A stretch of 64,000 nucleotides of DNA, from the NCBI RefSeq assembly GCF_036417845.1, contig NC_090020.1, positions 45,368,425 through 45,432,424 of the forward strand, written 5' to 3'. The first letter of the stretch is position 1, and each line of letters starts with the position of its first letter. Positions 1 to 64,000 of the stretch are shown in pieces. The position numbers and the translations under genes were made by a program. The notes beneath the pieces are model-generated. The model made no database searches. It was not told the DNA's origin and saw only the letters and a program-made list of their open reading frames with translations. This DNA is from Apteryx mantelli (lineage: Eukaryota > Chordata > Aves > Apterygiformes > Apterygidae).

Positions 1-599
1 TGTCCCACCTAAACATGGTGCTGGTTTCAGGTCAATAGAGAGACCTACTTTAGGTTGCCTCTACTTTGTTTCCTCAGAGGCTTAGCTACTTCTTGGCTCT
101 TTAACAGTTCCCATGTAAAAGTTCTGGGGCTTCAGGGTGAAACTTGCCTTGCTATCATCACTTTCACTATCTGCTTCACCCCTGGATTTGTCCACAACCA
201 TTCATTTTTGATTCCTGAAAGTTTACTGTGACTAATTTAATTCTTAGGAACAAGAACAGGGCACAGGGTAACTTTCCCTGTACTTCAAGAGCGTACATAG
301 GGACAGCTTGCACAAAACTGCTGATAAACTGCAAAAATATTACCATTATTCAACAATTCATTATCATAAAACCCACTGATAGAGATGTGCAGCTATATGC
401 ATACAGCATAGATAACTTCTGGAGTCTTCATAAAAACAACAGACTTTATTAGAAATATCTAGCAAATGACTCAAGACCATATGAGACTACTTTTGTAGAA
501 GATACACTATATCTTGTTTAAAAAAATCTGAATCCCTCCAAGGGAAAACAGAACTTAATATTTCCAAGTCACAATACTGTAATTCCTTCTCTAAAAGAC

Positions 600-690
600 A
601 TATGCACATATACGTCTCATGTGCATATAAGTCTCACATATATATGCCATATGTATGTGTGTGTGCATATATATGCACACACACAAACAC
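600..690. repeat. TA/CA/TG simple repeat
   Basis: Alternating purine-pyrimidine stretch: mixed catata, tgtgtg and cacaca units over about 90 bases. It is an imperfect microsatellite with no coding content. Confidence 0.7.
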
Positions 691-3600
691 GTTACACCAA
701 CATAACTGTGCATTTCCAAGCACAAGTAATGAGTTGTATTTGCCCATTAGTTTTGAAAATCACCTACAGTTGATTTCACATTCTTGTACAGACGAATTTT
801 TAAAAATCTGTCCCTCTCATTTAATCATAGTAGTGGGAATTAACAATGACAACCACATCTGCAGACTGAGGGAATGTATTATTCTATTATTATACTTGTT
901 CCTTAAACTACTGTTTTTCCAGTAAAATTGAATAGGGATTAAATGAAGGATTATAAAGCAATCTGGTAGAATTTCCACTAGAGCTAGGTGGTTATCATGT
1001 ATAAAGACTGTATTTCAGTATCTCTACCTTCATGTCCCAATATGACCTCTGTATGTCAAAAGCAAAGCAAAAAGCACAACAGTTTCATTGCTTATGTAAA
1101 CAGTTTTCCTTGTTTATTTCTCACTTAGTAGGTTTGCTACTATATATATCCTTAACATTGTTCAGGCCTTTGATTTATGTAATGCATCTAAAAGCTTTAG
1201 TAACATCCAACCTGTTAAAAATCACTTCTAAGGACTCACAAATTCTTTTTGTTGCCATTACAAAATCTTACAGACATAATGAAGGGCATTCTGTTTTCCT
1301 CAAAGTTGTATTTCTCATTTCTTTTCCATTTAAACTCAAATACAATCAGCAAAATATTGAACACTGAAGAATTCAGTGAAGAACTATGCACTAAATCAAA
1401 ATGCTATGATTATAAATCAGTATATTTTTCAAATGAATCTGTTTATTTTTTGCTGAAATGTTCACTGATGTTCAAAATGAAAACAAAAAGATGCATTGTG
1501 CTAGGTCTCGATGGTAAAGCTGAGTACAGAGAGAATAAAAGCAATCCTTCAACATTTGTAAGAATAAATGACAAGATCTGTATATGTAAAAATTAATGCA
1601 TAATTTGAATTCTGATCTGCACACAATTACTGTAGCCGTACACAAAGCTTTTGTACTCACAAAACAATCCTTTTGCTTCCACAGAACTCCAGTGCAGGAA
1701 GGCAATGTTAAAATTACTAACCAGTATACTGAAACAAACAAATCAAAATAACCAAGCACTCTCCAGGCTATTCTTTCTGCATGTTTCTCCAAGCTTCTTG
1801 CCTTCTGTCTCTCAGATTGAGGCTTTTGATACTATATTTTTTGTCTTATTAAGGGTTAAACAATGCATTGTATGATTTAATTACAGACCAGAAACTAATG
1901 TTCTGGTCTACTGTTCCACCTGTGCAATGCAAATGAACTGTGTGTGTTTGTGCAGATGTAAATGAAATAAATATTTGGAAAGCCACCTTGCAGGAAGTTT
2001 AAGATTGTAGTCAGCTCCCTTCCTGTGTCGGAAGTTATAAAACTGATTTGGAAAACTAAGTTTTTTCAAATATCAGTTGAAAAGTGCACTTATATTTTTA
2101 TACATATCTGCTAACCAACTAATCTTGCCTTCTTTTACTCAAAGTTTCCAGAAAATGAGCACTCTGGCAGCATAAGACTGCTTACATTTTACTTGCCACG
2201 TTCACATTTTTCCGGGACTTTTAGAAGATGCTGTTATGAAATGTCTGCAGTTATGCAGATAAGCATCTTCACTCATATGGGGAAGGAAACGTGTTATCTA
2301 GAGTAAGCCAAAGAATAGCAGAGCTCATTATGTTTTGCTGACTGCATTTGGAAAGATGTACTTTCATTTTGAAATGAGAGAAAACAAGAAGTAACAAAAA
2401 GAGTCTCCAGTAAAGAGCAAAGACAGTGAGTGCATTTGCTCTTTGTCTAAGAGACTAGCTGTGCAAGAGACTTTTTAGTTGTTTGGCTGAACCCCACACA
2501 AACATGTTCAAAGCAACCTGAAATTAGCATTTTGGGATTTTGCAGTGAAATGCAAATAACTTATTTCCAGTCAACAAAATGCTCTGCTTCACTTAGTCCT
2601 AGTATATATGTCAATGGATTTCTTTTAAAACAAAAGTTAATTTTGAAGCAAAATGTTTAACTGTAAACATATTCATATAAAACATTTGATTCCTTCCAGT
2701 ATTTTTTTTTCAGACAAAATTATTTGCTGAGTTTAGCTCAGAGAGCACATTAGGTTCCTACCAAAACTGCCTTTTTCTGCGAAGAAGCTGTTGGTTAAAA
2801 AAGTCCCCAGCTCTATGACAGACAAGCAGTAGTACAGACAACGAAAAGCATCCTTGTTCTCAGCAACGTAGAGCTTAAAAGACAGGAAAGTGAAGAACCA
2901 TCTGTTCAGTACATCTATCTTGGCTATAGTTTTTTACATCTATCAGAGTAATGCAGCTTACCATGGTAAAACACAACGTGCTTTTGGTTAGCACTTGCTT
3001 TTCTTGGGTAATTCTTCCATGTTAGAACGTCAGCAGGAGACCTGTTTAGCAGGTAATGAGAAGAGAGACCAAGAAAGCCACCATCAGTAATGGGGACATT
3101 CAAACAAACGGAAATAATAAAAAGAAACACAAATGCAAGCACTGCTGTGTGAATACTTTCCAGGAGTGATGCCCTTCAGAGTTTAAGGACAACACAGCTA
3201 GGTTAGCACCTTGTGCTGAGGGAGACTCAGTTAAGCAAATGCTAGAGTGTCATCATAAATGCCACTTCCTCAAATATTATTTTTCTCAATAGATGCACAG
3301 GTATTAAGGAGTAGACTGATTTCATATGTTGAAAACTATACAGGTCATCTATATCCTGGCATGTTGTTCACCCCTTCAAGTCTGCCTCTGCCTCTTAAAG
3401 GAGAAATAATATACGAATTTCTGAGCCAAATCTTGAAGTCCTTACAGGCACATCTGGAACCCACTGATGTCAGTGAGAGTCTTCACTCTCAGAAGTCAGC
3501 ATTTAAATTGTATATTTCTCCTTATACCAATCTTCAATAGCCTCTCTTGGGATCTGATGCTCCATAGGAAGAAAAAGTTTTCTGCATGAAAAGCAGCATG

Positions 3601-6160
3601 AGAGGAACACTGTGGGGCAAGTATCCCTGATGTATCTAATGATCTGCATAGAAAATGAGTCTCATGGTGCACTCCTGTATCCACCCCCTTCCATCTCCCT
3701 TTATCAGTATATAAAGGCACTTGACTGTTTACTGTACCACACTTCTTATTCTTGCAGTTACAGAAAAGACGAAGGTGTTAATGGTGATTAAAAACGAGTC
3801 AGAAGTGCAAGATTTGGCCAAGTCACGCCTACCACGTGCAGGCACAGCAAAGAACAGAGTATAATTGTCAGTATAATTATCCATAATATTTTCTGCCTGT
3901 AACCTTTATGTAAAACAAAATCTCCATTGCTCTTTTAAAACTGCCCACTGCTTGATTATTTCGACATGTAATGCAAACGCTATCTCATTTTGTTAATGCT
4001 ATTATCATGGGTTTACAAAACATGCAGACTCTTCTTTAAGTCTAATAATAAGTAATGGAAGAGACAAGATCTCTAATCTGTGATTTTACACCAGTTCCTA
4101 ATGACATTATAAATTATTCCAGCTTTATCTATACTGTTGATGGCACTGCTATCATTCCTAGCTAAAATTATAATATTTTCAGGAGATGTCATTCTCAGTG
4201 ATTTTGTGTGCAGTTTTTTCATCAAAAATGATTTCTACAAGCCTGGCCTGCATTTTCACTAGCCGTATGTAAATGATGGGAACAGGAAATCCAGAAAATT
4301 AAAATTGAATAACTTGGAGGCCACATCATCCACCCTGTTAGTAGAGAGGAAAGAGCTATGCAAATAAAGCCTTCAAAATGATGGTATCCTTGGCTTTAGA
4401 GCAACTCCCTCAATCCCACACTGGATGCCTTTCTCAAAGCTTCAAACTAAAGTCTGAGTTTCTTGTACCTAATGTACCACAACAGAAGTTTCTTTTGAAA
4501 GTCAGTATGACATTTGTATAACGGTTTAAGCTAAGCAAAAAGTCAGGTCTGAAGAATAAGATTGTCTTTATTCAAAATATAACTGGACCATGCTGGTAAG
4601 CAACTTTAAGATACAGTTTTAAAAGCGCATATTGTGTTTTTGATTGGCTTCTCTTAAAGCATCTAATCATTCTGTGGTACTATTGTCAGACTGGTAAAAC
4701 CCTAACAATTTGGTCAATAAACATAGTATTTTTATAGAGCAACTTGCCTGTTTTTAAACCTGCAGCGATACACTTCTGCAGAACTGTGTTTTTAGATCTT
4801 GGCAAAACCCAACAATGTGAACCCAAACTCTCCTTGTTCATAAAATGAAAAAAAAAAAAGACTAAGATCAGCTCTTAAGCCTTTTTTTCCTGTAGAATTC
4901 CAGGCAGCATGATATATGTATTTTTAAAGATATTTACAACCACTGACATTAGACTAGTAATAGATATTCAGAGTAACAACCTTTTCTTCCTTTGAATCCA
5001 AGGATCACCCCCTCAGTGTAAAATACTACTTGGATGTATCTAGAAAAAAAACTTCAAGAAAGGCTGAAAACAAAGAGAGAGAAGCAGAATCAAGTTGTGA
5101 TAGTGAGACTGGAAATACGGACAGAACAAAGGTAAAGAGAGCTTCTCAAACATCCCATTCAACGTGCGCCTGTGACAAATTACAAACAGGCAAATGTGAG
5201 GCTAAATGCCTGGTCCCACTCATGTCAGTGGAATTTGTTGCCATGGACTAACACCAAAATGACATGCGTAGACGGTATCCACACAAACCAGACACAGTTT
5301 CATAAATACAGGTGCATGTGCCTAGCTCTTGTGAACAAGCCTATCCGTTTTCAGTTTTATCAGGGCAGTACAAGAGACTGTACTAATTTACTGAACCCAC
5401 ATTAGTTCACCTCAGCTGAATTTGGATCATAACCCAATATATGGGACTAGGAGAGTGCACCTGCACTATCAAATCCCTTCCCTTGTAATTGCAGGTAATT
5501 GTGTCATGACCCAACCTTCCCAGAAATGCTTCTTTAAAGTTCTTCATGAAGTACCAGGAAATCAGGGTTTTCAATTGCTTCTGAATGATTATAGGTGTAC
5601 AATTAGCATGTACCACAGCAAGAATAGTGCAGTTCCCTCCTTTTTGGTTCCAGTTCACATCCACTGCTTACTCGTCCTGGAAAACTGATTCTAAGATCTA
5701 GTATCTTCATTTAGCAAGGCATAAAAAATGGGCTTCAATTCATGCTGTTGATTTTAGTGGAACTTAAGGATGTGTGTACACCTTGCTGAACAAAGACAAA
5801 GATCAAGTGAATTAGTGAATACAAACTTAAGTTTTGATCCTCAGGGAAGTTAATAACAAAATTTTCAGATTTTACAAAAACAGATTTGGCTCCATGCCAC
5901 TGGATCATCTAGCCTCCCTCATTAACATCCTAAAAAAAATGCAGATCGTTTAAAACAGAAGCTATGCAAACCACAAACTATTTTTTGTAGACTACAAAAA
6001 GCATCACGCATAACCAGCAGTCTCTACTGTGTTTCCTTAATCTAAAACAAAAAGGGGGAAAGGATCAAATATGTATATATTTTTCGAAACCCGGAAGCCA
6101 AGAAAACAAAAAGCCCCTCTGCCTAGGTCATCTGTATATAATCCATTTTTTAGCCACAAT

Positions 6161-6198
6161 CATATATATATATATATATACACACATATATACACACT
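6161..6198. repeat. (TA)n microsatellite with CA flank
   Basis: About ten uninterrupted TA units followed by short CACA and TATA runs. Its length is likely to vary between individuals. Confidence 0.85.
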
Positions 6199-9100
6199 GA
6201 ATTCTTAAATGACTGATTTTAAAACGAAGGCACAGTCAGCCCCTAAACAGGACACTAGCAGCAGGAGATACTGTAAACTGTAGTGAAGAAATGCTCCAGG
6301 GACTGGCTCTACAACTTATTAGACATTTGCTAGACAGATGTTCTCCACGACAAGATTTAATTACTTCAGAGTAGACTAATAAATTAAAATACATTTATGA
6401 ACAATCAGCCATAGTTCACATACTTGAAGTAAAGGCAGGTTCGATTTTTCCATCAAAAAAATAACCCATTGGCAAATAGAAAGCTGCTTCTGGAGCAGAG
6501 TCATTTATATTTATTATTGAAAACAGGAGTCCTGTGGGATGGTGCCAAATTTAGTGTGGTGTATTCAGCACATCAATACAAAACGATTCTTTTTTTTTTT
6601 GCAGTCAGACATAGTGGTGATGTGATATATTGTGTGGGCCATGTAGGGTACATTTTAATTCAGAAGGCTACTGTTCTGCAGACTAAATGGATACAAATTG
6701 AAAATCAGGTAAAGAAGCAGGAGGAACAGATCATTGCAAGAAACGGAAAGCTGCATCCAGGCCCTGTCTTTGCAGCTGAGCTGCTGGACTTTCCCCGGCT
6801 CGTGAGTTGTAACGGGTACAGGCAACTCAGAAAGGCAAGCACAGCACCACCAGCCCCAAGGCAAGGGACACCCTCACTGGGGCATGGCTCATGGCTGTGT
6901 CTGCCCCGGGCACAGACAGCACAGATGCTCCTGCCTCTTCGAAAGGAATAGGGGAAAGAAGCCACCTTGAAAGGAAATTAAGCCAGGCCGTAGGAAACTC
7001 GGAGAGATGACTGGAGGGAATGCTTCCTCCTTGGAGAACGAAGAGGCTGTAAATGGGCACAGGCCTGAAGACTGTTGCTGAGAGCAGCTCTCTTCATGAG
7101 CTCCACAGGGCAGGGGTAAGGGGAAAGGAGAACTGTTCACCAGGGGCCTGACCTAGGAACAAAGCTGTTATTACGACAGACCAAAGCTAGACCCCTGCTG
7201 TCCTCTTCTTGGGCCTCACTGACTTCAGGCAGAGGCTGAGAGTATGCTCCCTGTGTCCCTCTCCCCCAGTTTTTCTTAAACTGCTGATAATACATCCGAG
7301 AATTATATAACCAGAATGCAAACTAGCAGATAAAAGCAGAAGGATACTAATGAATATGTGCGAGTTACTAAATTATCTTTAAGTAACATCTCATTTTCTC
7401 ATTAAATGGTAGGTCAAAAATATCTGTTGCCTCCTGGCAATGCAAGGAGGGTACCACTAGTTAGATGCTATTAATGTGTTCTTTTTAAAAAATTTTTTCT
7501 CCCCTTTCTGGAGCTTTCTGATGAATTTATCAGACACATTTTTTTTTATCATTAAAGTCTGGTAATCTTCAGCGAATTTACATTTTTGCATCTCAAGCCT
7601 GCTTAACCCTTGAGAAACTGTAACACGTGCAGTTAACGCTCACATCATTGCTACCATAGACAGCACACCCTCCTTCCGTAAGAGTGTTAGCCAGCAAGGA
7701 GCTCTATTCCCAACATGGGTCAAATAATTGACCACGGGAAATCAGCAAAAATTATTTAAGAACCTGAAGTAGCAAAGTTGCTGGAAATATTTTCTGATTT
7801 AAAAAAGAAAAAGGCACAAAGCAGTATAAGTTAACATGGCTGCAATCCTTGCTGCCTTTCAAGTGCTGAGGTTCCATTGGTTTGAAAACTTGATTCAATG
7901 ATTTTAAATGGGTGCTGCTCTCCTCCAATTTAAAAACAAGTGCTGGATAGATTTTACTCTGCAAACATATAACAAGAATCAGCTAACACATTGCAGACAG
8001 CATACAGAACACTATTCTGTACATTCTCTCATTATGTACACAAACATGTCACTACCAGCGCTGCTGACTCTTATGATATTTGGTCTTTCCCCTACAGCCC
8101 CAGAAGCTGCCACAGGACTGTATGAGAATTCAACTTTCAGGTTTAAAGAAAAAAAAGAAAAAGAACTGTAAAATCATTATGGTTGCAGACAACATTTGGG
8201 GGAGAAAAAGTGGAAAAGTTAGCAACTCAAAAGCAAGAATGCAAAAAAAAAAAAGCATTCAACTGTTTTAAAAATCTGAAGTTTTTTGGAACCTTCTTTG
8301 TCACTCTGTCAGCTCGTATTGAAATGAAGGGTACTCATTCTATCAACTCCTGTGGGTTTTGATTAGGTATTCAAACAGGAAGTGGACTGTTAAGGAAAGC
8401 ACATTCTCTTGTTCAAGCGTGACAGACTTCCTTCTACTACTGCTATTGAAAGTCACATTCTACCACCAGCTTCACAGGTGGTGTTTTTTTGGGTTCAGTA
8501 TCTCAAATGATGCCTGACCTCCAGCCTCCACTGCATTCTACATCAGACTTCCCTTTTCTTACTCAGCAATAGCGAAGTTATTACCTTTTGCAAGGTAATC
8601 CAACTCCTTCACACAGCTATCAAGTGCCATAAAAATATCACTCTTGAAGCATGATGATGCTTATGATAGTGAAAGAATGTCTGGACTATTTTAAGACTAA
8701 GAAGTTGGTCCTGAACAGATTGGCCACGTCTCCCCCAGCTGCATAGCTTTGGCCCAAGACTCTTCCTGGACTGGACTTAATGGTGGAGAAGCTGCCCAGT
8801 GGTCCAGTGCTTTGGGTAAATGTTCAACAAGAACCTGTCTTAACCATCACAAGTTCCACGTGTAAAGAGGAAACAAGGTACAATGACAACAAACTCTTTC
8901 TGTGAGGCCTAGGAACTTCTGAGCAGTTGGGGAAGCTGGAGAGCTACCCACCAACTTGTGTATCAAGAGGAAGAAGTGGAGCTTGCGAAAAGTCATTTTT
9001 AACAGCTGGCTTAGGAACCAGCCATGATTCTTATCATCTGATTTCTACTGATCAAAGCACTTTAAGCCCAGTCCTACTCTCAAATACCTTCTTTCAACAT

Positions 9101-12057
9101 CCCTGTCACATCTGTCTGCTATCTGGGTCTCATTTATGACTGTGATCTCCCTGGCCACAAACCAGGCTGTGTCCAAGTCTTGCAGATTCTTCCCAGATAG
9201 TATATTTTTGAATATAGTTTTTCCTATCTATCCATGTAACCAAAACTTCAAGTATTTTTCCTGGGCTTTGACAAATGCAATTTAGTCCTACTCAAAATAG
9301 TGCTGATAAGATCGTTTTCCCCCAGACTGTTGCTTTGTTTATATATCTTCTCCAGTTGAAGCGTCTATTACATTAAACAAAAATTACTTGTCTCTATGGC
9401 CGAGACACTTCGTAGCTTATGACCAAACCTTTCACTCACCATTAGGCTGGCAGCTCCCACAGTCACTACACATGGCCAGGACCATCCACTCCCTTTCTAC
9501 ATTTACATAGAATTTCAATTTTCTTTCATATTCTGCCCACATGCATGGGATGGCAGTCTCACAACTACTTGCTATCATCTGTTTTTAGTTTTACTTTACA
9601 AAGAGATTATTTCACTGCCCATAATGCAAAAGGCCAAATAACAAAATTGTTCAGGAATCTTAATATGGCTAAATTTGATGCGTGATCAAGAGGCACCAAG
9701 ACAAAGTTATAGCAAACCATATGATTGCCTGGTTTCAGTCAGCTCCAGTGATGTTTCCACCAGTTCGTATAACGGAAATTCCTGACAAATGTCTGTCTCC
9801 ACAACACACACAATCTGAAACGATCTAGGTTGCTGGGAAAGGATGCAACTTGGAAGACATCTGAATTACTCAAACATTCTGACGGTTATGGGAGGCCAAC
9901 TGCTGGAAAGATTTTGTGAAAGCTAATAGCAAATGTTCTAACAAGACATGTATAAGCACAATATGATACTCTGGCATGGAGCAGGCCACAGCCTTTAGGT
10001 GCCAAATTATTACTTGTGTGTTAAGCAGGATGTCCCTTTCTAGTCTGTCACTTTGTTTTGTTCACTTTTTGAAAATTCCCTTGAATTTCTGATAACAGTA
10101 ACACACTAAGCATTGCTTCACTGCTGAAGGAACTAAAGCATACTGATTTATTTATAGTCAATGAGAGACCATGACAGATCTGAGAACAGAACCAAGAGCT
10201 TTCTGTTCTAGTTCTGCATGCAACACAAGGAAATGCTGGTTCTCCACAATCCCAGTTAGTATTTAGTCTTAACTCTGTTTTTAATCTAAACTTAGTTTTA
10301 CCTTCTGACTTTCAACTTTGCTTCTTCTGGTGATCCCTGCCTAGCGTATTTGTCCTTGCAGGACTGGGACTGATCATGGGAATTAGAAAAACTTTAGACA
10401 GCTCAAACCCCTAAACAAGCAAAAAGATCAGATGAGAACAGGCTGAAGTGCTGCTGTGAACAAGTACCTTTAATAAGAACGAATAAAGGCTATATTCTAT
10501 GTGCTAAGACAAAACAAATCCATTTTCTACCAACTCTTGGTCAGCACAGAATCCAGCATAATAAATGTCATATGTAATTTATCAATACCCAGTATCACTC
10601 TACTTGAATGTTAACATTTAATGTGCTTTTTATAATTTCTGTAGAGCAGCAGAAAAGTTACTGGATTCTCAAATGCTCTAAGTGATGCCATTTAGATAAC
10701 AAAGCATTTAAACTTGTATGTAAAAGACAGAATGCAATAAAATACTTATTTTCTCAGTGATTTTTCTCTGTCCAAGTGTTAAGCATCATGCTACATTCTG
10801 CAGGACTGGTGCTTCAAGATAATAGTACATAGCCAAACACATTTCAGCAGCTGCCATTTAGGAGAGCTGACTCCTCTGCAGTGAAGAAAAGCCAGAGCAA
10901 AGAGTGCTTTGATCACCATATCCCAAATGGGGCTATCCACCATTACTGGTAATGGCTCCATACACTGCAACGTGCCTGCAAAAAGACAAAGTCTTCATCT
11001 TTTAGAGGGTCTGTGTAACACGAAGGCATGCCCCCTTGGGCCAGGATCTCATCCGAAGCATTGTTTACTATAAAACATTCAAGGAATGCCCATGTTATTG
11101 TGAAATGCTCTTTCCAGCAAATGAAATGAAATGGAGATTTTAGAGTGGAAGCAGAACTTTTTCATTTGTTAAGTATCTGAAAACAACAATTTTAATTCTG
11201 TTGCCCATATTAGCTTTGTCTCCCATTTGGTGTTTCATGAATGATTTTTTGAGATACGTTTAAAAGCAAGCATAGGACTTCCATTTGGTTTACCTAGACC
11301 TTTGCTGAATTTTCTTTCCACTCAGATTAATATAGTGCCAGTTAACTAACAGAGTTCCACAGCCAGTCCAAGCTGCCTACAACTCAAAAAATTGAATCAT
11401 AGTTCTCATGGTTGTTTGAGAACCTAGAACATGAAGTCACATAAAAATTATTTTTCATTTTCTAAATAAGAACGTCTACACTGCTCTCAGCATGTATATA
11501 TATCTGTATCTACATTGCTTAGGTAGAAGATTTTGTTTTCCACTACACAGTCATCTTTGCAGCTCTCTCCTTTTTAATTTCACCCAAACTAAACAGCTAG
11601 AAAATCATAAGGGAAATAAAAAGGATGGAAAGAATCAATTGTTCACTGCTTTTTTCAATGGAAGAACTAGGGACCTTGAGATAGAGTTACCAGGCAGCCA
11701 GCTTCAGAGCAAACAACAGGAGGTGACTGTGAGCAGTTAAGCTGTAGAACTCCTTGCCATCAAATACTGTGGATGCTGAAAACATAGATGGACTGAAAGG
11801 AGGCCAGGCAGACTCATGAAAGACAAATCCACTGTTCAAAATTCCAAAACACCTGGAAGCCACCTTTGCCTCAGACAGTTCATAAATTTCAAATTGGGAA
11901 AGATTGAAAAAGTATTTTAGAGGACGTATCATATATGCTTGCTGCATTCTTTCACTTTTCCTTGTCACCTGCTTTTGGCCACTTTGGTCTGATCTAACAC
12001 AACCATTCTTACTGATATGTAAAAGTTTCACATGTGCTAGCTTAAATTAAAACTTAT

Positions 12058-12216
12058 TTATCACAGAATCACAGAATGGTTGAGGTTGGAAGGGACCTCT
12101 GGAGATCATCTAAGTGCAACCCCCCTGCTCAAGCAGGGTCACCTAGAGCACGTTGCACAGGATCACATCCAGGCAGGTTTTGAATATCTCCAGAGAAGGA
12201 GACTCCACAACCTCTG
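12058..12216 (-). mobile_element. CR1 LINE fragment (3' end)
   Basis: The plus strand begins with two copies of the octamer tcacagaa, then the characteristic antisense CR1 tail (ggttgaggttggaagggacc, then gagatcatct). It runs to a stretch ending in actccacaacctct. CR1 elements end in short ATTCTGTG-type repeats on their sense strand, so this copy points along the minus strand. Only about 160 bases remain, a strongly 5'-truncated copy, which is usual for CR1. It shows a few substitutions against the copy at 30.5 kb. Confidence 0.92.
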
Positions 12217-15200
12217 TTGTATAGCAAGTCTGGAGAAAAATATGATCTTATTGAAGTGATTTTTCCACTATTTTCCTAAATAACTTTCCCAGTTCATTAT
12301 AACACAGGAATGTTTGGGCCAAGAAAATCTTCTGCTGATATGTGTGTGTACTTCTGAAGACTTGTTTTTGACTCACAGTAAGGCATTTGCACAGCTAATT
12401 AGGAAGTTATTATTTGTTTATATACATATCCTGAAACCCACCAAATTTGGAACTCCATATGGTGCCTTACTATGGTCTAAGAGTTGCAAAAAAGTCTGAT
12501 GTGGGTTTCTGATGCCATGGTTAAAGTTAGGTATGGCTAAAGTTATATGCAAGTAAAACCAGAAACTTAGGGAAAACACTAGGCCACTTCAGTAATACAT
12601 CACACTATGAGCTCCACAGATAATGAATACCCTGAAAAAAACAAGCATACTAACAAGTCAGATGTGACAAAAGCATACCTTCTAGCCAGGTACAAGGCTT
12701 GGGTGCTCTGATGCAAACAGGGCAATTTAAGGTATTATTACCCTACAGCTCTCATTCCTGCCCCTCAGAACAGCCAGTAAAGTAAATGCATGCCTACACT
12801 TCAACTTCAGTTATTTGTCCCTAGTGTTTAAATGCTAACTTCCTTTATCATATAAAAAAGCCAGACTGAAATGGCTGGCAGATAGAAACACATTTTTTTC
12901 TACCATCTTGGCTATACAGATAGTACCCTTGATAGCAGAAGAAGGAGGAAGAGAGAGGGACAGCTTTTGGAAGCATTACAGCTAGATTTGTCAGAACTCA
13001 CATGACAACACAATGACTCACGTCTGAAGCGATCTGAAGTCACAGACCAACTTGTCATTAATTTCATTTGTGGGCAGAACGAAACACAGAAGTTATTATC
13101 TATCCATCTACCAATATGGACTCTATTATATGAACTTTTCTTACTAGGAGCCAGACTTAACCATTTTATTTCTAGCAAGACTAAAAGAATACTAACTGGC
13201 TTGAGTTAAAGTACAGTAAGGCTGTAAGCATTTGACTGGCCAGGTAACTTATTTTGCCTAATGCTGTCATAGTAATCTCTGTATTTTCCCTATAAACACA
13301 GAATGCTGCTTGGAGTTAACACAGGTGAGCACTAAAGGTTTTTGCCAGAGATGGAGAAGACAGGAGGGATTATTGGGAACTATAAATGCCTGAGCAGCAA
13401 TATTCACAAAAATATGACTGCTCATATCTCAGAACCATGGGTTGCAATATGTAAACTAACAGATGGGGTATTTTAGTGTCAAGCTTACCATGAGTACAGA
13501 AAGCCTGATCTTCACTCCCCCCATTACCCCTCCAAATAGGAATAATACTGAGCAGTAGGACAAGGAGCCAAGAGTTGGAGTTCTTCTGTACTGTTTCCAG
13601 TTTTCTGCTGACTTATGAGACGACTTTCAGCAAGGAACAAAGGATATATAAGACTGCATGACAAAAAAAGCAAAGATCAGCAAGCTGGCACCAAACAAGC
13701 TAGTTAGGACCAGAAGCCACAAGTAGAAACCTAATGCAACTGTACAACTCCCTAATCTCTAGCTAACACCGCTGCATGACACTATACAGACATTTCTACA
13801 TGGTACTGCGTTATACCGTCCATTTCCCTACATAAGCACAGTTCTGATAACACTTACCTACATCATGGGTTGCTGTCAAGCTAAATACATTCAAGTCAAA
13901 CACTCTGAAGTCTTTGGATGAAAGAACCTCCCATTTGGCAAGTGGAAATTACCACCAACATTACGAAATGAGTGGGTGCTGCTTAGATTGAGAATTAGCT
14001 CTTCATAACATGGTTGCTAACCAAATAATAATGGGAAAATAAGCATTTGCCTTTCAACTTAGTCTCTATAGGAATAGAGGCAGACTGTAACAAAGGATAA
14101 TTGTTACAGTTTGAATCCTAGAGGGGAAATTAAAGAGCTTAATGGAATGAGTATGATTTTTCCTTTATCTTAGTACAATCTGAGAAATAATCCTCATTTT
14201 AGTAAGACACTCTCCCTTTTAATTAAAGGAGAAAAGCCTAACTGAGCAACGTAAAAAGAGAATCTTGCTTAGAAGCATGGAACACAGATTAGAAAATGCT
14301 GAGCTGACCAAATGTTCCCACAATGTTTTATCCAACTCTTACAATTTCTGTACATGATATAAGGAAACAGTGAAGTGAACGCTGCATGAACAATTTCACA
14401 GAAATTGAGAGGGGATTGGAAGAAATAATTGGAAAGCTCATCAATTAATGCTAATAAAATTTTGCTTTACGGGTTTTGGGAAGGTCATAATTATAACTAA
14501 GAGGAAGATATTGAGAGAGCGTCTTTTTGGAAAGAAGAGAAAAATTTAAAGGCCAGTAAGAAAAGGAAAAAAATAAATAATTCTTTAAAGTACAAAATGT
14601 TACATTTTACTTTATTTAAAAATCTGTTTTCATTTATCTGTTACCACCTATACTTATTTCTGATACCTCGTTAGGTTAAGATTTATGAAAGAAGACAGTT
14701 ACTTCTTTGCAAGTCCTGTTTTTATTTTCAGTTGTGCAAAGCCCACGGACAGATAGTCTCATTTCAGTAGAACAACAGAAACAGGAACATTACTCAAAAT
14801 TCTGTCAGGCTCCCTTCTATTTAAAGGCAATTGGTTATTTCATTTAACATTCTCCAATGCACATAAAATAGTTACTTAGCTTTTCTGAATGTTTTTCTCT
14901 ATCATTATTAAAATTCAAGGGCTTTATATAGCAATCTTTGTTAAGTTACCAAAAGTCTCATTTAAAGCTTTTCCCCGAAACCGTTTTCAAAACAACATAC
15001 TATTTTATTATGGAAAAACAGCAGAAAATTCATCTATATTTTATTATAAAAACAAGATTTCTTTCTTTTTATTTCAGCAGACTGTCTTGTAGCACAGAAA
15101 CCTTTTTCTCTTCAGTGGTTAGAGATTCACTGTAGATATCTCTAGTCAATGGGAATCTGTCATTTTAATTGACAGTTCACTTAGGGCTGTCAGTTATTAA

Positions 15201-18200
15201 AAGCAGAGAGCTAACACAGCCTAATAGTTACCCAAACCACTGCATCTCTTCTAGGACTGTAACGAGTATTTAAAATTGTGGTTAAATCAGAAGAATATCA
15301 AACCTGGAGTAGGATTGAGGCTGTATTCTAGAGGGTCTGCGTAACCACTTTCTTGCTGATTGAACACACCAAAATGAGCAGAATATTCTACCAAAACTCC
15401 TTTTGCCCACCACAGTTTGGGTTTGCTTCCTTTTCTACCATCAGCTTTCAGCTTAAAATTGACATTCCATCCTAAGCAGCAGACCATGGCTGTTGCTTGA
15501 TTAATTCAAATGAGCTTAGATTCAGCCTATATGAACCATTATCATTTGATGCCATGGTCACTGCATTAAGTGAAGACAGAAAATTTTCCAAAGCAGCTGT
15601 TTTGGATTACACTTACCAGGCATATCACAGAGCTCATGGCCCATGTTTTAAGTTGCATATCAACCTGTAAGGCCAAATTCTGCTAACCTTAAAACTCTAT
15701 CAACGTGTTTCTTAGTCCAGAAACATAAGTGGAGTTGGGGTGATAAAGACATATCACCTCATGACTATTGGTAACATCTGTTACGATCTGGGGCTCCAGG
15801 AGTTCCTCCTTCAACATATGAAGATGATAACTAAGAGGACAGAATGTGTATCTGAGCTGTGCTATGATTCTACTTGAAAAACTTAACAAGACTTTTCAGA
15901 GCCTTTCATTTCAACATGAAAGGAAACGGCACATTCCAAAAGAACAGCACCTGCTCAGTCACGCTGAAACTGTCAGTTTTATACATGTATTGTACCACCA
16001 AGATTTATTCTTTAACCATCAGGCAGTGGAATCAGTTAAGAAATACACTTATACAAATGGACCAGAGAATCTAACATGACCAAACTTTCATTAGCACATG
16101 CTGGTTTCAGTATCTTTATCTTTTAGGGCTGAAGTTTCACTTCATATTTTACCTCTAATTTAACTGATTTTTCCCTTTCATATTGACAATTTTAATATTT
16201 TCTTTCTTTATAATGACGATTTATGTAATCAAGTGTTTATAAGATAGCTTAACAATTTTTCCAGGCTCATAGAAAATGATACTTTAATGAAAAAAATAAA
16301 ACCAACATCTTACCTTAACCTTCTATTTTGTAGAGACAAGGTGTTCAGGTCTTGACAACCCTTGGAAACATGCAGTATACTTCACCAATAGGTTTCTGTT
16401 GAGAAAAATCAGCACATTTGACAATTTTTCACAGAATTTGGTTGAGTAAATACTCTGAAAATATCTTTGCAGTTGTCTGCTACATCATCATCATTTCTTT
16501 CTGTCACCCCTTAAGATCTTAGCATTAGCAATCACAATACAGGGACTCATTGCCTAACTTACATAAAAACAGCTACAGCTCTCTGAGAGACAGAATATCA
16601 GCTTTGGTTCCCCTGTTTACCAAGAAGTCATTCCTCTCTGGTCCCCTAAAGAAGCCCAAGAGACCTCTTGCAACTTGTATGTAACATAAAAAGAAAGAAA
16701 GAAAAAAAAACCCCACACAGATGGTATCCTTGATATTTAATGTCAGCAAGCTCTGGCCACTTTTGGACTCTGTAAGCCTGTCTAAGCAGACTTGCCAATA
16801 AGATCTATGTAAGGACTAAAGACAAAACCTTGCAAACACCTTGCAGAAAGGAAAGGAGGGCTTCTACAGCTCTCACTGCTGTGGGGGAACCAGGAGGAAA
16901 AATGTGGACACTAGCCTCTTCCCAGTATGGGCTTTCAGCAAACAGATTCTTGCTTCCTTGTAGGATCACTGCTGTTTACTTCATTGTCTCCCATTCCCCT
17001 CCCGTGTAGAAAGAGCAGAGGCTCTGTGTTGCTCTCTCCCCAAACTGTTTTTGGCTGGAACTCTTTCTGCTCTGATATTTTCATTAGAGTATGTGGGAGA
17101 TTCTGCAAAGAGGACAGCATCGTTAGAGAGCACATCCTTTCCTGGGCCAGGTACCACTGCACTAGAAGTCCATCCTCATCCCAAGGACTGACAATCTTTC
17201 TCACTTCTGGCTGCACAGACCCCTTTACAACACCTCAGGCTTTTTCCTTGCTAAGAGGTGAGATTTAATTGCAGTACATCCCTAGCTCCTGAAAAGATCC
17301 ATCCCAGTCTGTTTCTTTTCTGCCTGAAAGCCTAAGCAGCACAGTGAGTCTTCCTCTAGAAACACATTTCTAGACACTACATTTTCCCTAAGACGACAGC
17401 ACTTTCTGTCTCTTTCTCAGCTGGCTACATGCTTTTACGGTCTCTTTTAACAAGGTTTTGGGGCTTCTCAGGGATGTCATTCCCAGAGTAAGTGCCTTGT
17501 GTGCTGGGAAGAAGGTCTTTGCTCAAGCACAAATTATGTTACCAAATGGCTATAAAGTACTTGGGCTGTAGAAACTATCATAAAAAGAAGTTCTGCAGCT
17601 GCAAGTGGGAGACAGTCTGGTGGTGAAGCATTAGAATGAAAACCAGTTCCTCTATATTTTCTATTATCGGATCACCTCCAGTAATAAAGGGCAACTATTT
17701 ATAAAACGGTCAAGCATGCTTTGGCACCCATCAATTTTAGAATCATTTTTCTTATGAGACATTCACTTGAAATACTCTGAACTTGCTTCATAGTCAAATT
17801 CTTCTAAGTTTCGTTCCAAATTTCTCTAATGCTAGTAGCATTACTCAACATTGCTACATCTAATCTATTGAACTTTGCTATGGGATAAATAACAAAGTAA
17901 CAATGCATTGGACATGATTAGAACTTGACTAAATTAATTTTGGTAATGCCAATTATACTGAGTTATTGCAAAAATAATTCACACCACTATGCTGCAGATC
18001 ATATGTCACCCGTAAGCCAACTCTCAGTATATAGGTTACATGGCATAAGACAACTGCTGATTTTTGCAAAGTCTTAATTGACAGCATGCATGTGACTAAT
18101 CCTAGTAATTTGCAATACTTAATAATAGACTATTAAGTAATTAAATACTGCTATATTTGCACTGAATTGTATTACTACATTTACTGTTCTTCCCTCATCC
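12217..18200. other. Intergenic DNA, no gene seen
   Basis: AT-rich sequence between two CR1 fragments. Open frames are all under about 115 codons and lack any recognisable motif. I see no exon flanked by good splice sites that continues an identifiable protein. Confidence 0.5.
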
Positions 18201-18204
18201 ACAT

Positions 18205-18990
18205 GACCAGTCATTTCATCCTAGAAGGCAATGCAGTTAGTCAAGCATGTTTTGCCCTCATGAATCTCTGCAGGCAGTTCTTAATCACCTTCTTGTCTTT
18301 CGCACGTCTGGAGATGGATTCCAATAGCACATGCTCCCCAATTGTTTTGAAGATGGAGGTAGGGCCAAGTTCTCCAGATCCTCCTCTTCATCTTTCTTAA
18401 GAACAGGCACACCAATCTTCTTCCAGTCACGAAGAATCTCCCTGTTCAACATGATTTTTCATAGTCAACCGGCAGTGCTATCATATTGGCCACCTTTTCC
18501 AACATGGTTAAGAGAATCCTATGCAGTCCCATGGATCTGAATATGCCCAGTTCTCTAAAGTCTCCCTAACTCATTGCTCCCTCATTGGTGGCTGCTCCTC
18601 TCTGTCCCAAAGGATGCTGGTACATACAGAAGAATGGAAGCAGGTTTTACCTGTGAAGACTGAAGGCAAAAAAAAAAGGCATCAGGTGTTTCAACCTTTT
18701 CCATATTTACCACTAGAGTTGTCTTCCTCAACCATCAATATACCTGTGTTTTAACTGAACTTCCTTTTGCAACCAGCACAGCTGTAAAACACCTTCATGT
18801 TGTTGTTCATGCTTCTTGCCAGTCTTAGCTCTAATGGGATTTTGGTCTTTCTGATTTTGCCCCTAAGTACTTGAGCAATGCCTTCATAATTCTCCATTGC
18901 TGTCCATCCTTGTTTCCACCTCTTGCATGTTCTCTTTTTTCATCTTAGTTCATTGAGAAGCTTCTTTCTTAGTCAAGTAGTCCTTCTACC
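18205..18990 (-). mobile_element. Ancient CR1 LINE fragment (ORF2, between endonuclease and RT)
   Basis: Read on the minus strand, about 18,785-18,900 encodes a degenerate copy of the CR1 ORF2 linker: a YEGIAQVLRGKIRK-like stretch followed by LELRLARSMNNNMK and VFY. These correspond to the YRD..CRD..RKAK, LELNLARD and NNKKGFY pattern of CR1. Continuing on the minus strand (about 18,660-18,785) there are remnants of the G-x-L-x-N-E-D block, broken by stops. The plus strand at 18,205-18,560 also follows the usual antisense CR1 text. The copy has frameshifts and stops and is clearly older than the 30.5-kb copy. The outer limits are approximate. Confidence 0.75.
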
Positions 18991-21900
18991 AAAAATCACC
19001 CACCTTCTTGCACAACAGGATTGCTCATTCTTGAGCTCTCAGCAAGTTTTAAAAAAACAGACAGCAATCCTAGGCACCCTTTCCCTTCATGGCTGCTTCA
19101 CAGGGACTTCTGCTTCCTAACAATTCCTTGAATTACTGACCCTCAATAAGGGTCAGAGAGAGTCAACATGAGCCCCCTCTATCCTTTGAAGGGAGATGAA
19201 GACTTCTGGACAGTTTATTCTACTACCTTGAATAAAGTATCTGGATAAAACGCTCAAGTAAACACTGCTAGAATAACTTATGTGTATTTTGATCCCATTG
19301 GAATAGTATCCTTCAAACAGAATTGGGCAGTCATCCCTCATCCTTTCATCAATCCAGAGCTATCAGCCAATGTAAAGGTTAATCTCAAACGTAAATGAGA
19401 GCCAACTGCATAACCCTATTTGTGCAATCAAAACTAAATTGCAAAAAAATGTAACCTGACACACTCTGAGAAAACATTTACCTGGGCTTTAAAAATTGCT
19501 CCACATGACAGGAGGGGATATTCTGCTTTACAACAGGTTGATGACTTTTCAGATCCAATCACGCTGAAGGGATGCTAACATCTCCAAAGCAGGAGGGGAC
19601 ATCAGTGATTGAGAGAGATTTTTTTATTGAGCTCTGTTTACAAAATCCTTCTGAGACATATGAATCTGAAAAACCCTCAAGGAGAGTTTGGGGCACCAAA
19701 GGAAGGAATAGGTCCTTAAATTCAGATCCTCTTCTAAGATACTGGGCCATTCAAGAGACACTAAGAGCCAGATCTTCAGCCATGTGGCTGTAAAGCAGCT
19801 AGCAGCTTGGCTACTGGGTAACACAGGATGAAAGTCGCCTTTGGAGCTAATCCAAGTAGATAATTTTCTTTCTATTTCCATTCATATTTTATAGCCTTTA
19901 CAAATGTTGCAACTGAGTTGGAATCCTACAAATACATTATTTTATTCAACCTTATTCTAGTTTATTTTTTGGTTGGTTTCTGGTAACTCCCAATCACTAA
20001 AGTACGTTGCTTTGTCAGAGGGATGATTCTTACCATTGGTATACTAGAACACTTACAGAGCCAGCACAACAGTGCTTTAACCCACGGGACAGGAAGGGCA
20101 CATGTGCTCCTCTACTGACCCACACGGACTGTTTTGCAAACTAGAGGTATACACCTCAGTGAGGAAGAGAAATCTTCCAGAGACAGGCACTGGCTAGGAA
20201 AGCTCCATGACCTGCAGCAGAGCATCAGAGGGCTCACTCAGTCCTCCTGGGGAGGTTGCAACAGCCATGTTAGAAGGATCTTTCTATTAGATCTGTCACT
20301 TTTCTTTTCTTAATATATCACTGCTTCACAAAGAGGAAGCACAGGTGCTAAGGATATTTAGACAGCATTTCGTTTTCCTCTAACACTTACTGCAAAGCCT
20401 TCCAAAATCAAGTAGACTTTGTACTGACATCCATAAGGCACTAACTGAATTCTTAATCTCTAAATATGTAAGTTATTTTTAAACACCAATCACATTTCAC
20501 CAAACAAGTAATTCTCAAGCAGCACAAGTTTTGGACCATGTGATATGCTGAGGAAAAAGCTGATATACCAACACTCCATGTTCAGAAAACATCTGCTGAT
20601 GTCAACAGCAAAAGGAGAAACTATTATATCTTGTTGATCTTTAAACAGTTCTTAACTCCTTCAGCAACAGAGCTCAAATACCAACAAATGTTTTAGCTTT
20701 TCTACTTCACAGAAGAGAGGAAAAAGCAACAAGTATCTTCCAACTTCCTTACTCTGGGACAATGACACTTCCGTTACAGTAATTTGCACAGACCTGTGAC
20801 CTTTCCTAACATTTCTTTTCAAGGAGCTAGAGTTAACAACCTTGAGACATACAAAGTGGTTCTCAGTACTCCAAGTCAGTGCTCTACACTGGATGCAGGA
20901 GAATGCATAAACATTTGCATCAATCTATTCTTACTTTGCATTTGCATGTTTTTCCTCATAACGACTCTATTTTTATTTGAAAGAAAAAGAAAAGTAAGGA
21001 TTCCTATGATGGCTTATTAGGGCTCAAAGCAGAGCAACCTTCACTGTTAGAGTTAGAATCCAGCATCAAATTCGGGGACAAGATCCAACTATCTGGCTTA
21101 GTGTCAAGACAACCATGAGTACCAACTCAATTCGGAAAGTACGACAGAGAGTCAAAAGAAAGTAGAATAAGAATCGAGATGTAACTTGACAAGAGTGCTG
21201 CATACAGGAGTTGCTAAATGGGATAGCCATGCTCAGAAGCCAAAGGAGCAGAGAAAATTGTGGTAGAAATGGAGTGCAGGAACAGAGGCAGGCACAGACG
21301 AATAACAGAAAAAGCAGGAGGGAGTGCTGTGACACAATGCAGAAATAAGAATCTTAAAAGGAAGTCGTTTGGCAGAACTGGCCTAGAACACACTAGGCAT
21401 TGTCTAAGAAAGGCAAAGCCAGCAGTAGCTGTCCTGCTTAGAAGAAAACCTAGGCTTAACACCAACTACCACAAACTACATCCCTTGACCCACCTAATCT
21501 TTCTTCTCACACCAGAGAGCATATACCATTACAATGCTGATAGTCTAAAATGGGATCTTATGGGAAATGCAAAGTCCATTTTAACAATTCAGTTGCATGG
21601 TGTTTTATCACCCATAATCAATAACTTCAACATCCAAGAAGCTATGTTTGTGCCCAAATGTTTAGAACTGTATGTACAAGGCAATATCTTGTTGTCAATG
21701 AAAGAGAAATTACATGTGCACACTCAATAAAATCAAGTATCTTCACCAGTAGAAGAAGATTTCACAACTGCTTTGTTGCAGAGAGGCAGGGAAGCATGAA
21801 GAGGTTGGAGAACAATTATTTCTCACATTCAAAAAGTAGGAGGTGCATACAACATTAGTAGGTAGAAGGTCTGGTATATACAAAGAAAAATACACCTTCT

Positions 21901-23580
21901 CCGTTAGCACCTAATTAAATTGTAGGATCCATTACTACAGGATGTTGTAGAGTATAAATGGTTACTAAAAGAGATTAGATGAACGCACAGAGAACAGGTT
22001 TGTCACAGATTATTAAACACAATTGTTAGAATACATCTGGGTCAGGAAGCATCTAAATAGCTGGCTGCTGAAAGCAGGTGTGATGTGCTCGGGAAAGTAT
22101 CACTCACTACGTGACCTGATTGCTGGACCCTTTGCATCCATTCCTTGCTCCAGCAGGAGTCAGGACAATAGGCTAGACAGATCTTTGTTCTGACTCAGGA
22201 GGAAAGTTCTTTTTCTGTAGAATTTGCCACTGCCCCTTCCTTCACTGAGGTAGATCTGACACTACTGTAGTACTCTGACTTACATACCCATATGTATTTT
22301 GATGTGTTGATTTATATAAGTAACTTCCAAAAATGATTCTTTAACATCTGCTAAATTAGATTGTTACAGGACGACCTATAAGCTCACAGGCTTATCATAT
22401 ATTTATTTCATTGAATCTTGAGAGATTTGGGACTGATTCAGATCAATTCAAGAAGTTTGGATTAATGACTCCTGAGAACCGTATCACCAGAAGCTAATTA
22501 TTCTATGGTAAGAAGGATTTTCTTAAGGCTTAGTAGATTTCACAAAAAACACTCAGGTGTAGGTTATTCCCACCAACTCAGTATTCTCAATCCTTATTGG
22601 CTAGAATGATGCAGTGTGTAAACTGCAGCATTCTCCTTTCTCTTCAATATTTAACAGGACTCAAAGTTACAGATGAAGAACAGCCAGAACAACACAGAGA
22701 AGCTATAAAAGCTGATTTCCCATCACCTCTGCACTCCTTTGATATCCCTGACAACCTTTTTTGCAAATTTGAGCAACTCAAATGATGGTGATCTAATGTC
22801 ACATGTGGAAGCCTGAAATGCAGCTTTGCTTCAGACAGTATTGAACACTCTTCACTACATTTACATGTAGGCAGATAATTTGTTCCATGATACACCACTC
22901 ACTAAAAAGAGTTCCAGGATGCAATTGCATTAAAAGAATTATATAGAGAGAGTAACAAAACCAACACATTATTGCTTCAGTCTTATGTGAAATGCAAACC
23001 CACCTTTCAAGTATTCAATTCAAAATTACATACACTTGTATCAGTTACTCAGTCAGTGTCTCTAGCTGGAGCATGTGAAATACAGTAAGCATCTCATTCA
23101 ACAGATATTTCTGCTGTAAGGCAGTATTCTCCACCAACAAAATTGAAATTTTAAGATAACTCCTCTCATGAGTTCCCAACCTCTCCCCAAGCCCTATTAT
23201 TTCAAATATAAATACCAATTCATAAAAATAACATTCAACTCAGATAAAAAATTCCCAACAATTCAAAACTTTTATTCCTACAATTTTTATCTTCTTAGGG
23301 AAATAACCCTAATTTTCCTTGGAAATGGAGTCTCCAAAATTAAAGTAAGAAAACTTGATTGTAAAAAAAAATTCTAATTCCATGATTTGTAGTGCAGCTA
23401 GAAATCCTTGCTTTTAGAAATAAGGGTCTGAGGCAAAATAGTGAACACAGTTTGCCAAAGAGAGAGGAAAACTAACTTTTATAAACAGTTTATATGAAAG
23501 GCCCTCTGATGTCAGAGGAATGCAATTTTTATATTCCTTGCTTTAAACCAATATTAATAATTTGTTAATAATTCAACTGC
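18991..23580. other. Intergenic DNA proximal to the WDR36 3' end
   Basis: No gene is supported. Short open frames only. The stretch nearest 23.6 kb probably borders the WDR36 3' UTR. A weak ancient repeat candidate lies at about 22,125-22,205. Confidence 0.5.
22125..22205. repeat. Possible ancient CR1-like 3' remnant
   Basis: A stretch reading aataggctagacagatct followed by ttgttctgactcagg resembles the 'ggctagatgg..cttt-ggtctgac-cag' tail common to old amniote CR1 families. It is too short and too diverged to be certain from reading alone. Confidence 0.3.
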
Positions 23581-23589
23581 TTTTTGTGT

Positions 23590-23620
23590 TTTATTTTTAA
23601 ATCAACAACACTGATTTATT
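23590..23620 (-). terminator. WDR36: Candidate WDR36 polyadenylation signals
   Basis: Two AATAAA hexamers on the minus strand (plus-strand tttatt at 23,615-23,620 and 23,590-23,595) lie about 385-415 bases after the WDR36 stop. The first is followed at once by a GT-rich stretch (TCAGTGTTGTTG), as expected for a downstream element. Other tttatt motifs exist farther away, so the true 3' end is not fixed. Confidence 0.35.
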
Positions 23621-24003
23621 AAGCACAATATAGGTTTCTGTCTCCTCATGGAAAACAAATTCCTACTTTTTTTTTGCAAGTCATTTCTTTGTTCTGATTT
23701 ACATTTTTGGTCCTGAAAGCATAAGATAGCTAGCTGCATTACCTATGGTCTTTTAACTGTTTGCTCATTAATAACAAACCATTTTAAATACAACATGTAC
23801 ATTTAATTTGCACATATTAGCTTTCACTCAGACCGAAATGAATTAAAATATTTAGTTATGCACTGTCTAAAATACTTTGCTGTATACTATAAAATACAGC
23901 ATCAGAACTCCAAGTATAATTCTTGGAATCCACTATTTTTGGCAATAAGTTGTACTATTAATCCAAGTATTTTTATGCAGTCAAAATCCTTAAAAAATGT
24001 ATT

Positions 24004-24153
24004 TTACAGCAATGCACTTTTCATATATTTTAACACACATAGACTCTGATTGAAAAGAGTCTGTAAATGAATCCAAGTTTCCTCAAGCTGTGTTGACAAT
24101 CTGGATATTTCTTCTAGTAGCCTTGGCTCTGATGAGAGGATCTTAAGATGCAA
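24004..24153 (-). CDS. WDR36: WDR36 exon 23 (last coding exon, stop TAA)
   Basis: Encodes residues 842-890, beginning [10 protein letters not shown] and ending MKSALL before TAA at 24,004-24,006. It is the end of the Utp21 domain: an amphipathic helix with [14 protein letters not shown], close to human EENWTHLQSLFNQS. The acceptor is tttcag, phase 0. The preceding intron 22 (24,154-25,813, 1,660 bp) holds a 19-base T run at 25,612-25,630 and nothing else recognisable. Confidence 0.95.
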   Translation of the reverse strand: MHLKILSSEPRLLEEISRLSTQLEETWIHLQTLFNQSLCVLKYMKSALL

Positions 24154-27100
24154 CTGAAAATAAAAAGGAGGAGTTAGTGAAATAAATTCAGATGATCAAA
24201 ATTTACAATATCAGCTTCCTCATTCACTTCCACAGGTTTGCTTTCAGTAATGTCCCCAATAAAGGAAAGATTATTTTCTTGCAATTGATTCCCTCCCTTT
24301 AATGCTGCCTTCATTTTGCAAGAAGTCTTTTTTAACCATTTTACTCCCACATGTATATTACATAGGATACAGCAGCAAATTGTCTTTAATACATTACTGC
24401 TTTACTAGTTGTACTTCTGCTGCTGAATCTATCCTCATCACACACTTTTCTAGAGAGCAGCTCTCCTCTCTTTCTAACCTGCATCATGAATTCCTCTTTA
24501 GACTAGGAAGGTTAAATGCATGCCCTGAGGTCAATGGAGTTCATTATTTAAATAATCTGTGTTGCATAATGCAAGAAGAATGATGTCAGCACACTCTACA
24601 CTGATACAGGGAGAGGATGTCTCTACAGAATAAATAGCAATCCTGGAACAAAGCATAATGCAAAGAAACCTCTCAATCTTGTAGAAAGGCAATACATTTT
24701 TACCGCTTAATTGATGAACTAGTTATTTCCTTTGCTACAACTTACATCTAGGAGTTTTGCTACAACAAAAGATATTTGTGCTCAGGTATCACAGGTAAGT
24801 TTATATTGCCACTTTAGTTCAGAGCAGGAGTGTATTTCTGAGCATGAAACTAAACTGGGAGAGGAACTCCAGCATCTAAGGCTTCAGCTACTAATGAGCT
24901 ACCAATGGACTAGAGCTAGTCCATAATAAAAAGTCATTGTAGGTATCAGGACCTCACAGTCCTAACCGTTTCACTTTACAAATCCACTCCCCAGGGATCC
25001 TGCCTAACCCCAAGAGAGGAAAAAGGACAAGTATATACTCATATTTGTCTGGCATTATACTCCCTCTATTTTGAAAAGCAATTCCTGCAGTAGTGCTATT
25101 AAGAAATGTAAGTCAAGCAGACATTACCACGTGTGTCTGAATGTTTATCACCACTTTTCCTATTAAGCTGTAATTATTTTTTTCCTACAGTTCATACAGT
25201 AGAGCATAGGTAAACATTTTCATATCAGAAAGGTTGCACTCTTCTATAGAACTACCTTCTAAGAGTAACTGCTATTGCACATTATCATGGTAACTTCCTA
25301 ACTTCCACACATCTGGGAATAATTTTATTAGTTCTGTGCTGCTTAACAGGTAACAAACAAAAGCAGCCCACTGACATGCAAAGTAAAAGTCAGGTTTCCA
25401 GTGTCTCCAACTCTTTTACTTTCCTTCTTTTACTTTCCCAAACATCACGCATTAAACACTTTTCTTGCTTAAAATGGAGCAAATTACAGCTTAGCAATTA
25501 ACAATCATTCAGAATGTTAGGTATGTTATAAAAAATTGTAACAATCATAAGTAACAAATACTAAAATAAAGCCTGTCTGGTATTGTACTTTTCACTGTAA
25601 CTATTTTTTACTTTTTTTTTTTTTTTTTTTGACTGTGAACAGCTGAGTTGTCAAATTAGCCAATGCATCAAGTAAATCGTTTTAAAACCATCTCCAACAA
25701 AAAACATTTAAGATAATCCTTCAAAGCAGACATTTTGCACAGGCAATTTACATCCTGTTACTGAACAATGATCATTTTATGACTGACACCAAGTTTTAAT
25801 AGAAAACCATTACCTTTAGAAACAGTGCAAGGTATGCTTGAGCAAGTTCGAAGTTGTACTTCTTGTTCAGCATCATCCCAATCATTCTCAAAAAGCTTAG
25901 CATCACCTCCATAGAGCCGCCACCTTCAGGGGCCAAACCCCTTAGTTCTATCTCAATATTGGATGGTCCCATGTCTTTCAGCAAGTTAAGTGGAGTTGTA
26001 TCTATGTTAAAGTATTGAGGGATAAAGTATCAGTAATGTTTGCAGAAAAGCACTTTAGAAATCCTTCACCCGGACAGAAGTATTCAAAATTCTTGAGCAG
26101 TTATTTGGTAACAATATGTCTCAAGTTTATATGGTTTCTCTACTTTTTTATTTTTACTCAAAATGTCATCCTGCCTTTACTTCACTTTCTCATCACATGC
26201 TACAGAGAAGTATATCTCTAATAAGACAGTTATATTCTATTGATAAGTTTGCTCCAAAAAATACAAGCAACTTCTTCATATTTGTATCACTTTCATTTTT
26301 TAATTGTATTTTAAGCTGTACAAAATTTCTAATTAATCATATAATACTGTCGTTTTGCATTGCTCCTTAGCAAAAAAAAGCTATTCACTTGGACTTTAAG
26401 CTGTTATTGCAAATATATCCTAGAAGAGACAAACTATATAGCACTTTCGCTGAGAACCTTTCTAAGTTTAACGCTATTAAGATTAAGCTACATTAAGGAT
26501 AACCTGGTCCTTCTAAGGGAATCACTGGTTTTGTTAAGTAAATTTCTCTTGTTTTCCCTGGGGGGTGGGGGGGATTTTTTTTCCTTGTAGAAATATATAC
26601 GATTTACTTTTTTCTTCTTTGTAAATGTTCTTCCTCAGTATTTCTCCAATCCTACATGAACTTTGAGAATTTTATCCATCTGCTTTATAAACACAGAAAT
26701 AAAAATTTACATGGTCACAAACACAGCTGTTTGTAACAAAATTTTAAATGCTGTCTTCTGATTAGCACTTCAGTTTCTGAAGCTGCTAAGAAGAGACTGT
26801 AACTAATGGTAACGGGCACTGGATAATATTCCTTAGGTGGTATATTTGATTCTACCTTTGAATATTTGATTGCTGAGAAAATCATTAGTGCAATTGAGAC
26901 ATTAATAGTACTGAGAATATACATTATTTAATTTCTATGCCATAAGAGATTAAAAAAATAGGGAGCATATTATGGAACTGGTACACATAAAACATGGAAA
27001 AGGTGTCTAGCACAATCTATATCCCACTGTCCTGCTCCCAGATGCAAACCCTGCTTCCACCCCAGTGGAAGGATGGCTTTGGGCATATGTTATCCATTTA

Positions 27101-30100
27101 CATCTCCCAGTTGCCTTTGAAAGAGGCACTTGTAAACTGGCCAGCACAGAGCTATATTACACACCAGCAGCTTCCTGGATCCAGACCAATAGGTTCCTGG
27201 GCCTGGGATTATAGCACAGACTCTGGAGCACATCTGCCTTACAGCAGAGATGGCCTGAGGGCAGCCCTAGGGACCACAGCCACAGCACATCGCTGGGTGA
27301 TACCTGCTCCCCAGTATAGACAGCCACTGGGCTTGGCTAGATTTCTAAATATTCAGCTCATGTCTCCCTCTTCTCTGAGCATCTCTGAAACAGTTTAATA
27401 GAATACTACCAACTGAAATACTAAAACACTGCATAAAAAACACATCTTGTTTGTGACAGATGACCATAAAATATTGTGTGCAGACTGTTTTAAGTGCAGT
27501 TGAGTAAGCTCTTCATCTCAAAACACTTTAAGAAGGCACAGAAGAACTTGCAACAGAGCTGCCTGTGCACAAGCTTCCAGCGACTGCCCATTTACACTTC
27601 CAGGACACCTCTATTAGCAATCTTTTCCAACAATCCCAGTTTCAATGATTCTGTAGGAACACAATTTAAACAAGCATAAATAGCAGGTACATTTATCTCC
27701 ACAGGCACCTTAAGAGACTGAATTTCAAAATGAATTGAGTGTCAAAAAATCCAACAGATTATAATTATAATCAATTATTTCTTCTTAAGCTTTAAATTAT
27801 AAAGCAATTACAATTAAAGCTCTAAGTTTTCCTGAAGTTTTAGTGAAACAACTTTTGAAACAGAACCTCCTCGGAAAATAGGCTTTTTCACGGTTCAGCA
27901 GACCACCAGTTTATGCCTTATCAGATGTTTCCCTTCCTTTCTGACCCTACAAATAACACACAGCACCTTTTCTGGGCAAGATCATCGCAATCTCCAAGAA
28001 TCTCTAACAACCTCAGGAACATTATCTGCTTTCTCTATATGGTTTTTAGCCTGAGCTGGGCTTCACACTGCTGGCAAGCTGGACAGCCATGGATCTTTGA
28101 TCTAGTTTGGCTTTAAATACATTATTCATTTCTATACATAACAAGCCATTCTCTTTGCCTTTGCTACTGTACTATGCAGATTTTTCCCTCGCATTCCTTA
28201 TCAATTCTGCCTTTAAAAAACAAACATTCATCAAAATATTAGTAGCTTGTACATTTTCAGTGAAATATCTTGTTAACTTACATTCATTAGTGCTCAGGGC
28301 TTCTTCAAGATGAATGTAGAAATCAGATTTCTGTGCCAGTACTCCAAGGTTCACTACCTTTGACTAGACCATGAAAGTATAAGAGAGTGTACATGAATAT
28401 GCAAATATATTTTTACATATTAATTAGATTCTTTTCCTACTGACAGGACAAGAGATTTGAAGAAAGAAAGCATTAAAATTGGTATTGTCTCAGAAGACTA
28501 AAAAGCATATTTAAGATTTGCTTGGAGAAATACACAAGGTATGCAGTATCACATTGAGTCTTGTTTTTACCTGTGTATCATTTTCTTGTTCTGGAGCAGC
28601 GTATCGTGGTATAAGACCAGGAACTGTTGGGATGAAGAAAGGGGCTGACTTGGGAACTTTTGGTGGCTCTCTTGGTTTATTCTTTTTCTGTTAATTAGAT
28701 ATTTGAATTAAAGTCATCATCACAGTAGGAACAATTGGGAGGGTTTTTTTTGTTAAAAGAATTATTTTTAAAATCCTTACTGTGAAAATTATAAGGACTG
28801 ATCAAAAAGTAAAGAGATAGAAAAAACATTTTACCACTTAATATGAAGATATTTAGCTGAACAACTCCCCACCCCAATCCCAGAAATTGTGAAAAGCAAC
28901 AGTCTTCTACTGCAAAATCCTAAACAACACAAGAAAGGTGTGATCAAGTCTTGAATAGATAAATGCAGCTCACAGGGCAAGAGCAAATACATCTGGCTGT
29001 ATGCTATTGTTTTTTTTCATCCTCTTCTCTTAGTTATGGGAATGCTTGACAGTGGTTTGGAAGCATAACCTAGAACAGCTTCACAGGCACTTATTAAGCT
29101 ATGTTGACATGGAAATTCCTTCCTTCAGACAGCTATTTTAAGCCTTGCAGAAATAATAATGCAAAAGTTACTAAACAGTCCTTCCTTCTCAAGGATTTCT
29201 TGAGCGCCACAGAAACTTTTAAGACAACCGTCTGTTTTACATTACAGGAGAAATAACATTTATTTAACCTACTCTGAGAAAAGCACACAACCCAAATACT
29301 ACACTAGGTAAGTGACAGTGTGCCTGTATCATTACCTTGATGATATCAAGATTGAGGAGATTCTTCCACCTTGACTCAGGTAATAAGGATAGGGTTATCA
29401 GCTGCTCCCCCAATTGCTCAGGTGAATCATATTCTATCATTTCACCACATGTTTCTTCAGCTCCTGCTGCATCCACATCTTTCAAGAACAGGTATCTTTT
29501 GTTAACATATGCACTTCAGTTTGTTTTTTTTTTAATTAGAACATGAGTATTTCTTTTGCAATTTTTGAAAAATGTGTGTATATATAACATCCATATAAAT
29601 TTGTGCTAGCATAACATATAGCTCACAAGCTACAGAAACAATCTTTATTAACTTGGTAAAGTAATTTATTTAAGTTCAACAGAAAGAATAATAGAATACT
29701 TTTCAATTTTTTTGTTAACTAATTATTTTAAAATATGTATGCAGTGATCTTAGTTCTGAGTTACAAATTTTGAGAATTTTTGCATTTAAATGTGCACAAT
29801 ATTCATAACCTGTTCACAGCTATGACTGAAGCTGCACATAAAAATGAAGAAAATCTTAACATTAAAGCACAACATCACACAATAAAAATCTGCTCTAGAC
29901 TTCTGTGTGGTCTTGACCACTTTCACTTTCCCCTTCCTATTTGCAAAATCCATTAGTATTACACATGGCTGAAACTATGACTGTCATAGAAGAGCCTAAA
30001 GCCACAAAGAAACTTAAAAAATTAAAAGCTCAGCGCAGCCAAACAGAAACCTTACATTTGCTGAAGACAGGAAATGAATTCACGTGTTCGGCCAGAACCA

Positions 30101-33100
30101 GACACTGCTTACAGGACCAGAACATTCAAAGTTTTGGGATGAAATTCTGTCTCCTTAATTTAAGGATATGAATTAAGTATATGCTTAATGAAGCAGTCAC
30201 GGCTGAGTAAGTTCCTCCCTTCTTTACGTGGCCAATACAGAGAGTTAGTGGTGTCTCTCCTTCTCCAGAGAGATCTAAACATAGGCACTTACCTTAGGAG
30301 AACTGCTAGACTTGAGCAGACAAGATCTCCCTCTAGAGGCTTTCAGAAGCACAACTATTTCTCTCTATTAACTGTATGAGAAATGCAATTGAGGCCTTTC
30401 TCCCACTGGGAATCCAATAAGGATAGAAGCTAGGCAGGCTGAACACAGTTCTCTTGCCACCATGACAATACCCAGCACTAAAACTCCTATGGAATATATG
30501 CGGGCAAAAAAGCTCACAGAATCACAGAATGGTTGAGGTTGGAAGGGACCTCTGGAGATCATCTAGTCCAACCCTGCTCAAGTAGGGTTACCTAGAGTAC
30601 GTTGCACAGGATCGCATCCAGGCAGGTTTTGAATACCTCCAAGGAAGGAGACTCCACAACCTCTCAGAGCACTGGAACAGGTTGCCCAGTCACTCTCACA
30701 GTGAAGAAGCTTTTCCTCATATTCAGATGGAACTGTCTGTGTTTCAGTTTGTGCCCATTGCCTCGCGTCCTGTCACTGGGCACCACTGAAAAGAGTCTGG
30801 CTCCATTCTCTTGACACCCTCCCTTCAGATACTTCTACACGTTAATAAGATCTCCTCTCAAGCCTTCTCTTCTCCAGGCTAAACAGGCCCAGCTCTCTCA
30901 GTCTTTCCTCAGAAGAGAGATGCTCCAGTCCCCCTAATCATCTTTGTGGCCCTTCGCTGGACTTGCTCCAGTAGTGCCACATCCCTCTTGTACTGGGGAG
31001 CCCAGAACTGGACGCAGTACTCCAGATGTGGCCTCAGCAGGGCTGAGTAGAGGGGGAGAATCACCTCCCTCCACCTGCTGGCAGTGCTCTTCCTGATGCA
31101 CCCCAGGATACCATTGGCCTTCTTGGCCACAAGGGCACATTGCTGCCTCATGCTTAACTTGGTGTCCACCAGCACTCCCAAGTCCTTCTCGGCAGAGCTG
31201 CTTTTCAGCAGGTCAGCCCCCAACCTGTACTGGTGCATGGGGTTATCCCTCCCCAGGTGCAGGACCCTGCACTTGCCTTTGTTGAACTTCATGAGGTTCC
31301 TCTCCGCCCACCTCTCCAGCCTCTCCAGGTCTCTCTGAATGGCAGCACAGCCCTCTGGTGTATCGGCCACTCCTCCCAGTTTTGTATCATCGGCAAACTT
31401 GCTGAGGGTGCACTCTGTCCCTTCATCCAGGTCATTGATGAAGAAGTTGAACAAGACTGGACCCAGTCCTGACCCCTGGGGGACACCGCTAGCTACAGGC
31501 CTCCAACTAGACTGCGCCGCTGATCACAACCCTCTGAGCTCTGCCATTCAGCCAGTTCTCAATCCACCTCACTGTCCACTCATCTAGCCCACACTTCCTG
31601 AGCTTGTCTATGAGGATGTTATGGGAGACAGTGTCAAAAGCCTCGCCGAAGTCAAGGTAGACAACACCCACTGCTCAAAGTTGGGAGAAAGGGGAACAAA
31701 AAACCATCCCCGTCACCGAGTTTTCACTGAGAAAGCTACAGTGTCTTTGATAAGAAATTCAATACCAAATTGAAAATATTCTTTTCATCTGAAGATTACC
31801 TTGCACAGGGCAAGTTCCAGGAAGCATTACCATAGAAGGTTTGTAATCTGCTGGAAGGGGCCGTAAAGAGACGAGCGAATACAGAGAACGATTTGACCTG
31901 AAAAATAAGACAGACATTTTAAAAACAATTTTCAGGTGAATGGGAGAAAATACTTTAGACAGGATTTTACTGCAATCTGATACTACCACACTATGACAAA
32001 TCACCAGGTTCTACTCAAAATTAGATTTCCTCATCTACAAGGTAAACAAGAAATGAAATGTGACGATATGTTTTCTAAAAATCTGAAACATGGAAGTTAT
32101 GCTTCAGTATTACTGTCAAAAGCCTTTAATACTTACGCCATTATGAAGCAAGTTTACTTCAACTAGTTTATGTATTTGAAATGGCAAAACTGCCTACCAA
32201 AAAAGTTTGCTCTATACTCAATATATACAATGCATTATGCAAATATAAATGATTTATTCTGCTTTCACAGAATTTCAGAGGGGTACTCTTAGAAAACTTT
32301 CTTGCAGTTTGGAACCACAAAGAGTTATCTGTAAAGAGAACACACGCAAATCATGTTGCCAAATGACTTTCTGTCAATATTAACGAGGGCTAGATAAAAC
32401 CATCCGTCTTATGGACAAGGAAGCACATTTCACTTGAGCATAGAAAGGTCTAACAACTGAACACTCCAAAAGTTAAACCACTGCCAACAACTGTAAACTG
32501 AAAAATCTGTCTAGTACAAGGAACAAAATCAGACTAATTAAATCATGTCCTAGATCTAATCAGTCATTTGCCTCAAAGTCATATCAGTAGATTGAATTAA
32601 AATGCATTTTTGTTTACACCTACGTTGATCATTAATAAACAGAAATAATCACTATTTCCAAATTCTACTCAAAAGTCTCAGGCAACGTTGTATAGCAGGG
32701 CAAAAAGAGGAGCCTTTAGAAAGTGACACTATATGAGTGACAAACATTTCGAAGGGCAAAAATATAAGTAGAGTCAAACAAAAAAACATTAATAGTGCTA
32801 TAATAGGAATTCTTTAGAGTAAGAGAGAAGCATTTAGGAAAAAGGGTTCAGTTAATTATGAGAAAAAGTCCTAATCATAAGAGATTTCAAGGTTTACAGA
32901 TCACAACACCAGACAATATCTCAGTCTTATTTAGAAACAGAGGAGACAAAACTCTAGAGGGTGATACTTTACAGAACGATTCTGTATTTGCCATTAAGTT
33001 GATTACAAGAATTATTCTCCAGCTCATAAATTCTGTATAGAAATAATGTATTACATACTCACCACAAATAAATTCCAAGCTCATCCACATGTGATGAAGC

Positions 33101-36100
33101 TAGAAAATCTCCTGTAGGAGACATAGTAATGCTCACAGCTGCAGAGTCTAGCAGAAAACAATCTATGAGGCTAAGGAGAGAAAATACAAAACAGAAATTA
33201 CGGCATAACCATGACTGAATGTAAGCAAAACACTGGAAGCATATAAACAAACCAGACTATTAGAAGTGTTCAAATACTACATATATAAATTTAATGAATG
33301 AATGATACTGGCCAACCAATCACTCACTAACCTCTCTAGAGCTCTCTAAAATCAGCCAGAGCTGGTACATTCATGCTACCTCCTTAGACATGGATGTTTT
33401 GTGGAAAATATGATGAACCATCTGTCCACAATCAGCTCTTCAGGCCTAGCACTAACCTTTTTAGTGGCAATAGATTTTACACTTCCAATCAGCCCCAGGC
33501 TGTTCTGACCTCATCTTTTAATTCTCTACCATTAGTTGTCAGCTCCCTCAAGATACTTCATACACACTTGGGTAAGTGTGTTCCTGAAGTGCAAAATGAA
33601 CTGTACCCTGCAAAATCTGATTATCTGCAACAGTTTGTCTTGGCATACATCAAGCTGGCATCTCCAGCATGATATACCATTCCCTCATCACTCCTTTTAC
33701 TACTGCAAAAAAATGAGAAAACATCACATAAAAAGAAACATAAAATATACTGAAGTCTGTGACTATTGCGTAACAGTAAGTCACTTTTCAGTTCAAGCCC
33801 TTGTCAGAAGTCCTGGGTGATCCACAGGAAACCTCCGTCCAAGTCCTGGTTCTTAGCACTGCTTGTCATTTGCTGACACATACATTTCAGTTACTTCAAA
33901 TCTTAAAAGTAGTTGAGTTAGATGACCAGTTCACTGACAGAAACAGGAAAAACTTAACGGAGAGTATGAATGCTTTTTTCTTATTTACAGACTGAAATCA
34001 GAAGTAAAGTGAGAAGGGCTGACTGCAGTTAGTGCTACAATTATGGAGGACACAGCAGTAATAACTTATTCTGTTCACAAACTACAGGAAAATGTTAATT
34101 TCAGCAAAGCAGTTAAAACGCAAATCTTGTGAGCATACATTTTTAAGGCAATCAGCAATCTTACGAAGATTTGACAAATGAAGTTTAAAATTTCATTTCT
34201 GTGAACTGAATGGATTTTTTAAATTCCTTTTGAATGTTGTTAGACACAAATTACAAGTTAAAAGTTAATCAGGTAAGTAAGAACCATATCATTCATCCCT
34301 TCCAACATAAAATAAATGAACACTAAACCCATAAATGCCTGAACATGCATTAATGTAGTGTGTGCTGGCTAAAAAATTTACCATAAGGACTGTTTTTGTT
34401 GCAAATCCATCTTTTTAACTTAATCTTTATCAATAAGTGAGAATTATTGTTCAATAAAGTAACCATGAAGAACAAATGCAACACAAAATTAAAAGTTGAA
34501 TTAAATCAACCTTTCCTACTTACTGATTTTAAATCATGATTAGAATTATAGACTTTAAAAAAAATCATGGCAGGACAATGAGACACATCCCTGTGATTCT
34601 CACACAAAATGTACAGTAATTGCTAAATGAATCCTGTCTGGACTGAAGACATTCATCTTTACACTTCCTGCCTTACTGCAAAAATAGGACCATGGAAAGT
34701 ATAAAATAAGAAACTGCCGGAAGAGAAAGTCTGATCTATCAGGGCATCTGAATGACAACAGGTTTCTTTCTTAACTCTGTCTCAAGATTTCCATCCAAAG
34801 CATAAACCAAAAGGTTTTATAAAGACAGATATCACAGCATTCTCTGTTAATGCTCAGCTTCACAATCCTTGGATTCATTTTTCATAATAACTGATCATTC
34901 AAAATTGCAAAAGATAGCAGTTGTCACTGCAGATGCAAGGGACTTCAAAAAACCCTACTTCTGTTTTTCAACTAACTGATCACTCGCAGTCACCATCAGA
35001 GGAAATTCTGAATATATGAACTACTCTGCATCAGTTATTAGTCTGTGAATTGGCAATACTACATTTCTGCACATTCCAGTGCTATTGTCACTGTTTGTTA
35101 GTGAATTTAATGTTACCATGCAGGCAGTAATGAAGAAAAGAGAAAAAAAAGTTATAATTGGAAAGTCAGAGGGAAAGGGGTCACCAAGGAGATAAACTAA
35201 TATACTGAACCAACTACTTTTTTCTCCCCTTAGTACTGTTCATCTCACAGACAGAATGAGGTGCACTGCTGGAAAGAAAATGTATGTTATTGTGTAACTG
35301 AAGACTGCATTATAATATGCACAAATAAAGCAAGAAAGAGAATTTATGTTGCCCAGCAACTTTAATTGCATCTTTTCCTATTTTTGGGTGCTAAACAAAC
35401 AACTTTCATAATATAATTTTAAGAATGTTTATGCAATGCCCCCTTAAAGAACAAGAATTAAAGCTTTCTCTTGCTGCAAACATACTGACATGCATTTGTA
35501 AGAACACAGAAGACTTTTTTTCAAGAAGACATTTTTAGCATTTAGAAGAGAAATACTTAAGCAAATGTGGAAAGGCAACTCAGAAGCAAACCATCTACAC
35601 AAATTTCTTAATGTTTATGCCAAATTTCTCTTCAACTGTATGTGTTTGTACCATGCACACTGGTATGAATGCCCTGTCATAAAAATTTAAATCTAACATG
35701 TATGAACAGTAACACTACATCCAATACTCAATTTCTTTTCTTACTCAGCCAACACTAAAACTCAAGTCAAAATATGAATGAAAGAAGACAAGGAATTTTA
35801 ACATTATTTTAGAGATAACTTCCTAGAGCTGTAGTCCCAGCTTCCTTAGAAAATGAACACAAGCATTTCTTGGACAAATTTAGTTTCTACTTAGTTTCTT
35901 TAAATAATCTTAAGTATTCCATATAAACCTTACTTCTCATAACAGATTTGCACTATTTATTTTGACCTGATCTTGGTATTTCAACCTCAAAAAATGGTTT
36001 TGTTTTAAAAAGTGATTTCTTGTATCATAGCTCATAAGAGTTTGATAATACTATTGGATACATATTACAGAAATTGCTCTGACATAAGGATAATGCTCAA

Positions 36101-39100
36101 ACAACAAAATAAGAACAAAGACAAACCAAGCCTCCACAGAAAGAAAAGCAAAGAGTGAAACAAAGGAAATTGAAAAATGTGTTAACAAATACATAGAAGC
36201 CCTAATGGAGTGTTAATTCTCCCCCCATTCATACTGGCCAGATGACAGTCTCCTTCCATCCTGTCCCATTTCAAACTAGTGCCATGCATCATGTAAAAAT
36301 AGGTCAATTGCTAGTTGAGACAAAACACATATTTTATAGTAAAATGAAAGCTGTCATAATATGCAAAATTATTTACCAAACCACTTCAACAAAATTAATC
36401 AATCCAAATGAAACCATTCAGTCCCAGATATCACTAGAGCTGCGCTCTAAATGCCACCACTTTAAATTACAAAGAATCAATCTGATGTGCTGCTAAAACA
36501 ATGCATGCAGCAAATGTGAAGTTACTTTTTTGCTTATTTTTTCTGGGCTCCTGAACAATGTTGTGCACTTGGCCAACTTTTCATTCCTAGAGAAGACTAC
36601 CTAGAGTCGATCAAATAGTATCATTTTTGGCAGTTATAAGCAAGCACAAATTAAAAATATAACTGAACTAAAACCTTATTGTGTTGCTAATATGAATGGA
36701 ATTGAGAAGAGGATTTGTATTTTTCTGTTTAGAAAACAACTGGGTTAACACTTCAGCACATCACAAAGCACTCATTTTAAGTTACCTCTTGCCATTTATA
36801 TTATAGTGCTGCTTCTCGCTTAAGAAGGAATTCACCCTTTTACTCCATATTTTATCATCAGATCTTCAGGAGACTGCTTTTCTAAGATTATATATTCTCA
36901 GTGAAAAGCTCATATTGCTAGCATCACACACAACACTGGGTACATGCAACTTCAAATTTCATACAGTACAGGTTCATGCCAGATAATAAAGCCAGGGGGC
37001 TTTTCACCACTTAACAAACAGAATGGGAATTAACATAACTGTCTGCTCTAGCTTTTTAAACTGACTCACCATCCAGAAGGAAGGTCCCAAGTCTTAATGG
37101 TACAGTCCATGGATGAAGTTATTAGCCAACGACCATCAGGACTGAAAGTCTATAAAAAAATAATCAATTTAAAGGCAAAACTGACAAGTCAGTCTATACA
37201 ATAGGTCTTGTTTTACATAGTTCAAGGTTAGATTGCTCTCTAAGATCAGAATGAAATGAATGGCCATAAAAAGAAATCTGACAAGAGAGATAAAAAGGTC
37301 AAAAATACAAGCTATTCCAGAATAAGTCTGCATATACTGACAAAGGTTACATATGGCTCTAGGGAAAGCATTTTGGGCTTCACGTATATTTATGATTAAA
37401 GCCACAGAGCATAAAACTGGGGGGGGGGGGGGGGGGGGGAGAGAATCAAATAAATACTCATTTCCTAGTACTCAGAATTAAGTCAGAAACTATAAATCAG
37501 AGTAATAAGTAAATACAGAGTATTTCAATGACCATTGCAAAGTGCTATTTCACAAGATGTAAAGTAAGGAAACAAGAGTGTAACATAACTTCAGACCTGT
37601 TTACATCTTGTATTTAACTGACATGTTTTGTCTACATAAACAGTTTAAGACTGTTGCACAGCTTTACACCTCAACGTGACTTTCAGTGTTCCTAATACTT
37701 ATGTTTTTCTGTTAAACCCAAAATTATAGCTTGTCATAAAATTATAATAAAATCCCAAAGCATGCTAAAAATATATGATCTTTTGAACACTGTATATTTT
37801 AAGTTGCAAACTAACATGACCACAGCTGCTATAGAGTTGACGTATACTTTTACTGTTCATAGCTGAACATAATACTCAATGAATTAATATATGCAAATTT
37901 ATCATCTTTAAAAATAATTAAGTATTTGTATATGTCACCTTTTGTTGTGGAAAATAAGTTAACCATTACCATGTCATTAATTCGTCCATGGTGTCCTGAG
38001 AATCTCCTGACAATCTTCCTGGTTTCTATATCCAAAACACTAATACCGAAGTCATCAAAGGCAATTCCCAGAATACCACTGCCAAAAACCAATAGCACAT
38101 TTGACAGTGAACACTCAAAGACAAACAACATCCTAACATTGCTCAAAAATAAATTTTATCCTGAGATAATCTCAGAGAAACAGGATTGTATTTCTTCAGA
38201 CTAAAAAAATTTCTTGTACAAGTAGTAGACAGTTGTACTTCAAAGTATCAGAAATTTAGGCTCTGTTAGTATCTTTGGTTGCCATCCTAGGCTTAAACAC
38301 TTAGAGCAAAACAATATGCATATGAAATCGTTTTAGTTTCTTACCTATCTCTGTGAAGCAGAATTCCACTTGGAGAAGAAGAAAGATCAGTGGAGTGAAC
38401 TAGGTCTTTAGTTTTGAATTTCCAAAATTTAATTAATCCTTCTCTTCCAGCAGTGATTGTCAGCTGGTTTAATCCATCCACTGCTACCCCTCTAATGGCC
38501 CCTTCATGTGCTACAGAGCAAGATAAAAGAAATTGCATTTCAGAATTCAAACGCACTATTCTGTATGTATAGTATATGCATACTACATATGAACAGTAAG
38601 CATGTGACAGAAAATTCCAAAGCTACCTGATAACTCTGCTTGAATATTATAAGTTTATTTCATCAGCAGAGAAACCAAATCCACAAAACAAGTTGCTTGC
38701 AAGTAAGCATTGTACAAGACTTACAAAGCAGCAGCAAATATACCACATAGAGGATACATGACATGAAATACATATATGCACAATCATTCAAAGGAAAAAC
38801 TTCACCACCACCACTCATGATGGAAGTCCTGCGTTTGCATATACTATTATTTAATTACCCAGTTGCAAAGAACTGGACTTGCTTATGATGCATGAAAGCA
38901 TTTCCATACATGAAAGTATTCCTTCATTTTTAAGCAGGAAGCACAAAACAGATGGAAAAATTTACTCAGAGAGAGAACGCTATAAGAAGCAGCCAAGTAC
39001 TGGAGATGTGATGGTCTCAAGAATAGCTTAGGTCAGAGGATCTCATGTTAGTGCTAACCATGTTGGCAACTGACAAATTTGTGTTGATTAAAACTAAATA

Positions 39101-42100
39101 GATGTCAACATCAGAACTATCAAACCTAGCAGGGATCCTTCCCTTCAGAGTAGGTTTCACATTAGTTCTGATGACAGTATAGGAAAGGACAGTGTAGGGT
39201 AATACAGCAACTGAAAAGTAAGATTCCTGATTTCAACTCAGAAACTGAGCTGACAGAATACTAATTTGTTGCTGTTCTGCTAAAAGGAGATATTTTAAAA
39301 GTGTAGCAATTCTTACCTCTTTCTTTGCCATAACACCCTCTGTGAATGCCAGACTGCATGTTATACACATCTACCTGCCCTGTTGACATCCCAATTACAG
39401 CAAAGTTTCCACATGAGGTAATATCAACTGCCTTTCAAGGGGAAAAAGACAAGCAAACATGAAAAAAAATCTTAAAGTACATACCTCATTAGTGAAGTTG
39501 TTAGAAGATACACAGTTTATCTTAGGAATGCAAATTTTTAAAATGTTTTTATTAAACTTCTTAAAGGAAAGCTGCACAGAATAAACAATAGCTTACCATC
39601 TCAAAAAAGCAGAGAAAGGAGATGTTAAAATAAGCAAACTGGCAACAAATAATAAATGAGACAGCACAGGCTTACAAGGGTAAATAATGAAATTCTGACT
39701 TAGTGACATCCATTTCCTCTCATAAGTCATACCAAACAGCACGAACGCTGTAACTTAAATAAGTAACCTATATTATTAAAACATCCGTGAATTCAATCCC
39801 TAAGATAAAAGCCAAGCGTGCCTGCTACCACTCCCCTTAAATGCCAGTATTGCCAATGGCACTAAAACAGTGTAAGTTCACACAGAGCTTAAGTTCTAAG
39901 AAACAGAGAAACAATGGTCTAGGTGTCTTTAAAAAGGTAAAGTCCAAAGGATCTGTTAAAAGAAACCACATATTTACAACAGAACTCATGCATCTACCAC
40001 AAACTGCTAAGTATAAGATAAGATAAAAAAGTTATCACAAGTAATATTACGAACTCATAGCACAACAGCTATGCCAGAGTAACTATTTGTGTTGCAAGCT
40101 CTTAAGCCACAGTAAACATTTATACCTCTTTCACAGAGTGCTTGACTTTCACTGTGTGCAGCTTAAGTTGCAAGATATTTTAAAGGGAATTTCCTGCCTG
40201 CAATTGAAAATACACTTTTCCTATTAAAAAAAAAAAAAAAAAAGTATCTTCAACAATTTGCCTTCACAGAGCAAGTATGAGAGTTTACCATCAGAGACAT
40301 ATAATCAACTCAACACCATTAAAAGAAATTAAAGATAAACATGGAACACCTAAGTAACTGAATCAGAGAACAGAATTTGTAGTTCACCTGAATGTTTAAG
40401 AGAAAATGCACGTTTGGCATTTTTCTAAAAACCATTTGCATTACAAAAAGTAAGTAGGAGACACTGAGCTCACAAAAAAGAATTTTGCGAAACAACTAAA
40501 TGAAACATCTCTAGCTAGTACTTTCTCCATCTAAATACTGCTTCTGTACAAACAACCAAACTGGCACACGCTGTAACACTGAAGAAACACTGGCATGAAT
40601 AAACTTACCGTTGCATATATATCAAGAGGTTTGTTTTTGCTAAATGCTTCCGGCCTCAGTTTATGAGTTCCCATAGAAGTTTTCTGATAGTTCCATGTTG
40701 TACAGGTTATATACCCTTGATGGCAGGCAACAATACCATCCCAGTCATTCTGACGAGCTACTTCTGCAGTGAAACACGCATTCATTTTAGGAACAGTAAT
40801 TTTGAAGTCAAATAAACTTCTCCTACATCACAGGTTACAGCATTTTTAAATATCTTTAGTCAAAACAATTTACATCAATGATTCATGCGGGACAGAGTCA
40901 AAGAGCTATCAAAAAAAAAAAAAATTTACCTGGCAAACACTACTGCATATGCTGTTGTAACTGGAATTCTAACAAAACAAACAATACTTTTTTGGTATGT
41001 TTCATCTGATATCTTTGTATACTTGAGTCAATGTGGTTTGAAAAGCATATATAAACTTAAACAGTTAAATTTAACAGTTCAAGCAGCATACATTTACAGC
41101 TGAAGCTGTAAACATTTTCTTAAGCTGCTGAACTAGCAAAAGGCACCAATTTAACATTCAAAGCAGGATTGAAGAACTAAGCCTGCTTCACATTGCAAAA
41201 GCCTTTTCTGCATTTGCAGAGAAATGTTTCCTCAGAAGTTCAGTACAACAATTTTGTTGTTAGAATCATGCAGGAATCTAAGTGATGAGCAAGTCTGCAT
41301 TTTTTCTGGATTTTATTCATTAAAAATTAGCATGAGGGGTTGAAATTGTGTATTTCTAGACCTTTAAAGAATAAAGCAACCAGATACAAAGCAGTTCACT
41401 TCATAAACCAAAGATAATGTAGTAGCAAAAATGCAAATCAAACTAAAACAAACTTAAATGCTTTCTTAGGTCTCCAAACACATTTAAATCAGTCAGCCAG
41501 AAGGTATGACATTCATTAAAAAAAAAAAGCATATACATTTGCAACAAGTATGTACAGATATAGTGTATAATTTCAAATGAATACATTTTAATAAAACAAA
41601 GATAGGAAAAAAGAAAATACAAAAGATTACTACTAAGTTTGCTTAACAAGAACAGCCGTAAGTGAGGTGTTGATTTATTATTAAATATGCCCCCGACTTA
41701 TTCAAAAGAATAGTCAGTTTATATAAAAATCTGGAGCCTTAAAAATAGGAGAGCGAAGGCAATACTATTCAGAACTTCTGGGAATGAAATAAGTGCATGC
41801 ACTAAAGAAAAAAAAAATCACTGCTTTCTGTTCACATATCTCAACCCTGACTTGGAACAATCACTCCTAATAGCAGCAAGTAAGCAGACACACGCACACA
41901 AAAACAACTGACATCACCAATGAGGTTGCTAACATTAATGCAAACTTCTGTGCTCACTTCTGTGTACCTAAGACAAGCATCTTTTAGCCAGGTCTCAAAA
42001 GTAACTGAATGGTAACTTTCTCTCCCATAAACCTACTTGAGTTATCAATGGGAAAACAGAATGTGAGCATTAGCATCATTTACTCCCTAAAGCACAGAAA

Positions 42101-45100
42101 ATGAAAATCATTATCATGTTCAAAATTGAAGTTAACATTCTAAAAATTTGTAGTAATTCATACGCTGGTAATACTTTCTTTCCTTCTCCATCAACACAAG
42201 TGTAACTTACATCCATACTCTTCATACAAACAAAGTTTTTTCCAGAAAACAAATTTTAAGTTCAAAGTAATAGATACAAGCCTTTGCTTTGATTGGATTC
42301 AGAGTATCCATACAACATCTAGCGCAAATAAGTAAAACCCTCATCGATACATTTATGTTTTAAGCTGTATAAATGAAGAAAAGCCCAGAAAAGGAAACAG
42401 GAACAGGTAAGTAGTAATTTGCTTCTGTTTACACAGATCAGTCACTAAATTGAGAATCTTGGAACTTCAAATTCCCAGTACCCCAAATTCTGTCTCAGTT
42501 AAATATTTAACTCTCTTAAAAGACCTAATTTAGTAAACAATTAGTTAATAACTCAATGACAGTGCTACTTGTATTAACAAAAGTTAAAGAAACAGTAGGT
42601 AACAACTAAAATAAATTAGTTCACAAATAATGAATCTAACAGTATTTAAGAATTTTGAAAATCCAAGTATGTGAGTTATTTCCATTTTGATGTTATGAAT
42701 CAAATCAAAAGTACATCATACTGCATCTCCTTCATCAGCTGAGGAGATCAGCTTCTGGTCCTTTACAAAGTTAAACTTTAGCTGATGAATAGAGGTGAAT
42801 AAAAAATGTGTCTCAAACATTACACATCATGTTTTAGGCACCATCAAAAAATATTAATACATTTCTCTGCATACTGCTCACTGCATATGAACTTACATAT
42901 TAACATATCTTGAACTCAAGAACTGTTTTCATGCTGGTAAACCTAATCAAAGATCCCAGTAATTTCTCTGCAATATTTGTTTCCACACTCATATCACACC
43001 TCAAAATCAAGCCCTGAATGCCTAAATATGAAAGACAGCCTTTAATAGCCGTTCTGTTTCAAAAAGTTAGGTCCACTATTTGCAAACTGAACTACAAATG
43101 AACAGAGTAATTGAAATATGACTTTGAAAAGTGACTCAAAGAACAGAATTTGGGGATCAAAGTCAACCTCTATAACTAAGCTTTCCTTAGCTGACTAAGA
43201 TCTTCATCCCCCTAATTGCTGGTCCTCCAGCCTGGAACAATATGTATGCTAGAAGATTTGCACTCCCACACTGGAGTTTTTCCAGCCAAAAGCTGGTTAA
43301 ACTTAAAGATGTTTGAAATAAAATGCTCTTACTGGAAATGGGGGGGGGGGGGGGGGATTTATTTTGTAATCTCTTTGTAAGAGAAGAGTTTACCCTGTAA
43401 AATGCCATTTTAAACTGGCATTCTACAGCTCACGAAGGGCCACAGAATCCCAATAATCTCATCAGTACAGTATGGATTTTTAATCCACTAGTTTTTTGAG
43501 GGTTAAGAGATAACAATGAACACATGATGAGCTCTGTCATATATCTCAAAGATTACTTACCTGAAGCAAAGGCTGTAATGGGTGGAAGTGCCATTGTATC
43601 ATGCTGAAGACCCTTCCTTTTTGATTTCTTTTTGTTAATTGAACCTTAAGAAAAAAAAAAGCAAATAAGTATCTCAGGGCTAGATCTGAGAATATTGGTT
43701 TAAAATGGGCAATCCACTAAACAAAGTTCCTATTAAATTTAGAAGATTTTGGTTTACATTTTTTTTTGAAACTGACATATATTTTGAAACTATTATTACA
43801 TTTAACAGACACAGGATTACCTATAATTAAAAGTAAGCTTGTCACTACCCAATCCTCATTCCCTCTTTACAGGTGCTTCTAACTCAAGCTTCAAGTTATA
43901 ATTTACATTTTCAAAGAAACTTATGGAAATTTCTAAATAATAAATTCTAGCTTCTCCATGATGTGAGGTAGGTTTTTGAAACTTATCAGTAATATAAGGA
44001 GCAAGTGGATTGTTTTGGTGCCATGGATCTGCCTTTTATTTTTTTTTTTACAGAAAAACCTGAGAATACTCATATTTGTCATACTAAGGTATATAGTCAA
44101 TAGCTAACAGAGAGCGCACATCCTTCCCTGAAACGGAATCCACGATCTTCACTATCTAAACATCCCTTTATCTGATGGTAACTAACCAAAAACCTCTCTG
44201 GTGAAATATGTTCCAAGTCCCTGAATAGTAAAGAAAAGGATATTGTTTACTATTTTCGTTTAATTGACAAAAGTCTGTGTAAAAGATCCAAAGTCCGAGA
44301 TGATCCATCAGTGGAAACCATTAATCTCTACATTGACATAGCATTGTTATTTCCAAGGGTTTGAAGAGCTAAGAACAAACAGAGTTCCTGTCACACAATC
44401 CATGTGATGCTGAGCAAATCACTAGCCTGATATATTCACAGATGTACTACTCAACTCACTTTTTTCCAGGATCTGGTGCTGACATCCTGAGGCAGAGATG
44501 TCACCATCACAACTAAAGAGATGGTCATACAGGCATGACTACATAAAGCAATATATTAACACCCCTCTTTGATTACCAAAGACTCAGGAATTTGAAATTC
44601 AATGTCCAAAGTATATAAATGATGAATTAATCTACACCCGTCTATTTGAATCTATTGAAATACCCGGATATCCACATACATAGATATCTAAAAACAGAAG
44701 TTATCTTGGTCTTCCTGAACTGTATAAGAAAATGCCCCGTAACCATGGCAGTGCTTGGAATATGTGTTCTTTTTTTTTTTTTATTAAGCTTTATGATTAA
44801 ATCTAAGGAACTGAAGTCAAGAAATCTGAATTACTTGTGTTAATTTAGCCAGTTCAACAAAAGGGGAATGGGAAAAGAGTTAAAGTTCAGCATGTAAAAT
44901 GAACTAAAATGTCACCTACTGTTTTACACATTCTTAATACAAAAATCATACCCAGCTTCTTCTGCAGTAAAGTAATACATACTGTCAGGCTAGAGAAATT
45001 ACTTTGCTTAAGTATTTTAATCAGGCAAACATATCTGAGAGTGTACTTTATGCACATCAGGAATGTTTAAATTTTTTGAGCAGCTGAGGTGCATGGCTTT

Positions 45101-48100
45101 CATACAACAGTTTAAGCAAAAATAAGGCCTAATACTTTAGCACCCTTCTACATAAATACTTCTGCAATTTCTGTCACTGCTGTTTGTACTTTAACCAAAA
45201 TACTTACCACGTCCTAAACTTTTATTGAATCTTTCATGCACTGTTGAAAACGACTGCAATGTTCCATCTTGACCTGATGAAATATTAGAGAAGGGCAAAA
45301 ATCAACTTTTATATTATGCATAATCTATACAAGCAAGAAAAGCGGAAGATAAGCACTCAGAAACCACAAAAACTGTAATAAAGTATTTAATAAAAATTCT
45401 GATCCAAGGAGAAATGCAGGTATACCTTAAGCAGTGAAGCTAATGAAGCCTATATTTCTATGGCCTATATCCCATTCCCACTATTTTGCCCCATACAGAT
45501 GAAAATGACATTGCTCTCCTTTATTCATCTCCTAAAACACTCCAATTTCTCTATTGCCTGCTTTCTTCATTACAATATCCAGCTATTCCCAGCCTTCCAT
45601 CACCTTAAAGATACTGTTATGTCCTTCAAATCGCTTCATAGTATCTCCAAAGCTTTCCCATGACTCCATGACTTCCCCCTTACCAACTACAATACTCCTT
45701 TCCTCACCCCCTAACCTACACATGCTATGGCTGGTGAAGAGGCACACCTAGGCTAGCCAGCAAGTTAACCCAAACAGAAAAGGTGAAAGCTGAGTTCTCT
45801 ATCTTTCCTGTAAACCAGGACACTAATGGGACTTCCCTCCTCTACCCAACCACCAACGTTCACAGAACCTTAATAGAATTTAATTTACCAGAGGGACACA
45901 TGGCTCAAACTTGAAACTGGCAAAAAAGTCCAAAAGTTTTGTGGGGAAGGTGCAGGCAAAGTAGAATCAGAAACCAACAGACAATGTAATTGTGTAAACC
46001 TCATTCTCCCAGGGAAATCAAGCTAGGGAAAAAAAACTATACCAAAACACAGGCAAAACTAAAGGCACTGAGACAACTTTAAAAGGTCAGAAGAATCACA
46101 AAAGGTTATTATTAGACCAAACAAATAAGGAAAGAGGAAACAAATCAAAGTGAACTTAAAGAATCTGAAAGACAACAGAGCAATTACAGTATTCAAGCAA
46201 ATCTTTAACTCTGTATCATGGCAGGAGTAATGAAAAACCTGTGTAGGGCAGAAAAGATATATTCAGAGACAGGACACTGCAAGGAAAAAAGATTCTTTTG
46301 CATGCAACCAGGATGAATATGTTGGGAACTGGAAGCAGTGTTAAGTAGGTTGAAACCAGGGACATTGGTGAGATTTTTAAGTTTATTTGTCAGAAAGCCT
46401 GTTTTAGGGAGATCGGTAGTAGCACTTGAAAGGCCCCCCACAGCACTGCTACTCCAGGTCTTTTGCACAAAGTTTTACCACTGGTTCAGAAAGGAATGTA
46501 GAGAGTCCCCTTACACTGCAGATACATCAGATCTCAAAGCCTGAGACCCTTTTCACTTTAGAGCTTGCCTCTGTGCCCTCTCTTTTTTTCCAAGTACAGT
46601 TAACAAAACAGAAAACTGCAAAAGCAAGTGTGAGGATTTATTAAGTAATTCTGATTGCCACTATGGTTCATCTGGACTGAGTTAAGTTACTGACTTGGCC
46701 TTGACCAACAAGATGTTTTACTATGGATGGTGCTAGCATCGCTGTGTCATATTAGGTGCAACATTCCTTAAAAAAGTAGCATTATGTTTTTAAACATTGC
46801 CCAAGCAAATAATTTCTGTCAGAGTAACTAAACTGAAGAGTCTCTTACTCCATTTCTCCAGTTCTGAAGTGAGCCACAAAAAAAGTCTGAATGGGCACCT
46901 AATTTCCTAAAAGGGTCCATATGTAGATTTTAAAATGTTAGTTTCTAAGGAAGTTTAGTCACTTTTACAATTTTTACACTTTCAGAGTAACGTCTTACTA
47001 ACGAGTGATCTTGGGAAGACATATTCCAGCTATAACTGAGCTGTAACAAATTACAAAGCATTTGTAAGCCATAAAGCATGACCAAAATAGCAGGAAAACT
47101 GGAGTGGCTCCTGCAAGACACCAAATGCATTAGGCTCCCTCTTTCCCCCCCTCCACAAACAGAATTTCACTAATTGTTGAGGGTTTTCATTTGACCAGCT
47201 AATAGTTCCTTAGAAGATGATGAAGCAATTTTTATTTGCCAAACATGAGTATGGGCAGCAAAAGCAGCTCCTAAGCTTGTCCGTTTGTAACTACTTCTTG
47301 GCCTACATGCTGTTATGCATTCCCTTAGGGTAACTTAGGGCAACTGTGAAACAGTTCGATACAACAATAAACGACATTATCTATACTAATTACTTGCTAT
47401 GTTTCATAAATACATGTAATCCATAATACATGAAGTATAAATTATTACATGAACAAAACAAAAATCTTGAGCTCTGCATGTTTTCATCATTCTAGTAGAA
47501 AATCAGACTGAAGAACATGAATGAGAATTCATACCTGCACTAAGAATTTGCTCTCCATTTTGCCCATGGTATCTGATTTTTGTTGGAGGTGCACTATGCC
47601 CCATTCGGCTCCTCAATATACGACCAGTACCACCAGGTCCATCAAAAATCCACACCTGCCCCCAGAGAATGCAGAAAAATGAAGCTTGTAAACACTGCAG
47701 TGCCAATAATTACACCTCTTGGCAGTAGGGTAAGCTGGGAGCTGGCACAACAAACTCCACACATGGGCTGTTACTCTTGGCCCTAAAACTTTAGAGGTGC
47801 CAGAGCACCTGATTTTTCCCAGCTGTTTGTTCTGCCCCTCTACCCAAGGTTACTGGCATCAGAAAACACACAACACAATGGGCATTTCTCAGATGCAACA
47901 GTTAACAGCCCAGAACATTAACAAAAACTGAAGTAGATGGAAGACTGGAGTTAGTGCACCAGGCTATGAATTGCGGTTCTGGAAGAGTGGATCCAGAACT
48001 TAGTTCTTCAAGGCTACCATGTTCTCATCATGGCAGTAGACCCTTAAATTGCCTCACTAGGAATCAACAGAGACTGAGAGGCAGCAACTTCAGTAATCTG

Positions 48101-51100
48101 AGTTTTGTTTCATTTGAAAAATCACTGCTTCAATATAAATTAAACATTTATGCTTTGGAGGACCACAGGAGAAAAACAAACAAACAAACAATAGCAGGTA
48201 GCAGCAACTTACCCGTATAGCATTATCAGCACCATTAGTAATAAGAAGTGGCTCTCCAGGGACAAACGACATACCAGCGATTGCTGTCGAATGGGCATTT
48301 CGCATTTGACTAATTAGTTTCTTCTCTTCTAGATCCCACAGTGCAATGTGTCCAATGGTGCTACCAGCTGCCATTACTTGATGTCCATCTACTCACAAAA
48401 TAAAAACAAAAAAGTTTGTTTCTTAACATTCAGTACAACCTTATTGACTTCTTGCATCTTAAAACTGATGCAAGAAAATGATATACGTCACAATTCTGAA
48501 GAAAAAATTCATTCTCAAGCTAACTCTAAAGATATGTTTTTATCAAAATACTCTAGCGTTTCAAAACAGAAAAGAAACAAAGGTCACTGACAATAAGAAC
48601 AGGAAGTGTTCATATCAGATAACACCAGATACGTCTAAGTGCAGCATTCTGACACAACAGCCAAGGCTAGGAGTTTTGCTTGAAAGCACACAAAATCTTG
48701 ACCTATACCATTTTAAAAAGTTATTCTATATCCTGTGTTTTTCCCCAGACTTATTAGTCTTCATGCTTCAGAATATAAGAGCTACTGTAACACCACACTA
48801 GAGGCTAACACTCTTGTTTTTAATCCTGTTAAGTTTGTGGCTCAACAGCTTGCAAAAAAATTCCACAAGTTGATTACATGTTTATTGAATTGTTTTAAGT
48901 AATAATTAAAATTCACATTTCACAGGATTTCTAATCTTTGTTCTACTTGTTCTATCTTGTCTAATATTAAGAAGATTAACAGATCATACTAGCTTCTAGA
49001 AACACACTACAAATATTCAGGTAAGTTAGACAGAAATCACGTCAAGGTTAAAGTGTCATCTATTTCCCGTATAATTGGTAACTTATGTTTTAGATCTAAG
49101 AAAAGAAAAGGCCAGCTTCCAATTTACAATTACACACATCATGGAGAGCTAAAATAGACAGGCTTAGGGCTTTCTTCTTCTGTAATGCTTCACCAATACG
49201 GAAATTTGTCAATAGCTCATTTTAATTTTAATAAAGAGCACTTTACTCAAAGCCTGAAATGAGTACATGAATTCAAAAGAACTAAAATGATTCTTTTGAA
49301 CCAAGAATTTTTACATTATATTTCCCAGCTGTAAAGATAAGAAAAGAGAGAGAGATTGGAGGGAGCATGAGACTAATAAAAGAGTACCCAGGATCTGCAT
49401 GTTCAAGCAGATAATAGCAATTATTTAACTTTTTTGACATTTCAGGTTAAATGGTTGACACAAAAAGGCACCGTTTCTGCTTTTCACAAGTCTCCCCAGT
49501 TGCATCCCTCCTCAATACATCCTGCATCAATCTATATTCTGTTAAGATTTTAAAGTTAGCCTAGTTAAACGAGAGATGAGATTCAGGATCACAATGCTGT
49601 AGGCAGGATCAATATTAAAGTAATAGCTGAGTAAGTAGCGTTTGCTTATTACACAAAGAAGTTGTTATATATTCAGTGATTCCCAGTAACATCCATTCAG
49701 GAATAATCCAGCTATATAAGAGAAACCTGTATCTGTTAACATTCTGACTTGTTTTCGTTGGGAAGACACTACTGAGAAGTAAGCCTGGGTACCAACTTGC
49801 AGTGTACTGATTACTCTCCACTAACTCCAGTGGTGATAGTTCTCAGCACGCTAAAAATACAAACTGGCTCACTTCACTTTGAAAAAGGAGTATCGTACTT
49901 CATGCTTCCTATGCACTGTGAGCGTGTACACAAGAAAATGCTATAAAACAACAAGCATGATAAAGATGCACAAACTCTCTTACTTTTGGTAACTTCTCTA
50001 GATTATCTACAGCCTTTGAAAACTAAAACTCTTAACACTTACCCCAAACTTTGGTTCTGGAATGCTTTTACCAAAGCATTACCTTCTACTAATTTTATAA
50101 GCATTCTCAGTGAAAGTGCTAAGATTTACCTGTCCGAAATGATATTGCTGTGATGGGACCCCAGTCTTGTTGAAATTTCATCAGAGTTTCATCAAACTTA
50201 ATATTATGTACAATGATATGACCAGATACAAGACCTACAGCAACAACATCCACTGCTGGGGCCTGCAAGAAACATTGAATGGCAACTGAAATGAAAAACA
50301 AAAAGCTTGTGGCTACACTAGCAGTACTAGCAGGTACAAGACAATGCATCTAAGTCTAGGACAAGTAGTACAGAATTTGTTCAGAATAAACAAATAAGGC
50401 ATCCTGCAAGACATTACCTATCTGTATTACCTGACTGACCATTTGATAAATCTAAACAAAAAAATAGAGATATGCAAGATATTGCACTTACTCTTCATTG
50501 GATAAAACCATTCTGTTTTCAGAAGCCTGAAATTCTTGGAAAGACAGTTAAGTTTTCAGTATTTCTGGTGGACCATCATACACTCCTACCTCACATATTC
50601 ACACTTACAGGTTTTATCCAGGACAACTGCAGACCATTTTGAGCTGTCACCAATGTTTTAAATGCTACTAGTTAATTTTAATTCATTTTTATATTTACAA
50701 AAATATGGTAAATACAATTATAAAATCTCTTCTTGAATCAGCAAACCTATGTTTTCTAAATCTCCAAGGCAAAATAATTTTAGACAATAAGAAACTAGCA
50801 GTGTAACAAACATCACACATCATACACCCACATCTTGCAAACAGATTGTTTCTGTGAATTCATTAGGTCATTCAATGAATAAAGATTACAGAAGTAATGA
50901 ATACCACATGGCTAAGATGTTAAATATGATAGAACTGCTAGGACTAGAGGAAGGGCATATAATAAGCCTTCAAGTCTACCTCTTTTCAAAGTCTAAAAAG
51001 CTAGAGAGGGTTATTAACATGACTTGAAAGAATATAAGTAAACTTTATGGCTATAACGTTAAACAACAATATTTTGCCTGCTATTCTCAACCAGTTACAT

Positions 51101-54100
51101 AAGACAGTAAGATAACAAAAATACTGACTTGTTGAAGGGTTGTGACCCCTAAGCCCCATCCTGCAAATGAGTATAGGAGTTTACTGCAAAAACAAAACAA
51201 AAACAAAAATATCAGTTTACGTTTAGGAATTTTCCACATTAAATGGATGCTTTACACACACTTACACAGAAAGTAAGACAGATTTTTGTCCTCATATATT
51301 GGTTAAAGGGAAAAAAAATGACACTGCTAAATATGGTCAAGAATAAAATTTATGAGTAAGAATGTTTATATGAAAAAGTCAGTGCCATGCATTAATACTT
51401 TAAAGTTGACATAGTTACATAACATAAACAGGGAGAAAACTCATTCCAAGCCAGTTGCTCCCTATGCATTTCTCCTCCAAGCAGACCTCTTCAGAACTTT
51501 CACCACCCACACAATGAGCCGGTCTGGGTCCAACTTCTAATAAAAACAAATTCCTCATTTGCAGAGTAACTTCACAACACGAAGACACTAATTTGTGTTT
51601 CAAGCATACTCTTTCTTCTTTCTTTCAAAAATATAAGTGTTAACAGCCAACATGTGATGTAAGAATGTTCACAAAGTAGTCACATAATACTTTAGTTGCT
51701 TACTAAGGGTGTAAATATGAAAATGAGATTTAAGAACAGACGCGATTAAAAAACTATTCCATCAGCCACAGCTATAGGTTGCTATTCTTACAAGATGGAC
51801 AATAACAATCTGCTCCCACCTCTCTCTTTCCTTTCTTGCCACAGGTTATTGAATCTTCCTTCCAATTCTACCAGTTTAATTTTTTTTGGCTAATTGTGCC
51901 CACACTTATCTGTGAAACTATGTAGAGAAAAAACAATGGAGAACAGAAATTACTTAACCCAACTGTGCTGACAAAAGAGCAGCAACAGTGTCCTAAGTTC
52001 TTATTTAGTTAAGGGAGAATCTAAGCCACCTAAGGAAGATTTTTTAATGTCTTGGATGTATTGCATCTCAGATGTTGCTTTACTGGGACATGCTCAGAGA
52101 CAACCACACGTCTACACACCTCTTACTGAAGTCTAAGTATCAGATGCTAACTGCCTCCACAATACCTGCCACCACTTCTTTGGACCAGCACCAACTATAA
52201 AACCAAGCTTGGAAAAGAAAGACAGAAGGCCTGAACATGCATTTAGCATCATTCTAATTATTTTCATGGGAAAGCTATGTGATCCAAGAAATAAAAAAAT
52301 GTAACGTAATAAAAAAATTCCTGCATGATCCCTGACATTTTGCAAGGAGAGAAAAAACAACACACAACTTGAAAGAGATCAGCATTAAGGGTGCAGCAGC
52401 ATTCTTGTGTTCCTGGAGACAGACCAACTGAAAACTTCTGCCAAAGGACTCAGTAAAAGATTCCATGTTCAAAAACCACCATACTTAAAAATACCAGCTG
52501 TTGCATATGAAACTACTTGGAGCATGAAGTATATCCGAGTTATTAAGAATCTTACTTGGATTTTATATTCCACAGCTGCAAGCTCCCTTGTTCACTACCA
52601 AGGAGAATTTTATTCAAATAGGTGCTTGGATGCAGAATTGCAGAAACTGCAAAAATGGCCTTATCAAAATCCATTTGAAGATATTCCTCTGCAAAAAAGT
52701 AAGAAACAATGTTAGCACGGCTGCCTCTACAAATCTGCAGGCTCATCATCCCTTGACAAATGTAAAAGGCTGAACTGATGTTTACTCTGTATGAACCCCA
52801 TAACTGAGGTTTCTTACATGAAAGGATTAGCTAACGCATAACAGGACAGACTAAACTTGTTTACATTACAACATCTGTTGGCTTGAAGGTATATTTTTTT
52901 CCCCTATAAACCTATATACTGAGTGCAACAATGCTGGCAAAACTGTAATGATTTATATCTTTTTGAAGGATTCCTGTTCCTGCCTGAGCAAAACACCTCA
53001 TCTGATCAGCATACCTTTTGCCTGAAATAGCAACTTCAAATCACTAAAGCCAGTTTGCAGCCACTTAAAGAGCTAGCGTGCAGGGAATGACATGGGCCAA
53101 CATGACAGTCTGAGAATGCTTTCTAAAGAAAAGTTAGGCCACTGCAACAGGATTCCACAAGGCACTTTTCAATGGCACGAGAAGGTGCTGACACAACTGA
53201 AAGATTATTCATAGGAACTTAATCTTACCCAGACTGATAACAATCAAAGAATTATAGGGTTTTAGAGATGATGCCAAAGCTGCTGTTACACACTGTTTAC
53301 CAGAAAATGGAGCATTAATATGTAACTTCTGTAGGAGCAGACTTCTGTATGCCTATTTGGATCTTTATGGTGTCTCTACATGTGGTGCAGGACCCATGCA
53401 TGAAAAATTATTGCAGCATTAGAAATCCAAATTATTGTTTAAGTAACATTATTGTTTAAGGCTTTTTTAGAACAAACTAATTCCTAACATGCACATTAAA
53501 GAACCCTTCTTATATTACTGAATGTTTAACAATGTTATGTTATAGAGACATTAGACTTGTAACAGTAATAAAGTGTCTCACCTTCTGACTGTATATCCCA
53601 AACAATAAGAACATTAGTGGTATCCACAGAGATGACATGATCACCAAAAGGCAGTAGAAGGTGTATTTTTGCCTTGTGACCTTCATAGGTATGAACTACC
53701 TAGAATTTCAAAATAGACATTTTTTCAATATAATCTGTTCAGGCAGCATACCATGTTAGCCTACCGCTTGAGGATTGCCAATACACACTTTAAAAATAAG
53801 TTTAAATAAAACATAGGGAAAGATGACACCCCTTTAAGAAAAAGATATGTTATTTTCTTTGTTAATAAAAAGTGTTGGCAAGTTACTTTAATTAATACAT
53901 AAAACACAGGTCAGCCATTACAGAATTTGTTCTTACATTTTCCTATTGTAAGCTTTTATTGCTCCTTCTGCAGAACACAGTTTTGTTTTCCTAAAATTGA
54001 AGGTATAAAACATCCATGCAAATGTAAGTGTGTAGAAAATAAATTGTCTAGAAAACAAACACTACCCAACTGTTTCATACTACCAAGTAACAAGTTAAAA

Positions 54101-57100
54101 TGATAAAAACCTCTTTGTTCCTGGCAAAAGCATGGAGAACATTGTCATATGAAGCAAATACCAGCATCCGATCTGCTGCCAAACAAGTAATATCTTGTAA
54201 CAAAGCATTACCTGTTAATGAAAAGACACAAAAGTTCAACAAGTTTCAGGTTCATAGCAAAAAAGAAAGTCCATCTATGTATTTCTTTAGCATGGTAACC
54301 TATCAAAAAAACTGTTCTGTTGAATATGTTCTTAAAGAAATGCATACATTTTAGAAGAACACAAGCAACAACACATTGATAAATCACATTGTAGTTCTTT
54401 TTTTGAAAAACACTTAATAATAATTAACACTGTAAGTAAAGGCAAATATTAATTTTCCAAAGGTTTATAAGGAAGTTATCCCAAAATAACACTTTTAAGG
54501 ACTCTCACAGCCCCATGGCCCACTGGATTGGAAACACAGATGATAAACACAGAATTAGCAATGCCTATCAGGTTACGCCATTCTACAAACCTCGAAGGTA
54601 CTGCCACACTCCTACATCTGTTTCTTTCTGAGGACAGCAAATGTGATAAGGAACTTACTACTTTAAGAATAAATATAATTTCCCAACTAGTGACTGATTC
54701 AGAAAGTAAATCTACTACTGCAATCAGCTACTGAACTAGCTCAAGTGGTAAAAAAGTATGTTACAGATCCAAGCTCCACCACACTGAGAAGCTGATACTG
54801 TTCCATGTGATAGAAACCTGGAAGAATACTCCTACATCTAGGAAAGTATAAGAATAAAAAGCACAGCACTTAAAGATTGTCTGAAAAATACCAGACCAAG
54901 AATCATCTGTGTAACCTTAACTCAGTCACCATGGGAGTACAGCAAACCTATATGATCACACAGTATGCCCCCCAGTATTGTTTTATACTATGAATTATCT
55001 GATGCAAAGAATCCTATAGTCTTTGCTGTACTGCAGCACAACTTCAAGGGGAAGAACTAAACAAAATAAGCAAAGCTGCACTTTTTGAGAAGTTTCATTT
55101 GTTTATACATGTTAGATATCTTCTGATAACACCTCTGAAGGGACTTATGCCTAAAATCGGAGTACAGAAATCCGGTACTCCACATAAGTGGTATGCAAGT
55201 CTGCTCAGGCCAAGACAGTTATAGACAAGCCCAGAGTAAATCAGAGCACCAATCACATAACATCACTAAACCAATAACATCACATAGAGAAGCACATAAT
55301 TTATTTTTTCAATCATGATTTTGTATTTAAATGTCTCAATTCTTCAAAAGGCTTAAGATTTCACAGAGTATGCAACATTTTTATGATTTTGTATGTTCAA
55401 AACAGAACGTCCATTAATTTCTTTACAGCAGTAAGTATTCACTATTGTACTTCTAAATCTAGTCCCAGTTGCGTAACAGTGATTATTCTCAAGTTTCTGG
55501 GTGCTCAGTTACCAAAAATATATATATTTTTATGAGATCTGTGTAAGAACTTTGTGGTATACAGAAGTAAAATCCTACTTTTCAAGGCAGCATTCACCTC
55601 ACAGAATCATATGAATGTTGGCTGGAAGGGACCTTTGGAAGTCATCTAGTTCAGCATTACACCCATCATGTCCCAAAAAGCAGGATCATTCCCAGTACTA
55701 AATAAGGCTAGCTGTAGCTGCATTCAGGTGAGTGTTGAAAACCTCCGACAACGGAGGTCTCACAATCTCTACATTGTACTGCAGTTCCCTCTTAGCGAAG
55801 GTATTTCTCCTAACTTTCATTCTGACTCCCCGAAGCCACAATCTGCGGCTGTTGTCCCTTGTTACACTATCTGCCACTATCACCACAAATTCAGCTCTGC
55901 CGTCCTTGTAACTGCCCTTCAAGTAGTTGTAGGCTGCTTCCAGTTTTCTCTTCGCAAGACTAAACAAATCAACTTATTTCAATCTCTCCTCTAGGCCACG
56001 TGCTGTAGGCTCCTGATCCTCTCCAGCTTCTCAACATCCTTCCTGAACGGGGAGGGAGGCACAAACTGGATACAGCAGTCCAGGTGCAGCCTTACTCATG
56101 CTAAACAGAGGGGAGTAACAGCTTTCCCTGATCGGCTGGCCATTCTCCTCCTAACACAGCTCAGTACATGGCTTGCCTTATTCATTACAACTGCACTGCT
56201 GGCTCACGTTCAGTCTGGCACTGCCATAACCCCAGCTCCTTTTCAGCAGGGCTGTGGCTCAGTCCCCAGCTTGTTCTGTCCCAGGTGCAGAATTCTGCGC
56301 TTGTCTTGCTGAACTTCCTGAGGTTTCTGTTGGCCCAGTCATAAAGTTTTGCAACATCTCCCTGGATTGAAGCTCTGCCATTGCGCATGTCAGCTACTCC
56401 TCCTAACATAGTGTTGTCTGCAAATTTTTGCCAAGAGTATGTTCTGTCTCATGATCTAGGTTGCTGATGAAGGTACTGAACAATACGGGCTCTACTATTG
56501 ATATGTAGGGTGCTATGCTTGCTGCCAACCGGATGCCAAGCCACTGATTCCTATTCTTTGTACCCAGCAGTCCAGCCAATTTTTAACCCTCCTCAAAGTC
56601 CTTTGAGACTTTCACTTTCCTCTTATTACACAGACTTCCAATAAATGTAATAACAAAAAAGATATCTGGAAATAACAGCTTTATTCACTGACTGTTCCTA
56701 AAAACCTAGGGTTTTTTTGTTTGTTTTCTTTTTAAGGAGAACAGGATGAAAAAAAAATGTAAGGTTCACAAGGTATACCCCTAAGAGAACTAAGTTACAG
56801 TTGTAAAGAAAATCTTATTTCCAAAGTGAGTGCCTGGTATTTCATTCTAAGACTCCTTTTATCATACTTCAGTGTAAATATTTATACATACAATTCATTT
56901 TCCATTTTTAAATTCAGAATTAGCTGCAGACTATCGATTTGTTAAAAAAAAAAAAAGATGGACAATCTGCACATACTTACTCACAGCAACAATACCAAGT
57001 TTATTTACCTGCAACAAAAAATTGAAAAGGCATTTTTAGTTGTTTGTTGCACTGAATTTGCTATAAATAATAATTCAAATTCTAGGAATCAGCCCAGATG

Positions 57101-58263
57101 ACATAAGGAATTTGCATCCCTCACCAGGAACAAAAAATATTTACCTTAGTTCGGAACAGTATCTATAAAAGAACCTGTGGATAGCAGGTCAAAAGGAAAG
57201 GGACAATACATTTGCAGAAAGACAAGCATTCAGCACCAGTGAGCTGTGCTTCTCAATAAACTTTACCTTGATGCACGTGACCCTAAGCACACATTTATAG
57301 AGGTTTTGCAGAGCTTGGGCAAATTTGTTTTCACATAATCTCTGCTCCTATGCTATTCCCACTACCACCACATTATGTTATTATCTTCAGTCAGTTCACA
57401 TAGAATTTGCTTCAATGGCACTTCACCAAATTACATGTCATCCTTGCCCAGAAATGATCATTACTAAATTAATTCAAATTCTATAGAGGAGGACTTAACC
57501 CTGAAAAGCTGTCATCAAGATATATAAAGATCTGTGTTGCCCACCCTTTGCTGTTCAATATAATCACTTGATTTAGCTCTATTTTGTTATTCTGGTTCTA
57601 TAGCTTGAGGATGCTTTTAGCATATAGAAAAAGAGTGAGTTAATATCATAGGTCTTCATCTCGCAAAACTGATTTACGCTCACGTGCTCTTTACACGAGA
57701 AGCTCTAACACCGTCTAACGACTTCCCAGCAAAAGAAGAGCGCGCTTCTGCGGAGCTCAAGCTCTGAACCGCAGCCGTTCGCGAAGCAGGTGCGCGGCGG
57801 TTTGCCAGCAGCGCAGGGAAAACGCCTCTGCCCGCCGAACGGGCCGCAGCGCGACCCAAGGGGCGCGCACAAACCCGCGGGGCCTCACTGCGCGGCTCCG
57901 CCGGCCGCGGCTCCCTCGCCGCGCCCCGGCGAGGCGGCTCCGCCGGCCCCGCGGTCCCTCCCCAGCTCTCCCGGCTCTCCGGCCAGGCCCGGGCGGCCCG
58001 ACCCCCCCCCCCCCCCGCGGGGCGCCGCCGCCCGGCAGCGACCCGCAGGCCCCGGCGGGAGGCTCGGAAGGGCCCGGGGGAGACGACACGCGGCCGGGCC
58101 GCCCCTGACGACTGACGTTGTAGGTGTGGACGCTCCGTCCGGCGGCCGCGGTCACGTAGAACTGGCGGTGGCGGCCGTGGTAGCGCAGCGCGTGCGGGAC
58201 GGGGCCCGAGTAACGGCCGAGCGCGCGGAAGCCCGCGAACAGGCCGCCGCTCTCGCACGCCAT
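24004..58263 (-). CDS. WDR36: WDR36 (UTP21), U3 snoRNP/UTP-B WD-repeat protein; 23 coding exons
   Basis: Nucleolar scaffold of the UTP-B subcomplex of the small-subunit processome, needed for early pre-rRNA cleavages leading to 18S rRNA. Human variants have been linked to open-angle glaucoma (GLC1G). The 23 exons listed below join in frame through GT-AG introns to 2,673 nt including the stop, giving 890 residues. From memory, human WDR36 is 951 residues with an extended start, about 895 from its internal start. Tandem WD repeats cover roughly residues 30-340 and 390-640 (visible blades: LIVWDI, LQLWNI, IALWDL, IKFWKF, IKTWDL; GH motifs YEGHKA and FSGHHG). The C-terminal Utp21 domain covers about 660-885 ([27 protein letters not shown]). 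The start ATG (58,261-58,263) has A at -3 and G at +4. No frameshift or premature stop was found, so the gene appears intact. TSLP lies just upstream on the same strand, as in mammals. Confidence 0.97.
25612..25630. repeat. Poly-T run, 19 bases
   Basis: Homopolymer in WDR36 intron 22; it reads as poly-A in the transcript. No retroposed sequence is visible next to it. Confidence 0.85.
25814..26001 (-). CDS. WDR36: WDR36 exon 22
   Basis: 188 nt, completing a split Tyr codon, then residues to about 841. It encodes the core of the Utp21 domain: [18 protein letters not shown], then [12 protein letters not shown] and [13 protein letters not shown], nearly as in human. Acceptor tag/AT, donor AAG/gtaatg. 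Intron 21 (26,002-28,281, 2,280 bp) upstream contains a locally GC-richer patch at 26,990-27,390 with an open frame I do not believe is coding. Confidence 0.96.
28282..28363 (-). CDS. WDR36: WDR36 exon 21
   Basis: 82 nt, residues about 752-778. Encodes [15 protein letters not shown], identical to the human stretch, then a variable LEEALSTNE tail. Acceptor ctag/TCA, donor T/gtaagt (phase 1). Intron 20 upstream is only 207 bp. Confidence 0.96.
28571..28687 (-). CDS. WDR36: WDR36 exon 20
   Basis: 117 nt, 39 codons. Basic [13 protein letters not shown] followed by [16 protein letters not shown], the conserved extended segment opening the C-terminal Utp21 domain. Acceptor aacag, donor CAG/gtaaaa, phase 0 on both sides. 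Intron 19 (28,688-29,335, 648 bp) shows nothing notable. Confidence 0.96.
29336..29478 (-). CDS. WDR36: WDR36 exon 19
   Basis: 143 nt, residues about 665-712. An acidic, poorly conserved linker ([12 protein letters not shown]) is followed by highly conserved IEYDSPEQL and [16 protein letters not shown]. Acceptor gaaag/AT, donor AAG/gtaatg. Upstream intron 18 (29,479-31,799, 2,321 bp) carries the long CR1 copy. Confidence 0.95.
30513..31676 (-). mobile_element. CR1 LINE, 5'-truncated, with partial RT reading frame
   Basis: About 1.16 kb in WDR36 intron 18, in the sense orientation of WDR36. The plus strand starts with tcacagaatcacagaatggt, the antisense CR1 tail, and ends near acaacacccactgctcaaag. 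The minus-strand frame at 30,909-31,454 is open for 181 codons and carries the reverse transcriptase catalytic block (FADDTKLGG) followed by EKDLGVLVD and [11 protein letters not shown], all typical CR1 ORF2 features. The endonuclease and most of RT are missing, so it cannot move by itself. The long open frame suggests a fairly young copy compared with those at 18.2 and 55.6 kb. No target duplication is evident. The truncated 5' end lies about 125 bp from exon 18. Confidence 0.95.
31800..31897 (-). CDS. WDR36: WDR36 exon 18
   Basis: 98 nt, residues about 632-664. Completes a split Trp codon and encodes [18 protein letters not shown], then [11 protein letters not shown], the link from the last WD blade to the Utp21 domain. 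Acceptor ttcag/G, donor G/gtaatc (phase 1). Upstream intron 17 (31,898-33,062, 1,165 bp) is AT-rich and featureless. Confidence 0.96.
33063..33170 (-). CDS. WDR36: WDR36 exon 17
   Basis: 108 nt, residues about 596-631. Encodes [20 protein letters not shown], then [16 protein letters not shown], the final WD blade ending in the LGIYLW motif. Acceptor cttag/C, donor TG/gtgagt. Intron 16 upstream (33,171-37,069) is the largest, 3,899 bp; only AT-rich unique-looking DNA is seen in it. Confidence 0.96.
37070..37149 (-). CDS. WDR36: WDR36 exon 16
   Basis: 80 nt, residues about 570-595. Encodes [20 protein letters not shown] and then WDLPSG, a textbook WD blade with the terminal T-W-D. Acceptor tatag/ACT, donor TG/gtgagt (phase 2). 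Intron 15 upstream (37,150-37,969, 820 bp) contains a 21-base G homopolymer. Confidence 0.97.
37419..37439. repeat. Poly-G run, 21 bases
   Basis: Uninterrupted G tract on the plus strand in WDR36 intron 15; the transcript carries C. Such runs can form quadruplexes on the G strand, and their length is often unreliable in assemblies. Confidence 0.9.
37970..38078 (-). CDS. WDR36: WDR36 exon 15
   Basis: 109 nt, residues about 533-569. Encodes [20 protein letters not shown], then [16 protein letters not shown], with a GH motif opening the next blade. Acceptor ggcag/T, donor ATG/gtaatg. Intron 14 upstream is 266 bp. Confidence 0.97.
38345..38510 (-). CDS. WDR36: WDR36 exon 14
   Basis: 166 nt, residues about 478-532. 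Encodes [20 protein letters not shown], then [16 protein letters not shown], a complete WD blade, followed by a Ser-rich turn and LLHRD. Acceptor tgtag/CA, donor AG/gtaaga (phase 2). Intron 13 upstream (38,511-39,316) is 806 bp and featureless. Confidence 0.97.
39317..39431 (-). CDS. WDR36: WDR36 exon 13
   Basis: 115 nt, residues about 440-477. Encodes [20 protein letters not shown], then [18 protein letters not shown], a blade nearly identical to human. Acceptor gaaag/GCA, donor G/gtaaga. Intron 12 upstream (39,432-40,608, 1,177 bp) includes an 18-base A run at 40,226-40,243. Confidence 0.96.
40226..40243. repeat. Poly-A run, 18 bases
   Basis: Homopolymer in WDR36 intron 12, with no associated retroposed copy visible. 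Confidence 0.8.
40609..40763 (-). CDS. WDR36: WDR36 exon 12
   Basis: 155 nt, residues about 388-439. Encodes [20 protein letters not shown], then [15 protein letters not shown] and a fast-evolving basic tail before LDIYAT. It lies near the start of the second propeller. Acceptor tgcag/AA, donor ACG/gtaagt. Intron 11 upstream (40,764-43,560, 2,797 bp) holds a 17-base G run. Confidence 0.95.
43340..43356. repeat. Poly-G run, 17 bases
   Basis: Uninterrupted G tract on the plus strand in WDR36 intron 11, about 200 bp from exon 11. Confidence 0.9.
43561..43644 (-). CDS. WDR36: WDR36 exon 11
   Basis: 84 nt, residues about 360-387. Encodes the Lys-rich inter-propeller linker [13 protein letters not shown], then [11 protein letters not shown]. 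It could act as a nucleolar/nuclear localisation patch (inference). Acceptor ttaag/GT, donor G/gtaagt. Intron 10 upstream (43,645-45,207, 1,563 bp) is featureless. Confidence 0.94.
45208..45273 (-). CDS. WDR36: WDR36 exon 10
   Basis: 66 nt, residues about 338-359. Encodes [20 protein letters not shown], close to human. Acceptor atcag/GT, donor G/gtaagt. Intron 9 upstream (45,274-47,534, 2,261 bp) shows no clear repeat. Confidence 0.95.
47535..47655 (-). CDS. WDR36: WDR36 exon 9
   Basis: 121 nt, residues about 298-337. Encodes [20 protein letters not shown], then [18 protein letters not shown]. Acceptor ggcag/GTG, donor G/gtatga (phase 1). Intron 8 upstream (47,656-48,212) is 557 bp. Confidence 0.96.
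48213..48388 (-). CDS. WDR36: WDR36 exon 8
   Basis: 176 nt, residues about 239-297. Two blade parts: [20 protein letters not shown], and [20 protein letters not shown] followed by TNGADNAIR. Acceptor gtag/AT, donor CGG/gtaagt. Intron 7 upstream (48,389-50,129, 1,741 bp) is featureless. Confidence 0.97.
50130..50262 (-). CDS. WDR36: WDR36 exon 7
   Basis: 133 nt, residues about 195-238. Encodes [20 protein letters not shown], then [20 protein letters not shown], nearly identical to human. Acceptor tgcag/GCC, donor G/gtaaat. Intron 6 upstream (50,263-51,128) is 866 bp. Confidence 0.97.
51129..51183 (-). CDS. WDR36: WDR36 exon 6
   Basis: 55 nt, residues about 176-194, short. Encodes [18 protein letters not shown] after a split Asn codon. 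Acceptor tgcag/T, donor CAA/gtcagt. Recognised only by homology and phase continuity. Intron 5 upstream is 51,184-52,555 (1,372 bp). Confidence 0.93.
52556..52688 (-). CDS. WDR36: WDR36 exon 5
   Basis: 133 nt, residues about 132-175. Encodes [20 protein letters not shown], then [20 protein letters not shown], a strongly conserved blade. Acceptor tgcag/AG, donor AA/gtaaga (phase 2). Intron 4 upstream (52,689-53,581) is 893 bp. Confidence 0.97.
53582..53699 (-). CDS. WDR36: WDR36 exon 4
   Basis: 118 nt, residues about 93-131. Encodes [20 protein letters not shown], then [16 protein letters not shown], a WD blade with GH and WD. Acceptor tctag/GTA, donor G/gtgaga (phase 1). Intron 3 upstream is 53,700-54,110 (411 bp). 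Confidence 0.96.
54111..54211 (-). CDS. WDR36: WDR36 exon 3
   Basis: 101 nt, residues about 59-92. Encodes [20 protein letters not shown], then [13 protein letters not shown]. Acceptor aacag/GT is good. The donor GAG/gtttttatc is weak at +3 to +5, but homology places the boundary there. A downstream gtagta would add nine hydrophobic residues in frame. Intron 2 upstream (54,212-56,980, 2,769 bp) contains an old CR1 copy. Confidence 0.92.
55598..56600 (-). mobile_element. Old CR1 LINE fragment with decayed ORF2
   Basis: In WDR36 intron 2, sense orientation. The plus strand opens with ctcacagaatcatatgaatg, then the CR1 tail (ctggaagggacctttggaag, tcatctagttc). Farther on, the minus strand at 56,185-56,409 encodes an RT remnant with [26 protein letters not shown] and AEKELGLW, equivalent to the intact [21 protein letters not shown] and AEKDLGVL of the 30.5-kb copy. 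Many substitutions and breaks show that it is an older insertion. The right boundary is approximate. Confidence 0.9.
56981..57008 (-). CDS. WDR36: WDR36 exon 2 (28-nt microexon)
   Basis: Only 28 nt: VNKLGIVAV plus one base of a Ser codon, matching human VQKLSLVAVS. Acceptor ttgcag/GTA and a near-consensus donor A/gtaagt. Too short for any ORF caller, but needed to keep the frame between exons 1 and 3. Intron 1 upstream (57,009-58,116, 1,108 bp) goes from AT-rich to very GC-rich and includes a 15-base C run at 58,002-58,016. Confidence 0.93.
58117..58263 (-). CDS. WDR36: WDR36 exon 1 (start codon)
   Basis: 147 nt, residues 1-49, beginning [20 protein letters not shown] and ending VHTYN before donor gtcagt. 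It matches human [17 protein letters not shown]. The ATG sits in gagg-ATG-GC, a good Kozak context. The frame stays open upstream for about 100 codons and downstream into intron 1 because the DNA is very GC-rich, so I chose this start by homology and context. The exon lies inside the CpG island. Confidence 0.95.
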
Positions 58264-58306
58264 CCTCCTCGCGCGCGCGAGCGCTCCCCGGGAAGCGGCC
58301 ACGGCC

Positions 58307-58314
58307 ACTTCCGG
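58307..58314 (-). promoter_or_regulatory. WDR36: ETS/GABP-type motif in WDR36 promoter
   Basis: Plus-strand ACTTCCGG (minus CCGGAAGT), 44-51 bases upstream of the ATG. This is the classic ETS core motif found near the start sites of many ribosome-biogenesis genes. Another GGAAG core lies at about 58,343. Function is inferred. Confidence 0.45.
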
Positions 58315-59116
58315 CGCCGCGGCGGAAGGCGCCGTGCGCCGGCGGAAGCGCTCCCCCCGACCCGCGCGGGCAAGCGTCCGGAGTTCCGGCGCCGCGGCGG
58401 GACGGGACGGGGGGGCCCCGGCGGTGGCAGCGAAGCGGTCACCGACGCGGCCCCGCAGCCGAAGCGGGGCGGGGGAGAAGATCGAGCAGTTCCGCCGCCC
58501 TCCTCGTGCCGCCTTGCGCTGAGAGGAGGGGGACGTGTGGTGGGAGCCGCTGCCGAGCGTTTCAAATGCAAACAGCAAGCACAGGCTGGGTAAAACAAAC
58601 GTTTAGTGTCCGCGCCGGTGCGTCGGTGCGTTGCAGCCTGCAAGCTGGAGAAGTCGCGTCCTTACCAGAAGTGACACAAAGCCTCTGCTCAGTGCGGTGC
58701 CCTCTTGCTCAGAGGCGGCACGGCGTCGCCGCCCGCAGAGAGGCCCGTTTCCGTGCTAGCCACCCGGGGGCCGGGAGCGGCTCCGGGCGTGCCCGGCCGC
58801 GGCCCCTGCCCCGGGCGCGCTCTGCCCGCGGGCGCTGCCCGCGCTGCGGCCGCGGTTTCAGGGGAAACCGCCGCCAGCTGAGCCGAAACAAATCCCAGGG
58901 CATGCACAAAACGTACTCTGAAGCCGATTAAAATGTCTGCAAATAGCTCTCAAAGCCACAAAAATTTGTACAAACCTCTACCCCTGTTTCAAGATTCGCA
59001 GCTAAGGTGCTTGACTCTGCTACTGACACCGCAAAAGCTCTGCTCGAAGGAGCGGCTATTCAGCAGCACCGACACGGGCAGTACTGCCAGGGATGTCATC
59101 CAGCGTCTAAATCTCT

Positions 59117-59122
59117 TTTATT
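59117..59122 (-). terminator. TSLP: Candidate TSLP polyadenylation signal
   Basis: AATAAA on the minus strand (plus tttatt), about 350 bases after the proposed TSLP stop and before the WDR36 CpG island. It is the most reasonable 3' end signal between the genes; no transcript evidence is available. Confidence 0.4.
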
Positions 59123-59467
59123 GCCGCCTTTTTATTCTGCCTTTCTCACCTCCCCGCCAGGGTTTCTTACGCTTGTTATCTTGTTTTCACTTCCGCTGGG
59201 CCCTTTCCGGCCCATTGCAAGACGCACTCCTATTCTCCATCTTATACGTACATAAACAATGCTGCAAACTGTTTAATGAAACGGCTTTTAATTAATACAA
59301 TCATACATTGTGTCTTTAAGGCATTTTAAGCACTTGTGCAAACAGTGTGTACCCGGAAAGTTTTCCTTTAATAAATTAAAAAAAGACCTGCAAGATGATC
59401 TATTACAACGATCGCATAGTGGGCAATAAATATTTCGTAAAGTCCGGTGGGAAAAAACACCCAGTCT

Positions 59468-59590
59468 CTATCCTAGATTCATGTAGCTTCTCCATATGGC
59501 CATGAGCTCCTGAACTTTGCTCTCGTCGCACAGTCCCCTGCCCGGGGTGGTGCTCGGGGGGGTCCCCCGGGGCTCGCCGTCCTGCCAGTC
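59468..59590 (-). CDS. TSLP: TSLP exon 5 (stop TAG)
   Basis: 123 nt: DWQDGEPRGTPPSTTPGRGL, then CDESKVQELMAIWRSYMNLG and TAG. A strong acceptor (gctgactgctgtgcaccctcag) and phase 0 match the mammalian last exon. It holds the sixth cysteine and helix D with its conserved Trp. The loop lacks the KKRRKRK-type basic cluster of human TSLP. Intron 4 upstream is 115 bp (59,591-59,705), highly GC-rich. Confidence 0.88.
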   Translation of the reverse strand, partial: DWQDGEPRGTPPSTTPGRGLCDESKVQELMAIWRSYMNLG

Positions 59591-61367
59591 CTGAGGGTGC
59601 ACAGCAGTCAGCGCCCCGCGGACCGACACCGCCGCCCGCGGGGCTGCGCGGCGGCGCGGCGGCGGCGCGGCGGCGGCTCTGCGCGCCCGCCCCGCGCACA
59701 CCTACCTGCGGCGGGTGGTAGCCGTGGCAGTTGTTGCGCAGCACGCGCAGGGTGCCGCGCCACAGCGCGCCGTGCCGCGTCCCGCCGCAGCCCCGCGTCC
59801 CGTTGAGGACGCACTCCAGGAGCCGGCCCGCCCGCTGCCGGTCCTGCGGGGGGGGACGCGCCGCTCAGCCGCCCCCGCCGCCCCCCGCGGCGAGGGAAAG
59901 GAGCGGGGACCCCCCGGCCCCGACCCTCCCCGCGCGGGCGCCGCGGCTTTGCCCCCCCCCCGCGCTTCTAGGAAAAAAAAAAGTTTCCTTCTTTCCCCCC
60001 TTTCCCCCCCTTTTCCCCATTTGTCCCTTTTTTATTTTCCGATTTTCCCTCCTTTTCCCATTTCCCTCCTTTTAACCGTTTCCCCCTCCTCCCCTTTTCC
60101 CATTTCCTCCTCTTTTCCCCCGTCCTCTTTTTACCATTTCCCGTTTCCCCCCTTTCCTCCCCTTTTCCCTTTTCCTCCCCTTTTCCCCTTTTCTCCCCTT
60201 TTCCACCTTTCCTCCATTTTCCCCGTTCCCCCCCCGTTTTCCCCATTTCCCCGCTTTTTCCTCTTTCCCTCCTTTTTCCATTTTCACCTTTTCCCGCGTT
60301 TCCCCCTTTTTTCCATTTCCCCCCTTTTCCACTTGCCCTTTCCCCCCTTTCCCCCCGGTCCCCCGCCGCCGCCCCACATCTCTTTGCTCTTTTCTCGCAG
60401 CGGAAGGGAAGGCCACCTAGCCGTCGCGGGGGTCGGTCACCCGGGCGAACCTCGGACTGCTGCGGGCCCGCTGGCGGCGGGGGCGCCTCGTCGCACGTGT
60501 GAAAATCGAGCTGTAGCTCCTGGGGGGAGACAACGAGAGGGGCCGCCCGTCACCCCGCGGCGGCGGCGCGGGCGGCACGTCGGGGGGCCGCTCCGATGCG
60601 GGGGCTTTCCGTGCGCGGGGCCCGCGCTCCGGCGCGGTGTTTGCGCGGCGCCTGCCAGGAGCCGAGCCGGAGGCACAGGCGCTCCGTGCGCGCCGCCGAA
60701 AGCTGCAGCCTGTACTAAACCCTGGGGGTGCGGCCGCGGCGCTTCTGAACCGCTTATCACCTTTGCAACTGGGAAATCGTCTTCGGCGGCGGCGACTCCC
60801 GGTGCTACCGATTTGCGGGGGCAGTGAAGGCAGCAGCGCTCGGACGGGAGCCTCCCCCGGCCCCTGCTCCGTCCCTGCAACTTGCGGCTTCAGCTCACAT
60901 TTTAGGAAGGTCGCCGGAGCACAGTAGGAGATAATTTCCCCGTCCTGTCCACATGCACCAGTTTACTAAACTATCCAGCTCCCGGCTTGCTAATCGAGAT
61001 TTTCAGAAAGTGGCTGCCGGCAGTCAAGGATAAAATCGTGGAGGCAGTGCTGTCCCGACAGATTCACGCTGATGCCACCAGAGAAACCACCAACCTCATT
61101 TAAGGTCATGTGTGAATCCAAAACGTTTAGGAGAGCCTCTCGTATCTTGTCGTGGTTACAGAGGCTGAAATTGTAGGTGGACTCCCGAGATAAGTCGGCG
61201 ATCTGAAGAAAGATGATCAAGCCACAAAAGACTGCGTAAGAAAAAGCCAAAGGTTAATTCTCCTGCACCGCTACGTGACCCGACAAGGCACGAAGGACAG
61301 ATCTGGAGAGAGGGATGCTGGTGCTTCGGCAGCACTAGAAAAACTGGTTACCCTTGTGATTATCCAT
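59468..61367 (-). CDS. TSLP: TSLP-like cytokine (thymic stromal lymphopoietin), five coding exons
   Basis: Predicted secreted IL-7-family cytokine that in mammals signals through the CRLF2/IL7R receptor. Exons 61,352-61,367, 61,095-61,231, 60,451-60,519, 59,706-59,843 and 59,468-59,590 join in frame to 160 residues (human 159, from memory). A hydrophobic signal (VFCGLIIFLQIA) leads to YNFSLCNHDKIREALLNVL, paralleling human YDFTNCDFEKIKAAYLSTI. Six cysteines follow the human order: SLC, HTC, LEC, RGC, NNC, GLC. Between the fourth and fifth there are exactly 19 residues, then a GY and seven residues to a phase-0 intron, as in human. The tail LCDESKVQELMAIWRSYMN mirrors KCLEQVSQLQGLWRRFN. The gene lies directly upstream of WDR36 on the same strand, the mammalian order. 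Very GC-rich. Exon 1 and the two weak donors are the uncertain parts. Confidence 0.85.
59706..59843 (-). CDS. TSLP: TSLP exon 4
   Basis: 138 nt, 46 codons, both sides phase 0. Begins DRQRAGRLLECVLNGTRGC, continues GGTRHGALWRGTLRVLRNNC and ends HGYHPPQ. The C-x19-C spacing and the GY before the exon end match human CASLAKEM..AIWCPGYSETQ. An N-glycosylation sequon NGT is present. There is no methionine in the exon. Acceptor ccccgcag/GAC, donor CAG/gtaggt. Confidence 0.9.
59984..60356. repeat. Polypyrimidine/polypurine tract in TSLP intron 3
   Basis: About 370 bases composed almost only of C and T runs on the plus strand (ttttcccc-type units of irregular length), so the TSLP sense strand is polypurine GGGGAAAA. 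It fills most of the 607-bp intron 59,844-60,450. It is capable of triplex (H-DNA) or quadruplex structures and is likely to be poorly sequenced in many assemblies. Confidence 0.95.
60451..60519 (-). CDS. TSLP: TSLP exon 3 (probable)
   Basis: 69 nt: ELQLDFHTCDEAPPPPAGPQ, then QSE. Acceptor gtctccccccag/GAG is strong. It supplies the otherwise missing second cysteine in a context like human STEFNNTVSC. The donor GAG/gttcgc is weak but is the only phase-compatible GT nearby. The Pro/Gly-rich end makes the second-to-third cysteine spacing longer than in human. Confidence 0.68.
61095..61231 (-). CDS. TSLP: TSLP exon 2
   Basis: 137 nt. Completes a Val codon, then FCGLIIFLQIADLSREST, YNFSLCNHDKIREALLNVLD and SHMTLNE. 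Contains the hydrophobic signal core, the sequon NFS and the first cysteine. An excellent acceptor (cctttggctttttcttacgcag) shows it is an internal exon; there is no ATG in this frame before it and a TAA stands 12-14 nt upstream of the acceptor tract. The donor is ambiguous: GAG/gttggt at 61,094 or AGC/gtgaat at 61,067, which would add nine residues. Confidence 0.85.
61352..61367 (-). CDS. TSLP: TSLP exon 1, proposed 16-nt coding start
   Basis: ATG GAT AAT CAC AAG G/gtaacc: MDNHK plus one base, which joins the TC of exon 2 to make Val and a coherent signal peptide (MDNHKVFCGLIIFLQIA). The ATG sits in acc-ATG-G, a good Kozak context. Intron 1 would be only 120 bp (61,232-61,351). A more distant first exon cannot be excluded. 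Confidence 0.5.
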
Positions 61368-61420
61368 GGTGTCCTTACACGTTGTTTTTCTCCTGCTCGG
61401 CTTCAGACCGTTGCTGGCTT

Positions 61421-61430
61421 CATATATGTA
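61421..61430 (-). promoter_or_regulatory. TSLP: TATA-like element upstream of TSLP start
   Basis: The minus strand reads TACATATATGAAG about 55 bases upstream of the proposed ATG. If functional it would give a very short 5' UTR. The match to TATA(A/T)A is imperfect. Confidence 0.25.
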
Positions 61431-61899
61431 CCTGTACGCCTACGGAAATGGTGGTTTCCAATTCCATAATCGGGGCTCATTTGGACGTCTCATGCACCTC
61501 TTTTCCAGAACTGTAAATAATAATTATTCAGACTTGAAGTTGTGTCAGTAGTGATTCAAAAAGAAACCTGGGATAATAAATACTAATGGACCGCAGCATT
61601 CGAAAAAACCCACAAACAAACCAAAAAAACCCACAACCCGCTAATCTTGCATGGAACAAGTGGGAATAACCCTCCCAACGATGCATGGCGTTCACTTTCA
61701 GAGTAGCTTATTGGAGTAATATGCGATTTTCTCGCTGAGGAGAGATACAAAACGCTTCTGGGCACCTGCAGGCGGGGCAGGCGCACATGCCCTCCATACT
61801 GGGGTCGCAGGGGCATTTTTAGCGCATCACTTTAACAGGGGAAGCTGGGAGAAGGTGGAGGGCAGGGAATGGTCATTTCCCTGCATTGCCTACAGCTTT

Positions 61900-62760
61900 T
61901 CTTTTTTTTTCTTCGAAGGGGAGCGCTTTCCTTTCCAAACCACCTTCCCTGGGAAGACCCCTCGTGTGCTCGGGCAGCGGGAGCGCAGCCGGGGGTACTG
62001 CCGAGTAAGGGGGGCACAACCGAGCACGCAGGGGAGCCCTGCTGCCAGGGGGGTGCCCCAGGGTGCCGGGGGGAAGCTGCCCTGCGTACCGGGGGAGGCT
62101 AGCGAGCGGGGCCGCAGCCCCGACGGGGCAGCCCGGGCACCGCCGCGCCGTGGGCAGCGCCCCGCCGCCCCCCTCGCCCTGGCGGCCCCTCCAACGGCCC
62201 CGCTCCGGCCCCTGCATCAAACCCTCCGGAGCCCCCCGGGTGCCCATCGGCCCACGGCGGTGTTTCGTCGAAGCGCCCCGGGAACCGCTTCGGGAGCCGC
62301 CGAGGGGGGAGCGAGGGGCCGAGCCCACCCCCGCCGAGGGCATCGCCTCGGAGGTTTTAAATCCGGCCTTATCTCGGTTTCAGAGAAAGTTCCTGTGCAT
62401 TTTCGGGGAATGATTCTCACGCGTGAGTCATGAGGGAAACCCAGGAGGACAGCCGCCTCCGCGGGAGGAAAGGCTTGTGTTTTTTGTTTTGTTAATTTTT
62501 TTGGCCAATTGAGCTGGGAACGGGCCGAGACAGATTAGCCAACACTGCGTGCGTGCCTGCCTGAGTGGGTTTTTTTTCCCCCCTCTCCTTCCCTCCCTCC
62601 CCTTCCTCCCGCGGCCGCGCTGGTCCTGCCTCCCGCCCCACCTGGCCCCGGCGGGGCGGCCCCGACCGGCCCCCGGCGCAGCCCGCGGCACCTCGCTGCA
62701 AACCGGCGCCTTTTCCGCCGTCGAGAGCTCGGAATCGCTGGTTTAAAGTATGGCATCAGC
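61900..62760. promoter_or_regulatory. GC-rich block upstream of TSLP
   Basis: CpG-rich sequence 0.5-1.4 kb upstream of the proposed TSLP start, ending in CCAAT-bearing (ttggccaatt, about 62,501-62,510) and CT-rich DNA. It could be a distal TSLP promoter, an enhancer, or the promoter of an unseen transcript. Open frames on both strands here look like GC artefacts. Confidence 0.45.
62424..62430. promoter_or_regulatory. AP-1 consensus TGAGTCA
   Basis: Perfect TGAGTCA in gcgTGAGTCAtgag, about 1.06 kb upstream of the proposed TSLP start. Mammalian TSLP is induced through NF-kB and AP-1 elements, which makes the site suggestive, but a 7-mer can occur by chance. Confidence 0.35.
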
Positions 62761-64000
62761 GGTGGGTTTTTAAAATCTAGTCCCAAACCACTGCTTTAAA
62801 ATTGCTACTATAAAATCCATTGCACTAATCGGCATGCAGCAGCAGAGCAGGTGCTTTGAGCTTTGGCCGTGCTCAGCTCGTCCTTAGCCCTTGAGAGCTG
62901 CTGTCCCACAGAGTGCGTTTGGTCACAGCACTGAGTCGCAGGCGATGTGTGCCCTGCATACGGGCGCAGGAGGGGTCTTACCAGGGTGCTGCCATGCATC
63001 ACCCTTCCGGTGTTGCCAAACAAGCCAACAACCCCCCAATTTCTGAAAGGTTCTTATTATCCAGAAACTGTTGGGATTTTCTTATATGAGGCAAACTCAT
63101 GTGCCACCTTTCTCTAGGGCTTTCTGTCTGAAGTCATTAACGGGCTTCATAAAGCTTAGTAAAGCCCTCATACGATATTTCTAAATAGCTGTGTTTCTCA
63201 TTTTACAGCTGGATAAATAAAGGCACACCCTTTATGAGTAAAGAGACTCAGTTAAGGTGAGTTTCGCGATACTCATGAAAACTGGCAGCATAGCTGACAG
63301 GAAGCCTATGAGTTATCTCTGAAACTCATCTAAGGAAGAAATTCAGGACCAATAAAATATTATTATTTAGCTTTCCGCTGTTCATTTGTCCTTTCTAAAC
63401 AGAACATAACAACCCTCTGAATAGTTAAATAAAGATGATGACTCATTTTGGCTTTAATGTGAGTACCATTGGGCTGAAATTTTCTTCCATCACTGTCAAT
63501 ATGCACATTTCTTTGGTCTTATGTATGTTAGCAGTAGAACAAAGTTGCAGCAAACACTGGCAACATAATCAGATCAGCAAATGAAAAGTAAATATTTAGA
63601 AGGAACCAAAAATTTATATAGCTATAAATGACAATTCGCCATTCAAAAAATGCTTCTAAGTAAAATCAGATGAAAGACTACTAAGAAAAAAGAAATCTAC
63701 TTACCTTCTTTTTAATTGCTTTTTCGTATGTGAAAAATCCTGTGAATAAATAGTATCTGTCAACAACTTTGTTCTCCTCTACCTTAATTTCCACCAACAA
63801 TAACCTCAGGAATGATAAATTATGATAAATATGATTTGAAGTCTATTTTCTATTTTAACTCCCTCAAAGTTCTTAAAAGCATTCAATTACTAGCATATGT
63901 ACCAGAGAGACAGAAAAAAGAAGAGAGAGTAATTTGGAACAATTTGTCCATTTTTATACTTCTAGCAATCCAAAACTTTTTACTTTTACTTGCTCCAGCC
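62761..64000. other. AT-rich flank, no gene seen
   Basis: Returns to AT-rich sequence. Open frames are short and I recognise no exon or repeat. In mammals SLC25A46 lies on this side of TSLP, so its 3' end may lie just beyond the window; nothing here proves that. Confidence 0.45.

Follow-up and report, generated by a model that had tools for sequence, protein, structure and literature searches.

A candidate TSLP ortholog beside WDR36 in the bird Apteryx mantelli

Gene model and neighbours

The DNA analysed here is a stretch of 64 kb from Apteryx mantelli (NC_090020.1), called the window below, and all positions are coordinates within it unless a contig is given. That the genome is avian shows in its 150 matches to feather keratin, of which the best has 92% identity. 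On the minus strand of the window, upstream of WDR36, lies a candidate gene of five exons (61367-59468) which, when the exons listed here are spliced, reads in frame as 160 amino acids plus a stop:

Candidate exon 1, 61352..61367, minus strand: GACACCATGG around the start codon; 16 bases of coding sequence, then a phase 1 donor; tentative
Exon 2, 61095..61231, minus strand: signal-peptide core VFCGLIIFLQI and helix A (TYNFSLCNHDKIREALLNVL); rank 1 with the TSLP profile
Candidate exon 3, 60451..60519, minus strand: AB-loop exon holding the second mature cysteine; tentative
Exon 4, 59706..59843, minus strand: helices B and C, cysteines 3-5, LNGTRGC...NNCHGY; strong donor
Exon 5, 59468..59590, minus strand: last cysteine, helix D (KVQELMAIWRSYMNLG), stop codon
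Probable 3' UTR, 59108..59467, minus strand: ATTTA at 59431, 59376 and 59112, AATAAA at 59136 and 59122, all being motif matches only
Intron tract, 59990..60370, no strand assigned: 381 bases, plus strand 92% pyrimidine, degenerate CCCCTTTT repeat
WDR36, 29267..58263, minus strand: start codon at 58263; the gene runs on below 29267
SLC25A46, C44:45,505,085-45,491,992, minus strand: about 62 kb upstream of the candidate, same strand

The initial annotation had described five GC-rich mini-exons assembling into a 160-residue open reading frame. The assembly was borne out: the exons join in frame, GT and AG border all four introns, and the junctions 59,590/59,706 and 59,843/60,451 have the sequence borders given there. 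The GC-richness applies to exons 3, 4 and 5 (71, 78 and 63% GC, respectively) but not to exons 1 and 2 (37.5 and 44.5%).

Support differs among the exons, being strong for exon 2, good for exons 4 and 5 and provisional for exons 1 and 3. Exon 1 was placed by its splice signals and not by homology, and is tentative, while exon 3 has an acceptor at the 99.8th percentile and a weak donor. Donor scores are 0.77, 1.01 and -1.13 bits for exons 1, 2 and 3, respectively, against 6.12 bits for exon 4. Two other donors in the frame of exon 3, located downstream at 60441 and 60378, were rejected since they leave phase 1, which is incompatible with exon 4. Skipping of exon 3 preserves the frame, so an isoform without this exon is possible. 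The start of exon 5 is left open, as it may be either 59590 or, through an alternative acceptor, 59581, three codons later.

The predicted protein carries a hydrophobic core (VFCGLIIFLQI, mean hydropathy 2.68), with a predicted start codon that depends on the tentative exon 1, and two N-glycosylation sequons (N26 and N88). Its cysteines lie at residues 8 (in the signal stretch), 30, 60, 85, 93, 113 and 141. The six mature cysteines follow the order of TSLP, as had been claimed, and cysteines 1, 4, 5 and 6 line up with those of mammalian TSLP. Their spacing agrees with human TSLP only in part: C4-C5 is 20 residues in both the model and human TSLP and C5-C6 is 28 versus 27, whereas C2-C3 is 25 in the model and 6 in human TSLP, and C3-C4 is 8 and 15, respectively. 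Taken with the start context and with the ATTTA and AATAAA motifs, the hydrophobic core and the two sequons would suit a cytokine that is secreted and whose mRNA is unstable, a fit that falls short of proof.

Several elements surround the coding sequence. The pyrimidine tract sits in the third intron, between exons 3 and 4; it is a likely obstacle to sequencing and may lead to poor recovery of this region from short-read assemblies. A GC-rich stretch (61990-62700), some 0.6-1.3 kb upstream of the start codon, has an AP-1 consensus at 62424 and is possibly a promoter or an enhancer; AP-1 and kB motifs were counted upstream of the candidate, and nothing firm follows from them. Elsewhere in the window, minus-strand reading frames (30912-31523 and 56188-56448) resemble fragments of the reverse transcriptase of CR1-type retrotransposons.

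In mammals, the gene of TSLP, an epithelial alarm cytokine of skin and gut, stands between SLC25A46 and WDR36. In Apteryx mantelli, WDR36 starts 1.2 kb downstream of the stop of the candidate, on the same strand, and its reading frames yield 338 residues that match the human WDR36 chain 7mq8_LT (E 4.3e-142). The search for SLC25A46 returned nine stretches, eight of them in the gene listed above and one stray inside the window (E 0.29). All three genes are read from the minus strand, SLC25A46 coming first, then the candidate and then WDR36, and the candidate occupies the position of mammalian TSLP, as the initial annotation had stated. It is also single copy: the genome gives 18 matches to the model, and the only four that pass E 0.01 all come from this locus.

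Similarity to mammalian TSLP and tests of chance

As references for mammalian TSLP we take the human entries 5J11-5J13, the mouse entries 4NN5-4NN7 and the Pfam family PF15216. Profile searches, which had been suggested as a check, spoke for TSLP: in hhalign, human and mouse TSLP together matched the model with P 8.4e-6 (probability 83%, 128 columns, 25% identity), and 0 of 300 shuffled models did as well. Exons 3-5 alone gave P 0.0046, again with 0 of 300 shuffles as good, and the single sequences of mouse and human TSLP gave P 3.6e-5 and 0.0012, respectively. The value for human TSLP speaks against the TSLP reading in so far as human TSLP against human IL-7 gave one that is little worse (0.003). 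In Pfam, TSLP was the sole family listed for the model, at 13 bits (E 0.1), which misses the curated cut-off of 27 bits; five single-frame pieces had no Pfam match, and the Pfam TSLP family found none in the whole genome, nor in 14 control genomes. With phmmer against the PDB, mouse TSLP aligned over model residues 25-158 (E 0.5), behind the top match, an unrelated cytochrome subunit (E 0.019). A three-way alignment with human and mouse TSLP has 22 invariant columns, including mature cysteines 1, 4, 5 and 6 and the tryptophan of helix D; the model is identical to human TSLP at 32 of 141 aligned positions (23%) and to mouse TSLP at 35 of 138, compared with 60 of 138 between human and mouse. The similarity to mammalian TSLP exceeds chance, though it lies below the curated Pfam cut-off.

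These comparisons bear on the idea that some other short-chain cytokine, IL-7 for instance, has moved next to WDR36. IL-7 is a four-helix cytokine using IL7R alpha; it has its fold and a receptor chain in common with TSLP, and the bird candidate would fall into the same class. However, human IL-7 has no detectable similarity to the model (9 columns with P 0.29 in hhalign, whereas mouse TSLP gave 3.6e-5), and the site is the one that TSLP occupies, the IL-7 gene having another chromosomal place in mammals. We consider such a relocation very improbable. A query of the bird genome with human IL-7 returned no IL7 match, an empty result that proves nothing.

Since the exons had been picked by a reader with TSLP in mind, we chose tests that do not presuppose them. 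The human and mouse TSLP profile was divided by mammalian exon and its segments were scanned, without introns, over both strands of the 64 kb. Exon 2 ranked first with the helix A segment (score 50, next 30.5) and exon 4 first with the helix B/C segment (35, next 30), while exon 5 ranked only twelfth with the helix D segment and the AB-loop segment missed exon 3. We then permuted the profile columns 150 times and scanned 6.3 kb around the locus on both strands: the score of exon 2 was equalled by none of the permuted profiles, that of exon 4, in the absence of exon borders, by 16 and that of helix D in exon 5, which is not significant alone, by 78. Taken singly and without exon borders, exon 2 alone is strong.

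In a second test, candidate exons with acceptable borders and lengths were listed between exon 2 and WDR36, giving 59 internal and 33 terminal ones. The best helix B/C match among the 59 is exactly 59843-59706, whose score 3 of 500 permuted profiles attained. The initial annotation had also claimed a C-terminal helix of the TSLP type: the top two helix D matches among the 33 are indeed exon 5 from 59581 (6.0) and from 59590 (4.5), but a bordered terminal exon alone is not significant, as 85 of 500 permuted profiles match the 59581 version. The best compatible pair joins exon 4 to exon 5 from 59581, with a score of 29.5 that 0 of 500 permuted profiles reached (maximum 28.5); with the 59590 start the pair scores 28.0 (23.5 + 4.5), just below that maximum. 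The pair of exons 4 and 5 is therefore found unguided, though its lead over the highest-scoring permutation is small. Spliced alignment with an uncut TSLP profile failed to link the exons, which is why the scans by exon and the exon listing were used: its best match stopped at exon 2 (50.0), and at the lowest intron cost the top match ended at 57003 (56.0).

Could a reader primed for TSLP have chosen fitting exons in noncoding, GC-rich DNA? None of the three minus-strand frames is interrupted in exon 4, so that an open frame is uninformative there, and exon 3 and the lone helix D do no better than random. Against this stand the unguided scans, the permutations and the shuffles, together with neighbours that are those expected for TSLP, and a chance assembly appears to us hardly credible.

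Receptor genes and state of the gene

CRLF2 and IL7R are the receptor chains of mammalian TSLP, and both genes are present in this genome. CRLF2 is represented by four ordered matches with E < 0.01 at C1:77444326-77450627 (loci L017 and L018) and by a weaker transmembrane match (E 1.7); against the PDB, the pieces of its ectodomain match CRLF2 with E 6.1e-29 and gamma-c with 1.9e-8. Some 63 kb away, at C1:77513949-77519977, lie two CSF2RA-like matches (E 6e-6 and 0.003), the former with a stop within the aligned stretch. For IL7R, five of eight matches cluster at C44:73.807-73.817 Mb, four of those with E < 0.001. Contig C44 carries DM-domain matches near 7.9 Mb, the candidate at 45.4 Mb and IL7R near 73.8 Mb, so that the candidate and IL7R are probably both Z-linked.

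The receptors also matter for the idea of a decayed gene, by which the ancestral TSLP stood here and the copy in this bird is a pseudogene or a barely expressed relic. The weak donors of exons 1-3, the very short exon 1 and the displacement of cysteines 2 and 3 would be in line with decay. On the other hand, 160 codons run without stop or frameshift, 22 columns are invariant with human and mouse TSLP, and the CRLF2 and IL7R genes both persist; we regard decay as unlikely. The locus is, very probably, a single-copy, intact and probably Z-linked avian TSLP ortholog. The TSLP reading of the initial annotation is supported, since sequence, place and receptors agree independently. The analysis itself established the anatomy of the gene and its similarity to mammalian TSLP, its neighbours, and both receptor genes in the same genome.

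As an ortholog, the candidate would be transcribed, the probable sites being those of mammals, barrier epithelium and thymic stroma. The signal peptide of its product would be cleaved, and the mature protein may fold as a short-chain four-helix cytokine with three disulfides. It would be expected to bind CRLF2 and IL7R alpha and, by analogy with TSLP in mammals, to signal via JAK1/JAK2 and STAT5. It is likely, with somewhat less confidence than for the ortholog itself, that birds have a functional TSLP-CRLF2-IL7R axis, and that TSLP predates the mammal-reptile split and, in birds, is Z-linked and carries a rearranged AB-region disulfide.

TSLP beyond mammals

The candidate resembles mammalian TSLP in several respects: (i) it neighbours WDR36 and SLC25A46 in the position and orientation of its mammalian counterpart; (ii) it contains the motifs TYxFxxC, NxxxGC, CxGY and WxxF/Y; (iii) its C4-C5 spacing is that of the human protein; and (iv) the receptor genes are found in the bird genome. 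In contrast, it is only 23% identical to human TSLP, its cysteines 2 and 3 are displaced, and it has a proline run in the AB loop. Such a gene would be easily overlooked, given its identity of about one quarter to mammalian TSLP, its small exons and the location of three of them in GC-rich DNA by the pyrimidine tract.

A similar divergence problem is met in marsupials: according to the relevant passage of one report, the TSLP gene of the tammar wallaby was identified with an HMM profile, its transcript being unseen (PMC3173455). In contrast to the bird candidate, that gene is mammalian. A passage of a 2021 survey has TSLP first appearing with monotremes and CRLF2 with ray-finned fish (PMC8226699), and passages of other papers describe TSLP as unfound in fish (PMC7658486, PMC4690019) or, for zebrafish, as unfound where a CRLF2-like gene is present (PMC9138301). 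Of the chicken literature, the portion of a review on Ascaridia that mentions TSLP does so in a figure legend, where no gene is named (PMC10540146), and the relevant parts of an RNA-seq paper on the chick thymus mention it in the introduction, for mammals, and in the references (PMC6501151). Searches of the open-licence literature of PubMed Central turned up no bird TSLP, and an automatic NCBI or Ensembl label in some bird is possible.

If the reading as TSLP is true, this cytokine would be at least as old as the ancestor that mammals share with birds, and the CRLF2 of birds would gain a ligand. Epithelial type 2 immunity would then become testable in poultry, and another seemingly missing avian cytokine would turn out to have merely diverged and to be partly GC-rich.
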